Part shown: positions 1-64,000 of the stretch, piece after piece
Layout of the letters: each line of letters opens with the position of its first letter
How positions within the stretch are numbered: position 1 is the stretch's first letter
Program-made: the position numbers and the translations under genes
NCBI RefSeq assembly: GCF_027627575.1
Contig: NZ_CP114065.1
Coordinates: 3,410,001-3,474,000, forward strand
Length of the DNA: 64,000 nucleotides
Reading direction: 5' to 3'
From: Kribbella sp. CA-293567
GTDB lineage: Bacteria; Actinomycetota; Actinomycetes; Propionibacteriales; Kribbellaceae
The notes under the pieces: model-generated
Databases searched by the model: none
Told to the model about the DNA's origin: nothing
The model's input: only the letters and a program-made list of their open reading frames with translations

Positions 1-1371
1 CTGCTCAGCGAGCTGGCAGGCCTCGGGCGTGGCCAGCGGCGTACGGTCGCGGGGTGGTAGCGCCGCGCAACTGGCGAGCACCCGTGCGGTCACGTCGAAC
101 ACCACGTCGGCATTCGGGATGCCGTACTGCGCCCTATGGAAGCCGCCGAGTGGGTCCTCCAGACTCGGGCTACCGGCAGCGAGACGAGCCGGGTCCAGCG
201 GCTGCAACGACTCGGCCAACCCGAAGAGCACCCCCGGCTCCTCGGTCTGCGTCGTCGTACCGTCGGGGAGGATCGGCAGCAGCGCCGACCGCCCTCGTGC
301 ACCGCCTGACGCGGTCAGGGGCGCCGTCAGCAGGTCACGCCGATGCTTCTGGAAGATCGCGTACCGGCCGTCCCGGCGGTGCGCCTCGATCCCGAGGACG
401 CCGTCCAGGCCGTTGATGATCTGCCGGGTCAGTACGGCGCTGAGGCGGTTGATCGCGTCCAGGTAAGCACCGGACAGCGTCGGGAAGGCCTGCAGCGCAC
501 GGGCGCCGACGGTGGTGAGGCAGTCGAGAGTGAGAAGGTCGAGGAATGCCGCGGCCAGGGCGGATCGGACGTGCGGTAGCAGTCGCGGCTGCTCGAGCGC
601 GCTGCCGACCGCCAGGCGGAGCAGCGTGTCCAGCGAGGCGACCGTGGCCCCGGCCAAGGTGGTCCTGGTGATCGCCAAAGCGCTGCGGGTCAAGCCACTG
701 GCTCCGCTGAAGTCGCCGACGATCGTCGCGCCGTCGTAGGACTTCGGGTCGTCGAACAGCAGCTCACCGAAGCGCAGTCCGCGGGCACCGGCCGGCTGCC
801 GAGTCGTCTGTGGTCGGGTCGCGTTGTCCACGAGCACGACCGTGTGGCGCGGACATCCGAGATCCCGGCCGGTCCGGGCCACCACAGCGGCCGGTGCGTC
901 CCACCCGCTGCCCGTGACGGCACAGGTGCGACCTTGCAGCACGACCTCCGCGCCGTACTGGTGCGCAGAGACGCCCGCACCACCTTCAGTCTCCGCGTAC
1001 GTCGCCAGCGGCAGGCGGCGATCGTCAAGCAGTCGTCGGGCCAACTGTTGGCGAGTGGTGGCGGATGGAGCAGCCCAGACAAGTGTCGAACTGAGCAGCG
1101 GCACCACACCGGCTGCAAGCCCGACAGTGACGTCGCGGCGAAACAGTGGCCGGAGCAACTGCACCAAGTAGGGGAGGCTGGTCAGTCTGCCGCCCTCGCT
1201 GGGTGGCACCAACTCGGCGTGCCAGTCCAAAGTAGTCAAGAGGTCCAGCGCTCCGGGCAGCGCAGTGCCTGCCTCGTCCGCCGCCACCACGGCGCCGAAA
1301 CCGAACGGATTGCCAGGGGCACCGGGGTCGCCGAGCGTGGCCTCCAGCGCAGCCGCCGGCCCGGTCGTCAC
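1..1371 (-). CDS. Acyl-CoA dehydrogenase-like protein, divergent, 3' end outside window
   Basis: Read leftward from a GTG at 1371 that overlaps the stop of the preceding gene by 4 nt (GTGA). The frame stays open for 457 codons to the window edge, so the C-terminus is missing. The sequence aligns by eye with the acyl-CoA dehydrogenase encoded at 7185-8924: an N-terminal helical part with an 'LVPPSEGGRL' segment, a middle segment 'LPLATYAETEGGAGVS' at the flavin-binding beta domain, then a helical C-terminal part. The catalytic Glu segment seen as 'FEGTSH' in the intact copy is not recognisable here. Position at the end of the ACP/ligase operon suggests a role in modifying the lipid starter, perhaps as a non-catalytic partner of a dehydrogenase complex; that role is inference. 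Confidence 0.72.
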   Translation of the reverse strand, partial: MTTGPAAALEATLGDPGAPGNPFGFGAVVAADEAGTALPGALDLLTTLDWHAELVPPSEGGRLTSLPYLVQLLRPLFRRDVTVGLAAGVVPLLSSTLVWAAPSATTRQQLARRLLDDRRLPLATYAETEGGAGVSAHQYGAEVVLQGRTCAVTGSGWDAPAAVVARTGRDLGCPRHTVVLVDNATRPQTTRQPAGARGLRFGELLFDDPKSYDGATIVGDFSGASGLTRSALAITRTTLAGATVASLDTLLRLAVGSALEQPRLLPHVRSALAAAFLDLLTLDCLTTVGARALQAFPTLSGAYLDAINRLSAVLTRQIINGLDGVLGIEAHRRDGRYAIFQKHRRDLLTAPLTASGGARGRSALLPILPDGTTTQTEEPGVLFGLAESLQPLDPARLAAGSPSLEDPLGGFHRAQYGIPNADVVFDVTARVLASCAALPPRDRTPLATPEACQLAEQ

Positions 1372-2825
1372 GCTGGCCCCGGACGCCCGGCCACCAACCA
1401 GGGGATGAGAGAGAGTCGCTGGTCCAGTCGCCACTGTCGTGCCATCACCTGCATCAGCCGTCCGTACGCGATCTGCACCGTCTCGCACCGGCCGACGGGC
1501 TCGGCCTGCAGTTGACCGAGCAGCCTGACCAGGCACGCCTCGAGCCACACGCCCCCCGTCCACAGTTCGTCCTCGCGGTGGTCTTCGTAGTTGCGCAGCC
1601 AGACCTGCAGACAAGCGGCCGCGGCGAAGCACAGCGTGTAGCGGCGAGCGAGGTCGAGCGACCCCGGCTCCTCACCCCACCGGTCGTGCAGCTCCGTCAC
1701 CAGGTCCCGCAGTACTGCGGCGCTCCCGGCCAATTGGTCGCTGACCACCCCCGCGCGGGCCAGCGACTCCAACTCCGCCACCGCGCCCGGCAAAGTGTTG
1801 ACCAGCGAACACCCCGAGCGGGACACCAACTGAAGGCGATCGGCCCGCAGAGTAGGCAGTACGGCGGTCAGTGTCGCGGCTGCCGACTCCGCCAGGTCGC
1901 CGGACGAGCGCGTCAGGAGCGGCCGTTGTCCGGCAATGCAGCGCAGCCCTCGTAGCGGCGTATCGCACAGGGCGCCCACAGTCTGGTGATCGCGCAGCAG
2001 CTTGGCCACGTCCTCTTCGTCGCTCAGCTCGATCGCCAGCTCCAGCAGTTCACTACTGCGCTCACGCAGGTACGCCGACGCGGCCGGCGCCACGACGGCC
2101 AGTTCGCCCGGCGTCGCTTGAATGCTGCGCGTGGCCACCAACGCGACGGCCTCGGAGGCCAGCAGGTCGGCATAGGCCGCTGTGACGGCGCGGCGGATCT
2201 GCGGCAGGTCGATCAGCCGGAGACCGTGCATGGTGGCACCGAACACGCGGTCGAGGGTCAGCCGCAGCCCGTGGTCGACGGCTCCGAGCGAGACGGCGGC
2301 ATCGACTACCCAGGTCAGTAGCCGGCTCTTCATCGCCAGCTGTGAACCGCTGTCGCCCAGACCGTCAACCGGCTTGCCCTGCGCTGCCAAGTGGCCGCGG
2401 TCGGCTCCACGGATGCCGTGCAGCTTGGCAGCGGTCGGGGGAGCCTCGGTTGCCGCGACCGGCCGTCGCCCGGCAAGCAGGTCGGCGGCCAGTCCAGCTG
2501 CTCGCTCCGGTGACCCGGCGATCCAGACCGGCACCGCCTCGACGTACGAGGTGCCGTGCGCGACCGCGACGGTGATGTCGCGACGAGCCACCGTGCGCAG
2601 GAGCTGGAACACGTCCTCGTAGTCCCGTAGCCGGCCGCCGTGCTCTTCCGGCACGTAGTACGCGGACAGGCCGTGCTCATCCAGTACGTCGCACAGCTCG
2701 GCCGGGAACTCGTCGCGGCCCTCCAGCACCCGGCACCGCTCCGACGAGAACAGCTGCTCCGGATCGGCGGGGTCGCCAAGCCTGCCGTCCAGTTCGGCCG
2801 CCAGCAGGTACGGCGGATGGCTCAT
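1368..2825 (-). CDS. Acyl-CoA dehydrogenase-like protein lacking the flavin-binding middle domain
   Basis: A 485-residue protein in the ACP/acyl-ligase operon. The N-terminal helical region (residues about 40-110, 'YYVPEEHGGRLRDYEDVF') and the C-terminal helical region match the acyl-CoA dehydrogenase at 7185-8924. Roughly 70 residues of the middle beta domain are absent: the sequence jumps from 'PVAATEAPP' to a segment preceding 'SRLLTWVVDAAVSLG'. The 'FEGT' catalytic Glu region of the intact paralogue reads 'LCDTPLRG', so the base is probably lost. Its stop overlaps the downstream start by 4 nt, and its own start overlaps the stop of the ligase-like gene, so co-translation is likely. Heteromeric acyl-CoA dehydrogenases with one degenerate subunit are known in actinobacteria; an equivalent role here is inference. 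Confidence 0.75.
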   Translation of the reverse strand: MSHPPYLLAAELDGRLGDPADPEQLFSSERCRVLEGRDEFPAELCDVLDEHGLSAYYVPEEHGGRLRDYEDVFQLLRTVARRDITVAVAHGTSYVEAVPVWIAGSPERAAGLAADLLAGRRPVAATEAPPTAAKLHGIRGADRGHLAAQGKPVDGLGDSGSQLAMKSRLLTWVVDAAVSLGAVDHGLRLTLDRVFGATMHGLRLIDLPQIRRAVTAAYADLLASEAVALVATRSIQATPGELAVVAPAASAYLRERSSELLELAIELSDEEDVAKLLRDHQTVGALCDTPLRGLRCIAGQRPLLTRSSGDLAESAAATLTAVLPTLRADRLQLVSRSGCSLVNTLPGAVAELESLARAGVVSDQLAGSAAVLRDLVTELHDRWGEEPGSLDLARRYTLCFAAAACLQVWLRNYEDHREDELWTGGVWLEACLVRLLGQLQAEPVGRCETVQIAYGRLMQVMARQWRLDQRLSLIPWLVAGRPGPA

Positions 2826-4537
2826 CGCGCGGCTGCCGTCGCTGGGTCAGGGCCGGTCGCTGCGCCAAGGCCGGCGGCTGCGGCTTCCCGCGCGGCCAAC
2901 CGGTACCGCTGCGCCGTCTGCCGACCCAGTACCTCGTACACCGGGTCGAGCGCGTCGCTGCAGAACAGCTCGCGCATCAGGGTTCGCTGCACCCTTCCGG
3001 CGGTCCGCCTGATCCGCCCGGGGCGCAGGAACACCACGTTGGCGACCCGGACCTTGAACCGGTCCCGCAGCCCTTCCCGGACCGCTGCTCCGAGCGGAGC
3101 CAGCTCCGGAGCGACCATCCCGGGAGTGACCTCCTGGAAGACGACAAGCTGTTCCCGCGGTACGTCGACCGCGCACACGCACCCCGGCAGGTCCGCGAAC
3201 CGCGGATCGAGCCGGGCCAGCTCCCGCTCCACGTCCTCGGCGTACAGGCTGCGCTGGTCGATCCTGATCCGGTCGACGGCCGGACCCGTGGGCAGCAGTT
3301 GCCGGTCGTGGATCACCCCGAGATCACCAGTGGGAACGTCATCGTCCAGCCGGATCTCGCCGACCAGGCCGTCCGCGAGTTCGCGGCCCGTGGCCGGGTC
3401 CACGATCCGCAGGCCGGTGCCCTCGACCGGCCCGCAACTGACCAGCGGCACGCCGTCGGCAGCAGGCTGCAGGACGTCGTTCTCCAGGCCACCGCGATCG
3501 GCGACCGTCAGCAGCGGCCCGTCGATCCGGTCACCGGGGGGTGAGACCGTGATCAGCCGGACGCCGTCGGTCGGCCCGTACGCCGGGGTCAGCGTCCGCC
3601 GGTCCAGACCGGCCGGCGAGAAGTGCTCGGTGAACGCCGAGATCGTTGCCTCCGACACCTTTTCCGGACCGTTCAGCGCAGTCCGCAGCCGAGACAGATC
3701 AAGCGCCGGTACGTCGGCGGCCGCGACCCGGCGGACGCACAGGTCGTAGGCGAAGTTCGGTGCGGCCGTCAGCCGGACGTCGTGATCGTCGAGCATCCGC
3801 AGCCAGCGCACCGGATCCTTGAGGAAAGCAGACGGCGACATCAGCACACTGGTCGCTCCGACCGCCAGCGGCGCCAGCAGCAGGCCGACCAGCCCCAGCC
3901 CGTGGTGCATGGGCAGCCAGCCACCGACAGTCCCGTGCGCGGCCAGGTCGAGGGCCGCGTCGAGCCGGTCGACGTCGGCCGCAAGTGCCTGGTGGGAGAG
4001 CGAGTGGCCGGTCAGAGACGTCGCTGTGGCGGTGTACTGCAGCACCGCAGGCGCTGCGGCAGCTCGCTCGACGGGCTCGGAGGGCTGCACCTGCGACAGG
4101 TTGATCAGGTCGGTCGCGTAGAGGGCCAGCTCGTTCAGCCGGTCCTGGATCAGCCAGTCGGCGACCAGGTCCAGGTGCTCGGTGTCGGTCAGCACCACCC
4201 GGGGGTCGACGTCCAGCGCGATCCCCGTGGTCAGCGAGAGATGGTGGCTGTAGGTGCCGGGCAGGGGAGCGGGGACCGGGACGCAACCGGCGTACAGGCA
4301 ACCCCAGAAGGCCTGCGCGAAGGCCAGCGGTGACGGGTGCAGCAGGAGGACCCGGTCGCCGGGAGCAGTGTTGGCTCGCAGCCAGCCCGCGATCAGCCGT
4401 GCGCTGGCGTCCAGTTCGCCGTACGTGGCGGTGGTGGCGACCGGCTGCCCGGCCCGGTGGCCGACCTCGACCACTGCCGGCCGGGACGGGTCGTCGGCGA
4501 CCTGCCGTCCGAATCTGGCGACCAGATCCTCATTCAT
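2822..4537 (-). CDS. Fatty acyl-AMP ligase-like protein with degenerate ATP loop
   Basis: Adenylate-forming enzyme fold of 571 residues, paralogous to the ligase at 5397-7157: shared 'GDRVLLLHPS', 'FWGCLYAGCVPVPAPLPG', 'GWLPMHHGLGLVG', 'PNFAYDLCVRRV' and 'TPAYGPTDGVRL'. The phosphate-binding loop, 'FTSGSTSDPRG' in the paralogue, reads 'YTATATSLTGHS' here, so Gly, Ser and the basic residue are lost and ATP use is doubtful. I chose the ATG at 4537, preceded by GGAG at good spacing; the frame is open upstream but the extra residues do not resemble the family. It overlaps the next gene by 4 nt. It may be an acyl-binding or chaperone-like partner, or a decaying duplicate. Confidence 0.8.
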   Translation of the reverse strand: MNEDLVARFGRQVADDPSRPAVVEVGHRAGQPVATTATYGELDASARLIAGWLRANTAPGDRVLLLHPSPLAFAQAFWGCLYAGCVPVPAPLPGTYSHHLSLTTGIALDVDPRVVLTDTEHLDLVADWLIQDRLNELALYATDLINLSQVQPSEPVERAAAAPAVLQYTATATSLTGHSLSHQALAADVDRLDAALDLAAHGTVGGWLPMHHGLGLVGLLLAPLAVGATSVLMSPSAFLKDPVRWLRMLDDHDVRLTAAPNFAYDLCVRRVAAADVPALDLSRLRTALNGPEKVSEATISAFTEHFSPAGLDRRTLTPAYGPTDGVRLITVSPPGDRIDGPLLTVADRGGLENDVLQPAADGVPLVSCGPVEGTGLRIVDPATGRELADGLVGEIRLDDDVPTGDLGVIHDRQLLPTGPAVDRIRIDQRSLYAEDVERELARLDPRFADLPGCVCAVDVPREQLVVFQEVTPGMVAPELAPLGAAVREGLRDRFKVRVANVVFLRPGRIRRTAGRVQRTLMRELFCSDALDPVYEVLGRQTAQRYRLAAREAAAAGLGAATGPDPATAAAR

Positions 4538-4620
4538 CGTGGGCCACTCCATCCGCTCGGCCGATACTCGTCCCAGTGAGTATCGGCCGTACCAACGAGC
4601 TGCCGGCCCGGTTCGAGCTG

Positions 4621-5394
4621 TCAGGAAACGCCGGCTGCAAGTTGCTGCCAGCCGGTCGCGGACAGGGCCGTCCCGGGCCAGCTGATCTCCGCCGGCGGCA
4701 AGTCCGCCTGCCACGCCAAAGCTGCCAGGTCGGCAGAGCCAGTGGCCACGTCCTGAACAACCCAGGCGGGGGCGCCAACCAGGCTGTCGTGCGCCACAGT
4801 GACCGGCCTGTCTACGGCTGGCTGAACATCGATCTCCCGCAACGGCGCGACCAGGCCGATCCCGGCAGCCTTCAGCACGGCCTCCTTGCGGGTCCACGCC
4901 CGGAGAAACAGCCGACGGCGTCCGTGCTCGTCCAGCTGGGTCCGAAACGCAGTCAGCTCAGCCGGTGTCATCACCATCGGCGACACCAGCTCCAGGTCGA
5001 CCGCGTCGGCTCCTTCGAGGTCCACCCCGATCAGGCGGTCCGCGGAGACAGCCAGCAGCCAGTCGTTGCCCGACCTCGACAGGCTGAAGGTCAGCGGACT
5101 GTGCGGGCTCGCCAAGATCGGCGGCCCGTGGTCCGCGCTACCGCAGCCTGGACAAGCCTTCCGGTCGAGCACCAAGCGGCCCGGCTCCTCGTCGAGATAG
5201 CCGGCGAGGATTCGCCGGACAGCGGCCCGCGAACCGGCGTACCGGGCACCGGCCGCCGGGACCATCGCCCGGAAGCGAGCCAGTTCCGCGGTCGCCAGGA
5301 CGGCGAGCTCGGCCGGGTCCGCCGCCGCGGTGGCCCGGCCACGCCACAGGTGCACGCTGCCGCTGTCGGGTGGCCGGGGGAACCTGCTGGTCAT
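4621..5394 (-). CDS. Sfp-type 4'-phosphopantetheinyl transferase
   Basis: Transfers phosphopantetheine from CoA to the conserved Ser of carrier proteins; here the clients should be the ACP at 8921-9208 and the seven NRPS T domains. The 257-residue protein has the family metal and CoA motifs: 'IGVDLEGAD' (residues about 142-150) and 'FLRAWTRKEAVLKAAG' (about 185-200). A 'CPGCGSADHG' segment near residue 81 is typical of actinobacterial Sfp-type enzymes. Starts 2 nt after the stop of the ligase at 5397-7157, so it is in the lipid-loading operon. Its presence makes the cluster self-sufficient for carrier activation. Confidence 0.93.
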   Translation of the reverse strand: MTSRFPRPPDSGSVHLWRGRATAAADPAELAVLATAELARFRAMVPAAGARYAGSRAAVRRILAGYLDEEPGRLVLDRKACPGCGSADHGPPILASPHSPLTFSLSRSGNDWLLAVSADRLIGVDLEGADAVDLELVSPMVMTPAELTAFRTQLDEHGRRRLFLRAWTRKEAVLKAAGIGLVAPLREIDVQPAVDRPVTVAHDSLVGAPAWVVQDVATGSADLAALAWQADLPPAEISWPGTALSATGWQQLAAGVS

Positions 5395-5396
5395 GG

Positions 5397-7157
5397 TCAG
5401 ACGCCGGCCAGCTGATCGGTTGCCCGGTGCAACTTCTTGATCGACGGCTCCAGGTCCTCGAAGTGCGCCTGCAGGGCGTTGCCGAGGAACAGTTCGCGCA
5501 TCGTGGTGCGGCGGACCTTGCCGCTGGTGGTGCGCAGCACCGCGCCGCGCTTGACGAAGCAGACGTTCGCGACCGGTGTTCCGCCGTACTCGGACAGGTC
5601 GGTCTTGACGAGGTCGGCCAGCTCCTGCAGGTCCGTCGGCGCGGCAGCTCCCGCCGTCCGGATCTCCTGGACGACGACGATCCGCTCCGCGCCCTGCCCC
5701 GGTACGCCGAACGCTGCCGACGCGCCGTCGGCCAGAGCCGGGTGCAGCAGGCTGAGCCGGCGCTCGAGGTCCTGCGGGTAGATGTTGCGGCCGTTGACGA
5801 TGATGAGTTCCTTGATCCGGCCGGTGATGTAGAGGTCGCCTTCGTGGCAGACGCCCAGGTCCCCGGTCCGCAGGAACGGGCCCTCGTCAAGGCTGGTGTA
5901 GGCCTCGAACACCGCGGCGGTCTCGTCGGGGCGGCCCCAGTAGCCACGCGCCACACTCGGACCGCGCAGCCAGATCTCGCCGATCCGGCCGTCGGCCAGC
6001 ACGCTTCGGGTGCCGGGATCGACGATGCGCAGGTCGAAACCGGCCGGGACCGGGCCGCTGCTGACCAGGTCGCGGCTGCCTTCCTCCGCGTCGGTCCGGA
6101 TGAACTGACGGCGCTCGACCCCGGCCGCGTCGACGCGAACCGGCCGCGGCCGCTGGTGCTCCTCGGTCCCGGTGACCAGCAGTCCCACCTCGGCCATGCC
6201 GTAACACGGCCGCATCGAGCTCGGCTTCAGTCCGGCCGGCGCGAAGTGCCGCTCGAACCGGCGCAGCGTCGCCGGGTCCACCGGCTCGGCGCCGTTGAGC
6301 GCGTGCCGCCAGCGGGACAGGTCGAGCTGTTCGACCCGCTCCGGCTTCACCCGCCGGACACACAGGTCGTAGGCGAAGTTCGGCGCGGGGCTGATCTCGA
6401 CGCCGTGCTGGTCGATCAGATCCAGCCAGCGGAACGGCTCACGCAGGAAGCTCATCGGCGACATCAGCGACAGCGTGCCACCCAGGTACAGCGAGGTCAG
6501 CGGCCCGCCGATCAGGCCCATGTCGTGGTAGTGCGGCAGCCAGGTCGCGACCCGGGCACCGCGGGTCAGCGCGAACGTCTGCTCGATCAGGCCGAGGTTG
6601 TGCCACAGGCTCGCGTGCGACACCATCACGCCACGCGGGTCGCTGGTCGAGCCGGAGGTGAACTGCAGCAGCGCCAGGGTGTCCGGGGTGATCACCGGCT
6701 CGCGCCAGCCGTCGACGTCCGCGAGGGCCGCGGTGTCGGTGGCGACGATCGCCGTACCGGCGACCTCGTCGAGTTGCTCGGTGATCTCCGCCAGGTTCGC
6801 CTCGTCGGTGAGCAGCGCCGTACAGCCGGCCGCCCGCATGATCGCCTGCAGCCGGCCTGCTTTGCCGTCACTGCCCGGCAGGGGAGCGGGGACGGGGATC
6901 ATGCCGGCGTAGAGACAACCGAAGAACGCCTCCACGAAGGTCGTGCCGGGCGGGTAGAGGAGCAGCACCCGGTCGCCCGAGGTCCTTCGCTCCTGCAGCC
7001 AGGTGGCGATCCGGCGGGCCTGCAGGTCCAGCCCGCCGTAGGTCAGTTCGGTCCGGATCGCCGAGCCGGGTCCGTCCGGCAGGAACACGATGGCGGTCCG
7101 GTCGCCGATGCTCTGGGCGTGCTCCCGGACCGCGCGGAACAGGTTGTCGGTGTGCAT
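5397..7157 (-). CDS. Fatty acyl-AMP ligase (FAAL) for lipid starter
   Basis: 586 residues. Adenylates a fatty acid and passes it to an acyl carrier protein, as in lipopeptide initiation. The adenylation motifs are intact: 'LQFTSGSTSDPRGVMVSH' (residues about 160-177, ATP loop), 'WLPHYHDMGLIGG', 'RPCYGMAEVGLLVTG', 'GEIWLRGPSVARGYW' and 'FLRTGDLGVCHEGDLYITGR'. The His-rich 'HYHDMGLIG' and 'PNFAYDLCVRRV' segments are those of FAALs rather than CoA ligases. The start follows AAGGAG-like 'GAAGGAGCTTCACC'. It sits directly after the acyl-CoA dehydrogenase and ACP genes, matching the LipA/LipB/LipD logic of friulimicin-type clusters. Confidence 0.93.
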   Translation of the reverse strand: MHTDNLFRAVREHAQSIGDRTAIVFLPDGPGSAIRTELTYGGLDLQARRIATWLQERRTSGDRVLLLYPPGTTFVEAFFGCLYAGMIPVPAPLPGSDGKAGRLQAIMRAAGCTALLTDEANLAEITEQLDEVAGTAIVATDTAALADVDGWREPVITPDTLALLQFTSGSTSDPRGVMVSHASLWHNLGLIEQTFALTRGARVATWLPHYHDMGLIGGPLTSLYLGGTLSLMSPMSFLREPFRWLDLIDQHGVEISPAPNFAYDLCVRRVKPERVEQLDLSRWRHALNGAEPVDPATLRRFERHFAPAGLKPSSMRPCYGMAEVGLLVTGTEEHQRPRPVRVDAAGVERRQFIRTDAEEGSRDLVSSGPVPAGFDLRIVDPGTRSVLADGRIGEIWLRGPSVARGYWGRPDETAAVFEAYTSLDEGPFLRTGDLGVCHEGDLYITGRIKELIIVNGRNIYPQDLERRLSLLHPALADGASAAFGVPGQGAERIVVVQEIRTAGAAAPTDLQELADLVKTDLSEYGGTPVANVCFVKRGAVLRTTSGKVRRTTMRELFLGNALQAHFEDLEPSIKKLHRATDQLAGV

Positions 7158-7184
7158 GGTGAAGCTCCTTCGTACTGGGCAGAC

Positions 7185-8924
7185 TCAGGACTTGAGGTCC
7201 CCGCCGAGCTGCAACGGGACCAGGGAGAACAGCCGCTCCTCCTCCCAGCACCGCAGCATCTCGGCCTCCACGACGGCCAGGCTGCCGGCATCGAGCTGCT
7301 GGTCCGGCCGAAGCCTGGCTAGGATGCGCTGCAACGCCAGCACCACCCACTCCGGCCGCGCCACGAAACCGCCGTGGGCCCGGTTGGCGTTCCAGGTGTG
7401 CAGACAGGTCGCCGCCGCATGGACCAGGCAGTGCTGCCGGGCCAGCGTGAACGCGCGCGAACTCGACTTCAGATCGTTGCCCTGCTTGATCAGTTCCCGG
7501 GTGCCGTCGCGCAGCCTGTCCTGGACTTCGACGATCTGCTCGGCCGTACTGCGCAGCGTTCCGGCCGGCAGGGCGGCGACGACGGTGGGCAGGCTCTGGG
7601 TGATCTCGTCGAGCCCGCCGTTGGTGAGCTTGAACCGGTCGAACCGCAGGTCCCAGGCCGGTGGCTCCCAGGTGTGGTCGTGCAGGTCGGCCAGCAGTTG
7701 CCCGTCGTACGGGCTGCCGCCGAGCAGCGAGGGGAGCTGGGTCGCCACCACGTGCTGGTGGACGTGGCTGGTGCCCTCGAAGATGCTGACGATCCGGTTG
7801 TCCCGCAGGACCTTCTGGAAGATCCCGTCGTTCACGCCCTCGCGCAGGAAGTGGCGCGCGGCCAGCACCGCGCCGAGACTGTTCAGCACCTCGTCGATCA
7901 GGCCGGGGACCAGGTACTTCGTCACCGACGACCAGAGGCTGAGCCGTTCCGGTTTCACCGCGATCGCCCGCGCGGTCGGGGCCGAGGCGCACTCAGCGAT
8001 CAGCAGGTCGACGTACGCCGCCAGCACCTGCTCGCGGATCACCGGGATGTCGTGCACGGTCCGGCCGTACAGGTGCCGGTTGCGGATGTGGTCGAGCGTG
8101 GTGCGCAGACCGGTGTCGGCGACGCCGAGGGACATCGCGGTGACCAGCGTGCGGCTGACCTGGAGGGTCTTGATCGCCTCCTCCATCCCACGCCCCTTGC
8201 CGCCGATCAGCGCCGAGTCCGGCAGCGGGCAGGCGTCGAAGGTGAGCCCGGAGACGTCCGCGCCGCGCAGGCCGAGCGTCCGCACCTTCGGTCTCGTTGC
8301 CCAGCGCAACGGATCGAGTCGTTCCTTGTCCACCAGAAAGGCGGAGAAGGCCCGCGGCCCAGCGCTGCCGGTGCGGGCGAAGACGGTCGCGAAGGCGCTC
8401 CGGATGCCGTTGCCGATCGGCCACTTGCTGCCGCTCAGCAGGTACTGCGCACCGTCCTGCCCGGCGGCGACATCACCGGCCACCACATCGCAGCCGTGGT
8501 CCTCCTCGGACAGTCCGAACGCTCCGGCCGAGCCGCCCAGGATCAGCTCGGCCACCCGCCGGCGCTGCTCGTCGCTGCCCCAGCCCCAAACCGGCATCGC
8601 GCCGAGAAAGGTCGCGCCGGAGCTGAGCGCCGGGGTCATGTCCCGGCGGGCCAGGCTGCGGATCAGCGCGAACATCCGCTCCATGTCGTGGAACCGGCCA
8701 CCCTCGGCAGGCGGGACGTAGTGATGCGGATAGCCCCACTCGGCCAGCGCCTCGAACGCCGGCGCCGACAGCTCCTCGGCCTCGTCGTACTCCAGCTGGG
8801 TGGCGAACGAGATCCGGGAACCGCGCAGCCGCGGGTCACCCAGGAAGCGCTCGAACTCCTCGGTGGTGCCGTGGACCGAGCTCCGCCCCTGGAGCGGTCC
8901 GGTCAGCAGGCCGGCGGCGTTCAC
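7185..8924 (-). CDS. Acyl-CoA (acyl-ACP) dehydrogenase
   Basis: 579-residue flavin dehydrogenase, the intact member of three paralogues in this operon. It has the flavin/substrate segments 'AFGLSEEDHGCDV' and 'LSGSKWPIGNG' in the middle domain, 'RHLYGRTVHDIPVIREQV' and the catalytic-Glu region 'RIVSIFEGTSHVHQHVV'. I take the GTG at 8924, which overlaps the stop of the ACP gene by 4 nt (GTGA); the frame extends further upstream but only as the antisense-like reading of the ACP gene. Likely introduces a double bond into the ACP-bound acyl chain before transfer to the peptide synthetase; that substrate is inferred from the neighbouring ACP and FAAL genes. Confidence 0.9.
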   Translation of the reverse strand: MNAAGLLTGPLQGRSSVHGTTEEFERFLGDPRLRGSRISFATQLEYDEAEELSAPAFEALAEWGYPHHYVPPAEGGRFHDMERMFALIRSLARRDMTPALSSGATFLGAMPVWGWGSDEQRRRVAELILGGSAGAFGLSEEDHGCDVVAGDVAAGQDGAQYLLSGSKWPIGNGIRSAFATVFARTGSAGPRAFSAFLVDKERLDPLRWATRPKVRTLGLRGADVSGLTFDACPLPDSALIGGKGRGMEEAIKTLQVSRTLVTAMSLGVADTGLRTTLDHIRNRHLYGRTVHDIPVIREQVLAAYVDLLIAECASAPTARAIAVKPERLSLWSSVTKYLVPGLIDEVLNSLGAVLAARHFLREGVNDGIFQKVLRDNRIVSIFEGTSHVHQHVVATQLPSLLGGSPYDGQLLADLHDHTWEPPAWDLRFDRFKLTNGGLDEITQSLPTVVAALPAGTLRSTAEQIVEVQDRLRDGTRELIKQGNDLKSSSRAFTLARQHCLVHAAATCLHTWNANRAHGGFVARPEWVVLALQRILARLRPDQQLDAGSLAVVEAEMLRCWEEERLFSLVPLQLGGDLKS

Positions 8925-9208
8925 GCCGCGGTTTCGGTCGCGAGCTGCTCGGAGATCAGCGCGATCGTCGGGTAGGACCAGGCCAGGTGGTCCGGCACGT
9001 GCGTGCCCAGCCACTCCTCCAGCTCGGCCACCAACTCCATCGCGTGCACCGAGTCGACACCGATCGAGGCGAGCGGGGCGGTCGGGTCGACCTCGTCCGG
9101 CGTGACCCCGATCATCCGGGACACCCGGCCGCGGAGGAACTCGGTGAGCTCGGCGCTGGTGATCGCCCGGCCGGTGGCGGGGCTGTCTCCTACCTGTGAC
9201 ACGTCCAT
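8921..9208 (-). CDS. Acyl carrier protein
   Basis: 95-residue carrier with the phosphopantetheine site 'SIGVDSVHAMEL', attachment Ser at residue 53. Single-domain, so it is the discrete acceptor for the acyl-AMP made by the FAAL, and the substrate carrier for the dehydrogenase whose start overlaps its stop. AAGGAG lies about 12 nt before the ATG. First gene of the leftward operon, facing the diaminopropionate genes across a 225-bp intergenic region. Donor role to the first C domain of the synthetase (probably that of NRPS3) is inference. Confidence 0.93.
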   Translation of the reverse strand: MDVSQVGDSPATGRAITSAELTEFLRGRVSRMIGVTPDEVDPTAPLASIGVDSVHAMELVAELEEWLGTHVPDHLAWSYPTIALISEQLATETAA

Positions 9209-9433
9209 GCTCTTTCACGGCTCCTTCGTCCACGCACCGCGACCGGTGCGCCTCGGCTGTCGGTCAGCTGCCGGTGGGGGTCACCGGCACCGGCCACGAT
9301 CCAGAGCCCACCTATATTCCGCCGATAACTCCGCCCCCGGCCGGTCCGGCGCAGGCGGCCGGAGCGGTCTGTATAGGGCCGGTATGGCGGTGCGGGCGAA
9401 GGTCGGGGTGGCTCATCGGCGAACGAAGGCTGG
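9209..9433. promoter_or_regulatory. Divergent promoter region between lipid-loading and biosynthetic operons
   Basis: This 225-bp gap separates two divergent operons and must hold promoters for both. It contains TATAGG-like hexamers on each strand ('GGAATATAGG' read leftward near 9311-9320 and 'GTATAGGG' rightward near 9371-9378), but no convincing -35 partners. Sites for the SARP regulator encoded at 42920-44737 would be expected here; I could not identify the repeats with confidence. Confidence 0.4.
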
Positions 9434-10450
9434 GTGGTGGCGGAGATGACGCGACAAGTGCTCCCGAGCATTCTCGAGAGCATCGGTGACACTCCTCTGG
9501 TCGAACTGGGGAAGGTGTTCACCGGTTTCGGTTCGCGGGTCTTCGCGAAGCTGGAACGGTTCAACCCCAGCGGCAGCATCAAGGACCGGACGGCGTACAG
9601 CATGGTGCGGGCGGCGCTGACCTCGGGCGAGCTGGTGCCCGGCCGGTCGGTGGTGGTCGAGTCGAGCTCGGGCAACCTGGCGATCGGGCTGGCCCAGATC
9701 TGCCGGTACTTCGGGCTGCGCTTCATCTGTGTGGTGGACGCGAACACGACCGACCGGAACCTGGCCATCCTGGACGCGTTCAAGGTCGAGGTCGAGGTGG
9801 TGACCGAACCCGACGCGATCGGCGGCCTGCTCGGCGCCCGGCAGCGCCGGGTCCGGGAACTGGCCGCCACCGTCCCCGACGCCTACTGGCCGAACCAGTA
9901 CGCCAACCCGATGAACCCGCGCGCGCACATCCAGACGATGCGGGAGATCGAGGAGGCCCTGCACGGCCGGGTCGACTACTTGTTCGCGTCGGTGAGCACG
10001 TTCGGCACCCTGCGCGGCTGTGTGGACCACGTCCGCGACCAGGGGATGCCGACCAGGGTGGTCGGGGTCGATGCCGTCGGCAGCGTCATCTTCGGCGGCT
10101 CGCCCGCGCCGCGGCTGCTGCCCGGGCACGGCGCCTCGGTCCGCCCCGCGCTGGCCGACCTGTCGCTGGTGGACGAGGTCGTGCACGTCTCGGACCTGGA
10201 GGCGGTGGCGTCCTGCCGCCGGCTGCTGATGACCGAGGCGATCCTGGCCGGTGGTTCGTCCGGCGCGACGCTGGCGGCGCTGGAGAAGCTGTCCGCCGGG
10301 ATCCCGGCCGGCTCGAACGTGGTGCTGATCTTCCCCGACGGCGGGGATCGCTACGTCGACACGGTGTACTCCGACGCCTGGGTCCGGCGGATGTTCGGTG
10401 ATGTGTCCCATCTGTGGAAGGAACCCTTCGAAATGAGCATCCCGGTATGA
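9434..10450 (+). CDS. sbnA: SbnA-type N-(2-amino-2-carboxyethyl)-L-glutamate synthase
   Basis: PLP enzyme of the cysteine synthase fold, 338 residues. SbnA condenses O-phospho-L-serine with glutamate as the first step to L-2,3-diaminopropionate (Dap). The PLP lysine is K50 in 'NPSGSIKDRTAYSM', followed by the 'ESSSGNLAIGLAQIC' and 'GGSSGATLAAL' loops that cradle substrate and phosphate. The C-terminus runs into SbnB with an ATGA overlap, the usual sbnA-sbnB pairing. I use the GTG at 9434, preceded by GAAGG; an ATG at 9446 is an alternative. VioB/VioK of viomycin are the same kind of pair. Supplies Dap to the synthetases. Confidence 0.9.
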   Translation: MVAEMTRQVLPSILESIGDTPLVELGKVFTGFGSRVFAKLERFNPSGSIKDRTAYSMVRAALTSGELVPGRSVVVESSSGNLAIGLAQICRYFGLRFICVVDANTTDRNLAILDAFKVEVEVVTEPDAIGGLLGARQRRVRELAATVPDAYWPNQYANPMNPRAHIQTMREIEEALHGRVDYLFASVSTFGTLRGCVDHVRDQGMPTRVVGVDAVGSVIFGGSPAPRLLPGHGASVRPALADLSLVDEVVHVSDLEAVASCRRLLMTEAILAGGSSGATLAALEKLSAGIPAGSNVVLIFPDGGDRYVDTVYSDAWVRRMFGDVSHLWKEPFEMSIPV

Positions 10451-11433
10451 TCGTTCTCGGCTACAAGGACGTCCAGCAGGTGCTGTCCGGCACCGAGACC
10501 GAGACCCTCGAGGTGGTCCGGTCGGCGTACCGGCTGCACGACGAGGGCCGCTCGGCCGTGCCGCACTCGGTCTTCCTGCGATTCCCCGGCGACCACCGCA
10601 ACCGCATCATCGGCCTGCCCGCCTTCGCCGGCGGCGACCGGCCGGTCGCGGGGATGAAGTGGATCGCCTCGTTCCCCGGCAATGTCGAGCGCGGACTGGA
10701 GCGGGCGAGTGCCGCCATCCTGCTGAACTCGCTGGAGACCGGTCATCCCGAGGCGCTGATCGAGGGCTCGCAGATCTCTGCCCGGCGGACCGCCGCCAGT
10801 GCCGCCGTCGCGGCGCAGGAGCTGGTCATCGAACCGCCGGCCGGAGTCACCCTGGTCGGGGCCGGGGTGATCAACCTGGAGATCTTCCGCTTCCTCACCG
10901 TCGCCCTGCCCAGCATCGAGCGGTTGACGGTCTTCGACACCGATCGGTCGCGGGCCGAGTCGTTCATCGCGAAGTGCCAGGAGATCAAGCAGGTCGCGGC
11001 ACAGGCGGCCGACTCGCTCGACGCGGCGCTGGCGGCCCAGCCGCTGGTCAGCTTCGCCACCACGGCGATCGAGCCGCACACGGACCTGTCGGCCTGCCGG
11101 CCGGGCACCGTGGTGCTGCACATCTCGCTACGAGACCTCCACCCGGAAGCGATCGTTGCCGCCCGCAACATCGTGGACGACGCCGACCATGTCTGCCGGG
11201 AAGGCACCTCGCTGTTCCTGGCCGAGCAGCAGACCGGCGGCCGCGAGTTCATCGACGCGCCGATCGGCGCGCTGCTGCGGGGCACCGCGAAGCTGCAGCG
11301 GCGGCCGGACGAGCTCGTCGTCTACTCGCCGTTCGGTCTCGGCGTGCTGGACATGGCGCTGGCCGACCACGTCCGGGTCGTCGCGGAGCAGCGCGGTCTC
11401 GGCGCCACCTTCGACGGCTTCGTGCCGTCCTGA
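10447..11433 (+). CDS. sbnB: SbnB-type N-(2-amino-2-carboxyethyl)-L-glutamate dehydrogenase
   Basis: 328-residue member of the ornithine cyclodeaminase/mu-crystallin family. SbnB oxidatively cleaves the SbnA product with NAD to give L-2,3-diaminopropionate and 2-oxoglutarate. The NAD-binding loop 'VTLVGAGVINLEIFRFL' and the substrate region 'AGMKWIASFPGN' are visible. The ATG at 10447 overlaps the stop of sbnA (ATGA), so I reject the open extension further upstream. Together with SbnA and the carbamoyltransferase at 25679-26611 this suggests a Dap or ureido-Dap building block. Confidence 0.9.
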   Translation: MIVLGYKDVQQVLSGTETETLEVVRSAYRLHDEGRSAVPHSVFLRFPGDHRNRIIGLPAFAGGDRPVAGMKWIASFPGNVERGLERASAAILLNSLETGHPEALIEGSQISARRTAASAAVAAQELVIEPPAGVTLVGAGVINLEIFRFLTVALPSIERLTVFDTDRSRAESFIAKCQEIKQVAAQAADSLDAALAAQPLVSFATTAIEPHTDLSACRPGTVVLHISLRDLHPEAIVAARNIVDDADHVCREGTSLFLAEQQTGGREFIDAPIGALLRGTAKLQRRPDELVVYSPFGLGVLDMALADHVRVVAEQRGLGATFDGFVPS

Positions 11434-11454
11434 CCGTGACAACTGGAGCAGAAG

Positions 11455-11655
11455 ATGCCTGAAGCAACCGATGGACCGGCCTACCTGGTGGTCCGCAACA
11501 GCGAAGAACAGCACTCGATCCTCGCGGTCGGCAAGCCACTGCCGAAGGGCTGGCAGCCCGCCGGGTTCGAGGGCAGCAAGACGGCCTGCCTGGAGCACAT
11601 CGACGCCGTCTGGACGGACCTGCGCCCGCTGAGCCTGCGCCGGTCCCTCGCCTAG
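11455..11655 (+). CDS. MbtH-like NRPS accessory protein (copy 1)
   Basis: 66 residues with the family pattern: '[14 protein letters not shown]', '[21 protein letters not shown]' (Trp and Cys-Leu-Glu positions) and '[11 protein letters not shown]'. MbtH-like proteins bind adenylation domains and help their folding and activity. Sits 21 nt after sbnB and 70 nt before the first synthetase gene. A second, clearly different copy lies just before NRPS3 (30630-30830), so each may serve a different synthetase. Confidence 0.95.
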
Positions 11656-11725
11656 TTCCGAAGCCCGACCCGCTCCGCTCCACCACTCCGCCCGTACGAA
11701 CCGGAACCGCCAGGAGACCACTGCC

Positions 11726-16617
<4,892 letters not shown>

Positions 16618-16618
<1 letters not shown>

Positions 16619-19600
16619 TGTCCACCACTGACGCCCGGGAAGAACTGCTGCGCCGCCGGCTGGCGGGGGCACTGGGAGGCCGCCGATCGACGATCGCCCC
16701 GGCGGACCGGAGCAAGCCGCTGCCGCTGTCGTTCGGCCAGCAACAGATGTGGTTCCTGAACCGGCTGGACACCGGCAGCCCGGAGTACCTGCTGCCTGCC
16801 GCGCTGCGGATGCGCGGTCCGCTCGATCTCGACGCGCTCCGCCGGTCGTGGGGTGAACTGCTGGCCCGGCACGAGATCCTCCGCACCCGGTACGAACTCC
16901 GTGCCGGTGAGCCGGTCCAGCTGGTCGACTCCGCGAGCGATCAGGGCCGGGGCAACGAACTGCGGGTGGTCGAGCTCGGCGACGGACCGTCACGCGAGGC
17001 GGCGCTCGGCGAGGTACTGCGGGAGCAGACCAGCACCGGCTTCGACCTGGAGACGCAGTGGCCTGCCCGGGCGACGCTGGTGCGCGTGGCGGCCGACGAT
17101 CACCTGCTGATCGTCGTACTGCATCACATCGCCGGTGACGCGTGGTCGACCGAGTTGCTGTCCGCCGAGCTGAGTGAGCTGTACGGCGCGCACTCGGCCG
17201 GGGTCACCCCGTCGCTGGAAGAGCTCCCCCTGCAGTACGCCGACTTCGCCGCCTGGCAGCGCGATCAGGACCTGGCGGCGGAGCTGGAGTGGTGGCGCGA
17301 GCAGCTGGCCGGAATCCGTCCGGTCGAACTGCCGGCCGATCGGCCCCGGTCCGCCGTCCGGAGCAACGCCGGCGCGGATCTGCCCTTCGTCCTGCCGGAC
17401 GGTCTCGCCGACCAGGTCCGCATCCTGGCCGGCAAGTTCGGTACGACGCCGTTCGTGGTGATGCTGACGGCGTACCAGCTGATGCTGACGAGGTACACGG
17501 GTGAGCAGGACGTTGCCGTCGGCACCGTTGTGTCCGGCCGGACCCGGCCGGAGCTGCAGCGGTTGATCGGCTACGGCATCAACAGCCTGGTGATCCGGAC
17601 CCGCTGGACCGGTGACCCCACTTTCGCCGACCTCGTGCGGCAGACCCATGCCCGGGTACTGGACGCGCACGACCACCAGACGGTGCCGTTCGCCAAGCTG
17701 GTCGACGAACTGCAGCCGGAGCGGGACATGTCGCGCTCGCCGCTGTTCCAGGTGGCCTTCGTCGTGCGGCAGGCCCAGCCGGACGCGTTCGCGTTGGGCG
17801 AGCTGGTCGCCGAGCCGGTACCGACCGGCTTCACCGTGGCCAAGTTCGACCTGAACCTGAAGCTGACCGAGACGCCGGACGGTGCTCTGGACGGCGTCCT
17901 GACCTACGCGACGGCGCTCTTCGACGAGTCCACCGCGCGCCGGCTGTCGGCGCACTTCGTCCGGCTGCTGGCCGAAGGCGTCGCCGAGCCCGATCGGCCA
18001 CAGTCGGCCCTGGAGATGTTCGGCCCGGCCGAGCTGGCCGAACTCACCGACGTCTTCGCCACCGGTGAGGAACTGGAGGTCACCGCGCCGGTGCACGAGC
18101 AGGTCGCTCGCCGGACCCCGAACGCGCTCGCGATCGTGGACGGTGCGAACCGGCTGACCTACGGCGAGCTGAACGCGCGGGCCAACCGGCTGGCCAGGTT
18201 CCTCGTGGACGAGGGTGTCGGGCCGGAGTCGCGGGTGGCCGTCGCGATTCCCCGTTCGGCCGACCTGGTGGTCGCCGTGCTGGCGGTGCTGAAGGCCGGT
18301 GCGGCGTACGTGCCGGTCGATCCGGAGTACCCGGCGGAGCGGAACGCCTACATTCTCGAGGACTCCGACCCGGAGCTGATCCTGGTCTCCGGTTCGGCGA
18401 CCCAGGGGCTGCCGGCAACGAGTGCGCCGGCCGTGGCGGTCGACTACCCGGCCAGGTTCGCGAGCTACCCGGACACCGAACCGGGGATCACGGCCGAACC
18501 CGGCAATCCGGCGTACCTGATCTACACCTCGGGGTCGACGGGCCGGCCGAAGGGCGTCGTGGTCGAGCACCGGCAGCTGTCCGGATACCTGGCCTGGTGC
18601 GCCGCTGAGTACGACGGACTGGCCGGCTCGTCGCTGCTGCACTCCTCCGTGTCGTTCGACCTGACGGTCAACGCGCTGTGGGGTCCACTGGTCCTCGGCG
18701 GTCACGTGGTGATCGGCGCGCTCGACGGCAGCCAGCCAGCGCCGGAGGTGGCGCCGACGTTCGTCAAGGTGACCCCGAGCCATCTGCCCTTCCTGGTCGA
18801 GCTGCCGGACGAGTTCTCGCCGACCGGCGTACTGATGACCGGTGGCGAGGCACTGACCGGTGACTCGGTCGATGCGTGGCGGGCCAAGCACCCGGGCGTC
18901 ACGGTGATCAACGAGTACGGCCCGACGGAGACCACGGTCGGCTGTACGGCGCTGCGGATCGAGCCGGACGACGCGCTGCCTTCGGGCGGTCTGCCGATCG
19001 GCAAGCCGATGCCGAACTCCAGCATCTTCGTACTGGACGCGTTCCTGCGTCCCACGCCCGTCGGTGTGGTCGGCGAGCTCTACGTCGCCGGCGACTGCGT
19101 CACCCGGGGTTACCTGAACCGGCCGGACCTGACCGCGGCGAAGTACGTCGCCTGTCCGTGGCTGCCGGGGGAGCGGATGTACCGGACCGGCGACCTCGCC
19201 GCCTGGGACGTGGACGGCACGCTGACCTGCCCGAGCCGGGTAGACAACCAGGTGAAGATCCACGGGTACCGGATCGAGCTCGGCGAGATCGAGAGCACGC
19301 TGCTGCGCCACCCCGCGGTCGGTCAGGCGATCGTCGTCGCGCGCGACACCGCCCACGGCGACAAGCGGCTGGTCGCGTACGTCGTCACGGCCGGCGAACT
19401 CGACCAGGCCGCACTGCGCGCCCAGCTGCAGGAGTGGCTGCCGGAGTACATGGTGCCGTCGGCGATCGTCGGCCTGGACGCGATTCCGCTGACCGACAAC
19501 GGCAAGACCGACCTGCGGGCACTGCCCGAACCAGGGATCGCGCCGGTGGACGCCGACCACACCGTGACGGCACGCACCACCACCGAGGAGCAGCTGGCCG

Positions 19601-22600
19601 AGGTCTGGGCGAAGGTGCTCGGGCGGACCGAGATCGACGTCCACACAAGCTTCTTCGAGCTCGGCGGCGACTCGCTGAGCGCGGTGGCCGTGGTCGGCGC
19701 GCTGCGCGAAACCGGCGTGGACGTGGCGGTGTGGGACGTCTTCGAGTACCGCACGGTGGCCGCGCTGGCGGAGAAGCTGACCGGCCGCGAGGTGCGGGAA
19801 GAGACGTTCGTCGCGCCTTTCGGGCTGATCTCCGCCGACGACCGCGACGCACTGCCGGCCGGTGTCACCGACGCCTATCCGTTGTCGCAGGCGCAGACCG
19901 GCATGGTGGCAGAGATGCTGGCCGGCGCGGACGAGGCGCACTACCACAACACGACCTCGCACCGGATCCTCGACGATCAGCCGTTCGACCTGACAGCCAT
20001 GCAGGCCGCCGCCGCGCTACTGGTCGAACGGCACCAGAACCTGCGCACCTCGATCGACCTGGGCACCTACTCACGCCCGCTCCAACTGGTGCACTCGTCC
20101 GCCGTGCTGCCGGTCGGCGTCACCGCGCTCGGTGACGCCGATCTCGACCAGGCACTGCGCGCCTACCGCGCGGCCGAGCGGTCGCGGCCGTTCGACCTGT
20201 CGTCACCCGCGCTGCTGCGTTTCCACGTGCACACGACGAATCAGACCGACTCCTGGTGGCTCACCAGCACCGAATGCCATGCCGTGTCGGAGGGCTGGAG
20301 CTATCACTCGTTGCTGATGGAACTGGTGACCACCTACCGCGCGATCCGGGCCGGTCAGCGGCCGGCGGGCCACGAGGCTCCGAAGGTCCGGTACGCCGAC
20401 TTCATCGCCGGCGAGCTCGAATCGCTGGCCTCGGCTGAGGACAAGGCCTACTGGCTGGACATCGCCACCGGGTATCCCGCCGGTGAACTGCCGGCCGGCT
20501 GGGGCGAGGACGGCGAACCCCACGCGCTGTACGCCGGTGCGCGGGCGATCGACCTCGAGGACGGGCTGCGGGCCCTCGCTGCCGCGGCCGACGCCTCGCT
20601 CAAGTCCGTGATGCTGGCGGCCCACGTCAAGGTGATGAGCCTGCTGAGCGCGGAGACGGCCTTCACCACCGGCCTGGTCTGCGACGCCCGGCCGGAGGCG
20701 GCCGGCGCCGACAAGGTGCACGGCATGTACCTCAACACGCTGCCGTTCGCGGTCGAGCGGGGCGCGCGAACCTGGCGCGAACTGGTCGAGCAGACCTTCG
20801 CCCGCGAGCTGGAGCTGTGGCCGCACCGGCGCTACCCGATGCCGCAGATCCAGCGGGACGCGGGCCGCCGGCTGATCAACATCTTCTTCAACTACCAGGA
20901 CTTCCGGCAGCTCGACGACGACCTGATCGACCCGTACGCCGGGGAGACCTACGAGTCGCTCGACGACCTGCCGGTGGTGGCGTCCCGGCGTACCAGCCTG
21001 CAGAACGAGAGCATCACCGAAGTACCGCTGACGGTGTCGTCCCGCGGTGGCTACGTGATCCTGACGGCCGACTCCCGGGTGATCAGCAAGGACAACGCCG
21101 AGCGGCTGGCCGGAATCTACCGTTCGGTGCTGGAGGCGATGGCGGCCGACCCCGACGGCGATGCCCAGCTGTCGCACCTGCCGGCCGGCGAGCTGGACCT
21201 GGTGCTGCGGCAGTTCGCCGAGGGACCGGTACGGGCCGGATCGCCGGCGCTGCTGCCGGACCTGATCGCCGAGTCGGTGGTCAGGGCGCCGGACAGGACC
21301 GCAGTACTTGCCGAAGGCATCGAGCTGACGTACGCCGGACTGGACCAGCGGGCGAACCGCCTGGCCAGGCTGCTGATCGCCAAGGGGGTCGGCCCCGAGT
21401 CGCGGGTCGCCGTCGCGCTGCCACGCTCGGTCGAGCTGATCGTCGCGCTGCTCGCGGTGGTGAAGGCGGGCGGTGCGTACGTACCGATCGACCCCGAGAA
21501 CCCGGTCGATCGCGTCGGCTTCGTGCTCACCGACTCGGATCCGGTGCTGTTGCTGACCACCGCCGACCTGCTGGACCGGTTGCCGGTGGGGGAGGTGCCC
21601 CTGCTGGTCCTGAACGCCGAGACGGCGGCCGATCAGGCGGGCGAGCCGGTGACCGACGCGGACCGCTCGGCGCCGCTGCGCCGGGAGAACGCGATCTACA
21701 CCATCTACACCTCGGGCTCGACCGGCCGGCCGAAGGGCGCGGTACTGGAGCACCGTCAGGTGGCCAACTATCTGGCCTGGTGCGCCGACCACTGTGAGGG
21801 GCTGGCGACGTCCTCGTTGCTGCACTCGTCGGCGTCCTTCGACCTGACCGTGAACGCTCTCTGGGGCCCGCTGACGCTGGGTGGCACGGTGATCCTGGGC
21901 GCGCTGGACGGGACCGAGGAGCAGCCGTTGACCAAGCCCGGCTTCGTCAAGGTCACGCCGAGCCACCTCACGATGCTGACCGAACTGTCACCGGACTGGT
22001 CGCCGTCACTGCAGCTGATGACCGGGGGAGAGCCCCTGCTGGGCGAGGTCGCTCAGGCTTGGCGGTCCGCCCACCCTGAGGTTGCCCTCATCAACGAGTA
22101 CGGCCCGACCGAGACCACCGTCGCGGTCACCGCGCTCACCTACCGGCCCGGCGACCCGTTGCCGGACGGACCGGTCACGATCGGCCGGCCGATGACGAAC
22201 CTGCGGATCTACGTGCTGGACGGCAACCTGCAGCCGGCGCCGATCGGCGTCGTCGGTGAGCTGTACGTCGCCGGACCACAGGTTGCCCGCGGCTACCACA
22301 GCCGGCCGGACCTGTCGGCGTCGTCCTTCGTCGCCTGCCCGTGGGGGCCGCCCGGCGAGCGGATGTACCGCACCGGAGATCTGGCCGCGTGGAACCCGGA
22401 CGGCACCCTCACCTGCCCCGGCCGGGCCGACGACCAGGTCAAGATCCACGGCTACCGGATCGAGCTCGGCGAGGTGGAGACCACCATCCTGCGGTACCAC
22501 GCCGTCGGGCACGCGACCGTGATCGCCAGGGAGGACCGCCCCGGCGACCGCAAACTGGTCGCGTACGTCGTCCCCTCCGCCCCGCTCGACCTGGACGAGC

Positions 22601-25600
22601 TCCGCGACGCGGTGGCCGGATGGCTGCCGGAGTACATGGTTCCCTCGGCCTTCGTCGAGCTGACTGCCCTGCCGTTGACAGCCAGTGGCAAGCTCGATCG
22701 CGCGGCACTGCCGGCCCCGGACTACACAGCCGTCGAAACCGAGTACGTCGTACCGCGGACCGCTGTGGAGCAGCAGATCGCCGCGGTCTGGCGCAAGGCG
22801 CTGGCGGTCGACCGGGTCGGTGCCTTCGACAGCTTCTTCGACCTCGGTGGTGACTCGATCAGCGCCGTCTCCGTGGTCGGTGGACTGCGCCGGGCCGGTC
22901 TCGACGCGGGCGTGAAGGACGTCTTCGAACTGCGCACGGTGGCCGCGCTGGCGGAGCGGCTGACCGGCCGTCCGGTCGCCGCTGCGGAGACCTCGGTGCA
23001 GCCGTTCGCCCTGATCAGCTCCGGGGACCGGGCGTTGCTGCCGGCCGGCGTAGCCGACGCGTACCCGCTGTCCGAGGCACAGACCGGGATGATGGTCGAG
23101 TTGCTCTCGACGGAGGTCCCGCGGAGTTACCACAACGTCGTCTCGACCCGCCTGACCGACGAGAAGCCCTTGTCCGTCGAGGCTCTGCGGCAGGCGCTCG
23201 CGCTGCTGATCGAGCGTCACGAAGTACTGCGGACCGGGGTCGACCTGGAAACCTACTCGGTCCCGATGCAGCTGGTGCACGCCGCCGCGGAGGTGCCGCT
23301 GACGGTGGTCGACCTGACCGGGCTGCCGCCGGCGATCCAGCGGCAGGCGCTGGCCGGCTTCCAGACCGAGGAGCAGGCGACCCACTTCGATCACCGTACG
23401 CCGCCGCTGCTGCGCTTCGCCGTACACCAGCTCGACGAGCACAGCTGGCAGGCCACGGTGACCCAGAACCACGTGATCCTGGAAGGCTGGAGCCACCACG
23501 CCCTGGTGATGGAACTGCTCGACTACTACGGCCGGTTCCGTGACGGCTTGCCACAAGAGCCGTGGGAGCAGCCGCCGGTCCGCTTCGCCGACGCCATCGC
23601 CGGTGAACTGGCGGCGCTGCAGTCCGCGGAGGACCGCGCGTACTGGGCGGAGGTCGCCGCTCTGCCGAAGTTCACCATCCCGGCCGGCTGGAATGGTGAC
23701 GCCGCGGGCGAGCGGACGGCGTACCGGGTGGAGGTGCCGTACGCCGACCTGGAGCCGAGGCTGCGGGTAGTTGCCACGGAGTCGCAGGCCTCGCTGAAGA
23801 GCGTCCTCTTCGCCGCGCATCTGGCGGTCCTCAGTTCGCTGACCGACCATCAAGAATTCCACAGCGGGCTGACCAGTCACATCCGCCCGGCCGTCGAGGG
23901 CGCGGAGCGCGTCTACGGCATGCACCTGAACATGCTGCCGGTGCCGATGCGGCGTACGCCGGGCAGCTGGCGTGAACTGGTCACGCAAACCTTCGCCGCC
24001 GAGGGAGACCTCTGGCCGCACCGGTTCTTCCCGATGCCGGTGATCCAGCGGGAGCTGAGTCAGGAACGGCGTCTGCTCGACGTCTTCTTCAGCTTCCAGG
24101 ACTACAGCTCACTGACTGCCCGCGGCGACGGGTTCGGAGTCGAAGGCCTGGACGACAGTGTCGCCAGCGGAACCACGGAGTTCCCGCTGTCGGTGGCGAC
24201 CGGCCCTGGCTACCTGGTCGTGCGCTCCAACACCCGGGCACTCGACCGGACGGCGGCCGACCGGCTGGCGTCGATGTACCGCACGGCGCTCGAGGCGATC
24301 GTGGCAAACCCGGAGTCCCGGTGGGACACCTGCGAACTGCTGCCTGCCGACGAACGCCCCGGCCTGAGCCAGGCACCGGCCGAGCCGGCCGAGCGCACGT
24401 TCGAACCGCCGCGGACCGAGACCGAGCGGATCCTGGCCAAGATCTGGGCGAAGCTGCTCGACCTGCCGCGGGTCGGCCGCCACGACCGGTTCTTCGAGCT
24501 CGGCGGCTACTCCATGCTGCTGGTGAAGACGGTCTCGAAGGCGAAGGCGAAGGGCCTGCCGCTGTCGCTGTTCATGTACTACGACAGCGACCGCCTCGAC
24601 CACCTCGCCCTTGCGGTGGACGCCGCCCTCGCCGCCGAGCGTGGCGACGGACCGGCCGCCTGGTACGGTCCAGGCGCCGATCTGTTGCCAGAGGCAATGG
24701 ATGAGCTGGCAGTGCCAGGAGCCGTCGTGGCACTGCTGGAGCACGGCGAGCTGACCGAGATCCGGGCCCTCGGCAGGGTTTCCGCGGACACCGCCGAGCC
24801 GGTGACGGCCGACACGCTCTTCACGGTTGCCTCGGTGAGCAAGCTGGTCACCGCGGTCGGCGCGCTGAAGCTGGTCGACGACGGACAGCTCGATCTGGAC
24901 GAGGACATCCACCGGTACCTGACCAGCTGGGAGGTTCCCGGCCGGCCGCGGGTCACGCTGCGGCAACTGCTGGGCCATCGATCCGGCTTCACGGTCTCAC
25001 CCGGCGGCGGTGTCGCGCCTGGACAGCAGGTGCCCACGCTCCTCGATCTGCTGCACGGGCGGGGAGCCGCCACGAACGAACCGATCCGTTGCGATCGCCC
25101 ACCGGGTGAGGCGTTCGTGAAGGCCGGAGCGAACTTCGTCGTCCTGCAGCAGCTGATCGAGGACGTCACCGGCAGGCCGTTCGCCACCGCTGCCCGGCGG
25201 CTGGTGCTCGACCCGCTGGGCATGACCGCCTCCAGCTACGACCCCGCCTTCCCGATCACCGCGGGCAAACCCGTTGCCCTCGGCCACCTCGCCGACGGGC
25301 CGCTCGAAGGAGGCTGGCGGATCCGGGCCGACGCGGCGTCGGGCGGGCTGTGGACCACGGCAGGAGATCTCGCCACGCTCACTCTCGAGATCCGCCGCTC
25401 GTACCTGGGCCGGCCGCGGGCGCTGCTGTCCCAGCCGGTCGCGCGGCAGATGCTGACGCCCTCCGGCGACGGCTCGTTCGGTCTCGGCGCGACCGCCGAA
25501 CAGAACGGCGACGACGTCCAGTTCGGCCATGGGGGCGAACCCCGCGGGTACTACGCCGGAACCATCTGCCGGGTCACCTCCGGCCACGGCTTCGTCCTGC

Positions 25601-25665
25601 TGGCGAACGCCACCGCAGGCAAGAACCTCGCCCAGGGGCTGGCCGGCCGCCTGGCTTCCGCTTAG
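16618..25665 (+). CDS. Nonribosomal peptide synthetase 2 (C-A-T-C-A-T-C-T-serine hydrolase)
   Basis: 3015 residues. C1 about 35-460 has 'HHIAGDAW' (final Gly of HHxxxDG is Ala); A1 about 476-975, code DLNKMGEVGK; T1 Ser near 1019; C2 about 1085-1530 with 'CHAVSEGWS'; A2 about 1544-2035, code DLNKMGEVAK; T2 Ser near 2080; C3 about 2147-2570 with 'NHVILEGWS'; T3 Ser near 2632 in '[10 protein letters not shown]'; then, from about 2690, a beta-lactamase/penicillin-binding-protein fold with 'SVSK' (S2739, K2742) and a late 'HGGEPRG'. Both A codes resemble the Asn code. C3-T3 has no A domain. The last domain is likely the chain-release enzyme, like SurE-type PBP thioesterases, but fused in cis. The expected Tyr-x-Asn motif is not seen ('FVKAGANF'). 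Confidence 0.95.
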
Positions 25666-25678
25666 GTAGGAGACCCCG

Positions 25679-26611
25679 ATGACCGCTCGACACCTGATCT
25701 CGACCGACGACCTGACCGACGAGGAACTGCGCTACGTCGTCGACCGCGGCGACGAGTTCTCGTCCGGCCGGGCGGTGCTCGACCGGCCGCTGGCCGGCCA
25801 GCTCGCCGGCATCTACTTCCGCAAGACCTCGACCCGGACCCGGACCGCGTTCTCGGCGGGCGCGCTGAAGCTCGGCGCCCAGATCATCGCCTACGGGCCC
25901 GACGACCTGCAGCTGAACACCGGCGAGACCACCGAGGACACCGGCCGGGTGTTCTCCCGGATGCTCGACGTCCTGGTCGCCCGGACCTCCGGCGACCCGG
26001 CCGAGCTGCGCGGCTGGGCCGCGCAGGACCGGATGTCGGTGGTCAACGCGATGAGCGCGCTGGAGCATCCGACCCAGGCGGTCACCGACCTGGTCACGCT
26101 GCAACGCCGGTTCGGCAAGATCGAACAACTCCGGGTGCTGTACGTCGGGGAGGGCAACAACTCGGCCGCGTCGATCGCACTGGCCATCACCCGCTACCCG
26201 GGGGTGCACCTGGAGCTGCGCACCCCGGCCGGGTACGGGCTCGACCCCGACGTTGCCGCGCGGGCGGCGGCGCATGCGGAACGCTGCGGTTCGACGCTGG
26301 TCGAGCGGCACGACATGGCCGACCTGCCGCCGAACCTCGACGCGATCTACACCACCCGCTGGCAGACCACCGGAACCGCCAAGCCGGACCCGAACTGGCG
26401 CGACGTCTTCGCGCCGTTCCAGGTGACGGCGGCGTTGTGGCAGGACCACCCGCGGGCCGTCTTCCTGCACGACCTGCCGGCGCACCGCGGCGAAGAGGTC
26501 ACCGGCGAGGTACTGGACGGCCCGGCCAGCATCGCCTTCGACCAGGCGGAGAACAAACTGCACGGCGCGATGGCCGTACTGGACTGGTGCCGTCGTGGGA
26601 TCACGAGTTGA
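25679..26611 (+). CDS. Carbamoyltransferase (ornithine/aspartate carbamoyltransferase family)
   Basis: 310 residues. Transfers a carbamoyl group from carbamoyl phosphate to an amine. The carbamoyl phosphate site 'STRTRT' is at residues 51-56 and 'HPTQ' near 127. The ornithine-type 'HCLP' motif reads 'HDLPAHRGEEV' here, replacing Cys with Asp, so the acceptor is probably not ornithine. Located 13 nt after NRPS2 behind 'TAGGAGACC', inside the cluster. With SbnA/SbnB it parallels VioL of viomycin, which makes the ureido group from a Dap-derived residue; a 3-ureidoalanine unit is the likely product, by inference. A housekeeping argF is less likely given the context and the motif change. Confidence 0.85.
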   Translation: MTARHLISTDDLTDEELRYVVDRGDEFSSGRAVLDRPLAGQLAGIYFRKTSTRTRTAFSAGALKLGAQIIAYGPDDLQLNTGETTEDTGRVFSRMLDVLVARTSGDPAELRGWAAQDRMSVVNAMSALEHPTQAVTDLVTLQRRFGKIEQLRVLYVGEGNNSAASIALAITRYPGVHLELRTPAGYGLDPDVAARAAAHAERCGSTLVERHDMADLPPNLDAIYTTRWQTTGTAKPDPNWRDVFAPFQVTAALWQDHPRAVFLHDLPAHRGEEVTGEVLDGPASIAFDQAENKLHGAMAVLDWCRRGITS

Positions 26612-27896
26612 CGATCCCGACCGGACCGGCCGCCCCGCCGTGACCGCCACGCCCGACTCCGCCTCCGCCACCGCGCCGCGGCCGCTGTGGCGGAACCGCG
26701 ACTTCGCGCTGCTCTGGTCCGGTGCGGCGTTCTCGATCCTCGGGATGCGGGTCACCTCGATCGCCTGGCCGCTGCTGGTGATCTTCGACGGCGGCTCGGC
26801 GGAGCGGGCCGGACTGGTCGGCTTCGCCGCGCTCCTGCCCCAACTGCTGGTCCAGCTGCCGGCCGGCGTCCTGGTCGACCGCTGGGACCGCAAGAAGGTG
26901 ATGATCTGCTCGGACCTGACCGGCCTGACCGCGATCGCCAGCGTCCTGGCCGCGTTGCTGATCTGGCAGCTGACCCTGCCGCACCTCCTGATCGCCGCGT
27001 TCCTCGCCGGCAGCGCATCGGTCTGCTACCAGCTCAGCGAGCGGGCCGCGGTCCGTGCCGTCGTCGACCCGTCGCATCTGTCCGCCGCGCTGTCGCAGAA
27101 CGAAGCCCGCAGCAAGGGCGCCGGACTGCTGGGCCAGCCGATCTCGACCGTGCTGCTGTCGTTCGCGTCCTGGATGCCGTTCGGCGTCACCGTGATCGGC
27201 CACGCCCTCTCGATCGCCACCCTGCTGGCGATCCGGACCCCCTTCCAGCAGGTGCGCCGCCGCCGGCGCGCGAGCCTCGGCAGCGAACTGGCCGCGGGAC
27301 TGCGCTGGATGCGCGACCAGAAACTGCTCCGCAGCGCGCTGGTGCTGATCTCCTGCACGAACATCATCAGCCAGGTGCTGGCGCTCGCGATGATCCTGAT
27401 CATCAAGGAGAGCGGGGGAGCGGTCACCACGATCGGCCTGATCGGCGTCGCCACCGGCGTCGGCGGGCTGCTCGGCGCGCTGTGCGGATCCTGGTTCATG
27501 GCTCGGTTCGGGCTGAGCACGCTGTTCGTCGGCACCCTCGTCCTGCGGATGCTGCTGATCCCCTCGATCGCGTTCTTCTCCGAGCCGTGGGTGCTGGCGG
27601 CGGTGTTCGCCGCGATGAGCTGGGCCGGCGGGCTGATGAACGTGGTCGGCGGCGTCTACCAGGTCCGGATCACGCCCGAGGAGATGCAGGGGCGGGCGGC
27701 CAGTGTCGGTTCGCTGATCACGTCGGGCGCGAACTCGCTCGGCCCGCTGACCGGAGGCCTGTTGCTGGGCGCCTGGGGGACCAGCGTGACCGTGCTCGGC
27801 GCGGCCGTGACGATGGCGGCCCTGGCGGTGCTGGCCGCCGTCGCCGCGCGCCGGTTCGGCGTACCGGCGCAGGGGCGGGAGTGGCAGGCGGAGTAA
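26595..27896 (+). CDS. MFS transporter, probable product exporter
   Basis: 433 residues, major facilitator family of the EntS/macrolide-efflux type: 'LWRNRDFALLWSGAAFSILG' at the N-terminus, loop 2-3 motif 'LVDRWDRKKVM', about 12 hydrophobic segments and a basic central loop 'RRRRRASLG'. Probably exports the finished peptide. Starts at GTG 26595, inside the end of the carbamoyltransferase gene; a GTG at 26640 in the same frame is equally possible since neither has a clear ribosome binding site. In operon with genes on both sides. Confidence 0.88.
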   Translation: MGSRVDDPDRTGRPAVTATPDSASATAPRPLWRNRDFALLWSGAAFSILGMRVTSIAWPLLVIFDGGSAERAGLVGFAALLPQLLVQLPAGVLVDRWDRKKVMICSDLTGLTAIASVLAALLIWQLTLPHLLIAAFLAGSASVCYQLSERAAVRAVVDPSHLSAALSQNEARSKGAGLLGQPISTVLLSFASWMPFGVTVIGHALSIATLLAIRTPFQQVRRRRRASLGSELAAGLRWMRDQKLLRSALVLISCTNIISQVLALAMILIIKESGGAVTTIGLIGVATGVGGLLGALCGSWFMARFGLSTLFVGTLVLRMLLIPSIAFFSEPWVLAAVFAAMSWAGGLMNVVGGVYQVRITPEEMQGRAASVGSLITSGANSLGPLTGGLLLGAWGTSVTVLGAAVTMAALAVLAAVAARRFGVPAQGREWQAE

Positions 27897-27967
27897 GGAA
27901 AAAGTATGGGCGGGGCCGTGAGAGTGGTCGGCAGGTGACGAAGCAGCTGAGCCAGGGAGGAACGGCG

Positions 27968-28909
27968 ATGAACGCAGTACAGGAGTGGCGGCCGCGGGTG
28001 GTCACGCCCACCGAAGCGGGGGCCGAAGCCACCGCCGCCGGCCTGATCCGCTACCTGCGGGACGGAGCCGATCTGGACCAGCTGCTGGTCGACGAGAAGG
28101 CGCTGGTGTTCCGCGGCTTCGGCGTCGACGAGGCACACCTCGAGCCGGTGATGGACCTGCTGCTGCCCGGGCGGCTGGCCTACCTGCACGGCAACTCGCC
28201 GCGGACCAAGGTCGGCGACAACCTCTACACCTCGACCGAGTACCCGCCCGAGTACACCATCTCGATGCACAACGAGCTGTCCTACGCGCACGCCTACCCG
28301 TCGCGACTGATGTTCTCCTGCCAGCTGGCCGCCGAGACCGGTGGCGCGACGCCACTGGTGGACGGCACCCGCTGGCTGGAGGCGCTCGACGACGACCTGA
28401 CCGCCGCCTTCTCCGGTGGCGTCCGCTACCTGCAGAACCTGCACGGCGGGATGGGCCTGGGCAAGAGCTGGCAGGACACCTTCGAGACCTCCGACCGCGC
28501 CGAGGTGGAGCGGTTCCTGGCCGCCTCCGAGGCGAGCGTGGAGTGGCGCAAGGACGGTGGGCTGCGGATCGTTCAGTTGCGTCCGGCAACCATCAAGCAT
28601 CCGCGCACCAACACCGAGGTCTGGTTCAACCAGGCCGATCAGTGGCACCCGGCCGGCCTCGGCGACGAGACCGCCCAGGCGCTGGCCCAGATCATGCCGG
28701 CCGAGGAACTGCCGCAGGCGGTCACCCTGGCCGACGGTACGCCGATCCCGGACGAGTGGGCCGTCCAGATCCGCGACCGCGGGCTGGCGTCCGCGGTCGA
28801 CGTCGACTGGGTCACCGGTGACGTGCTGCTGATCGACAACCTGCTGGTCGGCCACGGCCGCCGGCCGTTCACGGGGCAGCGGCGCGTCCTGGTCGCGATG
28901 TCCGCCTGA
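27968..28909 (+). CDS. SyrP-like Fe(II)/2-oxoglutarate oxygenase 1
   Basis: 313-residue TauD/TfdA-superfamily enzyme. Iron ligands visible as H101 and E103 in 'SMHNELSYAH' and distal H296 in 'NLLVGHGRRPF'; the 'HNELSY' form (Glu rather than Asp) is that of SyrP-like enzymes, which hydroxylate the beta carbon of carrier-bound Asp. ATG follows 'AGGGAGGAACGGCG'. The cluster has several Asn/Asp-type A domains, so beta-hydroxylation of a T-bound Asn or Asp is the likely role; substrate and stereochemistry are inference. Paralogous to the next gene. Confidence 0.87.
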   Translation: MNAVQEWRPRVVTPTEAGAEATAAGLIRYLRDGADLDQLLVDEKALVFRGFGVDEAHLEPVMDLLLPGRLAYLHGNSPRTKVGDNLYTSTEYPPEYTISMHNELSYAHAYPSRLMFSCQLAAETGGATPLVDGTRWLEALDDDLTAAFSGGVRYLQNLHGGMGLGKSWQDTFETSDRAEVERFLAASEASVEWRKDGGLRIVQLRPATIKHPRTNTEVWFNQADQWHPAGLGDETAQALAQIMPAEELPQAVTLADGTPIPDEWAVQIRDRGLASAVDVDWVTGDVLLIDNLLVGHGRRPFTGQRRVLVAMSA

Positions 28910-28938
28910 TCCCGAACCACGACGAGGAGACACAACCC

Positions 28939-29892
28939 ATGAGCACTGATCGCACCCTGCCGTTCGTGATCGACGGCGGCTCCGCGGGACCGGACATCGT
29001 CGAGCGGCTGACCGCCGACGGGCCCCAGGTCCGCACCCTGCTGGCCCAGCACGGCGCGGTACTGCTGCGCAACTGCCGCGTCGGCGGCGTCGAGGGGATG
29101 GAGGCCGCCGTCCGGGCCCTGTCCGGCGAGCCGCTGAAGTACGCCGAGCGCTCGTCGCCGCGCCGCTCGATCAAGGGCAACGTCTACACCTCGACCGACT
29201 ACCCGCAGACCGAGGAGATCTTCCTGCACAACGAGAACTCCTACCAGGCCGCCTGGCCGCAGTTGCTCTTCTTCTACTGCGACCAGGCACCGGAGACCCA
29301 GGGCGCGACGCCGCTGGCCGACATCCGGCGGGTGTACGACGCGATCGACAGGGGCGTCCGGGAGGAGTTCGCCCAGCGCAAGTGGATGGTGGAGCGGAAC
29401 TTCCACGAGGACTTCGGGGTCGCCTGGCAGCACGTCTTCAGCACCGAGAACCGGGCCGAGGTCGAGGCGTACTGCGCGCAGAACGACCTCGAGTTCGAGT
29501 GGATCGGCGACGGCGGGCTGCGCACCAGGGCGGTCCGGGAGCCGATCCACGTCCACCCCGGCACCGGCGAGACGGTCTGGTTCAACCACATCACCTTCTT
29601 CCACCACACCACCCTGCCGGCCTCGATCCGCGAAGGCCTGCTGGCCTTCCTCGGTGAGGACGAACTGCCGACCAACACCTACTACGGCGACGGCGGCCGG
29701 ATCCCCGACGACGTGATGGACCACCTGCGGTCGGTGTACCGCAAGGAGTGGACCCGGTTCGACTGGCAGCAGGACGACCTGCTGCTGGTGGACAACATGC
29801 TGGCCGCGCACGCCCGGGAGCCGTTCACCGGCGCCCGCAAGATCGCCGTCGCGATGGCCGAGGCCTACCGCCCGGTCCCCGCCGGAGTCTGA
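28939..29892 (+). CDS. SyrP-like Fe(II)/2-oxoglutarate oxygenase 2
   Basis: 317 residues, second TauD-superfamily enzyme of the SyrP/AmbC type. Ligands: H97 and E99 in '[13 protein letters not shown]', distal H291 in '[11 protein letters not shown]', followed by 'GARKIAVAM' with the likely 2-oxoglutarate Arg. ATG follows 'GAGGAGACACAACCC'. The 29-nt gap to the first oxygenase and 3-nt gap to the thioesterase place it in the same transcript. Two such enzymes side by side suggest two hydroxylation events or two different residues. The substrate cannot be read from sequence. Confidence 0.87.
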
Positions 29893-29895
29893 CCG

Positions 29896-30633
29896 GTGAG
29901 CTGGTTCCGTACCTACCTTTCCCGCCCCGCCGCGGAACTCCGGCTGGTGTGTTTCCCGCATGCCGGCGGAGCCGCCAGCGCGTACCGCGAGTGGGCCGCG
30001 CTACTGCCCGAACAGATCGAACTGGTCGCGGTGCAGTACCCCGGCCGCCAGGACCGGTACCACGAGGAGCCGCTGACGGACTTCGCCGACCTGGTCGAGG
30101 GCGTCGCGGCGGAGCTGCCGCAACTCGAGGGCCCGACCGCGTACTTCGGCCACAGCATGGGCGCGACGGTCGCGTTCGAGGCCGCGCGCCGGCTCTCCGT
30201 CGTCGGCCGTGGCCCGGAGCGGTTGTTCGCCTCCGCCCGGATCGCGCCGGCCGTGGCCACCAGGACCGGGCTGAGCTTCGACGACGAGGACGAGGTGATG
30301 ACCTACATCCGCGACCTCGGCGGAGCCGGTGGTCAGCTGCTGGAGATCCCCGAGCTGCGCCAGCTGGCGCTGCCGATGCTGCGCGCGGACTTCCAGCTGA
30401 TGGAGTCCTACGTGTACCACCCGGGCGTCCGGCTGGACTGCCCGATCACCGTGCTGGCCGGGTCGGAGGACCACACCTTCGGTGTCGGCGACGCGGCCGA
30501 GTGGGGCCGGCACACCACCGCCGGCCTCACGGTCGAGGAACTGCCCGGCGGCCACTTCTACACCGAGCAGGTGCCCGGACAGGTCACCGAGCTGATCACC
30601 CGAACCGTCATCTCCGAGGGAGTACACCCGTGA
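29896..30633 (+). CDS. Type II thioesterase
   Basis: 245-residue alpha/beta hydrolase of the GrsT/RifR family. Nucleophile Ser in '[16 protein letters not shown]', early '[17 protein letters not shown]' oxyanion region, acid in 'LAGSEDHTF' and catalytic His in '[10 protein letters not shown]'. Removes mis-loaded acyl or aminoacyl groups from carrier domains. GTG start 3 nt after the oxygenase stop; its TGA overlaps the GTG of the following mbtH-like gene. As the only stand-alone thioesterase in the cluster it complements, rather than replaces, the fused release domain of NRPS2. Confidence 0.94.
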
Positions 30634-30830
30634 GCACCAACCCGTTCGAGGACGACACCGCCGGCTACCTGGTCCTGCGCAACGAAGAGGACCAGTACTC
30701 GCTGTGGCCCGAGTTCGCCGCGGTACCGGCCGGCTGGCAGGTCGCACTCGAGCGGAGCGGCCGCGCCGAGTGCCTGGAGTACATCAACCGCACCTGGACC
30801 GACCTGCGGCCGGCGAGCGTCCGCGGCTGA
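30630..30830 (+). CDS. MbtH-like NRPS accessory protein (copy 2)
   Basis: 66 residues starting at GTG 30630, overlapping the thioesterase stop (GTGA). Family residues: '[23 protein letters not shown]' start region, '[20 protein letters not shown]' and '[12 protein letters not shown]'. Differs from copy 1 (11455-11655), notably the 'NPFED' N-terminus typical of many MbtH proteins. Lies 79 nt before NRPS3, so it most likely serves that synthetase. Confidence 0.94.
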
Positions 30831-30909
30831 CCTCCGCCGCGCCTCGCACTCCCGCAGTAGCCCATCCGTCTCCCGCCCTTCCGCCGAAGGTGCGACACCC
30901 GATCGTGCG

Positions 30910-40725
<9,816 letters not shown>

Positions 40726-40773
40726 CTCGAACGCACCAGCTGCAGAACAGCTGACATCCGAAGGAGCACGAAG

Positions 40774-41736
40774 ATGAACTCAATGACGCTCGAGCTGGCC
40801 CCTGACGAACGCGAGCTGGCCGAACTGGTCGCCCGGGGTGTCGTCTCGGCCGGCGACGGCTGGGTCAACTCCCTGTCCTGGGTGGAGGCCGCTGCCGCCG
40901 GGTACCACGACCTGCCGGCCTCCCTGCGCAAGACGCTGGCCCGGTTCCGCCGCTTCTCCGGCGAGACCGGCGCGCTGCTCGTCCGCGGTCTGCCCGTGGA
41001 CGAGCGGGCGGTGCCGGACACCCCGGCGGTCAGCGGATCGGTACAGAAGGAAGGGACAGTGCCTGCCGCGCTGCTGACCCTGGTGGCGAGCGGGCTCGGC
41101 GACCCGGCGGCCTACCTGGCCGAGAAGTCGGGCGCGCTGGTGCACGACGTCGTACCGGTGCCGGGAAGTGAGCGGTTCCAGGGCAATGAGGGCTCGGTAC
41201 TGCTGTCGTTCCACAACGAGAACGCCTTCCATCCGCACAGGCCCGACTACGTCTTGCTGCTCTGTCTGCGCGCCGACCACGAGAAGGTGGCCGGCCTGCG
41301 GGTCGCCTGCATCCGTACTGCGTTGAGCAAGCTCAGCAAGGAGTGCGTGGAGGCGTTGTTCCGCCCGGACTACATCACCGCGCCGCCGCCGTCGTTCGGT
41401 GAAGGCGGAGACTTGACCAAACCGCACGGCATCCTCACCGGTGCTCCCGACGACCCGGACCTGCTGGTCGACTTCGCTGCCACCAAACCACTGGGCGCGG
41501 AGGCGGAAGCGGCGATGCTCGAACTGCAGACGGTGCTGGCGGCAACAGCTGCCACGGTCTACCTGGAGCCGGGCGACCTGGCAATCGTGGACAACCGGGT
41601 CGCCGTGCACGGCCGGACCAGCTTCACCCCGCGGTACGACGGGCTGGACCGGTGGCTGCAGCGCACCTTCTCACTCCGCGACCTGCGTGCCTCCCGGGAC
41701 CTCCGTCCCCAGGACGCGCACGTACTGGTGCGGTAA
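40774..41736 (+). CDS. AsnO/VioC-like Fe(II)/2-oxoglutarate amino acid beta-hydroxylase
   Basis: 320-residue clavaminate-synthase-like enzyme. Iron ligands H147 and E149 in 'SFHNENAFHPHRPDYV', distal H279 in 'NRVAVHGRTSFTPRYDG', and the C-terminal 'RWLQRTFSLRDL' with the 2-oxoglutarate Arg region. The layout matches AsnO (free L-Asn 3-hydroxylase of CDA) and VioC (L-Arg 3-hydroxylase). ATG follows 'GAAGGAGCACGAAG', 48 nt after NRPS3. Because A domains with Asn codes are present, hydroxylation of free Asn before activation is the favoured role; Arg cannot be excluded. It is distinct from the two SyrP-like enzymes. Confidence 0.88.
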   Translation: MNSMTLELAPDERELAELVARGVVSAGDGWVNSLSWVEAAAAGYHDLPASLRKTLARFRRFSGETGALLVRGLPVDERAVPDTPAVSGSVQKEGTVPAALLTLVASGLGDPAAYLAEKSGALVHDVVPVPGSERFQGNEGSVLLSFHNENAFHPHRPDYVLLLCLRADHEKVAGLRVACIRTALSKLSKECVEALFRPDYITAPPPSFGEGGDLTKPHGILTGAPDDPDLLVDFAATKPLGAEAEAAMLELQTVLAATAATVYLEPGDLAIVDNRVAVHGRTSFTPRYDGLDRWLQRTFSLRDLRASRDLRPQDAHVLVR

Positions 41737-41745
41737 CCCAGCCGG

Positions 41746-41779
41746 CACGGGCGGCCTCGTAGCAGCGAGGCCGCCCGTG
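41746..41779. terminator. Bidirectional hairpin terminator
   Basis: Perfect 14-bp inverted repeat (CACGGGCGGCCTCG / CGAGGCCGCCCGTG) with a 6-nt loop, placed in the 45-bp gap between the convergent hydroxylase and amidase genes. No T-run, as usual in actinomycetes. It marks the end of the rightward biosynthetic operon. Confidence 0.85.
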
Positions 41780-41781
41780 TC

Positions 41782-42897
41782 CTACAAGCCCGGAAGCGCC
41801 GAAGCCGCCGAAAGCAGCCGGCCCTCGGCGTTGTGCGGACCGATCAGCTGCACGGAGGCAGGAACCGGCGAAGAGGCCAACGGCACCGGTACCGCGACTG
41901 CAGGGTGGCCGGTCAGGTTGAGCGGCGCGGTAAGGGCCGGGAACTCGAACCGGCTCTCCTCACCGAGTCGAGGTGGCAGCGACACCAGCGTTGGCAGAGC
42001 AAGCATCCCGTACTTCGCCAGCTTGGTGTCGAGCAGCGCGCGAAACTCCCGGCCCAGTTGACGGGAGTCGGCGATGAGTTCATCGTCGAGGTACTTGCCC
42101 CGCTCGATCCACTCGCGGACCCGGTCACTCATCCGGCCGCCGTCCAGCAAGTGGCGGTGCGCGGCGTGCCCTTCGGCGGTGATGACCAGCCCGGCGGCCA
42201 CCCCGGCTCGCAGCCAGCCGGTGAGCGGCACGTCGACCACCTCGTACCCGGACCTGGCGAGCGCGTCGTCCACTGCTTGGTCGACCACCGGATCGGTCGT
42301 GATCTCCGGCAGCCTCAACCGGCCGATGCGTCCCTCGTACGGCGTCGCGACGAAGCCCGGCTCGAGCATGCCCATCGCCTGGGTCAGCCCTTCCACTTCG
42401 CGGGCGAGCACACCGACCACGTCGAGCGACGGCGCATACGGGAAGACTCCGTCGAGCGGGAGCCGGCCGGCCGTCGTCTTGAGGCCGGCGACACCACAGC
42501 AGGCGGCCGGAATCCGGCTCGATCCACCTGTGTCGGTGGCGATCGCCAGGTCGGCTTCACCTGCCGCCACCACGACACCCGAACCGCTGGACGACCCACC
42601 GGGGACCAGCTTGCGATCCAGTGGGTTGCGCGCCGTACCGGTCCAGGGATTCACGCCGTCCGGTGGCCGGCAGAGCTCGGTCAGGTTGGTCTTGCCGACG
42701 ATCGTGCCGCCACCCGCCCGGACCCGCGCGACCACCGGCGCGTCGGTGGCCGCGGGTTCGGCATGGTCACCGACCGCGGGACAGCCGGCAGTGGTGGGAA
42801 CACCGGCGACGTCGATCGCGTCCTTCACCGCCACTCGCGGTCCGGCCGGATTCCCGGGGGAAGTGGGCGTGCTGAAGCGGTGCAGCCAGCTGGTCAT
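41782..42897 (-). CDS. Amidase signature family protein
   Basis: 371-residue amidase with the Ser-cisSer-Lys triad region: Lys in 'VAVKDAIDVAGVPT', the Gly/Ser-rich 'VPGGSSSGSGVVVAAGEAD' and the nucleophile loop 'IATDTGGSSRIPAACCG'. I start it at ATG 42897 ('MTSWLHRFSTPTSP'), because the upstream open frame runs through the SARP gene on the same strand. Shorter than typical 450-residue GatA-type amidases. It follows the SARP gene by 22 nt, so it may be co-transcribed with it. Substrate unknown; it could process the peptide or a precursor, or be a bystander at the cluster edge. Confidence 0.85.
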   Translation of the reverse strand: MTSWLHRFSTPTSPGNPAGPRVAVKDAIDVAGVPTTAGCPAVGDHAEPAATDAPVVARVRAGGGTIVGKTNLTELCRPPDGVNPWTGTARNPLDRKLVPGGSSSGSGVVVAAGEADLAIATDTGGSSRIPAACCGVAGLKTTAGRLPLDGVFPYAPSLDVVGVLAREVEGLTQAMGMLEPGFVATPYEGRIGRLRLPEITTDPVVDQAVDDALARSGYEVVDVPLTGWLRAGVAAGLVITAEGHAAHRHLLDGGRMSDRVREWIERGKYLDDELIADSRQLGREFRALLDTKLAKYGMLALPTLVSLPPRLGEESRFEFPALTAPLNLTGHPAVAVPVPLASSPVPASVQLIGPHNAEGRLLSAASALPGL

Positions 42898-42919
42898 GAA
42901 GGGTCCGTTCGGTCGGTCG

Positions 42920-44737
42920 TCAGGCGGCGGGGCTCCAGAGCCGGGAACCCTGATGGATCCGCTCCAGCGCCGCGCTCCGCTCGTGCGGCGCGTCCTCGGC
43001 GAAAGCGCGGTCCCGGGCATAGGCCCGCACCAGCGGGTGGATCGAGTACAGGTCGAGCCGGTCACCGGTCACCTCGGCGAGATGCTGGTCCGCCAGTTCG
43101 TTGAGCAGTTCGTGCGCGGTCACCAGCGAGTCGTTGAGCAGTACGGCGGCCTGCCAGATCGAGAAGGTGCCGGTCAGCCCGAGCGACAGCAGCCGCAGCG
43201 CGCGGCGGCGTACCGGCGAGAGCTGGGCGTAGCTCGTCTCGATCCGGGCGCCGACATCGAGATCGCCGAGCCGCAGTTGACCGAAGGGCTCGTCGGAGAG
43301 CCGGGCGGCGACCTGCGGGACGGTGAGGTCGGGGTTGGCGGCGAGCCGGGCACCGAGCACCCGGACGGCCAGCGGCAGCCGTCCCGTTGCGGCGAGCAAC
43401 TTCCTGGTCGCGACCGGGTCGGCCCGGCCGGAAAGTGCCAGCAGCAACGACTCCGCCTCGGTCGCGGTGAAGCCTCGCAGTACGGTCCGGGTGGTTCCCT
43501 CCAACGCGGCCAGCCGGCGCCGCGACGTCATCAGGACACTGGTCCTGCGACCACCGGGCAGCAGCGGACGAACCTGGGACTCGTCCGCCACGTCGTCCAG
43601 GACGATCAGCAGGCGGCGCTCCGCCGCGAGCTGACGGAACAACCGGCCCCGCCCGGCCAAGTCGGTCGGCAGCTCGCCTTCGGGGACCCCGAGTGAACGC
43701 AGGAGCGTCGCGAAGGCCGTTGCCGGGAGCACCGGATCGGCGGTGCTTCCGGCGAGGTCGAGATACAGCTGACCGTCCGGGAACTTGTCACGGACCGCAT
43801 GAGCGATCTGCAACGCCAGTGCGGTCTTGCCGGTCCCGGCCAACCCGACCACGGCCGTCGTGGCGCCGCCGGGACGCAGTACGGCGTCGAGCTGTGGCAC
43901 CTCCTTGGCCCGGCCGGTGAAGTCGGACGGCGCGGACGGCAGCTGCGCCGGCGGCTCGCCGGACGGACGGCTGGTCACCTCGACCGGTTCAGGTGCCGTC
44001 AGCGCCGGGTCCTGCTCCAGGATCGCCTGACGCAGGGCCTTGAGCTCGTCGCGTGGATCGATGCCCAGTTCCTCGGCCAGGTGCCGGCGGCAGGCGTCGT
44101 ACGTCGCCAGCGCTTCGGCCTGCCGGCCGCAGCGGTACAACGCGAGCATCGAGAGCCCGCGCACGTTCTCCCGCAGGGGGTGCCGGCTGACCATCGCGGT
44201 CAGCTCCGACACCACCCGATAATGGTTGCCGCAGGCAAGTTCTGCGGTCATCAGTGCCTCACCCGCGGCCAGCCGCGCCTCTTCCAGGCGCGGCTGCTCC
44301 ACCTCGGTCAGGTACTCCGTCGCGCCGACCAGCGCGTGGCCACGCCACAGGGCCTGCGCGGCCCGCAGCGAGGTCACCGCGTCGGCGTACCGGTCGGCTT
44401 CGAGCGCCGCGTGCCCGGTGGCGGAGTGGGCCTGGAACTCGTCCAGGTCCACCCACGCCTCCGGCGCCCGCAGCAGGTAGCCGCCGCGCTGGCGGACCAG
44501 CTCGACCTGTGGGCCGAGCTGGCTGCGCAGCCGCGAGACGTAGGTCTGGATCTGCGCGTTGGAGGTGCTCGGCAGCTCTCCCCGCCAGAGCATCTCCGAG
44601 ACGGTCGAGTCCGACACGACCCGGTTCCGCGACAGCAGCAGCGTCGCCAGCACGGTCTGGATCTTGGACCCGCCGAGGGCGAGCCGCTGACCGTTGCGGG
44701 TCACCTCGATCGGGCCGAGCAACTGGAACCTGATCAT
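42920..44737 (-). CDS. SARP-family transcriptional activator with NB-ARC ATPase domain
   Basis: 605 residues, AfsR-like layout. Residues about 1-95 form the OmpR-type winged helix ('IQTVLATLLLSRNRVVS', 'YVSRLRSQLG'), about 95-245 the bacterial transcriptional activator domain ('YDACRRHLAEELGIDPRDEL'), and about 275-560 an NB-ARC ATPase with Walker A 'VVGLAGTGKTAL', Walker B 'LLIVLDDV' and 'GRLPLAVRVLGARLA'. It lacks the long C-terminal TPR region of AfsR. Such proteins usually activate the cluster they sit in, binding direct repeats near the -35. Lies 22 nt after the small exported peptide gene, on the same strand. Confidence 0.93.
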   Translation of the reverse strand: MIRFQLLGPIEVTRNGQRLALGGSKIQTVLATLLLSRNRVVSDSTVSEMLWRGELPSTSNAQIQTYVSRLRSQLGPQVELVRQRGGYLLRAPEAWVDLDEFQAHSATGHAALEADRYADAVTSLRAAQALWRGHALVGATEYLTEVEQPRLEEARLAAGEALMTAELACGNHYRVVSELTAMVSRHPLRENVRGLSMLALYRCGRQAEALATYDACRRHLAEELGIDPRDELKALRQAILEQDPALTAPEPVEVTSRPSGEPPAQLPSAPSDFTGRAKEVPQLDAVLRPGGATTAVVGLAGTGKTALALQIAHAVRDKFPDGQLYLDLAGSTADPVLPATAFATLLRSLGVPEGELPTDLAGRGRLFRQLAAERRLLIVLDDVADESQVRPLLPGGRRTSVLMTSRRRLAALEGTTRTVLRGFTATEAESLLLALSGRADPVATRKLLAATGRLPLAVRVLGARLAANPDLTVPQVAARLSDEPFGQLRLGDLDVGARIETSYAQLSPVRRRALRLLSLGLTGTFSIWQAAVLLNDSLVTAHELLNELADQHLAEVTGDRLDLYSIHPLVRAYARDRAFAEDAPHERSAALERIHQGSRLWSPAA

Positions 44738-44759
44738 GGCCGGATCTCCGTCATGCCGC

Positions 44760-44906
44760 TCAGTCCCAGCAGACGACGCAGTCGTCGGTCAGCTCGACGA
44801 TCACCGTGGACACTGCATCGTCGGCGGGCGAGGTGACGGTCGTCATACCGGTCACTGTCAGCAGAGCTGCGACGGCGACGACGGCGGTACGGACGACAGA
44901 CTTCAT
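44760..44906 (-). CDS. Small exported peptide with C-terminal CxxC-W, upstream of SARP gene
   Basis: 48-residue product too small for most gene callers. Support: an excellent ribosome binding site (AAGGGGAG, 6 nt before the ATG), a signal-peptide-like N-terminus (K/R, then 'TAVVAVAALLTVTG', possible cleavage after 'SPA') and close coupling to the SARP gene (22-nt gap, same strand). The predicted mature part is about 20 residues, acidic, ending 'ELTDDCVVCWD'. I do not recognise the family. It could be a secreted signal, a disulfide-bearing peptide, or a regulatory leader for the SARP gene. Function is unknown; the reading as a real gene is moderately secure. Confidence 0.6.
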   Translation of the reverse strand: MKSVVRTAVVAVAALLTVTGMTTVTSPADDAVSTVIVELTDDCVVCWD

Positions 44907-45088
44907 AAGTTTCTCCCCTTGACAACTTTTGGTTGGGTACTTTGTTTCCGCGGTACCAAGACCTTCTCCTGCCGCCGCCCCCGTGCCAACCATTTCGACC
45001 TGGCCTGAAGTTGCAGCGGCAGCACCCTGACGCGGTCGCCCGGCGGTCTTCATGCCGCGCATATAGAGCGATGCGCGACCGTCGGGGC

Positions 45089-46609
45089 ATGAGCTCTCTG
45101 GTGACCGCGTCGGAAGAGGCCGCACCGGCCGCGCCCGCGCGCAGGACCGATCGCAACCGGCCGTTGCTGCTCCTGCTCGGTGCGGTGGCTGCCGTGCTGA
45201 CCCTGCTCAGCAATCGGTACGGCTACTACCACGACGAGATGTACTTCCTGGTTTCCGGGCAGCACCCCGCCTGGGGCTATCCCGACCAGCCGCCGCTGAC
45301 TCCGCTGCTGGCCCGGCTCGGCGACGCGGTGGCGCCGGGCGAAGTCTGGGCGGTGCGGATCCCGGCCACGATCTGCACCGTGCTGACGGTGCTGTTCGTG
45401 GCGCTGATGGTGCGGGAGCTCGGTGGCTCGCGACGGGCCGAGCTGATCGCGGCGGGGGCGTTCTCGTGCTCGACGATGGTGCTGATCACCGGGCATGTGC
45501 TGGGCACGAGTACTACGGACCTCGCTTTCGTCGCCGCGCTGAGCTGGCTGCTGTGCCGGCTGATCCGTACCGGTGACACCCGGCTGTGGCTGGTCGTCGG
45601 TCCGGTCCTCGGCGTCGGCCTGCTGAACAAGATGACGCTCGCGCTCTGGGTGTTCGCGGTACTGGTGGCTCTGGTCTGCGTCGGGCCGCGACGCATCATG
45701 TTCAGCCGCTGGTTCCTGGTCGCGGGCCTGGTGGCGCTGGCGTTCTGGACGCCGTACCTGCTGTGGCAGGCCGACCATGACTGGCCGCAGCTCACCATGG
45801 CTTCGGCGCTGCGCGAGCAGGCGGCCCAGGGCGGTTCACTTGGTCTGCTGCCGTATCAGGTCGTCGTCGGGCCATTTCTGCTGCCGCTGTGCGTCGCTGG
45901 GATGGTCTGGCTGTGGCGCAGCAGCCAGTTCCGCGTCTTCACGGTGACCTTCGTCGTCTTCGCCGGCCTGCTGATGCTGACCGGCGGCAAGGCCACCTAC
46001 CTGGCCGGGGCCTATGCGGCGGTCTTCGCGGGAGCCGGCCTCGCGGTCGACCACTGGATGCGTTCCCGTTCCCGCGCCCTGACCCTGTACGGCGTACTGG
46101 GGTTGTCGCTGCTGCTGGCAGCACCGCTCGGCCTGCCCCTGCTGCCGGTCCGCACCGCGATCTCGTTCGGCAACGCGCTGACTGTCGACCAAGCACGCAG
46201 CCAGAGCGGCTGGCCCGAACTGGCCGACTCGGTCGCCGACGCGATGGAACAACTCACCCCGGCCGAACGCTCGCGCGCGGTGGTCTACGCCTCCAGCTAC
46301 GGCCAGGCCGCCGCACTACAGCGGTTCGGCCCGTCCCGCGGCCTGCCTCAGGCTTACAGCGGCCACAACGGCTTCGCGACCTGGGGACCGCCCCCGGACT
46401 CGGCCGACATCGCGATCGTGGTCGACGGCTATCGGCGTACCGGCCCGGGCGACGTGCCGGACTGGACTCAGCAAGCCTGCAGGACCCTCGGTCAGGCAGG
46501 GGTCGTAGCGGCGCCCACGGCCACGCGGGAGAAGGGCAAGCCGATCTGGCTCTGTCACCTGCGCCAACCGTGGTCGGCCCTCTGGCCCAGGCTGACCCGC
46601 CTCGGGTGA
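45089..46609 (+). CDS. GT39-like membrane glycosyltransferase (PMT/ArnT family)
   Basis: About 506 residues with roughly 10-12 hydrophobic segments. The first extracytoplasmic loop has 'GYYHDEMYFLVSGQHPAWGYPDQPPL', whose Asp-Glu pair is the catalytic site pattern of family 39 dolichyl/polyprenyl-phosphate sugar transferases. It is expected to move a sugar from a lipid carrier to a protein or envelope acceptor on the outer face. Start at ATG 45089 is preferred for N-terminal length; ATG 45071 is possible. It diverges from the small peptide and SARP genes across about 180 bp in which I see no clear site, and probably marks the edge of the NRPS cluster. Confidence 0.85.
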   Translation: MSSLVTASEEAAPAAPARRTDRNRPLLLLLGAVAAVLTLLSNRYGYYHDEMYFLVSGQHPAWGYPDQPPLTPLLARLGDAVAPGEVWAVRIPATICTVLTVLFVALMVRELGGSRRAELIAAGAFSCSTMVLITGHVLGTSTTDLAFVAALSWLLCRLIRTGDTRLWLVVGPVLGVGLLNKMTLALWVFAVLVALVCVGPRRIMFSRWFLVAGLVALAFWTPYLLWQADHDWPQLTMASALREQAAQGGSLGLLPYQVVVGPFLLPLCVAGMVWLWRSSQFRVFTVTFVVFAGLLMLTGGKATYLAGAYAAVFAGAGLAVDHWMRSRSRALTLYGVLGLSLLLAAPLGLPLLPVRTAISFGNALTVDQARSQSGWPELADSVADAMEQLTPAERSRAVVYASSYGQAAALQRFGPSRGLPQAYSGHNGFATWGPPPDSADIAIVVDGYRRTGPGDVPDWTQQACRTLGQAGVVAAPTATREKGKPIWLCHLRQPWSALWPRLTRLG

Positions 46610-46667
46610 ACCGGCCGATCAGGGTTGCTTGCGGCAACTAAGTCTCGCCGGACGGATTCTCGCATCC

Positions 46668-47327
46668 TCAGGGGTAGAGGCCGGCCCGGAAGGTGAACGA
46701 GACGAGCTGCGCGCGATCCCGGGCGCCGACCTTGGTCATCGCCCGGACCGCGTGGGTCTTCACGGTCAGCGGGGAGAGGAACATCCGGGTGGCGATCTCG
46801 TCGTTGCCGAGTCCACCGGCGACGAGGACGACGACCTCCCGTTCGCGCGGAGTCAGGGCCCGGAAGCGATGGAGCAGTTCCCGGTCGACCACCGGGGGCG
46901 GCCGGTCGGTCATGTGACCGATCAGCGCGGCGGTCGCCGCCGCGGAGAGCGTCCCACCGCCGGTGACCACCTCGGCGATCCCGGCGACCAGCTCGGCCGG
47001 ACTGACGGTCTTGCTCAGGAAGCCGTTGGCGCCGGCCCGCAGCGCGGCCAGCACGATCTCGTCCTGGTCGAATGTGGTCAGCACGATCACACGAACCTGC
47101 TCGGCCGGGTGTTCGGCGCGGATCCGGCGGGTCGCCTCAACGCCGTCGATCCCCGGCATCCTGATGTCCATCAGGACCAGGTCGACCGGGTGCTCACGCA
47201 GGAAGGGAACGACCTGCAGTCCGTCCGAGAGGTCGGCCACCACCGTCAGTCCGGCGTCAGGCATCAGCATCGCCCGGATGCCGGCCCTCATGTCGTCCTG
47301 GTCGTCGACGATCAGCACTCGAGTCAT
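46668..47327 (-). CDS. NarL/LuxR-family response regulator
   Basis: 219 residues. Receiver domain 1-120 with acidic pocket 'IVDDQDDM', phospho-acceptor Asp in 'DLVLMDIRMPGIDGVEATR', 'LTTFDQDE' and conserved Lys in 'GFLSKTVSP'; C-terminal LuxR helix-turn-helix 'LTPREREVVVLVAGGLGNDEIATRMFLSPLTVKTH'. The ATG overlaps the kinase stop (ATGA), so the pair is translationally coupled. Targets unknown; the divergent membrane-protein gene and the palindrome at 48542-48573 are candidates. Confidence 0.95.
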   Translation of the reverse strand: MTRVLIVDDQDDMRAGIRAMLMPDAGLTVVADLSDGLQVVPFLREHPVDLVLMDIRMPGIDGVEATRRIRAEHPAEQVRVIVLTTFDQDEIVLAALRAGANGFLSKTVSPAELVAGIAEVVTGGGTLSAAATAALIGHMTDRPPPVVDRELLHRFRALTPREREVVVLVAGGLGNDEIATRMFLSPLTVKTHAVRAMTKVGARDRAQLVSFTFRAGLYP

Positions 47328-48508
47328 CGGACGGCGGCTCCGGTCAGACTGAGGTCCGCTCGGACCCGGAAGTGCCCATCGGCGTTGTCGACGGTCAAGT
47401 GCCCACCTGAGGACTCGACCCGCTCCCGCATCCCCACCAGCCCGAGCCGGCTCCCGGAACCGGATCCGCTCGATGGCCGGGCGTTGGGGTTCTCCACGAC
47501 GACGGAGATCCTGCCGTCGTGCCCGCGAACCTCCACGGTCGCCGTCCCTGCTCCGTGCCGGTGAGCGTTGGTCAGCGCTTCCTGGACGACGCGGTAGACC
47601 GTCACACCGACACTGGACTCCACTGGCTCCGCCGGCAGATCCAGCGACCGCCGTACGTCGAGGCCGATGCTGCCGAACGAGGCGATCAGCGTTTCCAGGC
47701 CGCTCAGGGCCGGGGCGGGCCGCAGCGCCTCGTCGTCGGGACTGTCGTCGCCACGTCGCAGCAACGAGAGGATCCGTTGTGTCTCGACGACCACCGTGCG
47801 GGCGTTGGCCCGGGCAGCGACGAGCGCCTGCCGGGACGGCTCGGCGTCCTCCGGCAGCCCGATCTCCGCCACCCCGAGGTGCACGCTGAGCATCGCGACC
47901 TGGTGGCCCATGACGTCGTGCAGGTCGCGGGCGATCCGCAGCCGTTCCTCGGTCACTCGGCGGGTGGCTTCACTCTCGCGGGTGGCGATGGCGCTCCGGG
48001 CCCGTTCCTCCAGGGTCCACCAGTGCTCCCGGTAGATCCGCAGCGCGGCGCCGGTCGCACCGCCCGCGATGGCCGTGAAGAGCGCGGCGACTCCCACCAC
48101 CGCCCCGCCGCGAAACCCTCCTACCGTCATGAACGCGCCCAGAAAGGAAGCGGCCACGACGGCGGTACCGATCAGTGGCTGCTTGCCGCGGAAGGTGACC
48201 GAGAACAGTACGAGCACTGCCATCATCCACAGCGACAGGGGATCGTGTCCCACCGCCGTGACGGCGAAGGCGGTCGCGCTGGTCACCACCAGTCCGGTCC
48301 ACGGCCGCCACCAGGAGAGGGCGACGCCGCCGCCCGCGAGCAGGACGGAAAGTGTGGTGGGCCAGCCGGATCCGCGGAGGAGCAATGCCACCAGCTGGCC
48401 GGTGAACGCGAGTGCGGCGACTGCGTAGGCGGTGAGGTTGACCAGGTCGGGTCGGCGGATCCACAGCGGAACCGTGGATCCCTCGTCTACGTGCAGTGCC
48501 GTGGCCAT
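47324..48508 (-). CDS. Sensor histidine kinase, HisKA_3 family
   Basis: 394 residues. Residues about 20-155 contain 5-6 membrane helices without a large extracellular sensor loop. The phospho-acceptor His lies in 'LRIARDLHDVMGHQVAML' and the ATPase N box in 'VVQEALTNAHRHG'; a shortened G box is in 'SRLGLVGMRERVESSGG'. I start at ATG 48508 ('MATALHVDEG'); the upstream open frame crosses the divergent gene and is not real. Partner of the response regulator downstream, of the DesK/NarX-like class common in actinobacteria. Confidence 0.93.
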   Translation of the reverse strand: MATALHVDEGSTVPLWIRRPDLVNLTAYAVAALAFTGQLVALLLRGSGWPTTLSVLLAGGGVALSWWRPWTGLVVTSATAFAVTAVGHDPLSLWMMAVLVLFSVTFRGKQPLIGTAVVAASFLGAFMTVGGFRGGAVVGVAALFTAIAGGATGAALRIYREHWWTLEERARSAIATRESEATRRVTEERLRIARDLHDVMGHQVAMLSVHLGVAEIGLPEDAEPSRQALVAARANARTVVVETQRILSLLRRGDDSPDDEALRPAPALSGLETLIASFGSIGLDVRRSLDLPAEPVESSVGVTVYRVVQEALTNAHRHGAGTATVEVRGHDGRISVVVENPNARPSSGSGSGSRLGLVGMRERVESSGGHLTVDNADGHFRVRADLSLTGAAVR

Positions 48509-48541
48509 GCCCTGATTCTCGTTGACGCGTGTTGCGGTCAG

Positions 48542-48573
48542 GTACTTCGAACGATGTACTTCGTTCGGAGTAC
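48542..48573. promoter_or_regulatory. 32-bp imperfect palindrome, putative operator
   Basis: GTACTTCGAACG and CGTTCGGAGTAC arms around a GTACTT-containing centre give 28 of 32 palindromic positions. It lies 34 nt upstream of the kinase start and 79 nt upstream of the divergent membrane-protein start, a position suited to control both. A dimeric regulator, possibly the NarL-type protein or an unlinked TetR-type repressor, is the likely ligand. Confidence 0.6.
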
Positions 48574-48652
48574 ATGGCCCTGGCCGGGAGCGCCGAGACT
48601 CGTCACCGAGGGGAAACCGCCTCACACCACGACGAGCCCGCAGGGACATCCG

Positions 48653-49261
48653 ATGAATCAGACCACCGCACCTTCGACCGCTTCCACCCCCGCGTCCGCG
48701 TCCTCGGTACCGTCGGCCGGGCTTCGCTCCGTCTACCTGATCAGGGCGGTCTTCTCGCTGATCTGGGTGGCACTGGTCTTCGCCACCTCCACCTCGCTGG
48801 TGGCGGCGGACGAACCCACGGCGATCGCGACCGTGCTGCTCACGATCTACCCGCTCTGGGATGCCATCGCCACGCTGGTCGAGCGCAGGCTGGCCGGGGG
48901 CGCTGCCGCCGGTCGCGTCGGTACGGTCAATTTCGTGCTCGGCCTTGCCGCGACCCTCGGGATGTTCGCCGCGGTCTTCTCCACCGTCGGCAAGACCCTG
49001 CTGGTCTTCGGCGGCTGGGCGCTGCTGTCCGGAGCGATCCAGCTCGTGGTGGCGCTCCGGCGCCGGCGTAGCGTCGGCGCCCAGTGGCCGATGATCATCA
49101 GCGGTGGCCTCTCCGTGCTGGCCGGCGCGAGCTTCGCGGCGATGTCCACGGCACCGGCCAGCGGCCTCTCGAGCCTCGCGGGCTACTCGGCCTTCGGCGC
49201 CTTCTGGTTCCTCGTGGCCGCCATCGCGCTGACCGTTCGAAGCCGCCGCGCGACGCGCTGA
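48653..49261 (+). CDS. DUF308/HdeD-like integral membrane protein
   Basis: 202 residues with about six hydrophobic segments and a Ser/Thr/Ala-rich N-terminal tail ('TTAPSTASTPASAS'). Internal pattern 'LLSGAIQLVVALRRRRSVGAQWPMIISGGLSVLAGASF' is that of DUF308 membrane proteins. Start at ATG 48653, behind 'GCAGGGACATCCG'. Diverges from the two-component system across the palindrome, so it may be a regulated target. Biochemical function unknown. Confidence 0.8.
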   Translation: MNQTTAPSTASTPASASSVPSAGLRSVYLIRAVFSLIWVALVFATSTSLVAADEPTAIATVLLTIYPLWDAIATLVERRLAGGAAAGRVGTVNFVLGLAATLGMFAAVFSTVGKTLLVFGGWALLSGAIQLVVALRRRRSVGAQWPMIISGGLSVLAGASFAAMSTAPASGLSSLAGYSAFGAFWFLVAAIALTVRSRRATR

Positions 49262-49313
49262 CCTGTCAGCCGCCGCGCCGGAGGCACTTGCCACGGCCGG
49301 CAGCTCGCCTGGT

Positions 49314-49335
49314 GCGGCCGGCGGGTGCCGGCCGC
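49314..49335. terminator. GC-rich hairpin terminator
   Basis: Perfect 9-bp stem GCGGCCGGC / GCCGGCCGC with a 4-nt loop, in the 82-bp gap between the convergent membrane-protein gene and the zinc-ribbon gene. Could stop transcription from both sides. Confidence 0.6.
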
Positions 49336-49343
49336 GCGGTGGG

Positions 49344-49943
49344 TCAGTCGCAGGTGTCGCAGATTCCGTTGGACGGGGTCTGCAGGTTGCACTTGGGGCA
49401 CTTGTTGATCGGGCGTTCGGCGATCGCCGCCTTGCGGGCCCGGGCGCGGGCGGCACCGAGCTTCGGCGGGATCATCGGGCTGCCGCCACCGGCCGGCAGT
49501 CCGGTCGCCTCGAAGTGGCGGTAGGCGGCGAGGCGCTCGTGCGAGGCGTGGACGTCCGGGTCCGGGGGAGTGGTGCCGGTGGCGGCGCCGACGATCGCGG
49601 CGTACCCGTCGAAGACGCTCTCGTCGGGGTTGACGCACAGCGACGACAACATCGGCTCACCGCGACGCAGGCTCTCCGCGGACACCTCGGCGAGCACGCC
49701 GCCGATCCACTGCCGCGTCGGCTGCTTGGTGCGCAGACCGGTCAGCTCCTGTACGCCGGCGGCGATGTCCTTGTGCTGCACCACCGCCTGGTACTTGCGA
49801 GCCGCCTCCAGCAGCATCTCCCGCGCGGCACCCGCCCACTCGATCCGGGCGGCGGCGACGCCGACGTCGGCAACATCGCGCCAGGCGCGCTCCGCTACAT
49901 CCGGCTGTTCGTGGTCTGGGGCGGTGACATCGAAGGTGGACAC
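49344..49943 (-). CDS. Hypothetical protein with C-terminal zinc ribbon
   Basis: 199 residues. Mostly helical N-terminal two thirds ('AAREMLLEAARKYQAVVQHKDIAAGVQELTG') with no fold I recognise, and a C-terminal 'CPKCNLQTPSNGICDTCD' with two CxxC knuckles that should bind one zinc ion. 'RTKQPTRQWIGGVLAEVS' looks like part of a small helical domain. Single gene, divergent from the 2H phosphoesterase gene. A nucleic-acid or protein-binding role is possible; no function assigned. Confidence 0.75.
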   Translation of the reverse strand: MSTFDVTAPDHEQPDVAERAWRDVADVGVAAARIEWAGAAREMLLEAARKYQAVVQHKDIAAGVQELTGLRTKQPTRQWIGGVLAEVSAESLRRGEPMLSSLCVNPDESVFDGYAAIVGAATGTTPPDPDVHASHERLAAYRHFEATGLPAGGGSPMIPPKLGAARARARKAAIAERPINKCPKCNLQTPSNGICDTCD

Positions 49944-50053
49944 TCTGGAAACCCTAACCGGGTCACCGGCATCGACGAAAACCGCCGTCTCGCCGGGCGC
50001 CGTTTTGCCCGCGGCCGATCCGGCCAGCAGACTGGTCGGCAGGAGGGCAGACC

Positions 50054-50578
50054 GTGGAATCCCCGCCGTACGCCGAGGCGCCGCTGATCGTCACGTTGCG
50101 GCTGGACGAGCACAGCACGGCGATCTTCGACGAGCTGCGCCGGCGGCACTTCCCGCCGCGGCTCAACCGGATCGGCGCCCATCTCACCTTGTTCCACCAG
50201 TTGCCCGCCGGGTCGGTGCGGACAGTGCTGGCCGACCTGCGGGAGGTCGCGCCGCCGCCTTTCGACCTGGAGGTCGCCCGGCCGATGCTGCTCGGCCGCG
50301 GGGTCGCGATCGAGGTTCGGTCGGCGAGGCTGCAGGAGCTGCACCGGCAGCTCGCGGAGCGCTGGTCGGAGTGGTTGACTCCGCAGGATCGGCAGCGGTT
50401 GCGGCCGCACATCACCGTGCAGAACAAGGTCGACCCGGCCGAGGCCAGGCGGCTGCACGCCGCGCTGGCCCGGACGCAGTACTGGCCGACCGTGCTGGCG
50501 ACCGGCTGGTCGGTGTGGCGCTACCTGGGCGGTCCCTGGCTGCCGGAGGCGGACGTTCCGTTCACCAGGCCTGAGTAG
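50054..50578 (+). CDS. 2'-5' RNA ligase-like 2H phosphoesterase
   Basis: 174 residues with two His-containing repeats typical of the 2H superfamily: 'GAHLTLFHQLP' (residues about 42-52) and 'RPHITVQNKVD' (about 116-126), each H-x-T with flanking hydrophobics. Family members open cyclic phosphates on RNA or nucleotides. ATG follows 'GGAGGGCAGACCGTGG'-type spacing. The real substrate in actinobacteria is not settled. Confidence 0.85.
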   Translation: MESPPYAEAPLIVTLRLDEHSTAIFDELRRRHFPPRLNRIGAHLTLFHQLPAGSVRTVLADLREVAPPPFDLEVARPMLLGRGVAIEVRSARLQELHRQLAERWSEWLTPQDRQRLRPHITVQNKVDPAEARRLHAALARTQYWPTVLATGWSVWRYLGGPWLPEADVPFTRPE

Positions 50579-50660
50579 CGGCGGGCCGTTTGGCGGTGGG
50601 AACCGGGGGCTCACCGCGCCCGCGGCGGGCGTGGCCGTCTGCGATCACGGAGGGCGCGGA

Positions 50661-50882
50661 ATGAGCAAGGACGAGTTCAGCAAGGGCGATGTCGTGGAGT
50701 GGGACAGCCACGGCGGTACGGCGCACGGCAAGGTCGAGCGCAAGATCACCGAACGCACCGAGGCCGGCGGCAGGACGGTGGACGCCTCGCCGGAGGAGCC
50801 GCAGTACCTGGTGAAGAGCGACAAGTCCGGCGGTACGGCGGTGCACAAGCCGTCGGCGCTGCGGCCCGCGAAGAAGTCCTGA
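50661..50882 (+). CDS. DUF2945/HVA1 (Tudor-like) small protein
   Basis: 73 residues, 'SKGDVVEWDSHGGTAHGKVERKI' followed by 'EEPQYLVKSDKSGGTAVHKPSALR', the recognisable pattern of the DUF2945 / hypervirulence-associated Tudor-like family. ATG 50661 has GGAGGG at good spacing. Its TGA overlaps the ATG of the next gene (ATGA), and the two families are often adjacent in actinobacteria. Function unknown. Confidence 0.88.
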   Translation: MSKDEFSKGDVVEWDSHGGTAHGKVERKITERTEAGGRTVDASPEEPQYLVKSDKSGGTAVHKPSALRPAKKS

Positions 50883-51223
50883 TGAGCGGCACCGGCGAGG
50901 ACCACGACACGACGTACAAGGAATTCCGCGACGCCGTGAACATGACGCCGAAGCAGCTGGAGAAGTGGCTGGAGACCGACGAATCGAAGGCGGTCGGCCA
51001 GAAGTCCGGCGAAGGATCCGAATCGGTGGGCCACCGCAGCGGCCGGCGGATCATCGAACTGCTGGGCAGCAAGAAGGCCGACCTGGGCGACGACGACTAC
51101 GCTCATATGCGCAAGGTGGTCGGCTATGTCCACCGCCACCGCGAGCAACGCCCGTCAGGGGACGTGACCGAGACCAACTGGCGCTACTCCCTGATGAACT
51201 GGGGCCACGACCCCAAGAAGTGA
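50882..51223 (+). CDS. DUF3140 family protein
   Basis: 113 residues: 'YKEFRDAVNMTPKQLEKWLETDESKAVGQKSG', 'SVGHRSGRRIIELLGSKK' and 'MRKVVGYVHRHREQRP', 'WRYSLMNWGHDP'. This matches the DUF3140 family of small soluble proteins. Translationally coupled to the DUF2945 gene by an ATGA overlap. Function unknown; DNA- or RNA-binding has been guessed for such pairs but nothing here shows it. Confidence 0.88.
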   Translation: MSGTGEDHDTTYKEFRDAVNMTPKQLEKWLETDESKAVGQKSGEGSESVGHRSGRRIIELLGSKKADLGDDDYAHMRKVVGYVHRHREQRPSGDVTETNWRYSLMNWGHDPKK

Positions 51224-51242
51224 CCCGGGTACAGGAGGCCGC

Positions 51243-52085
51243 ATGAGTGGGATCGATCAGGAACTCGACAGCAGCGCGTACGACCTGCCGGCCCAGGTCG
51301 AGGCCCTGCACCGCGACGGCATCACCGCCCTGCGCGGCGCGTTCTCCCGCGAGTGGGCCGAGCAGGTGCGCGAGGACCTGATGGACGCCTTCTGGGAGGC
51401 CATCCAGCGCCCTGGTGGCGCGGTCGGACGCGGACCGCGGCGCTGGTACGTCGAGCTGCATCCGCAGGATGTCCGGGGCTTCGCCGACCTGGTCACGCAC
51501 CCCTGGGTGAGCGGGATCTGCGAGGCGGTGCTCGGCCCGGAGTACCAGATCGTCGAGCTCGGTTTCGACGTGCCGTTCCAGGGCGCGCGCAACCAGCCGT
51601 GGCATCGCGACTTCCCGTCACCGCCGCGGACCTACCGCGATCGGCAGCTCACCTCGCTGGCCTTCAACCTGACCGGCGTCGACGTCACCCCGGACATGGG
51701 CCCGTTCGAGATCGCCGAAGGGAGTCAGTGGGACGACGGCCGGGAGTGGGACCACGAGATGTTCCCGCCGAGGGACAGCTGGCCCCGGTACGCCGAGCGA
51801 GCGGTGCGCAAGTATCCGCAACTGGGTGACATCTCAGCGCGCTCGGCCCTCACCGTCCACCGTGGCACCGAGCACGGCTCGCCGATCGCCCGTCCGGTGC
51901 TGGTCCTCGGCGTGGACGCGCCCGGAGCGGGACATGCGGAGCTGCACGATCCGATGGTGACCCAGGACTACCACGACTCCCTGCCGGACCTGGTCCGGCG
52001 CCATCTCGCCTGCCGGATCGTGGACGAACTGGTCCCGATCACCCAGAAGCACGACATCGAGGGCCTGGTGATGGGCGCGGAGTGA
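51243..52085 (+). CDS. Phytanoyl-CoA dioxygenase (PhyH) family protein
   Basis: 280-residue double-stranded beta-helix dioxygenase. Likely iron ligands: His and Asp in 'QPWHRDFPSPP' and the distal His in 'LTVHRGTEHGSP', with Arg in 'SPIARPVLVLG' for 2-oxoglutarate. ATG follows 'ACAGGAGGCCGC'. Lies 19 nt after the DUF3140 gene so may share its transcript. Substrate unknown. It is far from the NRPS cluster and I do not link it to the peptide. Confidence 0.78.
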   Translation: MSGIDQELDSSAYDLPAQVEALHRDGITALRGAFSREWAEQVREDLMDAFWEAIQRPGGAVGRGPRRWYVELHPQDVRGFADLVTHPWVSGICEAVLGPEYQIVELGFDVPFQGARNQPWHRDFPSPPRTYRDRQLTSLAFNLTGVDVTPDMGPFEIAEGSQWDDGREWDHEMFPPRDSWPRYAERAVRKYPQLGDISARSALTVHRGTEHGSPIARPVLVLGVDAPGAGHAELHDPMVTQDYHDSLPDLVRRHLACRIVDELVPITQKHDIEGLVMGAE

Positions 52086-52115
52086 GCTGCGCGGTCTCGC
52101 GGACGAGCAAGCTCG

Positions 52116-52598
52116 TCAGCTGGAGGCCCGGCTGCACGGCTTCCGGTCCGAGGATGGCCAGACGTAGGGAAGGCCGGGTGGGTCGTCGAACAGTCGTCCG
52201 TAGTGCTCAGGGTCCTTGGTGAGCAGGGCTGAGCGGTGGCTGCGATGGAACTCGTCGTCGCCGAGCCACGGCGGCAGGTCGCCGGCTTCCGCGAGTGCCG
52301 ACTGAGTTCGGACACCGCTGAGGTCGCAGCCGGCCTTCAGATCGGTCAGCAGCGTGAGCTCACATGTGTCGGACCGTCCCACCTCGGTCCAGGCCGTGCA
52401 GATCTCCAGCCCGTACCGCACGAGCGCTTCCTCGTAGCCCGCCCACATCTTCACCGCCGGGTGGTGCCGCCAGCCGTAGTTCGGGACGGTCAGACCGCGC
52501 AAAATCTGGATCGTCTCGACCCGTTGCTTGCCGAGCCGTCGCTGGTCGAGCATCCGGGCGGTCGTCGCGAAGTCGGGATGCGGCAGGAAGGACTGCAT
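52116..52598 (-). CDS. MSMEG_6728 family protein (pyrimidine-dimer glycosylase-like)
   Basis: 160 residues starting at ATG 52598 ('MQSFLPHPDFATTARMLD'), preceded by CGGAG; the longer open frame upstream is not supported. Pattern 'LDQRRLGKQRVETIQILRGL' and 'GWRHHPAVKMWAGYEEALVRYG' is that of a widespread actinobacterial family related to T4 endonuclease V-type pyrimidine-dimer DNA lyases. Activity here is not established. Convergent with the PhyH gene, 30 nt apart. Confidence 0.82.
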   Translation of the reverse strand: MQSFLPHPDFATTARMLDQRRLGKQRVETIQILRGLTVPNYGWRHHPAVKMWAGYEEALVRYGLEICTAWTEVGRSDTCELTLLTDLKAGCDLSGVRTQSALAEAGDLPPWLGDDEFHRSHRSALLTKDPEHYGRLFDDPPGLPYVWPSSDRKPCSRASS

Positions 52599-52711
52599 GG
52601 CGCTCCGGTACCCCGGTACCGCTTGGTCTACCGGCGATCTCGGCCTGATTGACCGGTGCCGACCGGGGTACCGCAGCCGGGTAAGGCCGACGACCATTGT
52701 TGGGAGTACCC

Positions 52712-53599
52712 GTGAACGAGACGCTGATCGATCCCACCACCCAGTACCCCGGTCCGGACCGGCAGGGCCGCGAGTCGCTCGAACATCCCGGCCTGAGCGA
52801 GGAGATGGGCCTCGAGCCGGATCACGGTGAGCAGACCTACCGCGGCAGCGGCAAGCTGACCGGGCGGCGGGCCCTGATCACCGGCGGCGACTCCGGGATC
52901 GGGCGGGCGGTCGCGCTGGCGTTCGCGCGGGAGGGCGCCGACGTGATGATCAGCTACCTGCCCACCGAGGAGGAGGACGCCCGCGAGACCTGCCGGCTGG
53001 TCGAGGAGGCCGGCCGCAAGGCGGTCCCAGCACCCGGCGACATCCGCGACGAGCAGCACTGCGCCGACCTGGTCAACCGGGCGCTCGCGGAGCTGGGTGG
53101 GCTGGACATCCTGGTCAACAACGCGGCGTACCAGATGTCGCAGGGCGGGATCGAAGAGATCTCCACCGAACAGTTCGACCGGGTGATGAAGACCAACATC
53201 TACGCGATGTTCTGGTTGTGCAAGGCGGCCGTGCCGCATCTGCCGCCGGGCTCGACGATCGTCAACACCACGTCGATCCAGGCCTACCAGCCGTCGCCGC
53301 AGCTGCTCGACTACGCGACCACCAAGGCCGCGATCCTCAACTTCACCAAGGGTCTCGCGCAGGAGCTGGCACCGAAGGGGATCCGGGTGAACGCGGTCGC
53401 CCCGGGGCCGATCTGGACTCCGTTGATCCCGGCAACGATGCCGAAGGACAAGGTGGAACAGTTCGGCTCGGACACGCCGCTGGGCCGGGCCGGGCAACCG
53501 GCCGAGCTCGCGGCGGCGTACGTCTTCCTGGCCTCGACCGACTCCAGCTTCATCACCGGCGAGCGGATCGGGATCACGGGCGGCAACCCGCTGCCCTGA
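52712..53599 (+). CDS. Short-chain dehydrogenase/reductase, YghA/Gsp39-like
   Basis: 295 residues. N-terminal extension 'TTQYPGPDRQGRESLEHPGL' typical of the YghA/general stress protein 39 group, then Rossmann motif 'ALITGGDSGIGRAVALAFAREGADV', 'DILVNNAAYQ', and the catalytic Ser-Tyr-Lys in 'NTTSIQAYQPSPQLLDYATTKAA'. GTG 52712 has GGGAG 6 nt upstream; a TTG at 52697 is less likely. Probably an NADPH-dependent aldehyde or ketone reductase with a stress role. Confidence 0.9.
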   Translation: MNETLIDPTTQYPGPDRQGRESLEHPGLSEEMGLEPDHGEQTYRGSGKLTGRRALITGGDSGIGRAVALAFAREGADVMISYLPTEEEDARETCRLVEEAGRKAVPAPGDIRDEQHCADLVNRALAELGGLDILVNNAAYQMSQGGIEEISTEQFDRVMKTNIYAMFWLCKAAVPHLPPGSTIVNTTSIQAYQPSPQLLDYATTKAAILNFTKGLAQELAPKGIRVNAVAPGPIWTPLIPATMPKDKVEQFGSDTPLGRAGQPAELAAAYVFLASTDSSFITGERIGITGGNPLP

Positions 53600-53633
53600 C
53601 CTGGTTGCCCTGACCTGGTTGCCCTGACTCGGC
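53592..53633. repeat. Three tandem copies of a 14-bp unit
   Basis: TGCCCTGACCTGGT occurs twice exactly and a third time with changes (TGCCCTGACTCGGC). The first copy includes the stop codon of the reductase gene. Looks like a slipped-strand duplication in non-coding sequence. Confidence 0.75.
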
Positions 53634-53684
53634 AGCACGCCGGGCCGAGCCTGGAAACAAGTTCCATCGATCGGCAGGAGGAGA

Positions 53685-54185
53685 ATGGCGGGCATGGTGG
53701 ACCGTGACGAAGCACCGGACGAGGCGGCCGGCCTGGCCGAGCGGATCGCGGAGCTGGCGACGGCCCGGGAGGTGACCGTTGCCGTGGCCGAGTCGCTGAC
53801 CAGCGGCCAGGTCGCCAGCCGGCTCGGCGCCGCACCGGACGCCAGCTCGTGGTTCGTCGGCGGGGTGGTCGCCTACGCGGCACACGTGAAGTTCAAGGTG
53901 CTGGACGTCGATCCCGGACCGGTGGTCACCGCGCGGTGCGCGGCTCAGATGGCCGCGGGAGTCGGCCGGTTGACCGGCGCCGACCTCGCTGTCGCGCTCA
54001 CCGGCGTCGGCGGACCCGGCCCCGACGAGGGCCACCCGGCCGGGACGACCTTCCTGGCCGCGTGCCGCGACGGCGACTGCCACATCATCGAGGAGCGGTT
54101 CGACGGTGATCCCGCGGAGGTGGTCGAGCAGGCGACGATCACCGCGCTGAAGCTGTTGCTCCAGACGCTCGAACAGGGCGAGTGA
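53685..54185 (+). CDS. CinA-like nicotinamide-nucleotide amidase domain protein
   Basis: 166 residues, stand-alone C-terminal domain of CinA (PncC). Motifs: 'TVAVAESLTSGQVASRLGAAPDASSWFVGGVVAY' with the catalytic Ser region and 'VALTGVGGPGPDEGHPAGTTFLA'. Hydrolyses NMN to nicotinate mononucleotide in pyridine nucleotide recycling. ATG follows 'GGCAGGAGGAGA'. The N-terminal molybdopterin-like domain of full CinA is absent, as in PncC proteins. Confidence 0.88.
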   Translation: MAGMVDRDEAPDEAAGLAERIAELATAREVTVAVAESLTSGQVASRLGAAPDASSWFVGGVVAYAAHVKFKVLDVDPGPVVTARCAAQMAAGVGRLTGADLAVALTGVGGPGPDEGHPAGTTFLAACRDGDCHIIEERFDGDPAEVVEQATITALKLLLQTLEQGE

Positions 54186-54200
54186 CCCGAGCCGCGAACC

Positions 54201-55271
54201 TCAGAAGGCGTAGCGGACCTGGCAGTACGGCAGGTGATGGTGCAGCAGTTGCTGAAACTGCGCGAGGTACCCCTGCTTGTCGCGCCAGCGGTAGCGCACG
54301 TTGGTCGCGCCGTTCTGTGATCTCTTCTGCTCCTGCAGTTCGGGCCGCCAGATCAGCTCCTCGGCCTTGGGATGCCAGCCGAGATTGACCTGGTGCAACG
54401 GCTCGTTGTGGGTCAGGAAGATGATTTCGCAGGCGAGCTGGCGCCGGGTGGCCGCGCTGGTCGCCTGGTGGAGCTGGGCGAACAGCTCGGCCCAGTCCGC
54501 CAGCCAGCCGTCGTGCACGACCACGGGGGAGAAGTTCACGTGCACCTCGTAGCCGGCCTCGACGAAGTCGTTCAGCGCCGCCAGCCGGTCCTCGATCGGC
54601 GACGTCCGGATGTCGAGCAGCTTCGACGCCCGGGCCGGCATCAGCGAGAACCGGACCCGGGTGCGTCCCTCGGGCCGCAGCTCGAGCAGATCCCGGTTCA
54701 CGTACTTCGTCGCGAACGACGCCTTGGCGTTCGGCAGTTGCCGGAACGCCGCCACCAGGTCGGCCACGTTGTCGCTGACCAGTGCGTCCACGCTGCAGTC
54801 GTTGTTCTCACCGAGGTCGTAGACCCAGTCGGTGGGGTCACACTGGTTGGGGGTCTTGGGACCCTGCCGGCCGGCGTGCCGGGTGATGGTGCCGATGATC
54901 TTGTCGATGTTGGTGAAGATCGTGATCGGGTTGCTGTAGCCCTTGCGGCGCGGCACGTAGCAGTACGCGCAGGCCATCGCGCAGCCGTTGGCCGACGACG
55001 GCGCGATGAAGTCGGCGGACCGCCCGTTCGGCCGGACGCCGAGCGACTTCTTCTCGCCCAGCACCAGCGCTTCCCGCTTGATCCGCACCCACCGCCGCAC
55101 GTTGGTCTCGTCGCCGTGCAGCTCGGGGATCTGCCAATGGCTCGGCACTTCGACCACCTCGGCCGCGGGCCACCGGGCCAGCACCTGCCGGCCCCGATCC
55201 GACGCCATCGCCGCGGGTTCTGCGTAGATCCGCGTCACCTCGAGCAACGCGGTACTGCCTGACCTTTCCAC
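54201..55271 (-). CDS. Radical SAM protein of the spore photoproduct lyase family
   Basis: About 356 residues. Radical SAM cluster Cys in 'ANGCAMACAYCYVPRRKG' (CxxxCxxC), followed by 'NPITIFTNIDKIIGTI' and 'YVNRDLLEL' as in spore photoproduct lyase relatives found in non-spore-forming actinobacteria. Repair of thymine dimers is the known reaction of the family, but these divergent members have not all been shown to do it. GTG 55271 is preferred; the frame is open to 55322. Confidence 0.85.
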   Translation of the reverse strand: MERSGSTALLEVTRIYAEPAAMASDRGRQVLARWPAAEVVEVPSHWQIPELHGDETNVRRWVRIKREALVLGEKKSLGVRPNGRSADFIAPSSANGCAMACAYCYVPRRKGYSNPITIFTNIDKIIGTITRHAGRQGPKTPNQCDPTDWVYDLGENNDCSVDALVSDNVADLVAAFRQLPNAKASFATKYVNRDLLELRPEGRTRVRFSLMPARASKLLDIRTSPIEDRLAALNDFVEAGYEVHVNFSPVVVHDGWLADWAELFAQLHQATSAATRRQLACEIIFLTHNEPLHQVNLGWHPKAEELIWRPELQEQKRSQNGATNVRYRWRDKQGYLAQFQQLLHHHLPYCQVRYAF

Positions 55272-55334
55272 GCTTCGATCCTGCCAGCAGGCACCGACAG
55301 TTCCGGTGCCGGGCCGGATCACGCCGGCCAGGGC

Positions 55335-55787
55335 TCAGGACAGTTCGTGGCGCGGCTCGCCGGGGGTGGTCCTGGCTTCCTTCATCTCGGATTCGCGCAG
55401 GTGGTGCTCGCCGCCGGTGAAGGTGTCGCGGGCCTCCCGCTCGAGGCGCTCGAACAGCGAGTAGTAGTTCGCGTCGTAGTCGTCGACGATCTGGAAGGTC
55501 CAGCGGCGGTCGATCACGTTGCGGCCGAGGAGTTCCTTCTCGATGGTTTCGGCGAACTCGTGATGACCCGCCTCGCGGAACAGTTCCAGCACCTCGTCCA
55601 GCTCGTTGTCGGCCCGGCCGGTGAGCTCGTGGAAGCCGTACAGGTAGCCGCGGGCCCGGATGACGGTCTCCATCGCGTGTGTCAACCGGCCGACCGCCTG
55701 GACGGTCTGGTCGGTCACGCCGTCGGGCCGCTTCCGGGGTGCCTTCTCGTCGTTTCGGTCCATGCGCACGCGGTACCCCGAGGTCAT
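55335..55787 (-). CDS. Conserved hypothetical soluble protein
   Basis: 150 residues, charged and mainly helical, no motif of known function. Recognisable segments: 'VGRLTHAMETVIRARGYLYGFHELTGRADNELDEVLELF' and 'RRWTFQIVDDYDANYYSLFERLEREARD', which look like a conserved core. An internal ATG at 55763 may be the true start. Stop lies 12 nt from the start-proximal end of the radical SAM gene, so the two may be co-transcribed. Confidence 0.72.
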   Translation of the reverse strand: MTSGYRVRMDRNDEKAPRKRPDGVTDQTVQAVGRLTHAMETVIRARGYLYGFHELTGRADNELDEVLELFREAGHHEFAETIEKELLGRNVIDRRWTFQIVDDYDANYYSLFERLEREARDTFTGGEHHLRESEMKEARTTPGEPRHELS

Positions 55788-55984
55788 GCGCCGGGCACCC
55801 GAACACTGCGAAAACCCCGCGGCGCTGCTTGTTTCACGGCGGGTACAGGGCGGCCGGAATCACTGGTGGTACGGAAGAGTGCCACTTCGCTCCCGTCCTT
55901 GTCGCGAGGCCGAGAAGCATCGATCCGCCGCCCCAAGGCGGGTGCCTCGTGACGTCAACAGTCACTCCTGAAGGGAGTTGTCGC

Positions 55985-56761
55985 ATGACGAACCACCAAG
56001 CTGACGTCGACGGCCGGCCCACCACGGGCGTCGCCGGCGCAGCCCGGGACGAAGCCGGACAGCTGAAGGAGACCTCGGCCGACGCCGCTCGTCAGGTCGC
56101 GGAATCCGTGAAGGAGAAGGCGTCCGGCGTGACCTCGGACGCCCGCGAGCAGACCCGGCGGCTGGCCGGGCAGACGCGGGACGAACTGGTCGGCCAGGCC
56201 GGCCAGCAGAAGGACCGCGCGGCCGAGAGCCTTCGTGCGGTCGGCGACGAGCTGCGCGGGATGGCAGAGCACGGGCAGTCCGGCCTGGGGAGCCAGCTGG
56301 CCCGGCACGGCGCGGACTTCAGCAGCCAGGCCGCCGACTACCTGCAGAAGCACGAACCCGGCGAACTGCTGGACGAGGTACGCAGGTACGCGCGGCGCAA
56401 GCCCGGCACGTTCCTGCTGGTCGCCGCGGCCGCCGGTGTCGTTGCAGGCCGGATGACGCGCGCCCTGGCAGCAGGGCAGACGGAAACAGCAACCGGTTCC
56501 CGGACGACGGACGGCTCGTCTTCGTCGAACGGCTTCGCCACGGCCGGCCAGCCGGACGACTATCTCGTCCCTCCGCCGGTGAGCACGCCGCAGACGGGCA
56601 CGACGTCGGTGCCGCCGGTCGGTACGCCGCCGCCGGCTCCGAGCAGCGCGCCGCCGGTCGGTGACACGACCCTGCCGCCGCCGACGCCCACCCCGGTGGC
56701 GCCCGACCCGGATCCGGGAGCACCGGTGACGCCTCGGTTCGGACCCGGACAGGCCCAGTGA
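55985..56761 (+). CDS. Hypothetical protein with amphipathic helices, one membrane segment and Pro-rich tail
   Basis: 258 residues. Residues 15-125 are a long charged Ala/Gln/Glu/Lys-rich helical region ('AARDEAGQLKETSADAARQVAESVKEKASG'-like heptads); about 140-165 form a transmembrane helix ('FLLVAAAAGVVAG'); the last 70 residues are Pro/Thr/Gly-rich. It leads a run with a holin-superfamily protein, a DUF3618 protein and YihY, a typical actinobacterial envelope-stress group. ATG 55985 follows 'GAAGGGAGTTGTCGC'. Function unknown. Confidence 0.8.
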   Translation: MTNHQADVDGRPTTGVAGAARDEAGQLKETSADAARQVAESVKEKASGVTSDAREQTRRLAGQTRDELVGQAGQQKDRAAESLRAVGDELRGMAEHGQSGLGSQLARHGADFSSQAADYLQKHEPGELLDEVRRYARRKPGTFLLVAAAAGVVAGRMTRALAAGQTETATGSRTTDGSSSSNGFATAGQPDDYLVPPPVSTPQTGTTSVPPVGTPPPAPSSAPPVGDTTLPPPTPTPVAPDPDPGAPVTPRFGPGQAQ

Positions 56762-56762
56762 C

Positions 56763-57188
56763 ATGACCTTCGACGGATCAGCACCAGGTACCGAGAGACA
56801 ACGTGTCTCGGTGGACGAGTCGGTGGGTGAGCTGGTCTCCCAGCTGACCAGCGATCTCGGCGACCTCACCCGGCAGGAACTGGCACTGGCCAAGGCCGAG
56901 CTTCAGGCAGAGGCGAAGAAGGCCGGCAAGGGCGCGGGCATGCTCGGCGGCGCGGCCCTGGCCGGCTGGATGGTCGCCCTTTTCCTTTCCCTCACGGTGA
57001 TGTGGGCGCTGGGCGAGGCGATGGACCTCGTCTGGGCGGCACTGATCGTGACGGTGCTCTGGGCGATCATCGCCGCGGTTCTGGCGATGACCGGGCGCAA
57101 GGAACTGCAGGAGGTCAGCCCGAAACCCGACCAGACGGTCGAATCACTCAAGGAGGACGCGAAATGGCTGAAGACCCGGAACAGCTGA
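56763..57188 (+). CDS. Phage holin superfamily/DUF1469 membrane protein
   Basis: 141 residues: N-terminal charged helix ('VGELVSQLTSDLGDLTRQELALAKAELQAEAKKAG') and two transmembrane helices ('GWMVALFLSLTVMWALGEAMDLV', 'ALIVTVLWAIIAAVLAMTGRK'). This is the putative Actinobacterial Holin-X / DUF1469 pattern; despite the name it is a chromosomal membrane protein, not evidence of a prophage. Starts 1 nt after the preceding stop and overlaps the next gene by 25 nt. Confidence 0.87.
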   Translation: MTFDGSAPGTERQRVSVDESVGELVSQLTSDLGDLTRQELALAKAELQAEAKKAGKGAGMLGGAALAGWMVALFLSLTVMWALGEAMDLVWAALIVTVLWAIIAAVLAMTGRKELQEVSPKPDQTVESLKEDAKWLKTRNS

Positions 57189-57808
57189 AACGGGACATCG
57201 AGCAGAGCCGGCGCCGGGTCGGCCGCGACGTCGACGCCCTGACCGAGAAGGTCAGCCCCGGTCGCGTGGTCGGCCGGCGGGTGGAGCGGGCTCGCGGTGG
57301 AGTTCACCGGCTGAAGGAGAGTGTGATGGGGACGGCGGATTCGATGGGTGGATCGATGAGCCACGCGGCCGGCTCGGCCGCGTCGTCGGTCCAGGACGTC
57401 GGCAGCAAGGTCACGGACGCGGGGAGCAAGGTCACGGACGCCGTCGGCTCGGCGCCGGGGATGGCACGCTCGCACACCCGCGGTACGCCGCTCGCGGCCG
57501 GCCTGGTCGCCTTCGCGGCGGGCTGGGTGATCGCTTCCGCGCTGCCTGCCTCGACGCAGGAACGTGAACTGGCGCAGGAGACCAAGGACAAGGTCGCCGG
57601 CCCGGTGAAGGACCAGGCAGCTCAGCTGGCGCAGGAGATCAAGGACGACCTGCAGCAGCCGGCCCAGGAGGCCGTCGCCAGTGTGAAGGAATCCGCGACC
57701 CAGGCAGCCACCGACGTGGCCGACGACGGCCGTTCGGCGGCTCAGCAGGTTGCTGACGGAGCGAAGGACTCGGCCGGCAACGTGCGGCAGGCGAGCTCCT
57801 CGAGCTGA
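57164..57808 (+). CDS. DUF3618 family membrane-associated protein
   Basis: 214 residues. N-terminal 'PEQLKRDIEQSRRRVGRDVDALTEKVSPGRV' is the DUF3618 signature; one transmembrane helix at about 105-128 ('LAAGLVAFAAGWVIASALP'), then a long Ala/Gln/Lys/Asp-rich helix. ATG 57164 follows AAGGAGGACGC and lies inside the holin-like gene; its TGA overlaps the ATG of yihY. Such proteins usually sit beside holin-X genes and are thought to be stress-related; function unproven. Confidence 0.88.
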   Translation: MAEDPEQLKRDIEQSRRRVGRDVDALTEKVSPGRVVGRRVERARGGVHRLKESVMGTADSMGGSMSHAAGSAASSVQDVGSKVTDAGSKVTDAVGSAPGMARSHTRGTPLAAGLVAFAAGWVIASALPASTQERELAQETKDKVAGPVKDQAAQLAQEIKDDLQQPAQEAVASVKESATQAATDVADDGRSAAQQVADGAKDSAGNVRQASSSS

Positions 57809-58755
57809 TGAGCAGACGACGGCAAGACGTACCGGGAGCCGAGGCCGGCAAGCCGACCGAGATTCCGGCCAAAGGCTGGTGGCAGGTGACCCGGCGGGCA
57901 TGGGCCGAGGCCAAGTCCGACCAGGTCCCGCTGCTGGCGGCGGGAGTCGCCTTCTTCGGGTTCCTCTCGGTGTTTCCTGCCGTCGCTGCCGCGGTACTGA
58001 CTTTCGGCCTGGTCGCGGATCCCGCAAAGCTCCGCAGCCAGGCCGAGGAGCTGACCGCGGCGATGCCGGCGTCAGGGCGCGAGCTGCTGCTTCAGCAACT
58101 CGACGCCCTGACGTCGGCACCGCGGCAAGGGCTGGGAATCGGCGTCGCCATCGCTGTCGTGGCCGCGCTGTGGAGCGCGTCCGGTGGCGTGGGCTATCTG
58201 TTGACGGCGGTCGACCTCGCCTACGACGAAGAGGAGAACCGCGGCTTCGTCCGGCGGAAGCTGCTGGCCCTCGGGATGACGCTGGGAGCGATCGTTTTCG
58301 TACTGCTGGCGATCGCGGTGTTCGCGGCCGGCGCTGCGATCGGCGACGAACTGCCGACGCCGTTGCGGATTCTGCTGGGGGCCGCGCGCCTGCTGGTGGC
58401 GATCCTCCTGATCACAGTGGCACTGGCCGTGGTGTACCGGCTGGGTCCCGATCGGGACGCGCCGCGGATGCGCTGGGTCTCCACCGGGGCCATGGTGGCG
58501 ACAGTGATCTGGCTGGTCGCGTCGATCGGGTTCTCGATCTATGTCGAGACGTTCGGCAACTACGCGAAGACGTACGGCAGCCTCGCGGCCGTGGTGATCC
58601 TGATGCTGTGGCTCTGGCTGACCGCGTACGCCGTCCTGCTGGGCGCCGAGATCAACGCGGAGGCCGAACAGCAGACCGCCAAGGACACCACGAAGGGTGA
58701 GCCGCGGCCGCTCGGCGAACGGAACGCCGTGAAGGCCGACTCCGTGCCGGAGTGA
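57808..58755 (+). CDS. YihY/BrkB family inner membrane protein
   Basis: 315 residues with six hydrophobic segments and family patterns 'VPLLAAGVAFFGFLSVFPAVAAAVLTFGLV', 'ALWSASGGVGYLLTAVDLAYDEEENRGF', 'VYRLGPDR' and 'VETFGNYAKTYGSLAAVVILMLWLWLTAYAVLLGAEINAE'. Once annotated as RNase BN, an activity now assigned to a different protein. ATG overlaps the preceding stop (ATGA). Function is unknown; some relatives are proposed envelope transporters. Confidence 0.93.
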   Translation: MSRRRQDVPGAEAGKPTEIPAKGWWQVTRRAWAEAKSDQVPLLAAGVAFFGFLSVFPAVAAAVLTFGLVADPAKLRSQAEELTAAMPASGRELLLQQLDALTSAPRQGLGIGVAIAVVAALWSASGGVGYLLTAVDLAYDEEENRGFVRRKLLALGMTLGAIVFVLLAIAVFAAGAAIGDELPTPLRILLGAARLLVAILLITVALAVVYRLGPDRDAPRMRWVSTGAMVATVIWLVASIGFSIYVETFGNYAKTYGSLAAVVILMLWLWLTAYAVLLGAEINAEAEQQTAKDTTKGEPRPLGERNAVKADSVPE

Positions 58756-58769
58756 CGATTTCGGACTGA

Positions 58770-59156
58770 TCAGCCGGCCAGGGCGTGCAGCTCCGGCCGG
58801 TACCCGCTGGACGTCCCCAGGTGCGGAGCCGGGTCGAGGATCCGGATGCAGGTGCCGGTGCGATCCGCGAAGACGGCGTACCGGCCGAGAGCGGTGGTGG
58901 TCGGGGCGACCAGCCAGTCGAGGTCGGACTGGACCTCGAAGAACAGGTCCACGTCGCCGACGGAGTAGATGCCGCCGGCTCCGAGAGCAGCCTCGGCGGG
59001 GTCCCGGACCAGGACGATGGTGGCGCCGTCGCCTGGTGGGCCGAGCAGGGCGGTCTCGTCGTCGGGCCAGCCCAGCGGCTCCAGACCCAGCCCGCGGTAG
59101 TAGTCGACACTGGCGTCGAGATGCTCGACCGGCCGGAGTTCGAACAACAGCTTCAT
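58770..59156 (-). CDS. VOC-family (glyoxalase/bleomycin-resistance-like) protein
   Basis: 128 residues with the vicinal-oxygen-chelate repeat: 'KLLFELRPVEHLDASVDYYRGLGLEPLG' and 'GGIYSVGDVDLFFEVQSDLDWL', closing 'YAVFADRTGTCIRILDP'. ATG follows 'GGGAGGAACGCCG'. One of many small VOC proteins; metal and substrate cannot be told from sequence. Convergent with yihY, with a 14-nt gap. Confidence 0.85.
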   Translation of the reverse strand: MKLLFELRPVEHLDASVDYYRGLGLEPLGWPDDETALLGPPGDGATIVLVRDPAEAALGAGGIYSVGDVDLFFEVQSDLDWLVAPTTTALGRYAVFADRTGTCIRILDPAPHLGTSSGYRPELHALAG

Positions 59157-59186
59157 CGGCGTTCCTCCCGTCGCTTGCGCCCCAGG

Positions 59187-59221
59187 ACGGGTGACCGCTC
59201 CTGGCCGGAGCGATCACCCGT
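59187..59221. terminator. Hairpin terminator after hsp20
   Basis: 15-bp stem with one G-T type mismatch (ACGGGTGACCGCTCC / GGAGCGATCACCCGT) and a 5-nt loop, just past the stop of the leftward hsp20 gene and before the VOC gene. Confidence 0.75.
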
Positions 59222-59237
59222 CGCGTGGAGACCTTGG

Positions 59238-59681
59238 TCAGGCGTTGAGTTCGTGGGCCGTCGAACCGGCACCGGCGATGCTGATCTTGCGGGGTTTCGC
59301 CTTGGCGGCGACGGGGATCCGCACCGTCAGCACGCCGTTCTCGTACGCCGCCTCGATCCGGTCGGCGTCGAGGGCGTCGCCGAGGAACAGTTGCCGGGAG
59401 AACGCGCCGAGCGGTCGTTCGGCCACCTGCATCTCGGTGCCGTCGGTGACCGCCGCCGGCCGGCGTTCGGCCTTGATGGTCAGCACGTTGCGCTCGACGT
59501 CGAGGTCGATCGCTTCCGGAGCGACGCCGGGCAGGTCGAGGACCACCACGTACTCGTCGCCGTTGCGGTAGGCGTCCATCGGCATCGGATTGGGCCGGGA
59601 CCAGGTCCCGGGGGTAGCTCCGCCGGTGAGTTGCTGGGTCAGTCGGTCCAGCTCACGGAACGGGTCTGTGCGCATCAACAT
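59238..59681 (-). CDS. Hsp20/alpha-crystallin small heat shock protein
   Basis: 147 residues starting at ATG 59681 ('MLMRTDPFRELDRL'), preceded by GGAGGTGG. Alpha-crystallin domain about 35-135: 'PMDAYRNGDEYVVVLDLPGVAPEAIDLDVERNVLTIKAERR', 'PLGAFSRQLFLGDALDADRIEAAYENGVLTVRIPVAAKAKPRKI'. ATP-independent holdase that binds unfolding proteins. It has its own promoter (59733-59761) and terminator (59187-59221), so it is a monocistronic unit. Confidence 0.95.
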   Translation of the reverse strand: MLMRTDPFRELDRLTQQLTGGATPGTWSRPNPMPMDAYRNGDEYVVVLDLPGVAPEAIDLDVERNVLTIKAERRPAAVTDGTEMQVAERPLGAFSRQLFLGDALDADRIEAAYENGVLTVRIPVAAKAKPRKISIAGAGSTAHELNA

Positions 59682-59732
59682 CGTTCCACCTCCGTCTCGT
59701 CGACTGTCGTTCATCGTCAACACGCAGGAATT

Positions 59733-59761
59733 TATATAGCACGACGCGACGGTGCCCGCAA
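59733..59761 (-). promoter_or_regulatory. Sigma-70-type promoter of hsp20
   Basis: Read leftward: TTGCGG, 17-nt spacer, TATATA. The -10 is about 52 nt before the hsp20 ATG. The AT-rich -10 stands out in this GC-rich DNA. No HAIR (CTTGAGT/ACTCAAG) or CIRCE repeat was seen nearby, so the controlling repressor is unknown. Confidence 0.7.
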
Positions 59762-59790
59762 GCCCCCGATTCCGGCCTTCGGAGAGGGCC

Positions 59791-60234
59791 TCAACCAGTG
59801 GTTCTGCGGCCCTCGGCCAGCAGCGCCAGCCGCTCGAGGGTCTCCGCGTTCCGCACTCGCAGGACGGGGTCGAGCACCGCCTCGGGGATCAGGGCGGCGG
59901 GTCCCTTGAGAGTGCGTTCGCGCATCACCAGCAGGCATTCGCCGTCCCGGTCCGTCGCGACGAACTCGACCATCCCCTCACCGGTCGGCCAGGCGCGCAC
60001 CTTCAGTTCCAGGTGCCGCAGCGGCTCGTACTGCTGGACCGTGGTGGCGTCGTTGATCAGCAACGGCCAGGCCCCGACGGAGTGGTGGATGCTGTGCCCG
60101 GGCTGCGGCCAGCCGGGCTCCACGTCGCGGATCCGGGAGGCGCCGACCACCCACGACGCATAGCTCCAGCCGTCGGTCAGTACGGCGAAGACGTCCTCGA
60201 CGGAGGCATGGATCAGGCGTTCGTTCTCGCTCAT
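59791..60234 (-). CDS. SRPBCC-fold protein (START/polyketide cyclase-like)
   Basis: 147 residues from ATG 60234. 'NERLIHASVEDVFAVLTDGWSYASWVVGASRIRDVEPGWPQPG' at the N-terminus is the usual SRPBCC opening, and the C-terminal 'LRVRNAETLERLALLAEG' is the long helix that closes the ligand cavity. Probably binds or acts on a small hydrophobic molecule. Divergent from the zinc dehydrogenase gene with a 66-bp gap. No catalytic assignment possible. Confidence 0.85.
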   Translation of the reverse strand: MSENERLIHASVEDVFAVLTDGWSYASWVVGASRIRDVEPGWPQPGHSIHHSVGAWPLLINDATTVQQYEPLRHLELKVRAWPTGEGMVEFVATDRDGECLLVMRERTLKGPAALIPEAVLDPVLRVRNAETLERLALLAEGRRTTG

Positions 60235-60300
60235 GCACAAGTTTGTACCCAGCCCTCAACCGGTCCGCATCGTCGGCGGGGTCCGGGGTACCGGAACGTC

Positions 60301-61473
60301 ATGAAAGCACTCACCTGGCAGGGCAAACGCAAGATCGAGTACTCCGAGGTCCCGGATCCGGTGATCGAGCAGCCGACCGACGCGATCATCCAGGTCACCT
60401 CGACCGGGATCTGCGGGTCCGACCTGCACCTGTACGAGGTGATGGGACCGTTCCTGGAGCCCGGCGACGTGCTCGGTCACGAGCCGATGGGGGTGGTGGT
60501 CGAAACCGGTACGGAGGTGCCGAACCTGAAGGTCGGCGACCGGGTGGTGATCCCGTTCGGGATCGCCTGCGGGAAATGCTTCATGTGCGATCGCGGGCTG
60601 CAGTCCCAGTGCGAGACCACTCAGGTACGTGACGAGGGCATGGGTGCGGCACTGTTCGGCTACACGCGGCTCTACGGGCAGGTGCCGGGTGGCCAGGCGG
60701 AGTACCTGAGGGTGCCGCAGGCGCAGTACGGGCCGATCGTGGTTCCCGCTGGTCCGGCCGACGATCGTTTCGTCTTCCTCTCGGACGTGCTGCCGACCGC
60801 CTGGCAGGCGGTCGAGTACGCCGCCGTGCCCGAGGGCGGAACGCTCGCGGTGATCGGGCTGGGCCCGATCGGGGACATGGCCGCCAGGATCGGGCTGCAC
60901 CGTGGTTACCGGGTGCTCGGGATCGATCTGGTGCCCGAGCGTCTCGCTCGCGCCCAGGCCCGCGGGGTGGAGACGCTCGAGTACTCCGACGAGGTGGCCG
61001 AGCAGGTCCGGCAGCTGACCGGTGGACGTGGTCCCGACTCGGTGGTCGACGCCGTCGGCATGGAGGCGCACGGCTCGCCGAAGGCGCAGGTCGCCCATCG
61101 GCTGGTCGGGCTGATGCCGGACGCCGTCGCGGAGAAGATGATGCAGACCGTCGGTGTCGACCGGCTGGCCGCGTTCTACCTGGCGATCGAGCTGGTCCGC
61201 CGGGGCGGCACGATCTCGCTGAGCGGCGTGTACGGCGGGGCCGCGTCCCCGTTGCCGCTGCTGACGATGTTCGACAAGCAGATCCAGTTGCGGATGGGAC
61301 AGGGCAACGTGCGCCGCTGGGTGGACGACATCCTGCCGCTGCTGGGCGACGACGACCCGCTCGGTGTCGACGGGTTCGCGACCCACCGGATGCCGTTGTC
61401 CGAGGGGCCGGCCGCCTACGAGATGTTCCAGAAGAAGCAGGACGGGGCCGTGAAGGTGCTGTTGACCCCGTGA
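60301..61473 (+). CDS. Zinc-dependent alcohol dehydrogenase
   Basis: 390 residues. Catalytic zinc region 'STGICGSDLHLYEVMGPF' and 'LGHEPMGVVVETG'; structural zinc Cys in 'GIACGKCFMCDRGLQSQC'; dinucleotide fold 'LAVIGLGPIGDMAARIGLHRGYRVLGID'. This is the medium-chain, glutathione-independent formaldehyde-dehydrogenase-like subgroup. Its stop overlaps the GTG of the next reductase by 4 nt, so the two are coupled. Physiological substrate unknown. Confidence 0.92.
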   Translation: MKALTWQGKRKIEYSEVPDPVIEQPTDAIIQVTSTGICGSDLHLYEVMGPFLEPGDVLGHEPMGVVVETGTEVPNLKVGDRVVIPFGIACGKCFMCDRGLQSQCETTQVRDEGMGAALFGYTRLYGQVPGGQAEYLRVPQAQYGPIVVPAGPADDRFVFLSDVLPTAWQAVEYAAVPEGGTLAVIGLGPIGDMAARIGLHRGYRVLGIDLVPERLARAQARGVETLEYSDEVAEQVRQLTGGRGPDSVVDAVGMEAHGSPKAQVAHRLVGLMPDAVAEKMMQTVGVDRLAAFYLAIELVRRGGTISLSGVYGGAASPLPLLTMFDKQIQLRMGQGNVRRWVDDILPLLGDDDPLGVDGFATHRMPLSEGPAAYEMFQKKQDGAVKVLLTP

Positions 61474-62423
61474 CCCGCGTTGTCGTGGTCACCGGGGCCT
61501 CGAGCGGGATCGGTCTCGCCGCCGCCCGGGCCTTTGCGAAACAGGGCGCACAGCTTGTTCTCGCCGCCCGTTCCCCGGACAGCCTCGCCGTCGCCGAAGG
61601 ACTCTGCACGGCCGACGGCGGTGAGGTGCTGGCCGTGCCGACCGACGTGGCGGACGCCGCGCAGGTCGACGACCTGATGGCGGCGGCGGAGAACCGGTTC
61701 GGCCGGATCGACGTCGTGGTACATGCCGCCGCGGTTCTGGTCTACGGACGGTTCGAGGACGTTCCGGGCGAGATCTTCGACCAGGTGATCACTGTCAACG
61801 TGCAGGGTACGGCGAACGTCGGGCGCTCGGCGCTGCGGATCTTCCGCCGCCGGCACAGCGGAACCCTGATCGTGGTCGGCTCGTTGCTGGGCAAGATCGC
61901 GACGCCGTACCTGAGCTCCTATGTGACCACGAAGTGGGCCGTGCACGGTCTGACCCGGTCGTGGCAGCTCGAGGTCAAGGCCGATCCCGGCGTCGAGGTC
62001 GCGCTGGTCTGGCCGGGGTCGGTCAACACGCCGGCCTACTCGCAGGCCGGGAACTACGCCGGCTGGGTCGGCCGTCCGCCGCCGCCCGTCGATCCGCCGG
62101 AGCGAGTGGCCCGGCGGATCGTCCGGCTGGCCGATCGGCCGGTCCGGTCGGCTTCGGTCGGTGTGGCCAACGGCCTTACCCTGTTCGGTTTCCGAGCGCT
62201 GCCCGGGGTGTTCGACGTGCTGGTGACGCCACTGATGAGGGCCGGCGGACTCTCCCGCGTCCAGACCGATCCGCATCCCGGCAACGTGATGACGGCGAGC
62301 CCGGCCGGCGACGCGGAGTACGGGCGCTGGGGCCGGCACTGGCTGCGCCCGCTCGCCGGTACTGCGCTGACTGCCGTGGCCGTGACCGGCTGGAAGGCGA
62401 TCCGCCGCCGTCAGCGGGCGTGA
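61470..62423 (+). CDS. Short-chain dehydrogenase/reductase
   Basis: 317 residues. GTG start overlaps the upstream stop (GTGA). 'VVVTGASSGIGLAAARAFAKQGAQLVL' (cofactor fold), 'DVVVHAAAVLVYG', catalytic 'VVGSLLGKIATPYLSSYVTTKWA' with Ser-Tyr-Lys. The C-terminal 80 residues extend past the usual SDR fold and end in a hydrophobic segment ('ALTAVAVTGWKAIRRRQ'), suggesting membrane association. Substrate unknown. Overlaps the convergent flavoprotein gene by 13 bp. Confidence 0.9.
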   Translation: MTRVVVVTGASSGIGLAAARAFAKQGAQLVLAARSPDSLAVAEGLCTADGGEVLAVPTDVADAAQVDDLMAAAENRFGRIDVVVHAAAVLVYGRFEDVPGEIFDQVITVNVQGTANVGRSALRIFRRRHSGTLIVVGSLLGKIATPYLSSYVTTKWAVHGLTRSWQLEVKADPGVEVALVWPGSVNTPAYSQAGNYAGWVGRPPPPVDPPERVARRIVRLADRPVRSASVGVANGLTLFGFRALPGVFDVLVTPLMRAGGLSRVQTDPHPGNVMTASPAGDAEYGRWGRHWLRPLAGTALTAVAVTGWKAIRRRQRA

Positions 62424-63964
62424 AAGAGCGCGGCGCGAGCTGCGTTGGAGCCACAGGCACCGTGTACTCCGCCGCCCGGATGCGCTGAGGCCGAGGCCAG
62501 GTACAGCGACTTGATCGCGGTCTCGGCCCGGCCGAGGCCCGGCATCGGCCGCAGTACCAGCTCCTGGGTGAGGCCCGAGGTCCCGCCGTTGACGGCGCCG
62601 CCGACCAGGTTCGCGTTGCGCCGTTCGAGCTCGAACGGCGTGAGGATTCTGCGGGCGGTGATCCGGTCGGTGAAACCCGGGGCGTACTCCTCCACCCGCG
62701 CCTCGATGCGCTCGGTCATCGTCTCGGCGTCAGCGGCGTCCCACGATCCGGAGAGCCGGCCGCCGGCGTCGCCGCGGGTGTGCTGGGGAACGTGGGTGTA
62801 GGCCCAGGCAGACTCGGTGCCGGCCGGTGAACGGGTCGCGTCCGCCGTCGTCATCTGTCCCATCAGCAGGAAAGGCCGGTCCGGGATCCAGTCGCCGGCG
62901 AGTTGGCGGGCCCAGCGCCGGAGGTCGTCCACCGAATCCGCGATGTGTGCCGTGCCGGGTGCCAGCTCCGGCGAGTCTCGCCAGGGGATCGGCGTGCTGA
63001 GCGCCCAGTCGACCTTGACGGTGGCGGGATCCCACTTGAAGAACCGCAACCGCTGCAGCACGTGGAAGGGAAGATCCTGGCGGGGGATCAGGTGGCAGTA
63101 GAGAGCGGGTGCCGAGACGTCGGCCAGGACGGCTCGCCGAGCGGAGTACTCCGTACCGTCCGTGGTCCGTACGCCGACGGCCCGGCCGCCGCGGATCACG
63201 ATCTCGTCGACCCGCGCCTGGCAGACGATCGTGCCGCCGCGAGCCGTGAAACGGTCGGCGAGGGCCTGGGACAGACGTCCCGCACCGCCGCGCGGAACGG
63301 GGTATCCGTGCTGCTGCGCGATCATCACCAGCAACCAGCCCATCAGTCCCGACCCGATGGAGGTCGGCGCGATGTCGGCGTGCTGCGAGTTGGTGACCAG
63401 CAGCATCTTCGCGGCCGCACCCGAGAACCGCTGGTCGGCGACCGACCGGACCGGCCCGATCAGCAACTGCAGGCGCTTCAGCCCACGCGCACCCAGCAGG
63501 TGCCGGAGCAGGTCGACGCCGGCCCTGACCGGGGGGAACGGGCTGAGCAAGGCCTCGGTGATCGCCGGCCCGACGCGTTGCCAGTCGGAGTACAGGTCCA
63601 GCCAGGCCTGACCGTCGCCGGGACTGTGCGCGTCCAGCGCGGCTGCGGTGTCAGCGGCATCGGGATGGACCAGGGACCAGCCGCCGCCGCGCAGTGGGTT
63701 GCCGACCGGGGCCGGCGCGTCGGACCACTCCAGGCCGTGCTCCTGGAGGTTCAGGCCCTGGATCGTCGGCGATACGGCGGCCAAAGGATAGAACGAGCTG
63801 AAGGTGTCGTGCACGAAGGCGGCGTCGACGTCGGTGGAGCTTCGGACCGCGCCACCGATCGCGTCGTTGGCCTCCAGTAGCACCACGTCCCACCCGGCGT
63901 CGGCCAGCAGGTTGGCGGCGACCAGGCCGTTGGGTCCGGCACCGACGACCACTGCGTCGTTCAC
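62411..63964 (-). CDS. Phytoene desaturase-like FAD-dependent oxidoreductase
   Basis: 517 residues. N-terminal FAD-binding fold 'DAVVVGAGPNGLVAANLLADAGWDVVLLEANDAIGG' (GxGxxG), then 'FVHDTFSSFYPLA', a middle 'GGAGRLSQALADRFTARGGTIVCQARVDEIVIRGGRAVGVR' and C-terminal 'LASASAHPGGGVHGACGSNAARAAL', all characteristic of the CrtI/pyridine-nucleotide-disulfide-like NAD(P)/FAD oxidoreductases with unknown substrate. No carotenoid genes are nearby, so a carotenoid role is not supported. ATG at 63964; about 36 bases of upstream region remain in the window. Confidence 0.88.
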   Translation of the reverse strand: MNDAVVVGAGPNGLVAANLLADAGWDVVLLEANDAIGGAVRSSTDVDAAFVHDTFSSFYPLAAVSPTIQGLNLQEHGLEWSDAPAPVGNPLRGGGWSLVHPDAADTAAALDAHSPGDGQAWLDLYSDWQRVGPAITEALLSPFPPVRAGVDLLRHLLGARGLKRLQLLIGPVRSVADQRFSGAAAKMLLVTNSQHADIAPTSIGSGLMGWLLVMIAQQHGYPVPRGGAGRLSQALADRFTARGGTIVCQARVDEIVIRGGRAVGVRTTDGTEYSARRAVLADVSAPALYCHLIPRQDLPFHVLQRLRFFKWDPATVKVDWALSTPIPWRDSPELAPGTAHIADSVDDLRRWARQLAGDWIPDRPFLLMGQMTTADATRSPAGTESAWAYTHVPQHTRGDAGGRLSGSWDAADAETMTERIEARVEEYAPGFTDRITARRILTPFELERRNANLVGGAVNGGTSGLTQELVLRPMPGLGRAETAIKSLYLASASAHPGGGVHGACGSNAARAALFHAR

Positions 63965-64000
63965 GGGATCTGCTTTCAGCCGAGGAGTGATTTTCGCACC

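Follow-up and report, generated by a model that had tools for sequence, protein, structure and literature searches.

The C-terminal domain of NRPS2 from Kribbella sp. CA-293567 is a putative cis-acting Ser/Lys acyl-transfer release domain of the S12/PF00144 fold, and probably frees the finished chain by hydrolysis or by side-chain macrolactamisation. It falls in a recurrent group of actinobacterial domains, apparently not described before, from which the customary catalytic Tyr has been lost and in which Lys mostly takes its place. The release reading rests on the modelled fold, motif positions, conservation, position in the protein, purifying selection, recurrence and phylogeny; within it, we infer the order of assembly, acylation of the N-terminus, a covalent mechanism and the terminating nucleophile. 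All coordinates refer to the 64,000-nucleotide stretch of contig NZ_CP114065.1 that was analyzed (the window).

16618-25665, plus strand: NRPS2, C-A-T-C-A-T-C-T-BL, 3015 aa (ORF and domain search)
24379-24582, plus strand: last T (carrier) domain, phosphopantetheine Ser2632 (LGGYSM), limits set by hand
24682-25623, plus strand: PBP/beta-lactamase-fold (BL) domain (PF00144), residues 2689-3002 (profile and fold)
24832-24843, plus strand: SxxK motif, Ser2739 and Lys2742 (sequence; invariant in a 40-row alignment)
25120-25128, plus strand: KAG (Lys2835, Gly2837) replacing YxN (alignment)
25528-25536, plus strand: HGG motif, His2971 (sequence; His invariant in the 40-row alignment)

The NRPS2 ORF is unbroken in the Kribbella window, and its ~320 C-terminal residues, directly C-terminal to the last T domain, match PF00144 with 154.7 bits (Pfam cut-off 27), bearing out the first-pass annotation of a PBP/beta-lactamase fold fused to the end of NRPS2. 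The motifs it had named, S2739-V-S-K2742 and H2971-G-G, were both located in the BL domain, and their Ser, Lys and His are invariant across the 40 aligned domains. It had also read FVKAGANF where Tyr-x-Asn was expected; this segment spans residues 2833-2840, and in residue-by-residue alignment with 7SPN and 2QMI, K2835 indeed coincides with the Tyr and G2837 with the Asn. Its statement that no alpha/beta-hydrolase TE is present holds for NRPS2, within which the domain search found neither such a TE nor any other release domain, but not for the neighborhood, where a discrete PF00975 TE lies at 29896-30633. By domain order NRPS2 has no E domain before the BL domain. A lipocalin domain is not present at the NRPS2 C-terminus, and there is no space for one, since the protein stops 44 residues past His2971. 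The terminal Kribbella module (~23035-24582) is C-T-BL without an A domain, and the Streptomyces relatives are C-A-T-BL.

The predicted structure of the BL domain (AlphaFold2, pLDDT 93.5) matches IS11, 2QMI, the R61 DD-peptidase, SurE and AmpC at Z scores of 34-38, and the domain thus resembles S12 enzymes in the structural alignment that had been proposed as a check on its fold; weak or missing structure matches were excluded as evidence. Profile match and fold together place it in S12/PF00144, and this membership stands with an incomplete S12 motif set (SxxK, YxN, KTG-like HxG), in which SxxK and HGG are present and YxN reads KAG. The best matches in both fold and sequence are the IS11 esterase (7SPN) and a Pyrococcus PBP homologue (2QMI), which differ in being discrete enzymes with the motifs YNN and YLN, respectively. 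The Streptomyces R61 DD-peptidase (1CEF, 1HVB) and class C beta-lactamases share the S12 fold and SxxK, but keep Tyr-x-Asn and work outside any assembly line; where class C enzymes have Tyr150-x-Asn and KTG, NRPS2 has KAG and HGG.

Among enzymes of NRPS lines without a fused alpha/beta TE, SurE (6KSU; Z 34.9, 29% identity) and Ulm16 (8FEK) have the S12 fold, SxxK and HxG in common with the NRPS2 domain. SurE types are stand-alone, have a lipocalin domain at the C-terminus and take substrates that end in a D-residue or Gly, and their catalytic set is listed as Ser, Lys, His and Asn (PMC11735501). The NRPS2 domain, in contrast, is fused within a 3015-aa ORF instead of acting in trans, follows no E domain, has no lipocalin domain and lacks the Tyr and Asn; of the SurE-type set, Ser, Lys and His are there and the Asn position is Gly2837. 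On the features tested, it resembles SurE in its fold and probably in its chemistry, without being a SurE-type TE. Fused type I alpha/beta TEs, such as that of locus G497, sit in the same place at the NRPS C-terminus and have probably the same job, but are unrelated in fold and catalytic residues. The structure entry 8KEM, judging from its title ('PKS domains-fused AmpC EC2'), likewise holds an AmpC fold fused to synthase domains, although to those of a PKS rather than an NRPS and at 20% identity to the NRPS2 domain.

Five other Kribbella genomes have the same fusion at 79-92% identity, always in one ORF and with KAG unaltered. In pairwise comparisons of the window with four orthologs, dN/dS of the BL domain was 0.08-0.19. 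These values lie among those of the NRPS2 C and A domains and show that purifying selection acts on it as on these neighbors; together with the invariant Ser, Lys and His, they rule out decay. The fusion was found in 6 of 38 Kribbella genomes. A T-BL profile matched 19 of 295 Streptomyces genomes, of which 17 hold 21 places in frames of 822-6820 aa and are counted as having the fusion (17/295), the other two matches lying in frames of 459 and 356 aa at contig edges. Among 394 genomes sampled across the class, the fusion turned up in three more Streptomyces and in a single genome from another family (G1114, frame of 1540 aa). In a phylum-wide sample (396 genomes, 237 genera), fused matches came only from the window's genome and one Streptomyces, with the remaining matches in frames of 454-552 aa; since the profile was made from fused domains, distant fusions may be missed in these counts. 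In Kribbella, Streptomyces and the one further family, the BL domain is always at the extreme C-terminus after T (or T-E), and in named annotated records the fusion is a single CDS. The HMM search suggested in the first-pass annotation recovered the architecture in all three groups, and its occurrence in many Streptomyces genomes besides the six of Kribbella rules out chance or a frameshift artefact as the source of the fusion. The annotation had called a cis fusion unusual: the fusion is real, and PBP-type thioesterases are presented as stand-alone in two reviews from 2024 (PMC11735501, PMC10999997), but it is a recurrent clade rather than a one-off.

In a BL-domain tree built with the motif columns left out, 26 fused domains formed one clade (100/98), none with Tyr; the position is Lys in 22, Val in two (L104a, L121), Ser in one (L071) and Leu in one (L105). 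Since no member of the clade has it, a single change on the tree accounts for the loss of the Tyr. The fused state is also one change, L104b being, by its annotation, the end of the second NRPS of Streptomyces sp. NBC_01244 and so fused. Four fused domains that keep Tyr (L072, L073, L077 and L123) group at 97/97 and are placed, weakly supported (85/48), as sisters of the 26-member clade; an E domain precedes three of them, and L123 comes directly after T. Discrete Kribbella relatives (~41% identity) retain the Tyr and extend ~100 residues further. SurE was placed with IS11 (92/93), apart from the fused domains, as the sole SurE row and on a long branch.

These groupings may reflect a separate, single-origin family of cis PBP-fold NRPS release domains in which the Tyr base was lost once, mostly to Lys, together with a shift from a D- to a non-D C-terminal residue and from head-to-tail to other release chemistry; we offer this scenario tentatively, as plausible but short of probable. 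The earlier suggestion that the catalytic base was replaced or lost can be narrowed, with replacement fitting better given Lys in 22 of 26 domains and purifying selection. Judged from the alignment, Lys2835 probably does part of the work of the S12 Tyr, as a proton relay or an acyl-enzyme contact, but is not essential in all clade members, four of which carry Val, Ser or Leu. A second kind of fused BL domain was observed in the Streptomyces loci L100, L101 and L102, behind an E domain and with Tyr kept (YSS, HTG), which might be a cis counterpart of the SurE logic. The NBC_01244 plasmid (L104, NZ_CP108489.1 234516-272476) carries two NRPS genes a few genes apart, both ending in a fused BL domain, of the VSN and KSN types.

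The remainder of the cluster is laid out as follows:

1368-9208, minus strand: divergent acyl-starter set of two acyl-CoA-dehydrogenase-like and two FAAL-like proteins, a PPTase and an ACP
9434-11433, plus strand: SbnA and SbnB homologs (diaminopropionate supply), both above curated cut-offs
11726-16618, plus strand: NRPS1, A-T-C-A-T, beginning with A (domain search)
25679-26611, plus strand: ornithine/aspartate-carbamoyltransferase-like enzyme, adjoining the BL domain in most Lys-type clusters
29896-30633, plus strand: discrete alpha/beta TE (PF00975), likely type II, the rival release enzyme
30919-40725, plus strand: NRPS3, C-(truncated A)-A-T-C-A-T-E-C, ending in C, predicted to act before NRPS1

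With a C domain at the end of NRPS3 and an A domain at the start of NRPS1, the assembly order would be NRPS3, NRPS1, NRPS2, which makes NRPS2 last and sets the BL domain at the end of a predicted lipopeptide line with abundant (carbamoyl-)diaminopropionate. Diaminopropionate is predicted from SbnA and SbnB, its possible carbamoylation from the carbamoyltransferase, and an acyl starter from the FAAL, ACP and acyl-CoA-dehydrogenase set. Lys-type domains mostly come after [C-A-T] modules with HxxxEGW in their C domains, and most of their clusters have the adjoining carbamoyltransferase followed by MFS, TauD, PPTase and TE genes; the carbamoyltransferase was not seen in the stretch read for L090, L091, L093, L095-L098, L105 and L128. 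Many Streptomyces relatives have the module 4 code DLPKVAEVGK in their terminal module as well. As product kin for diaminopropionate plus an acyl chain, enamidonins and kutzneridine were weighed and not adopted, and a mandimycin-like lead (an S. rimosus depsipeptide) proved unrelated.

Several features of the line were noted in passing. In the last two modules of NRPS2, the C domains (~19840-21207 and 23035-24370) have HxxxEGW rather than HHxxxDG and may be modified-residue C domains, perhaps dehydrating ones; the best PDB matches of the second are AmbE (7R9X) and McyA (8JBR). Residues 460-775 of NRPS3 (~32287-33234) are a truncated A domain with the Ser-like code DVWHFSLIDK, which ends after motif A5 and runs directly into a full A domain with the Asn-like code DLTKLGEVGK; the truncation is retained in the three Kribbella orthologs read. 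The second FAAL-like protein (2822-4552) is possibly degenerate, with an AMP-binding match of 131.6 bits compared to 227.7 for the first.

In the proposed release reaction, the finished acyl-peptide would move from Ser2632 of the last T domain to Ser2739, with Lys2742 as the base, His2971 of HGG lining the site, and Lys2835 as the relay or contact at the S12 Tyr position. Exit by water would give a linear acid, and exit by a side-chain nucleophile, for instance a diaminopropionate beta-amine, a macrolactam. Because the N-terminus is predicted to carry an acyl group, head-to-tail closure, to our knowledge the only chemistry of SurE-type enzymes, is unlikely. In favor of release are the PF00144/S12 fold, the invariant Ser, Lys and His, the dN/dS values, the C-terminal place, the last position of NRPS2 by domain order, and the canonical alpha/beta TE at the corresponding end of G497, a locus with a related C domain. 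The A-less terminal Kribbella module counts against it, since its T has no A domain of the module to load it.

The absence of the Tyr and Asn of YxN, residues important in most S12 enzymes, also speaks against release and is what one would expect if the BL domain were dead and structural and the chain were freed by the discrete TE (29896-30633) or another enzyme. A TE gene is present in this cluster and in many relatives, and the related NRPS of G741 stops at a T domain that nothing follows. However, Ser, Lys and His would hardly stay invariant in such a domain, purifying selection on it is no weaker than on the C and A domains, and discrete TEs of this kind are usually type II proofreading enzymes; we consider this explanation distinctly unlikely. 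An active domain with another job, such as peptide transfer to a different acceptor, trimming or proofreading, would suit a fold that spans peptidases, amidases, esterases and acyltransferases, several of which bind D-substrates, but fits poorly with the strict position after the last T and an NRPS2 that offers no alternative for release, and is unlikely. A SurE-type thioesterase that became fused and still performs head-to-tail macrolactamisation appears highly improbable: fold, SxxK and HxG are common to both, and three of the four Tyr-keeping sister domains come after an E domain, as SurE-like substrates would lead one to expect, but the placement of SurE on the tree, the missing lipocalin and E domains, the lost Tyr and Asn and the predicted acylated N-terminus all argue against it.

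In the open-access literature, to which the search was confined, we found neither a description of a fused PBP-type TE nor a product assigned to such clusters; a PKS-fused AmpC is already known from the title of 8KEM. If the release reading is right, a cis-fused clade in ~6% of the sampled Streptomyces would amount to a second type of integral release domain, which searches for alpha/beta TE domains overlook. It would make S12 acyl transfer without the Tyr of YxN testable, could be a source of new catalysts for release or cyclisation, and points to a family of lipopeptide clusters rich in diaminopropionate. A further PBP-like stretch was observed just behind the fused NRPS in L096 (~10815-11285) and L091 (~9544-10014), with RIGGVTK and QQITRAN; as its SxxK Ser is changed to Gly and the Tyr is gone, it is probably a catalytically dead homolog.
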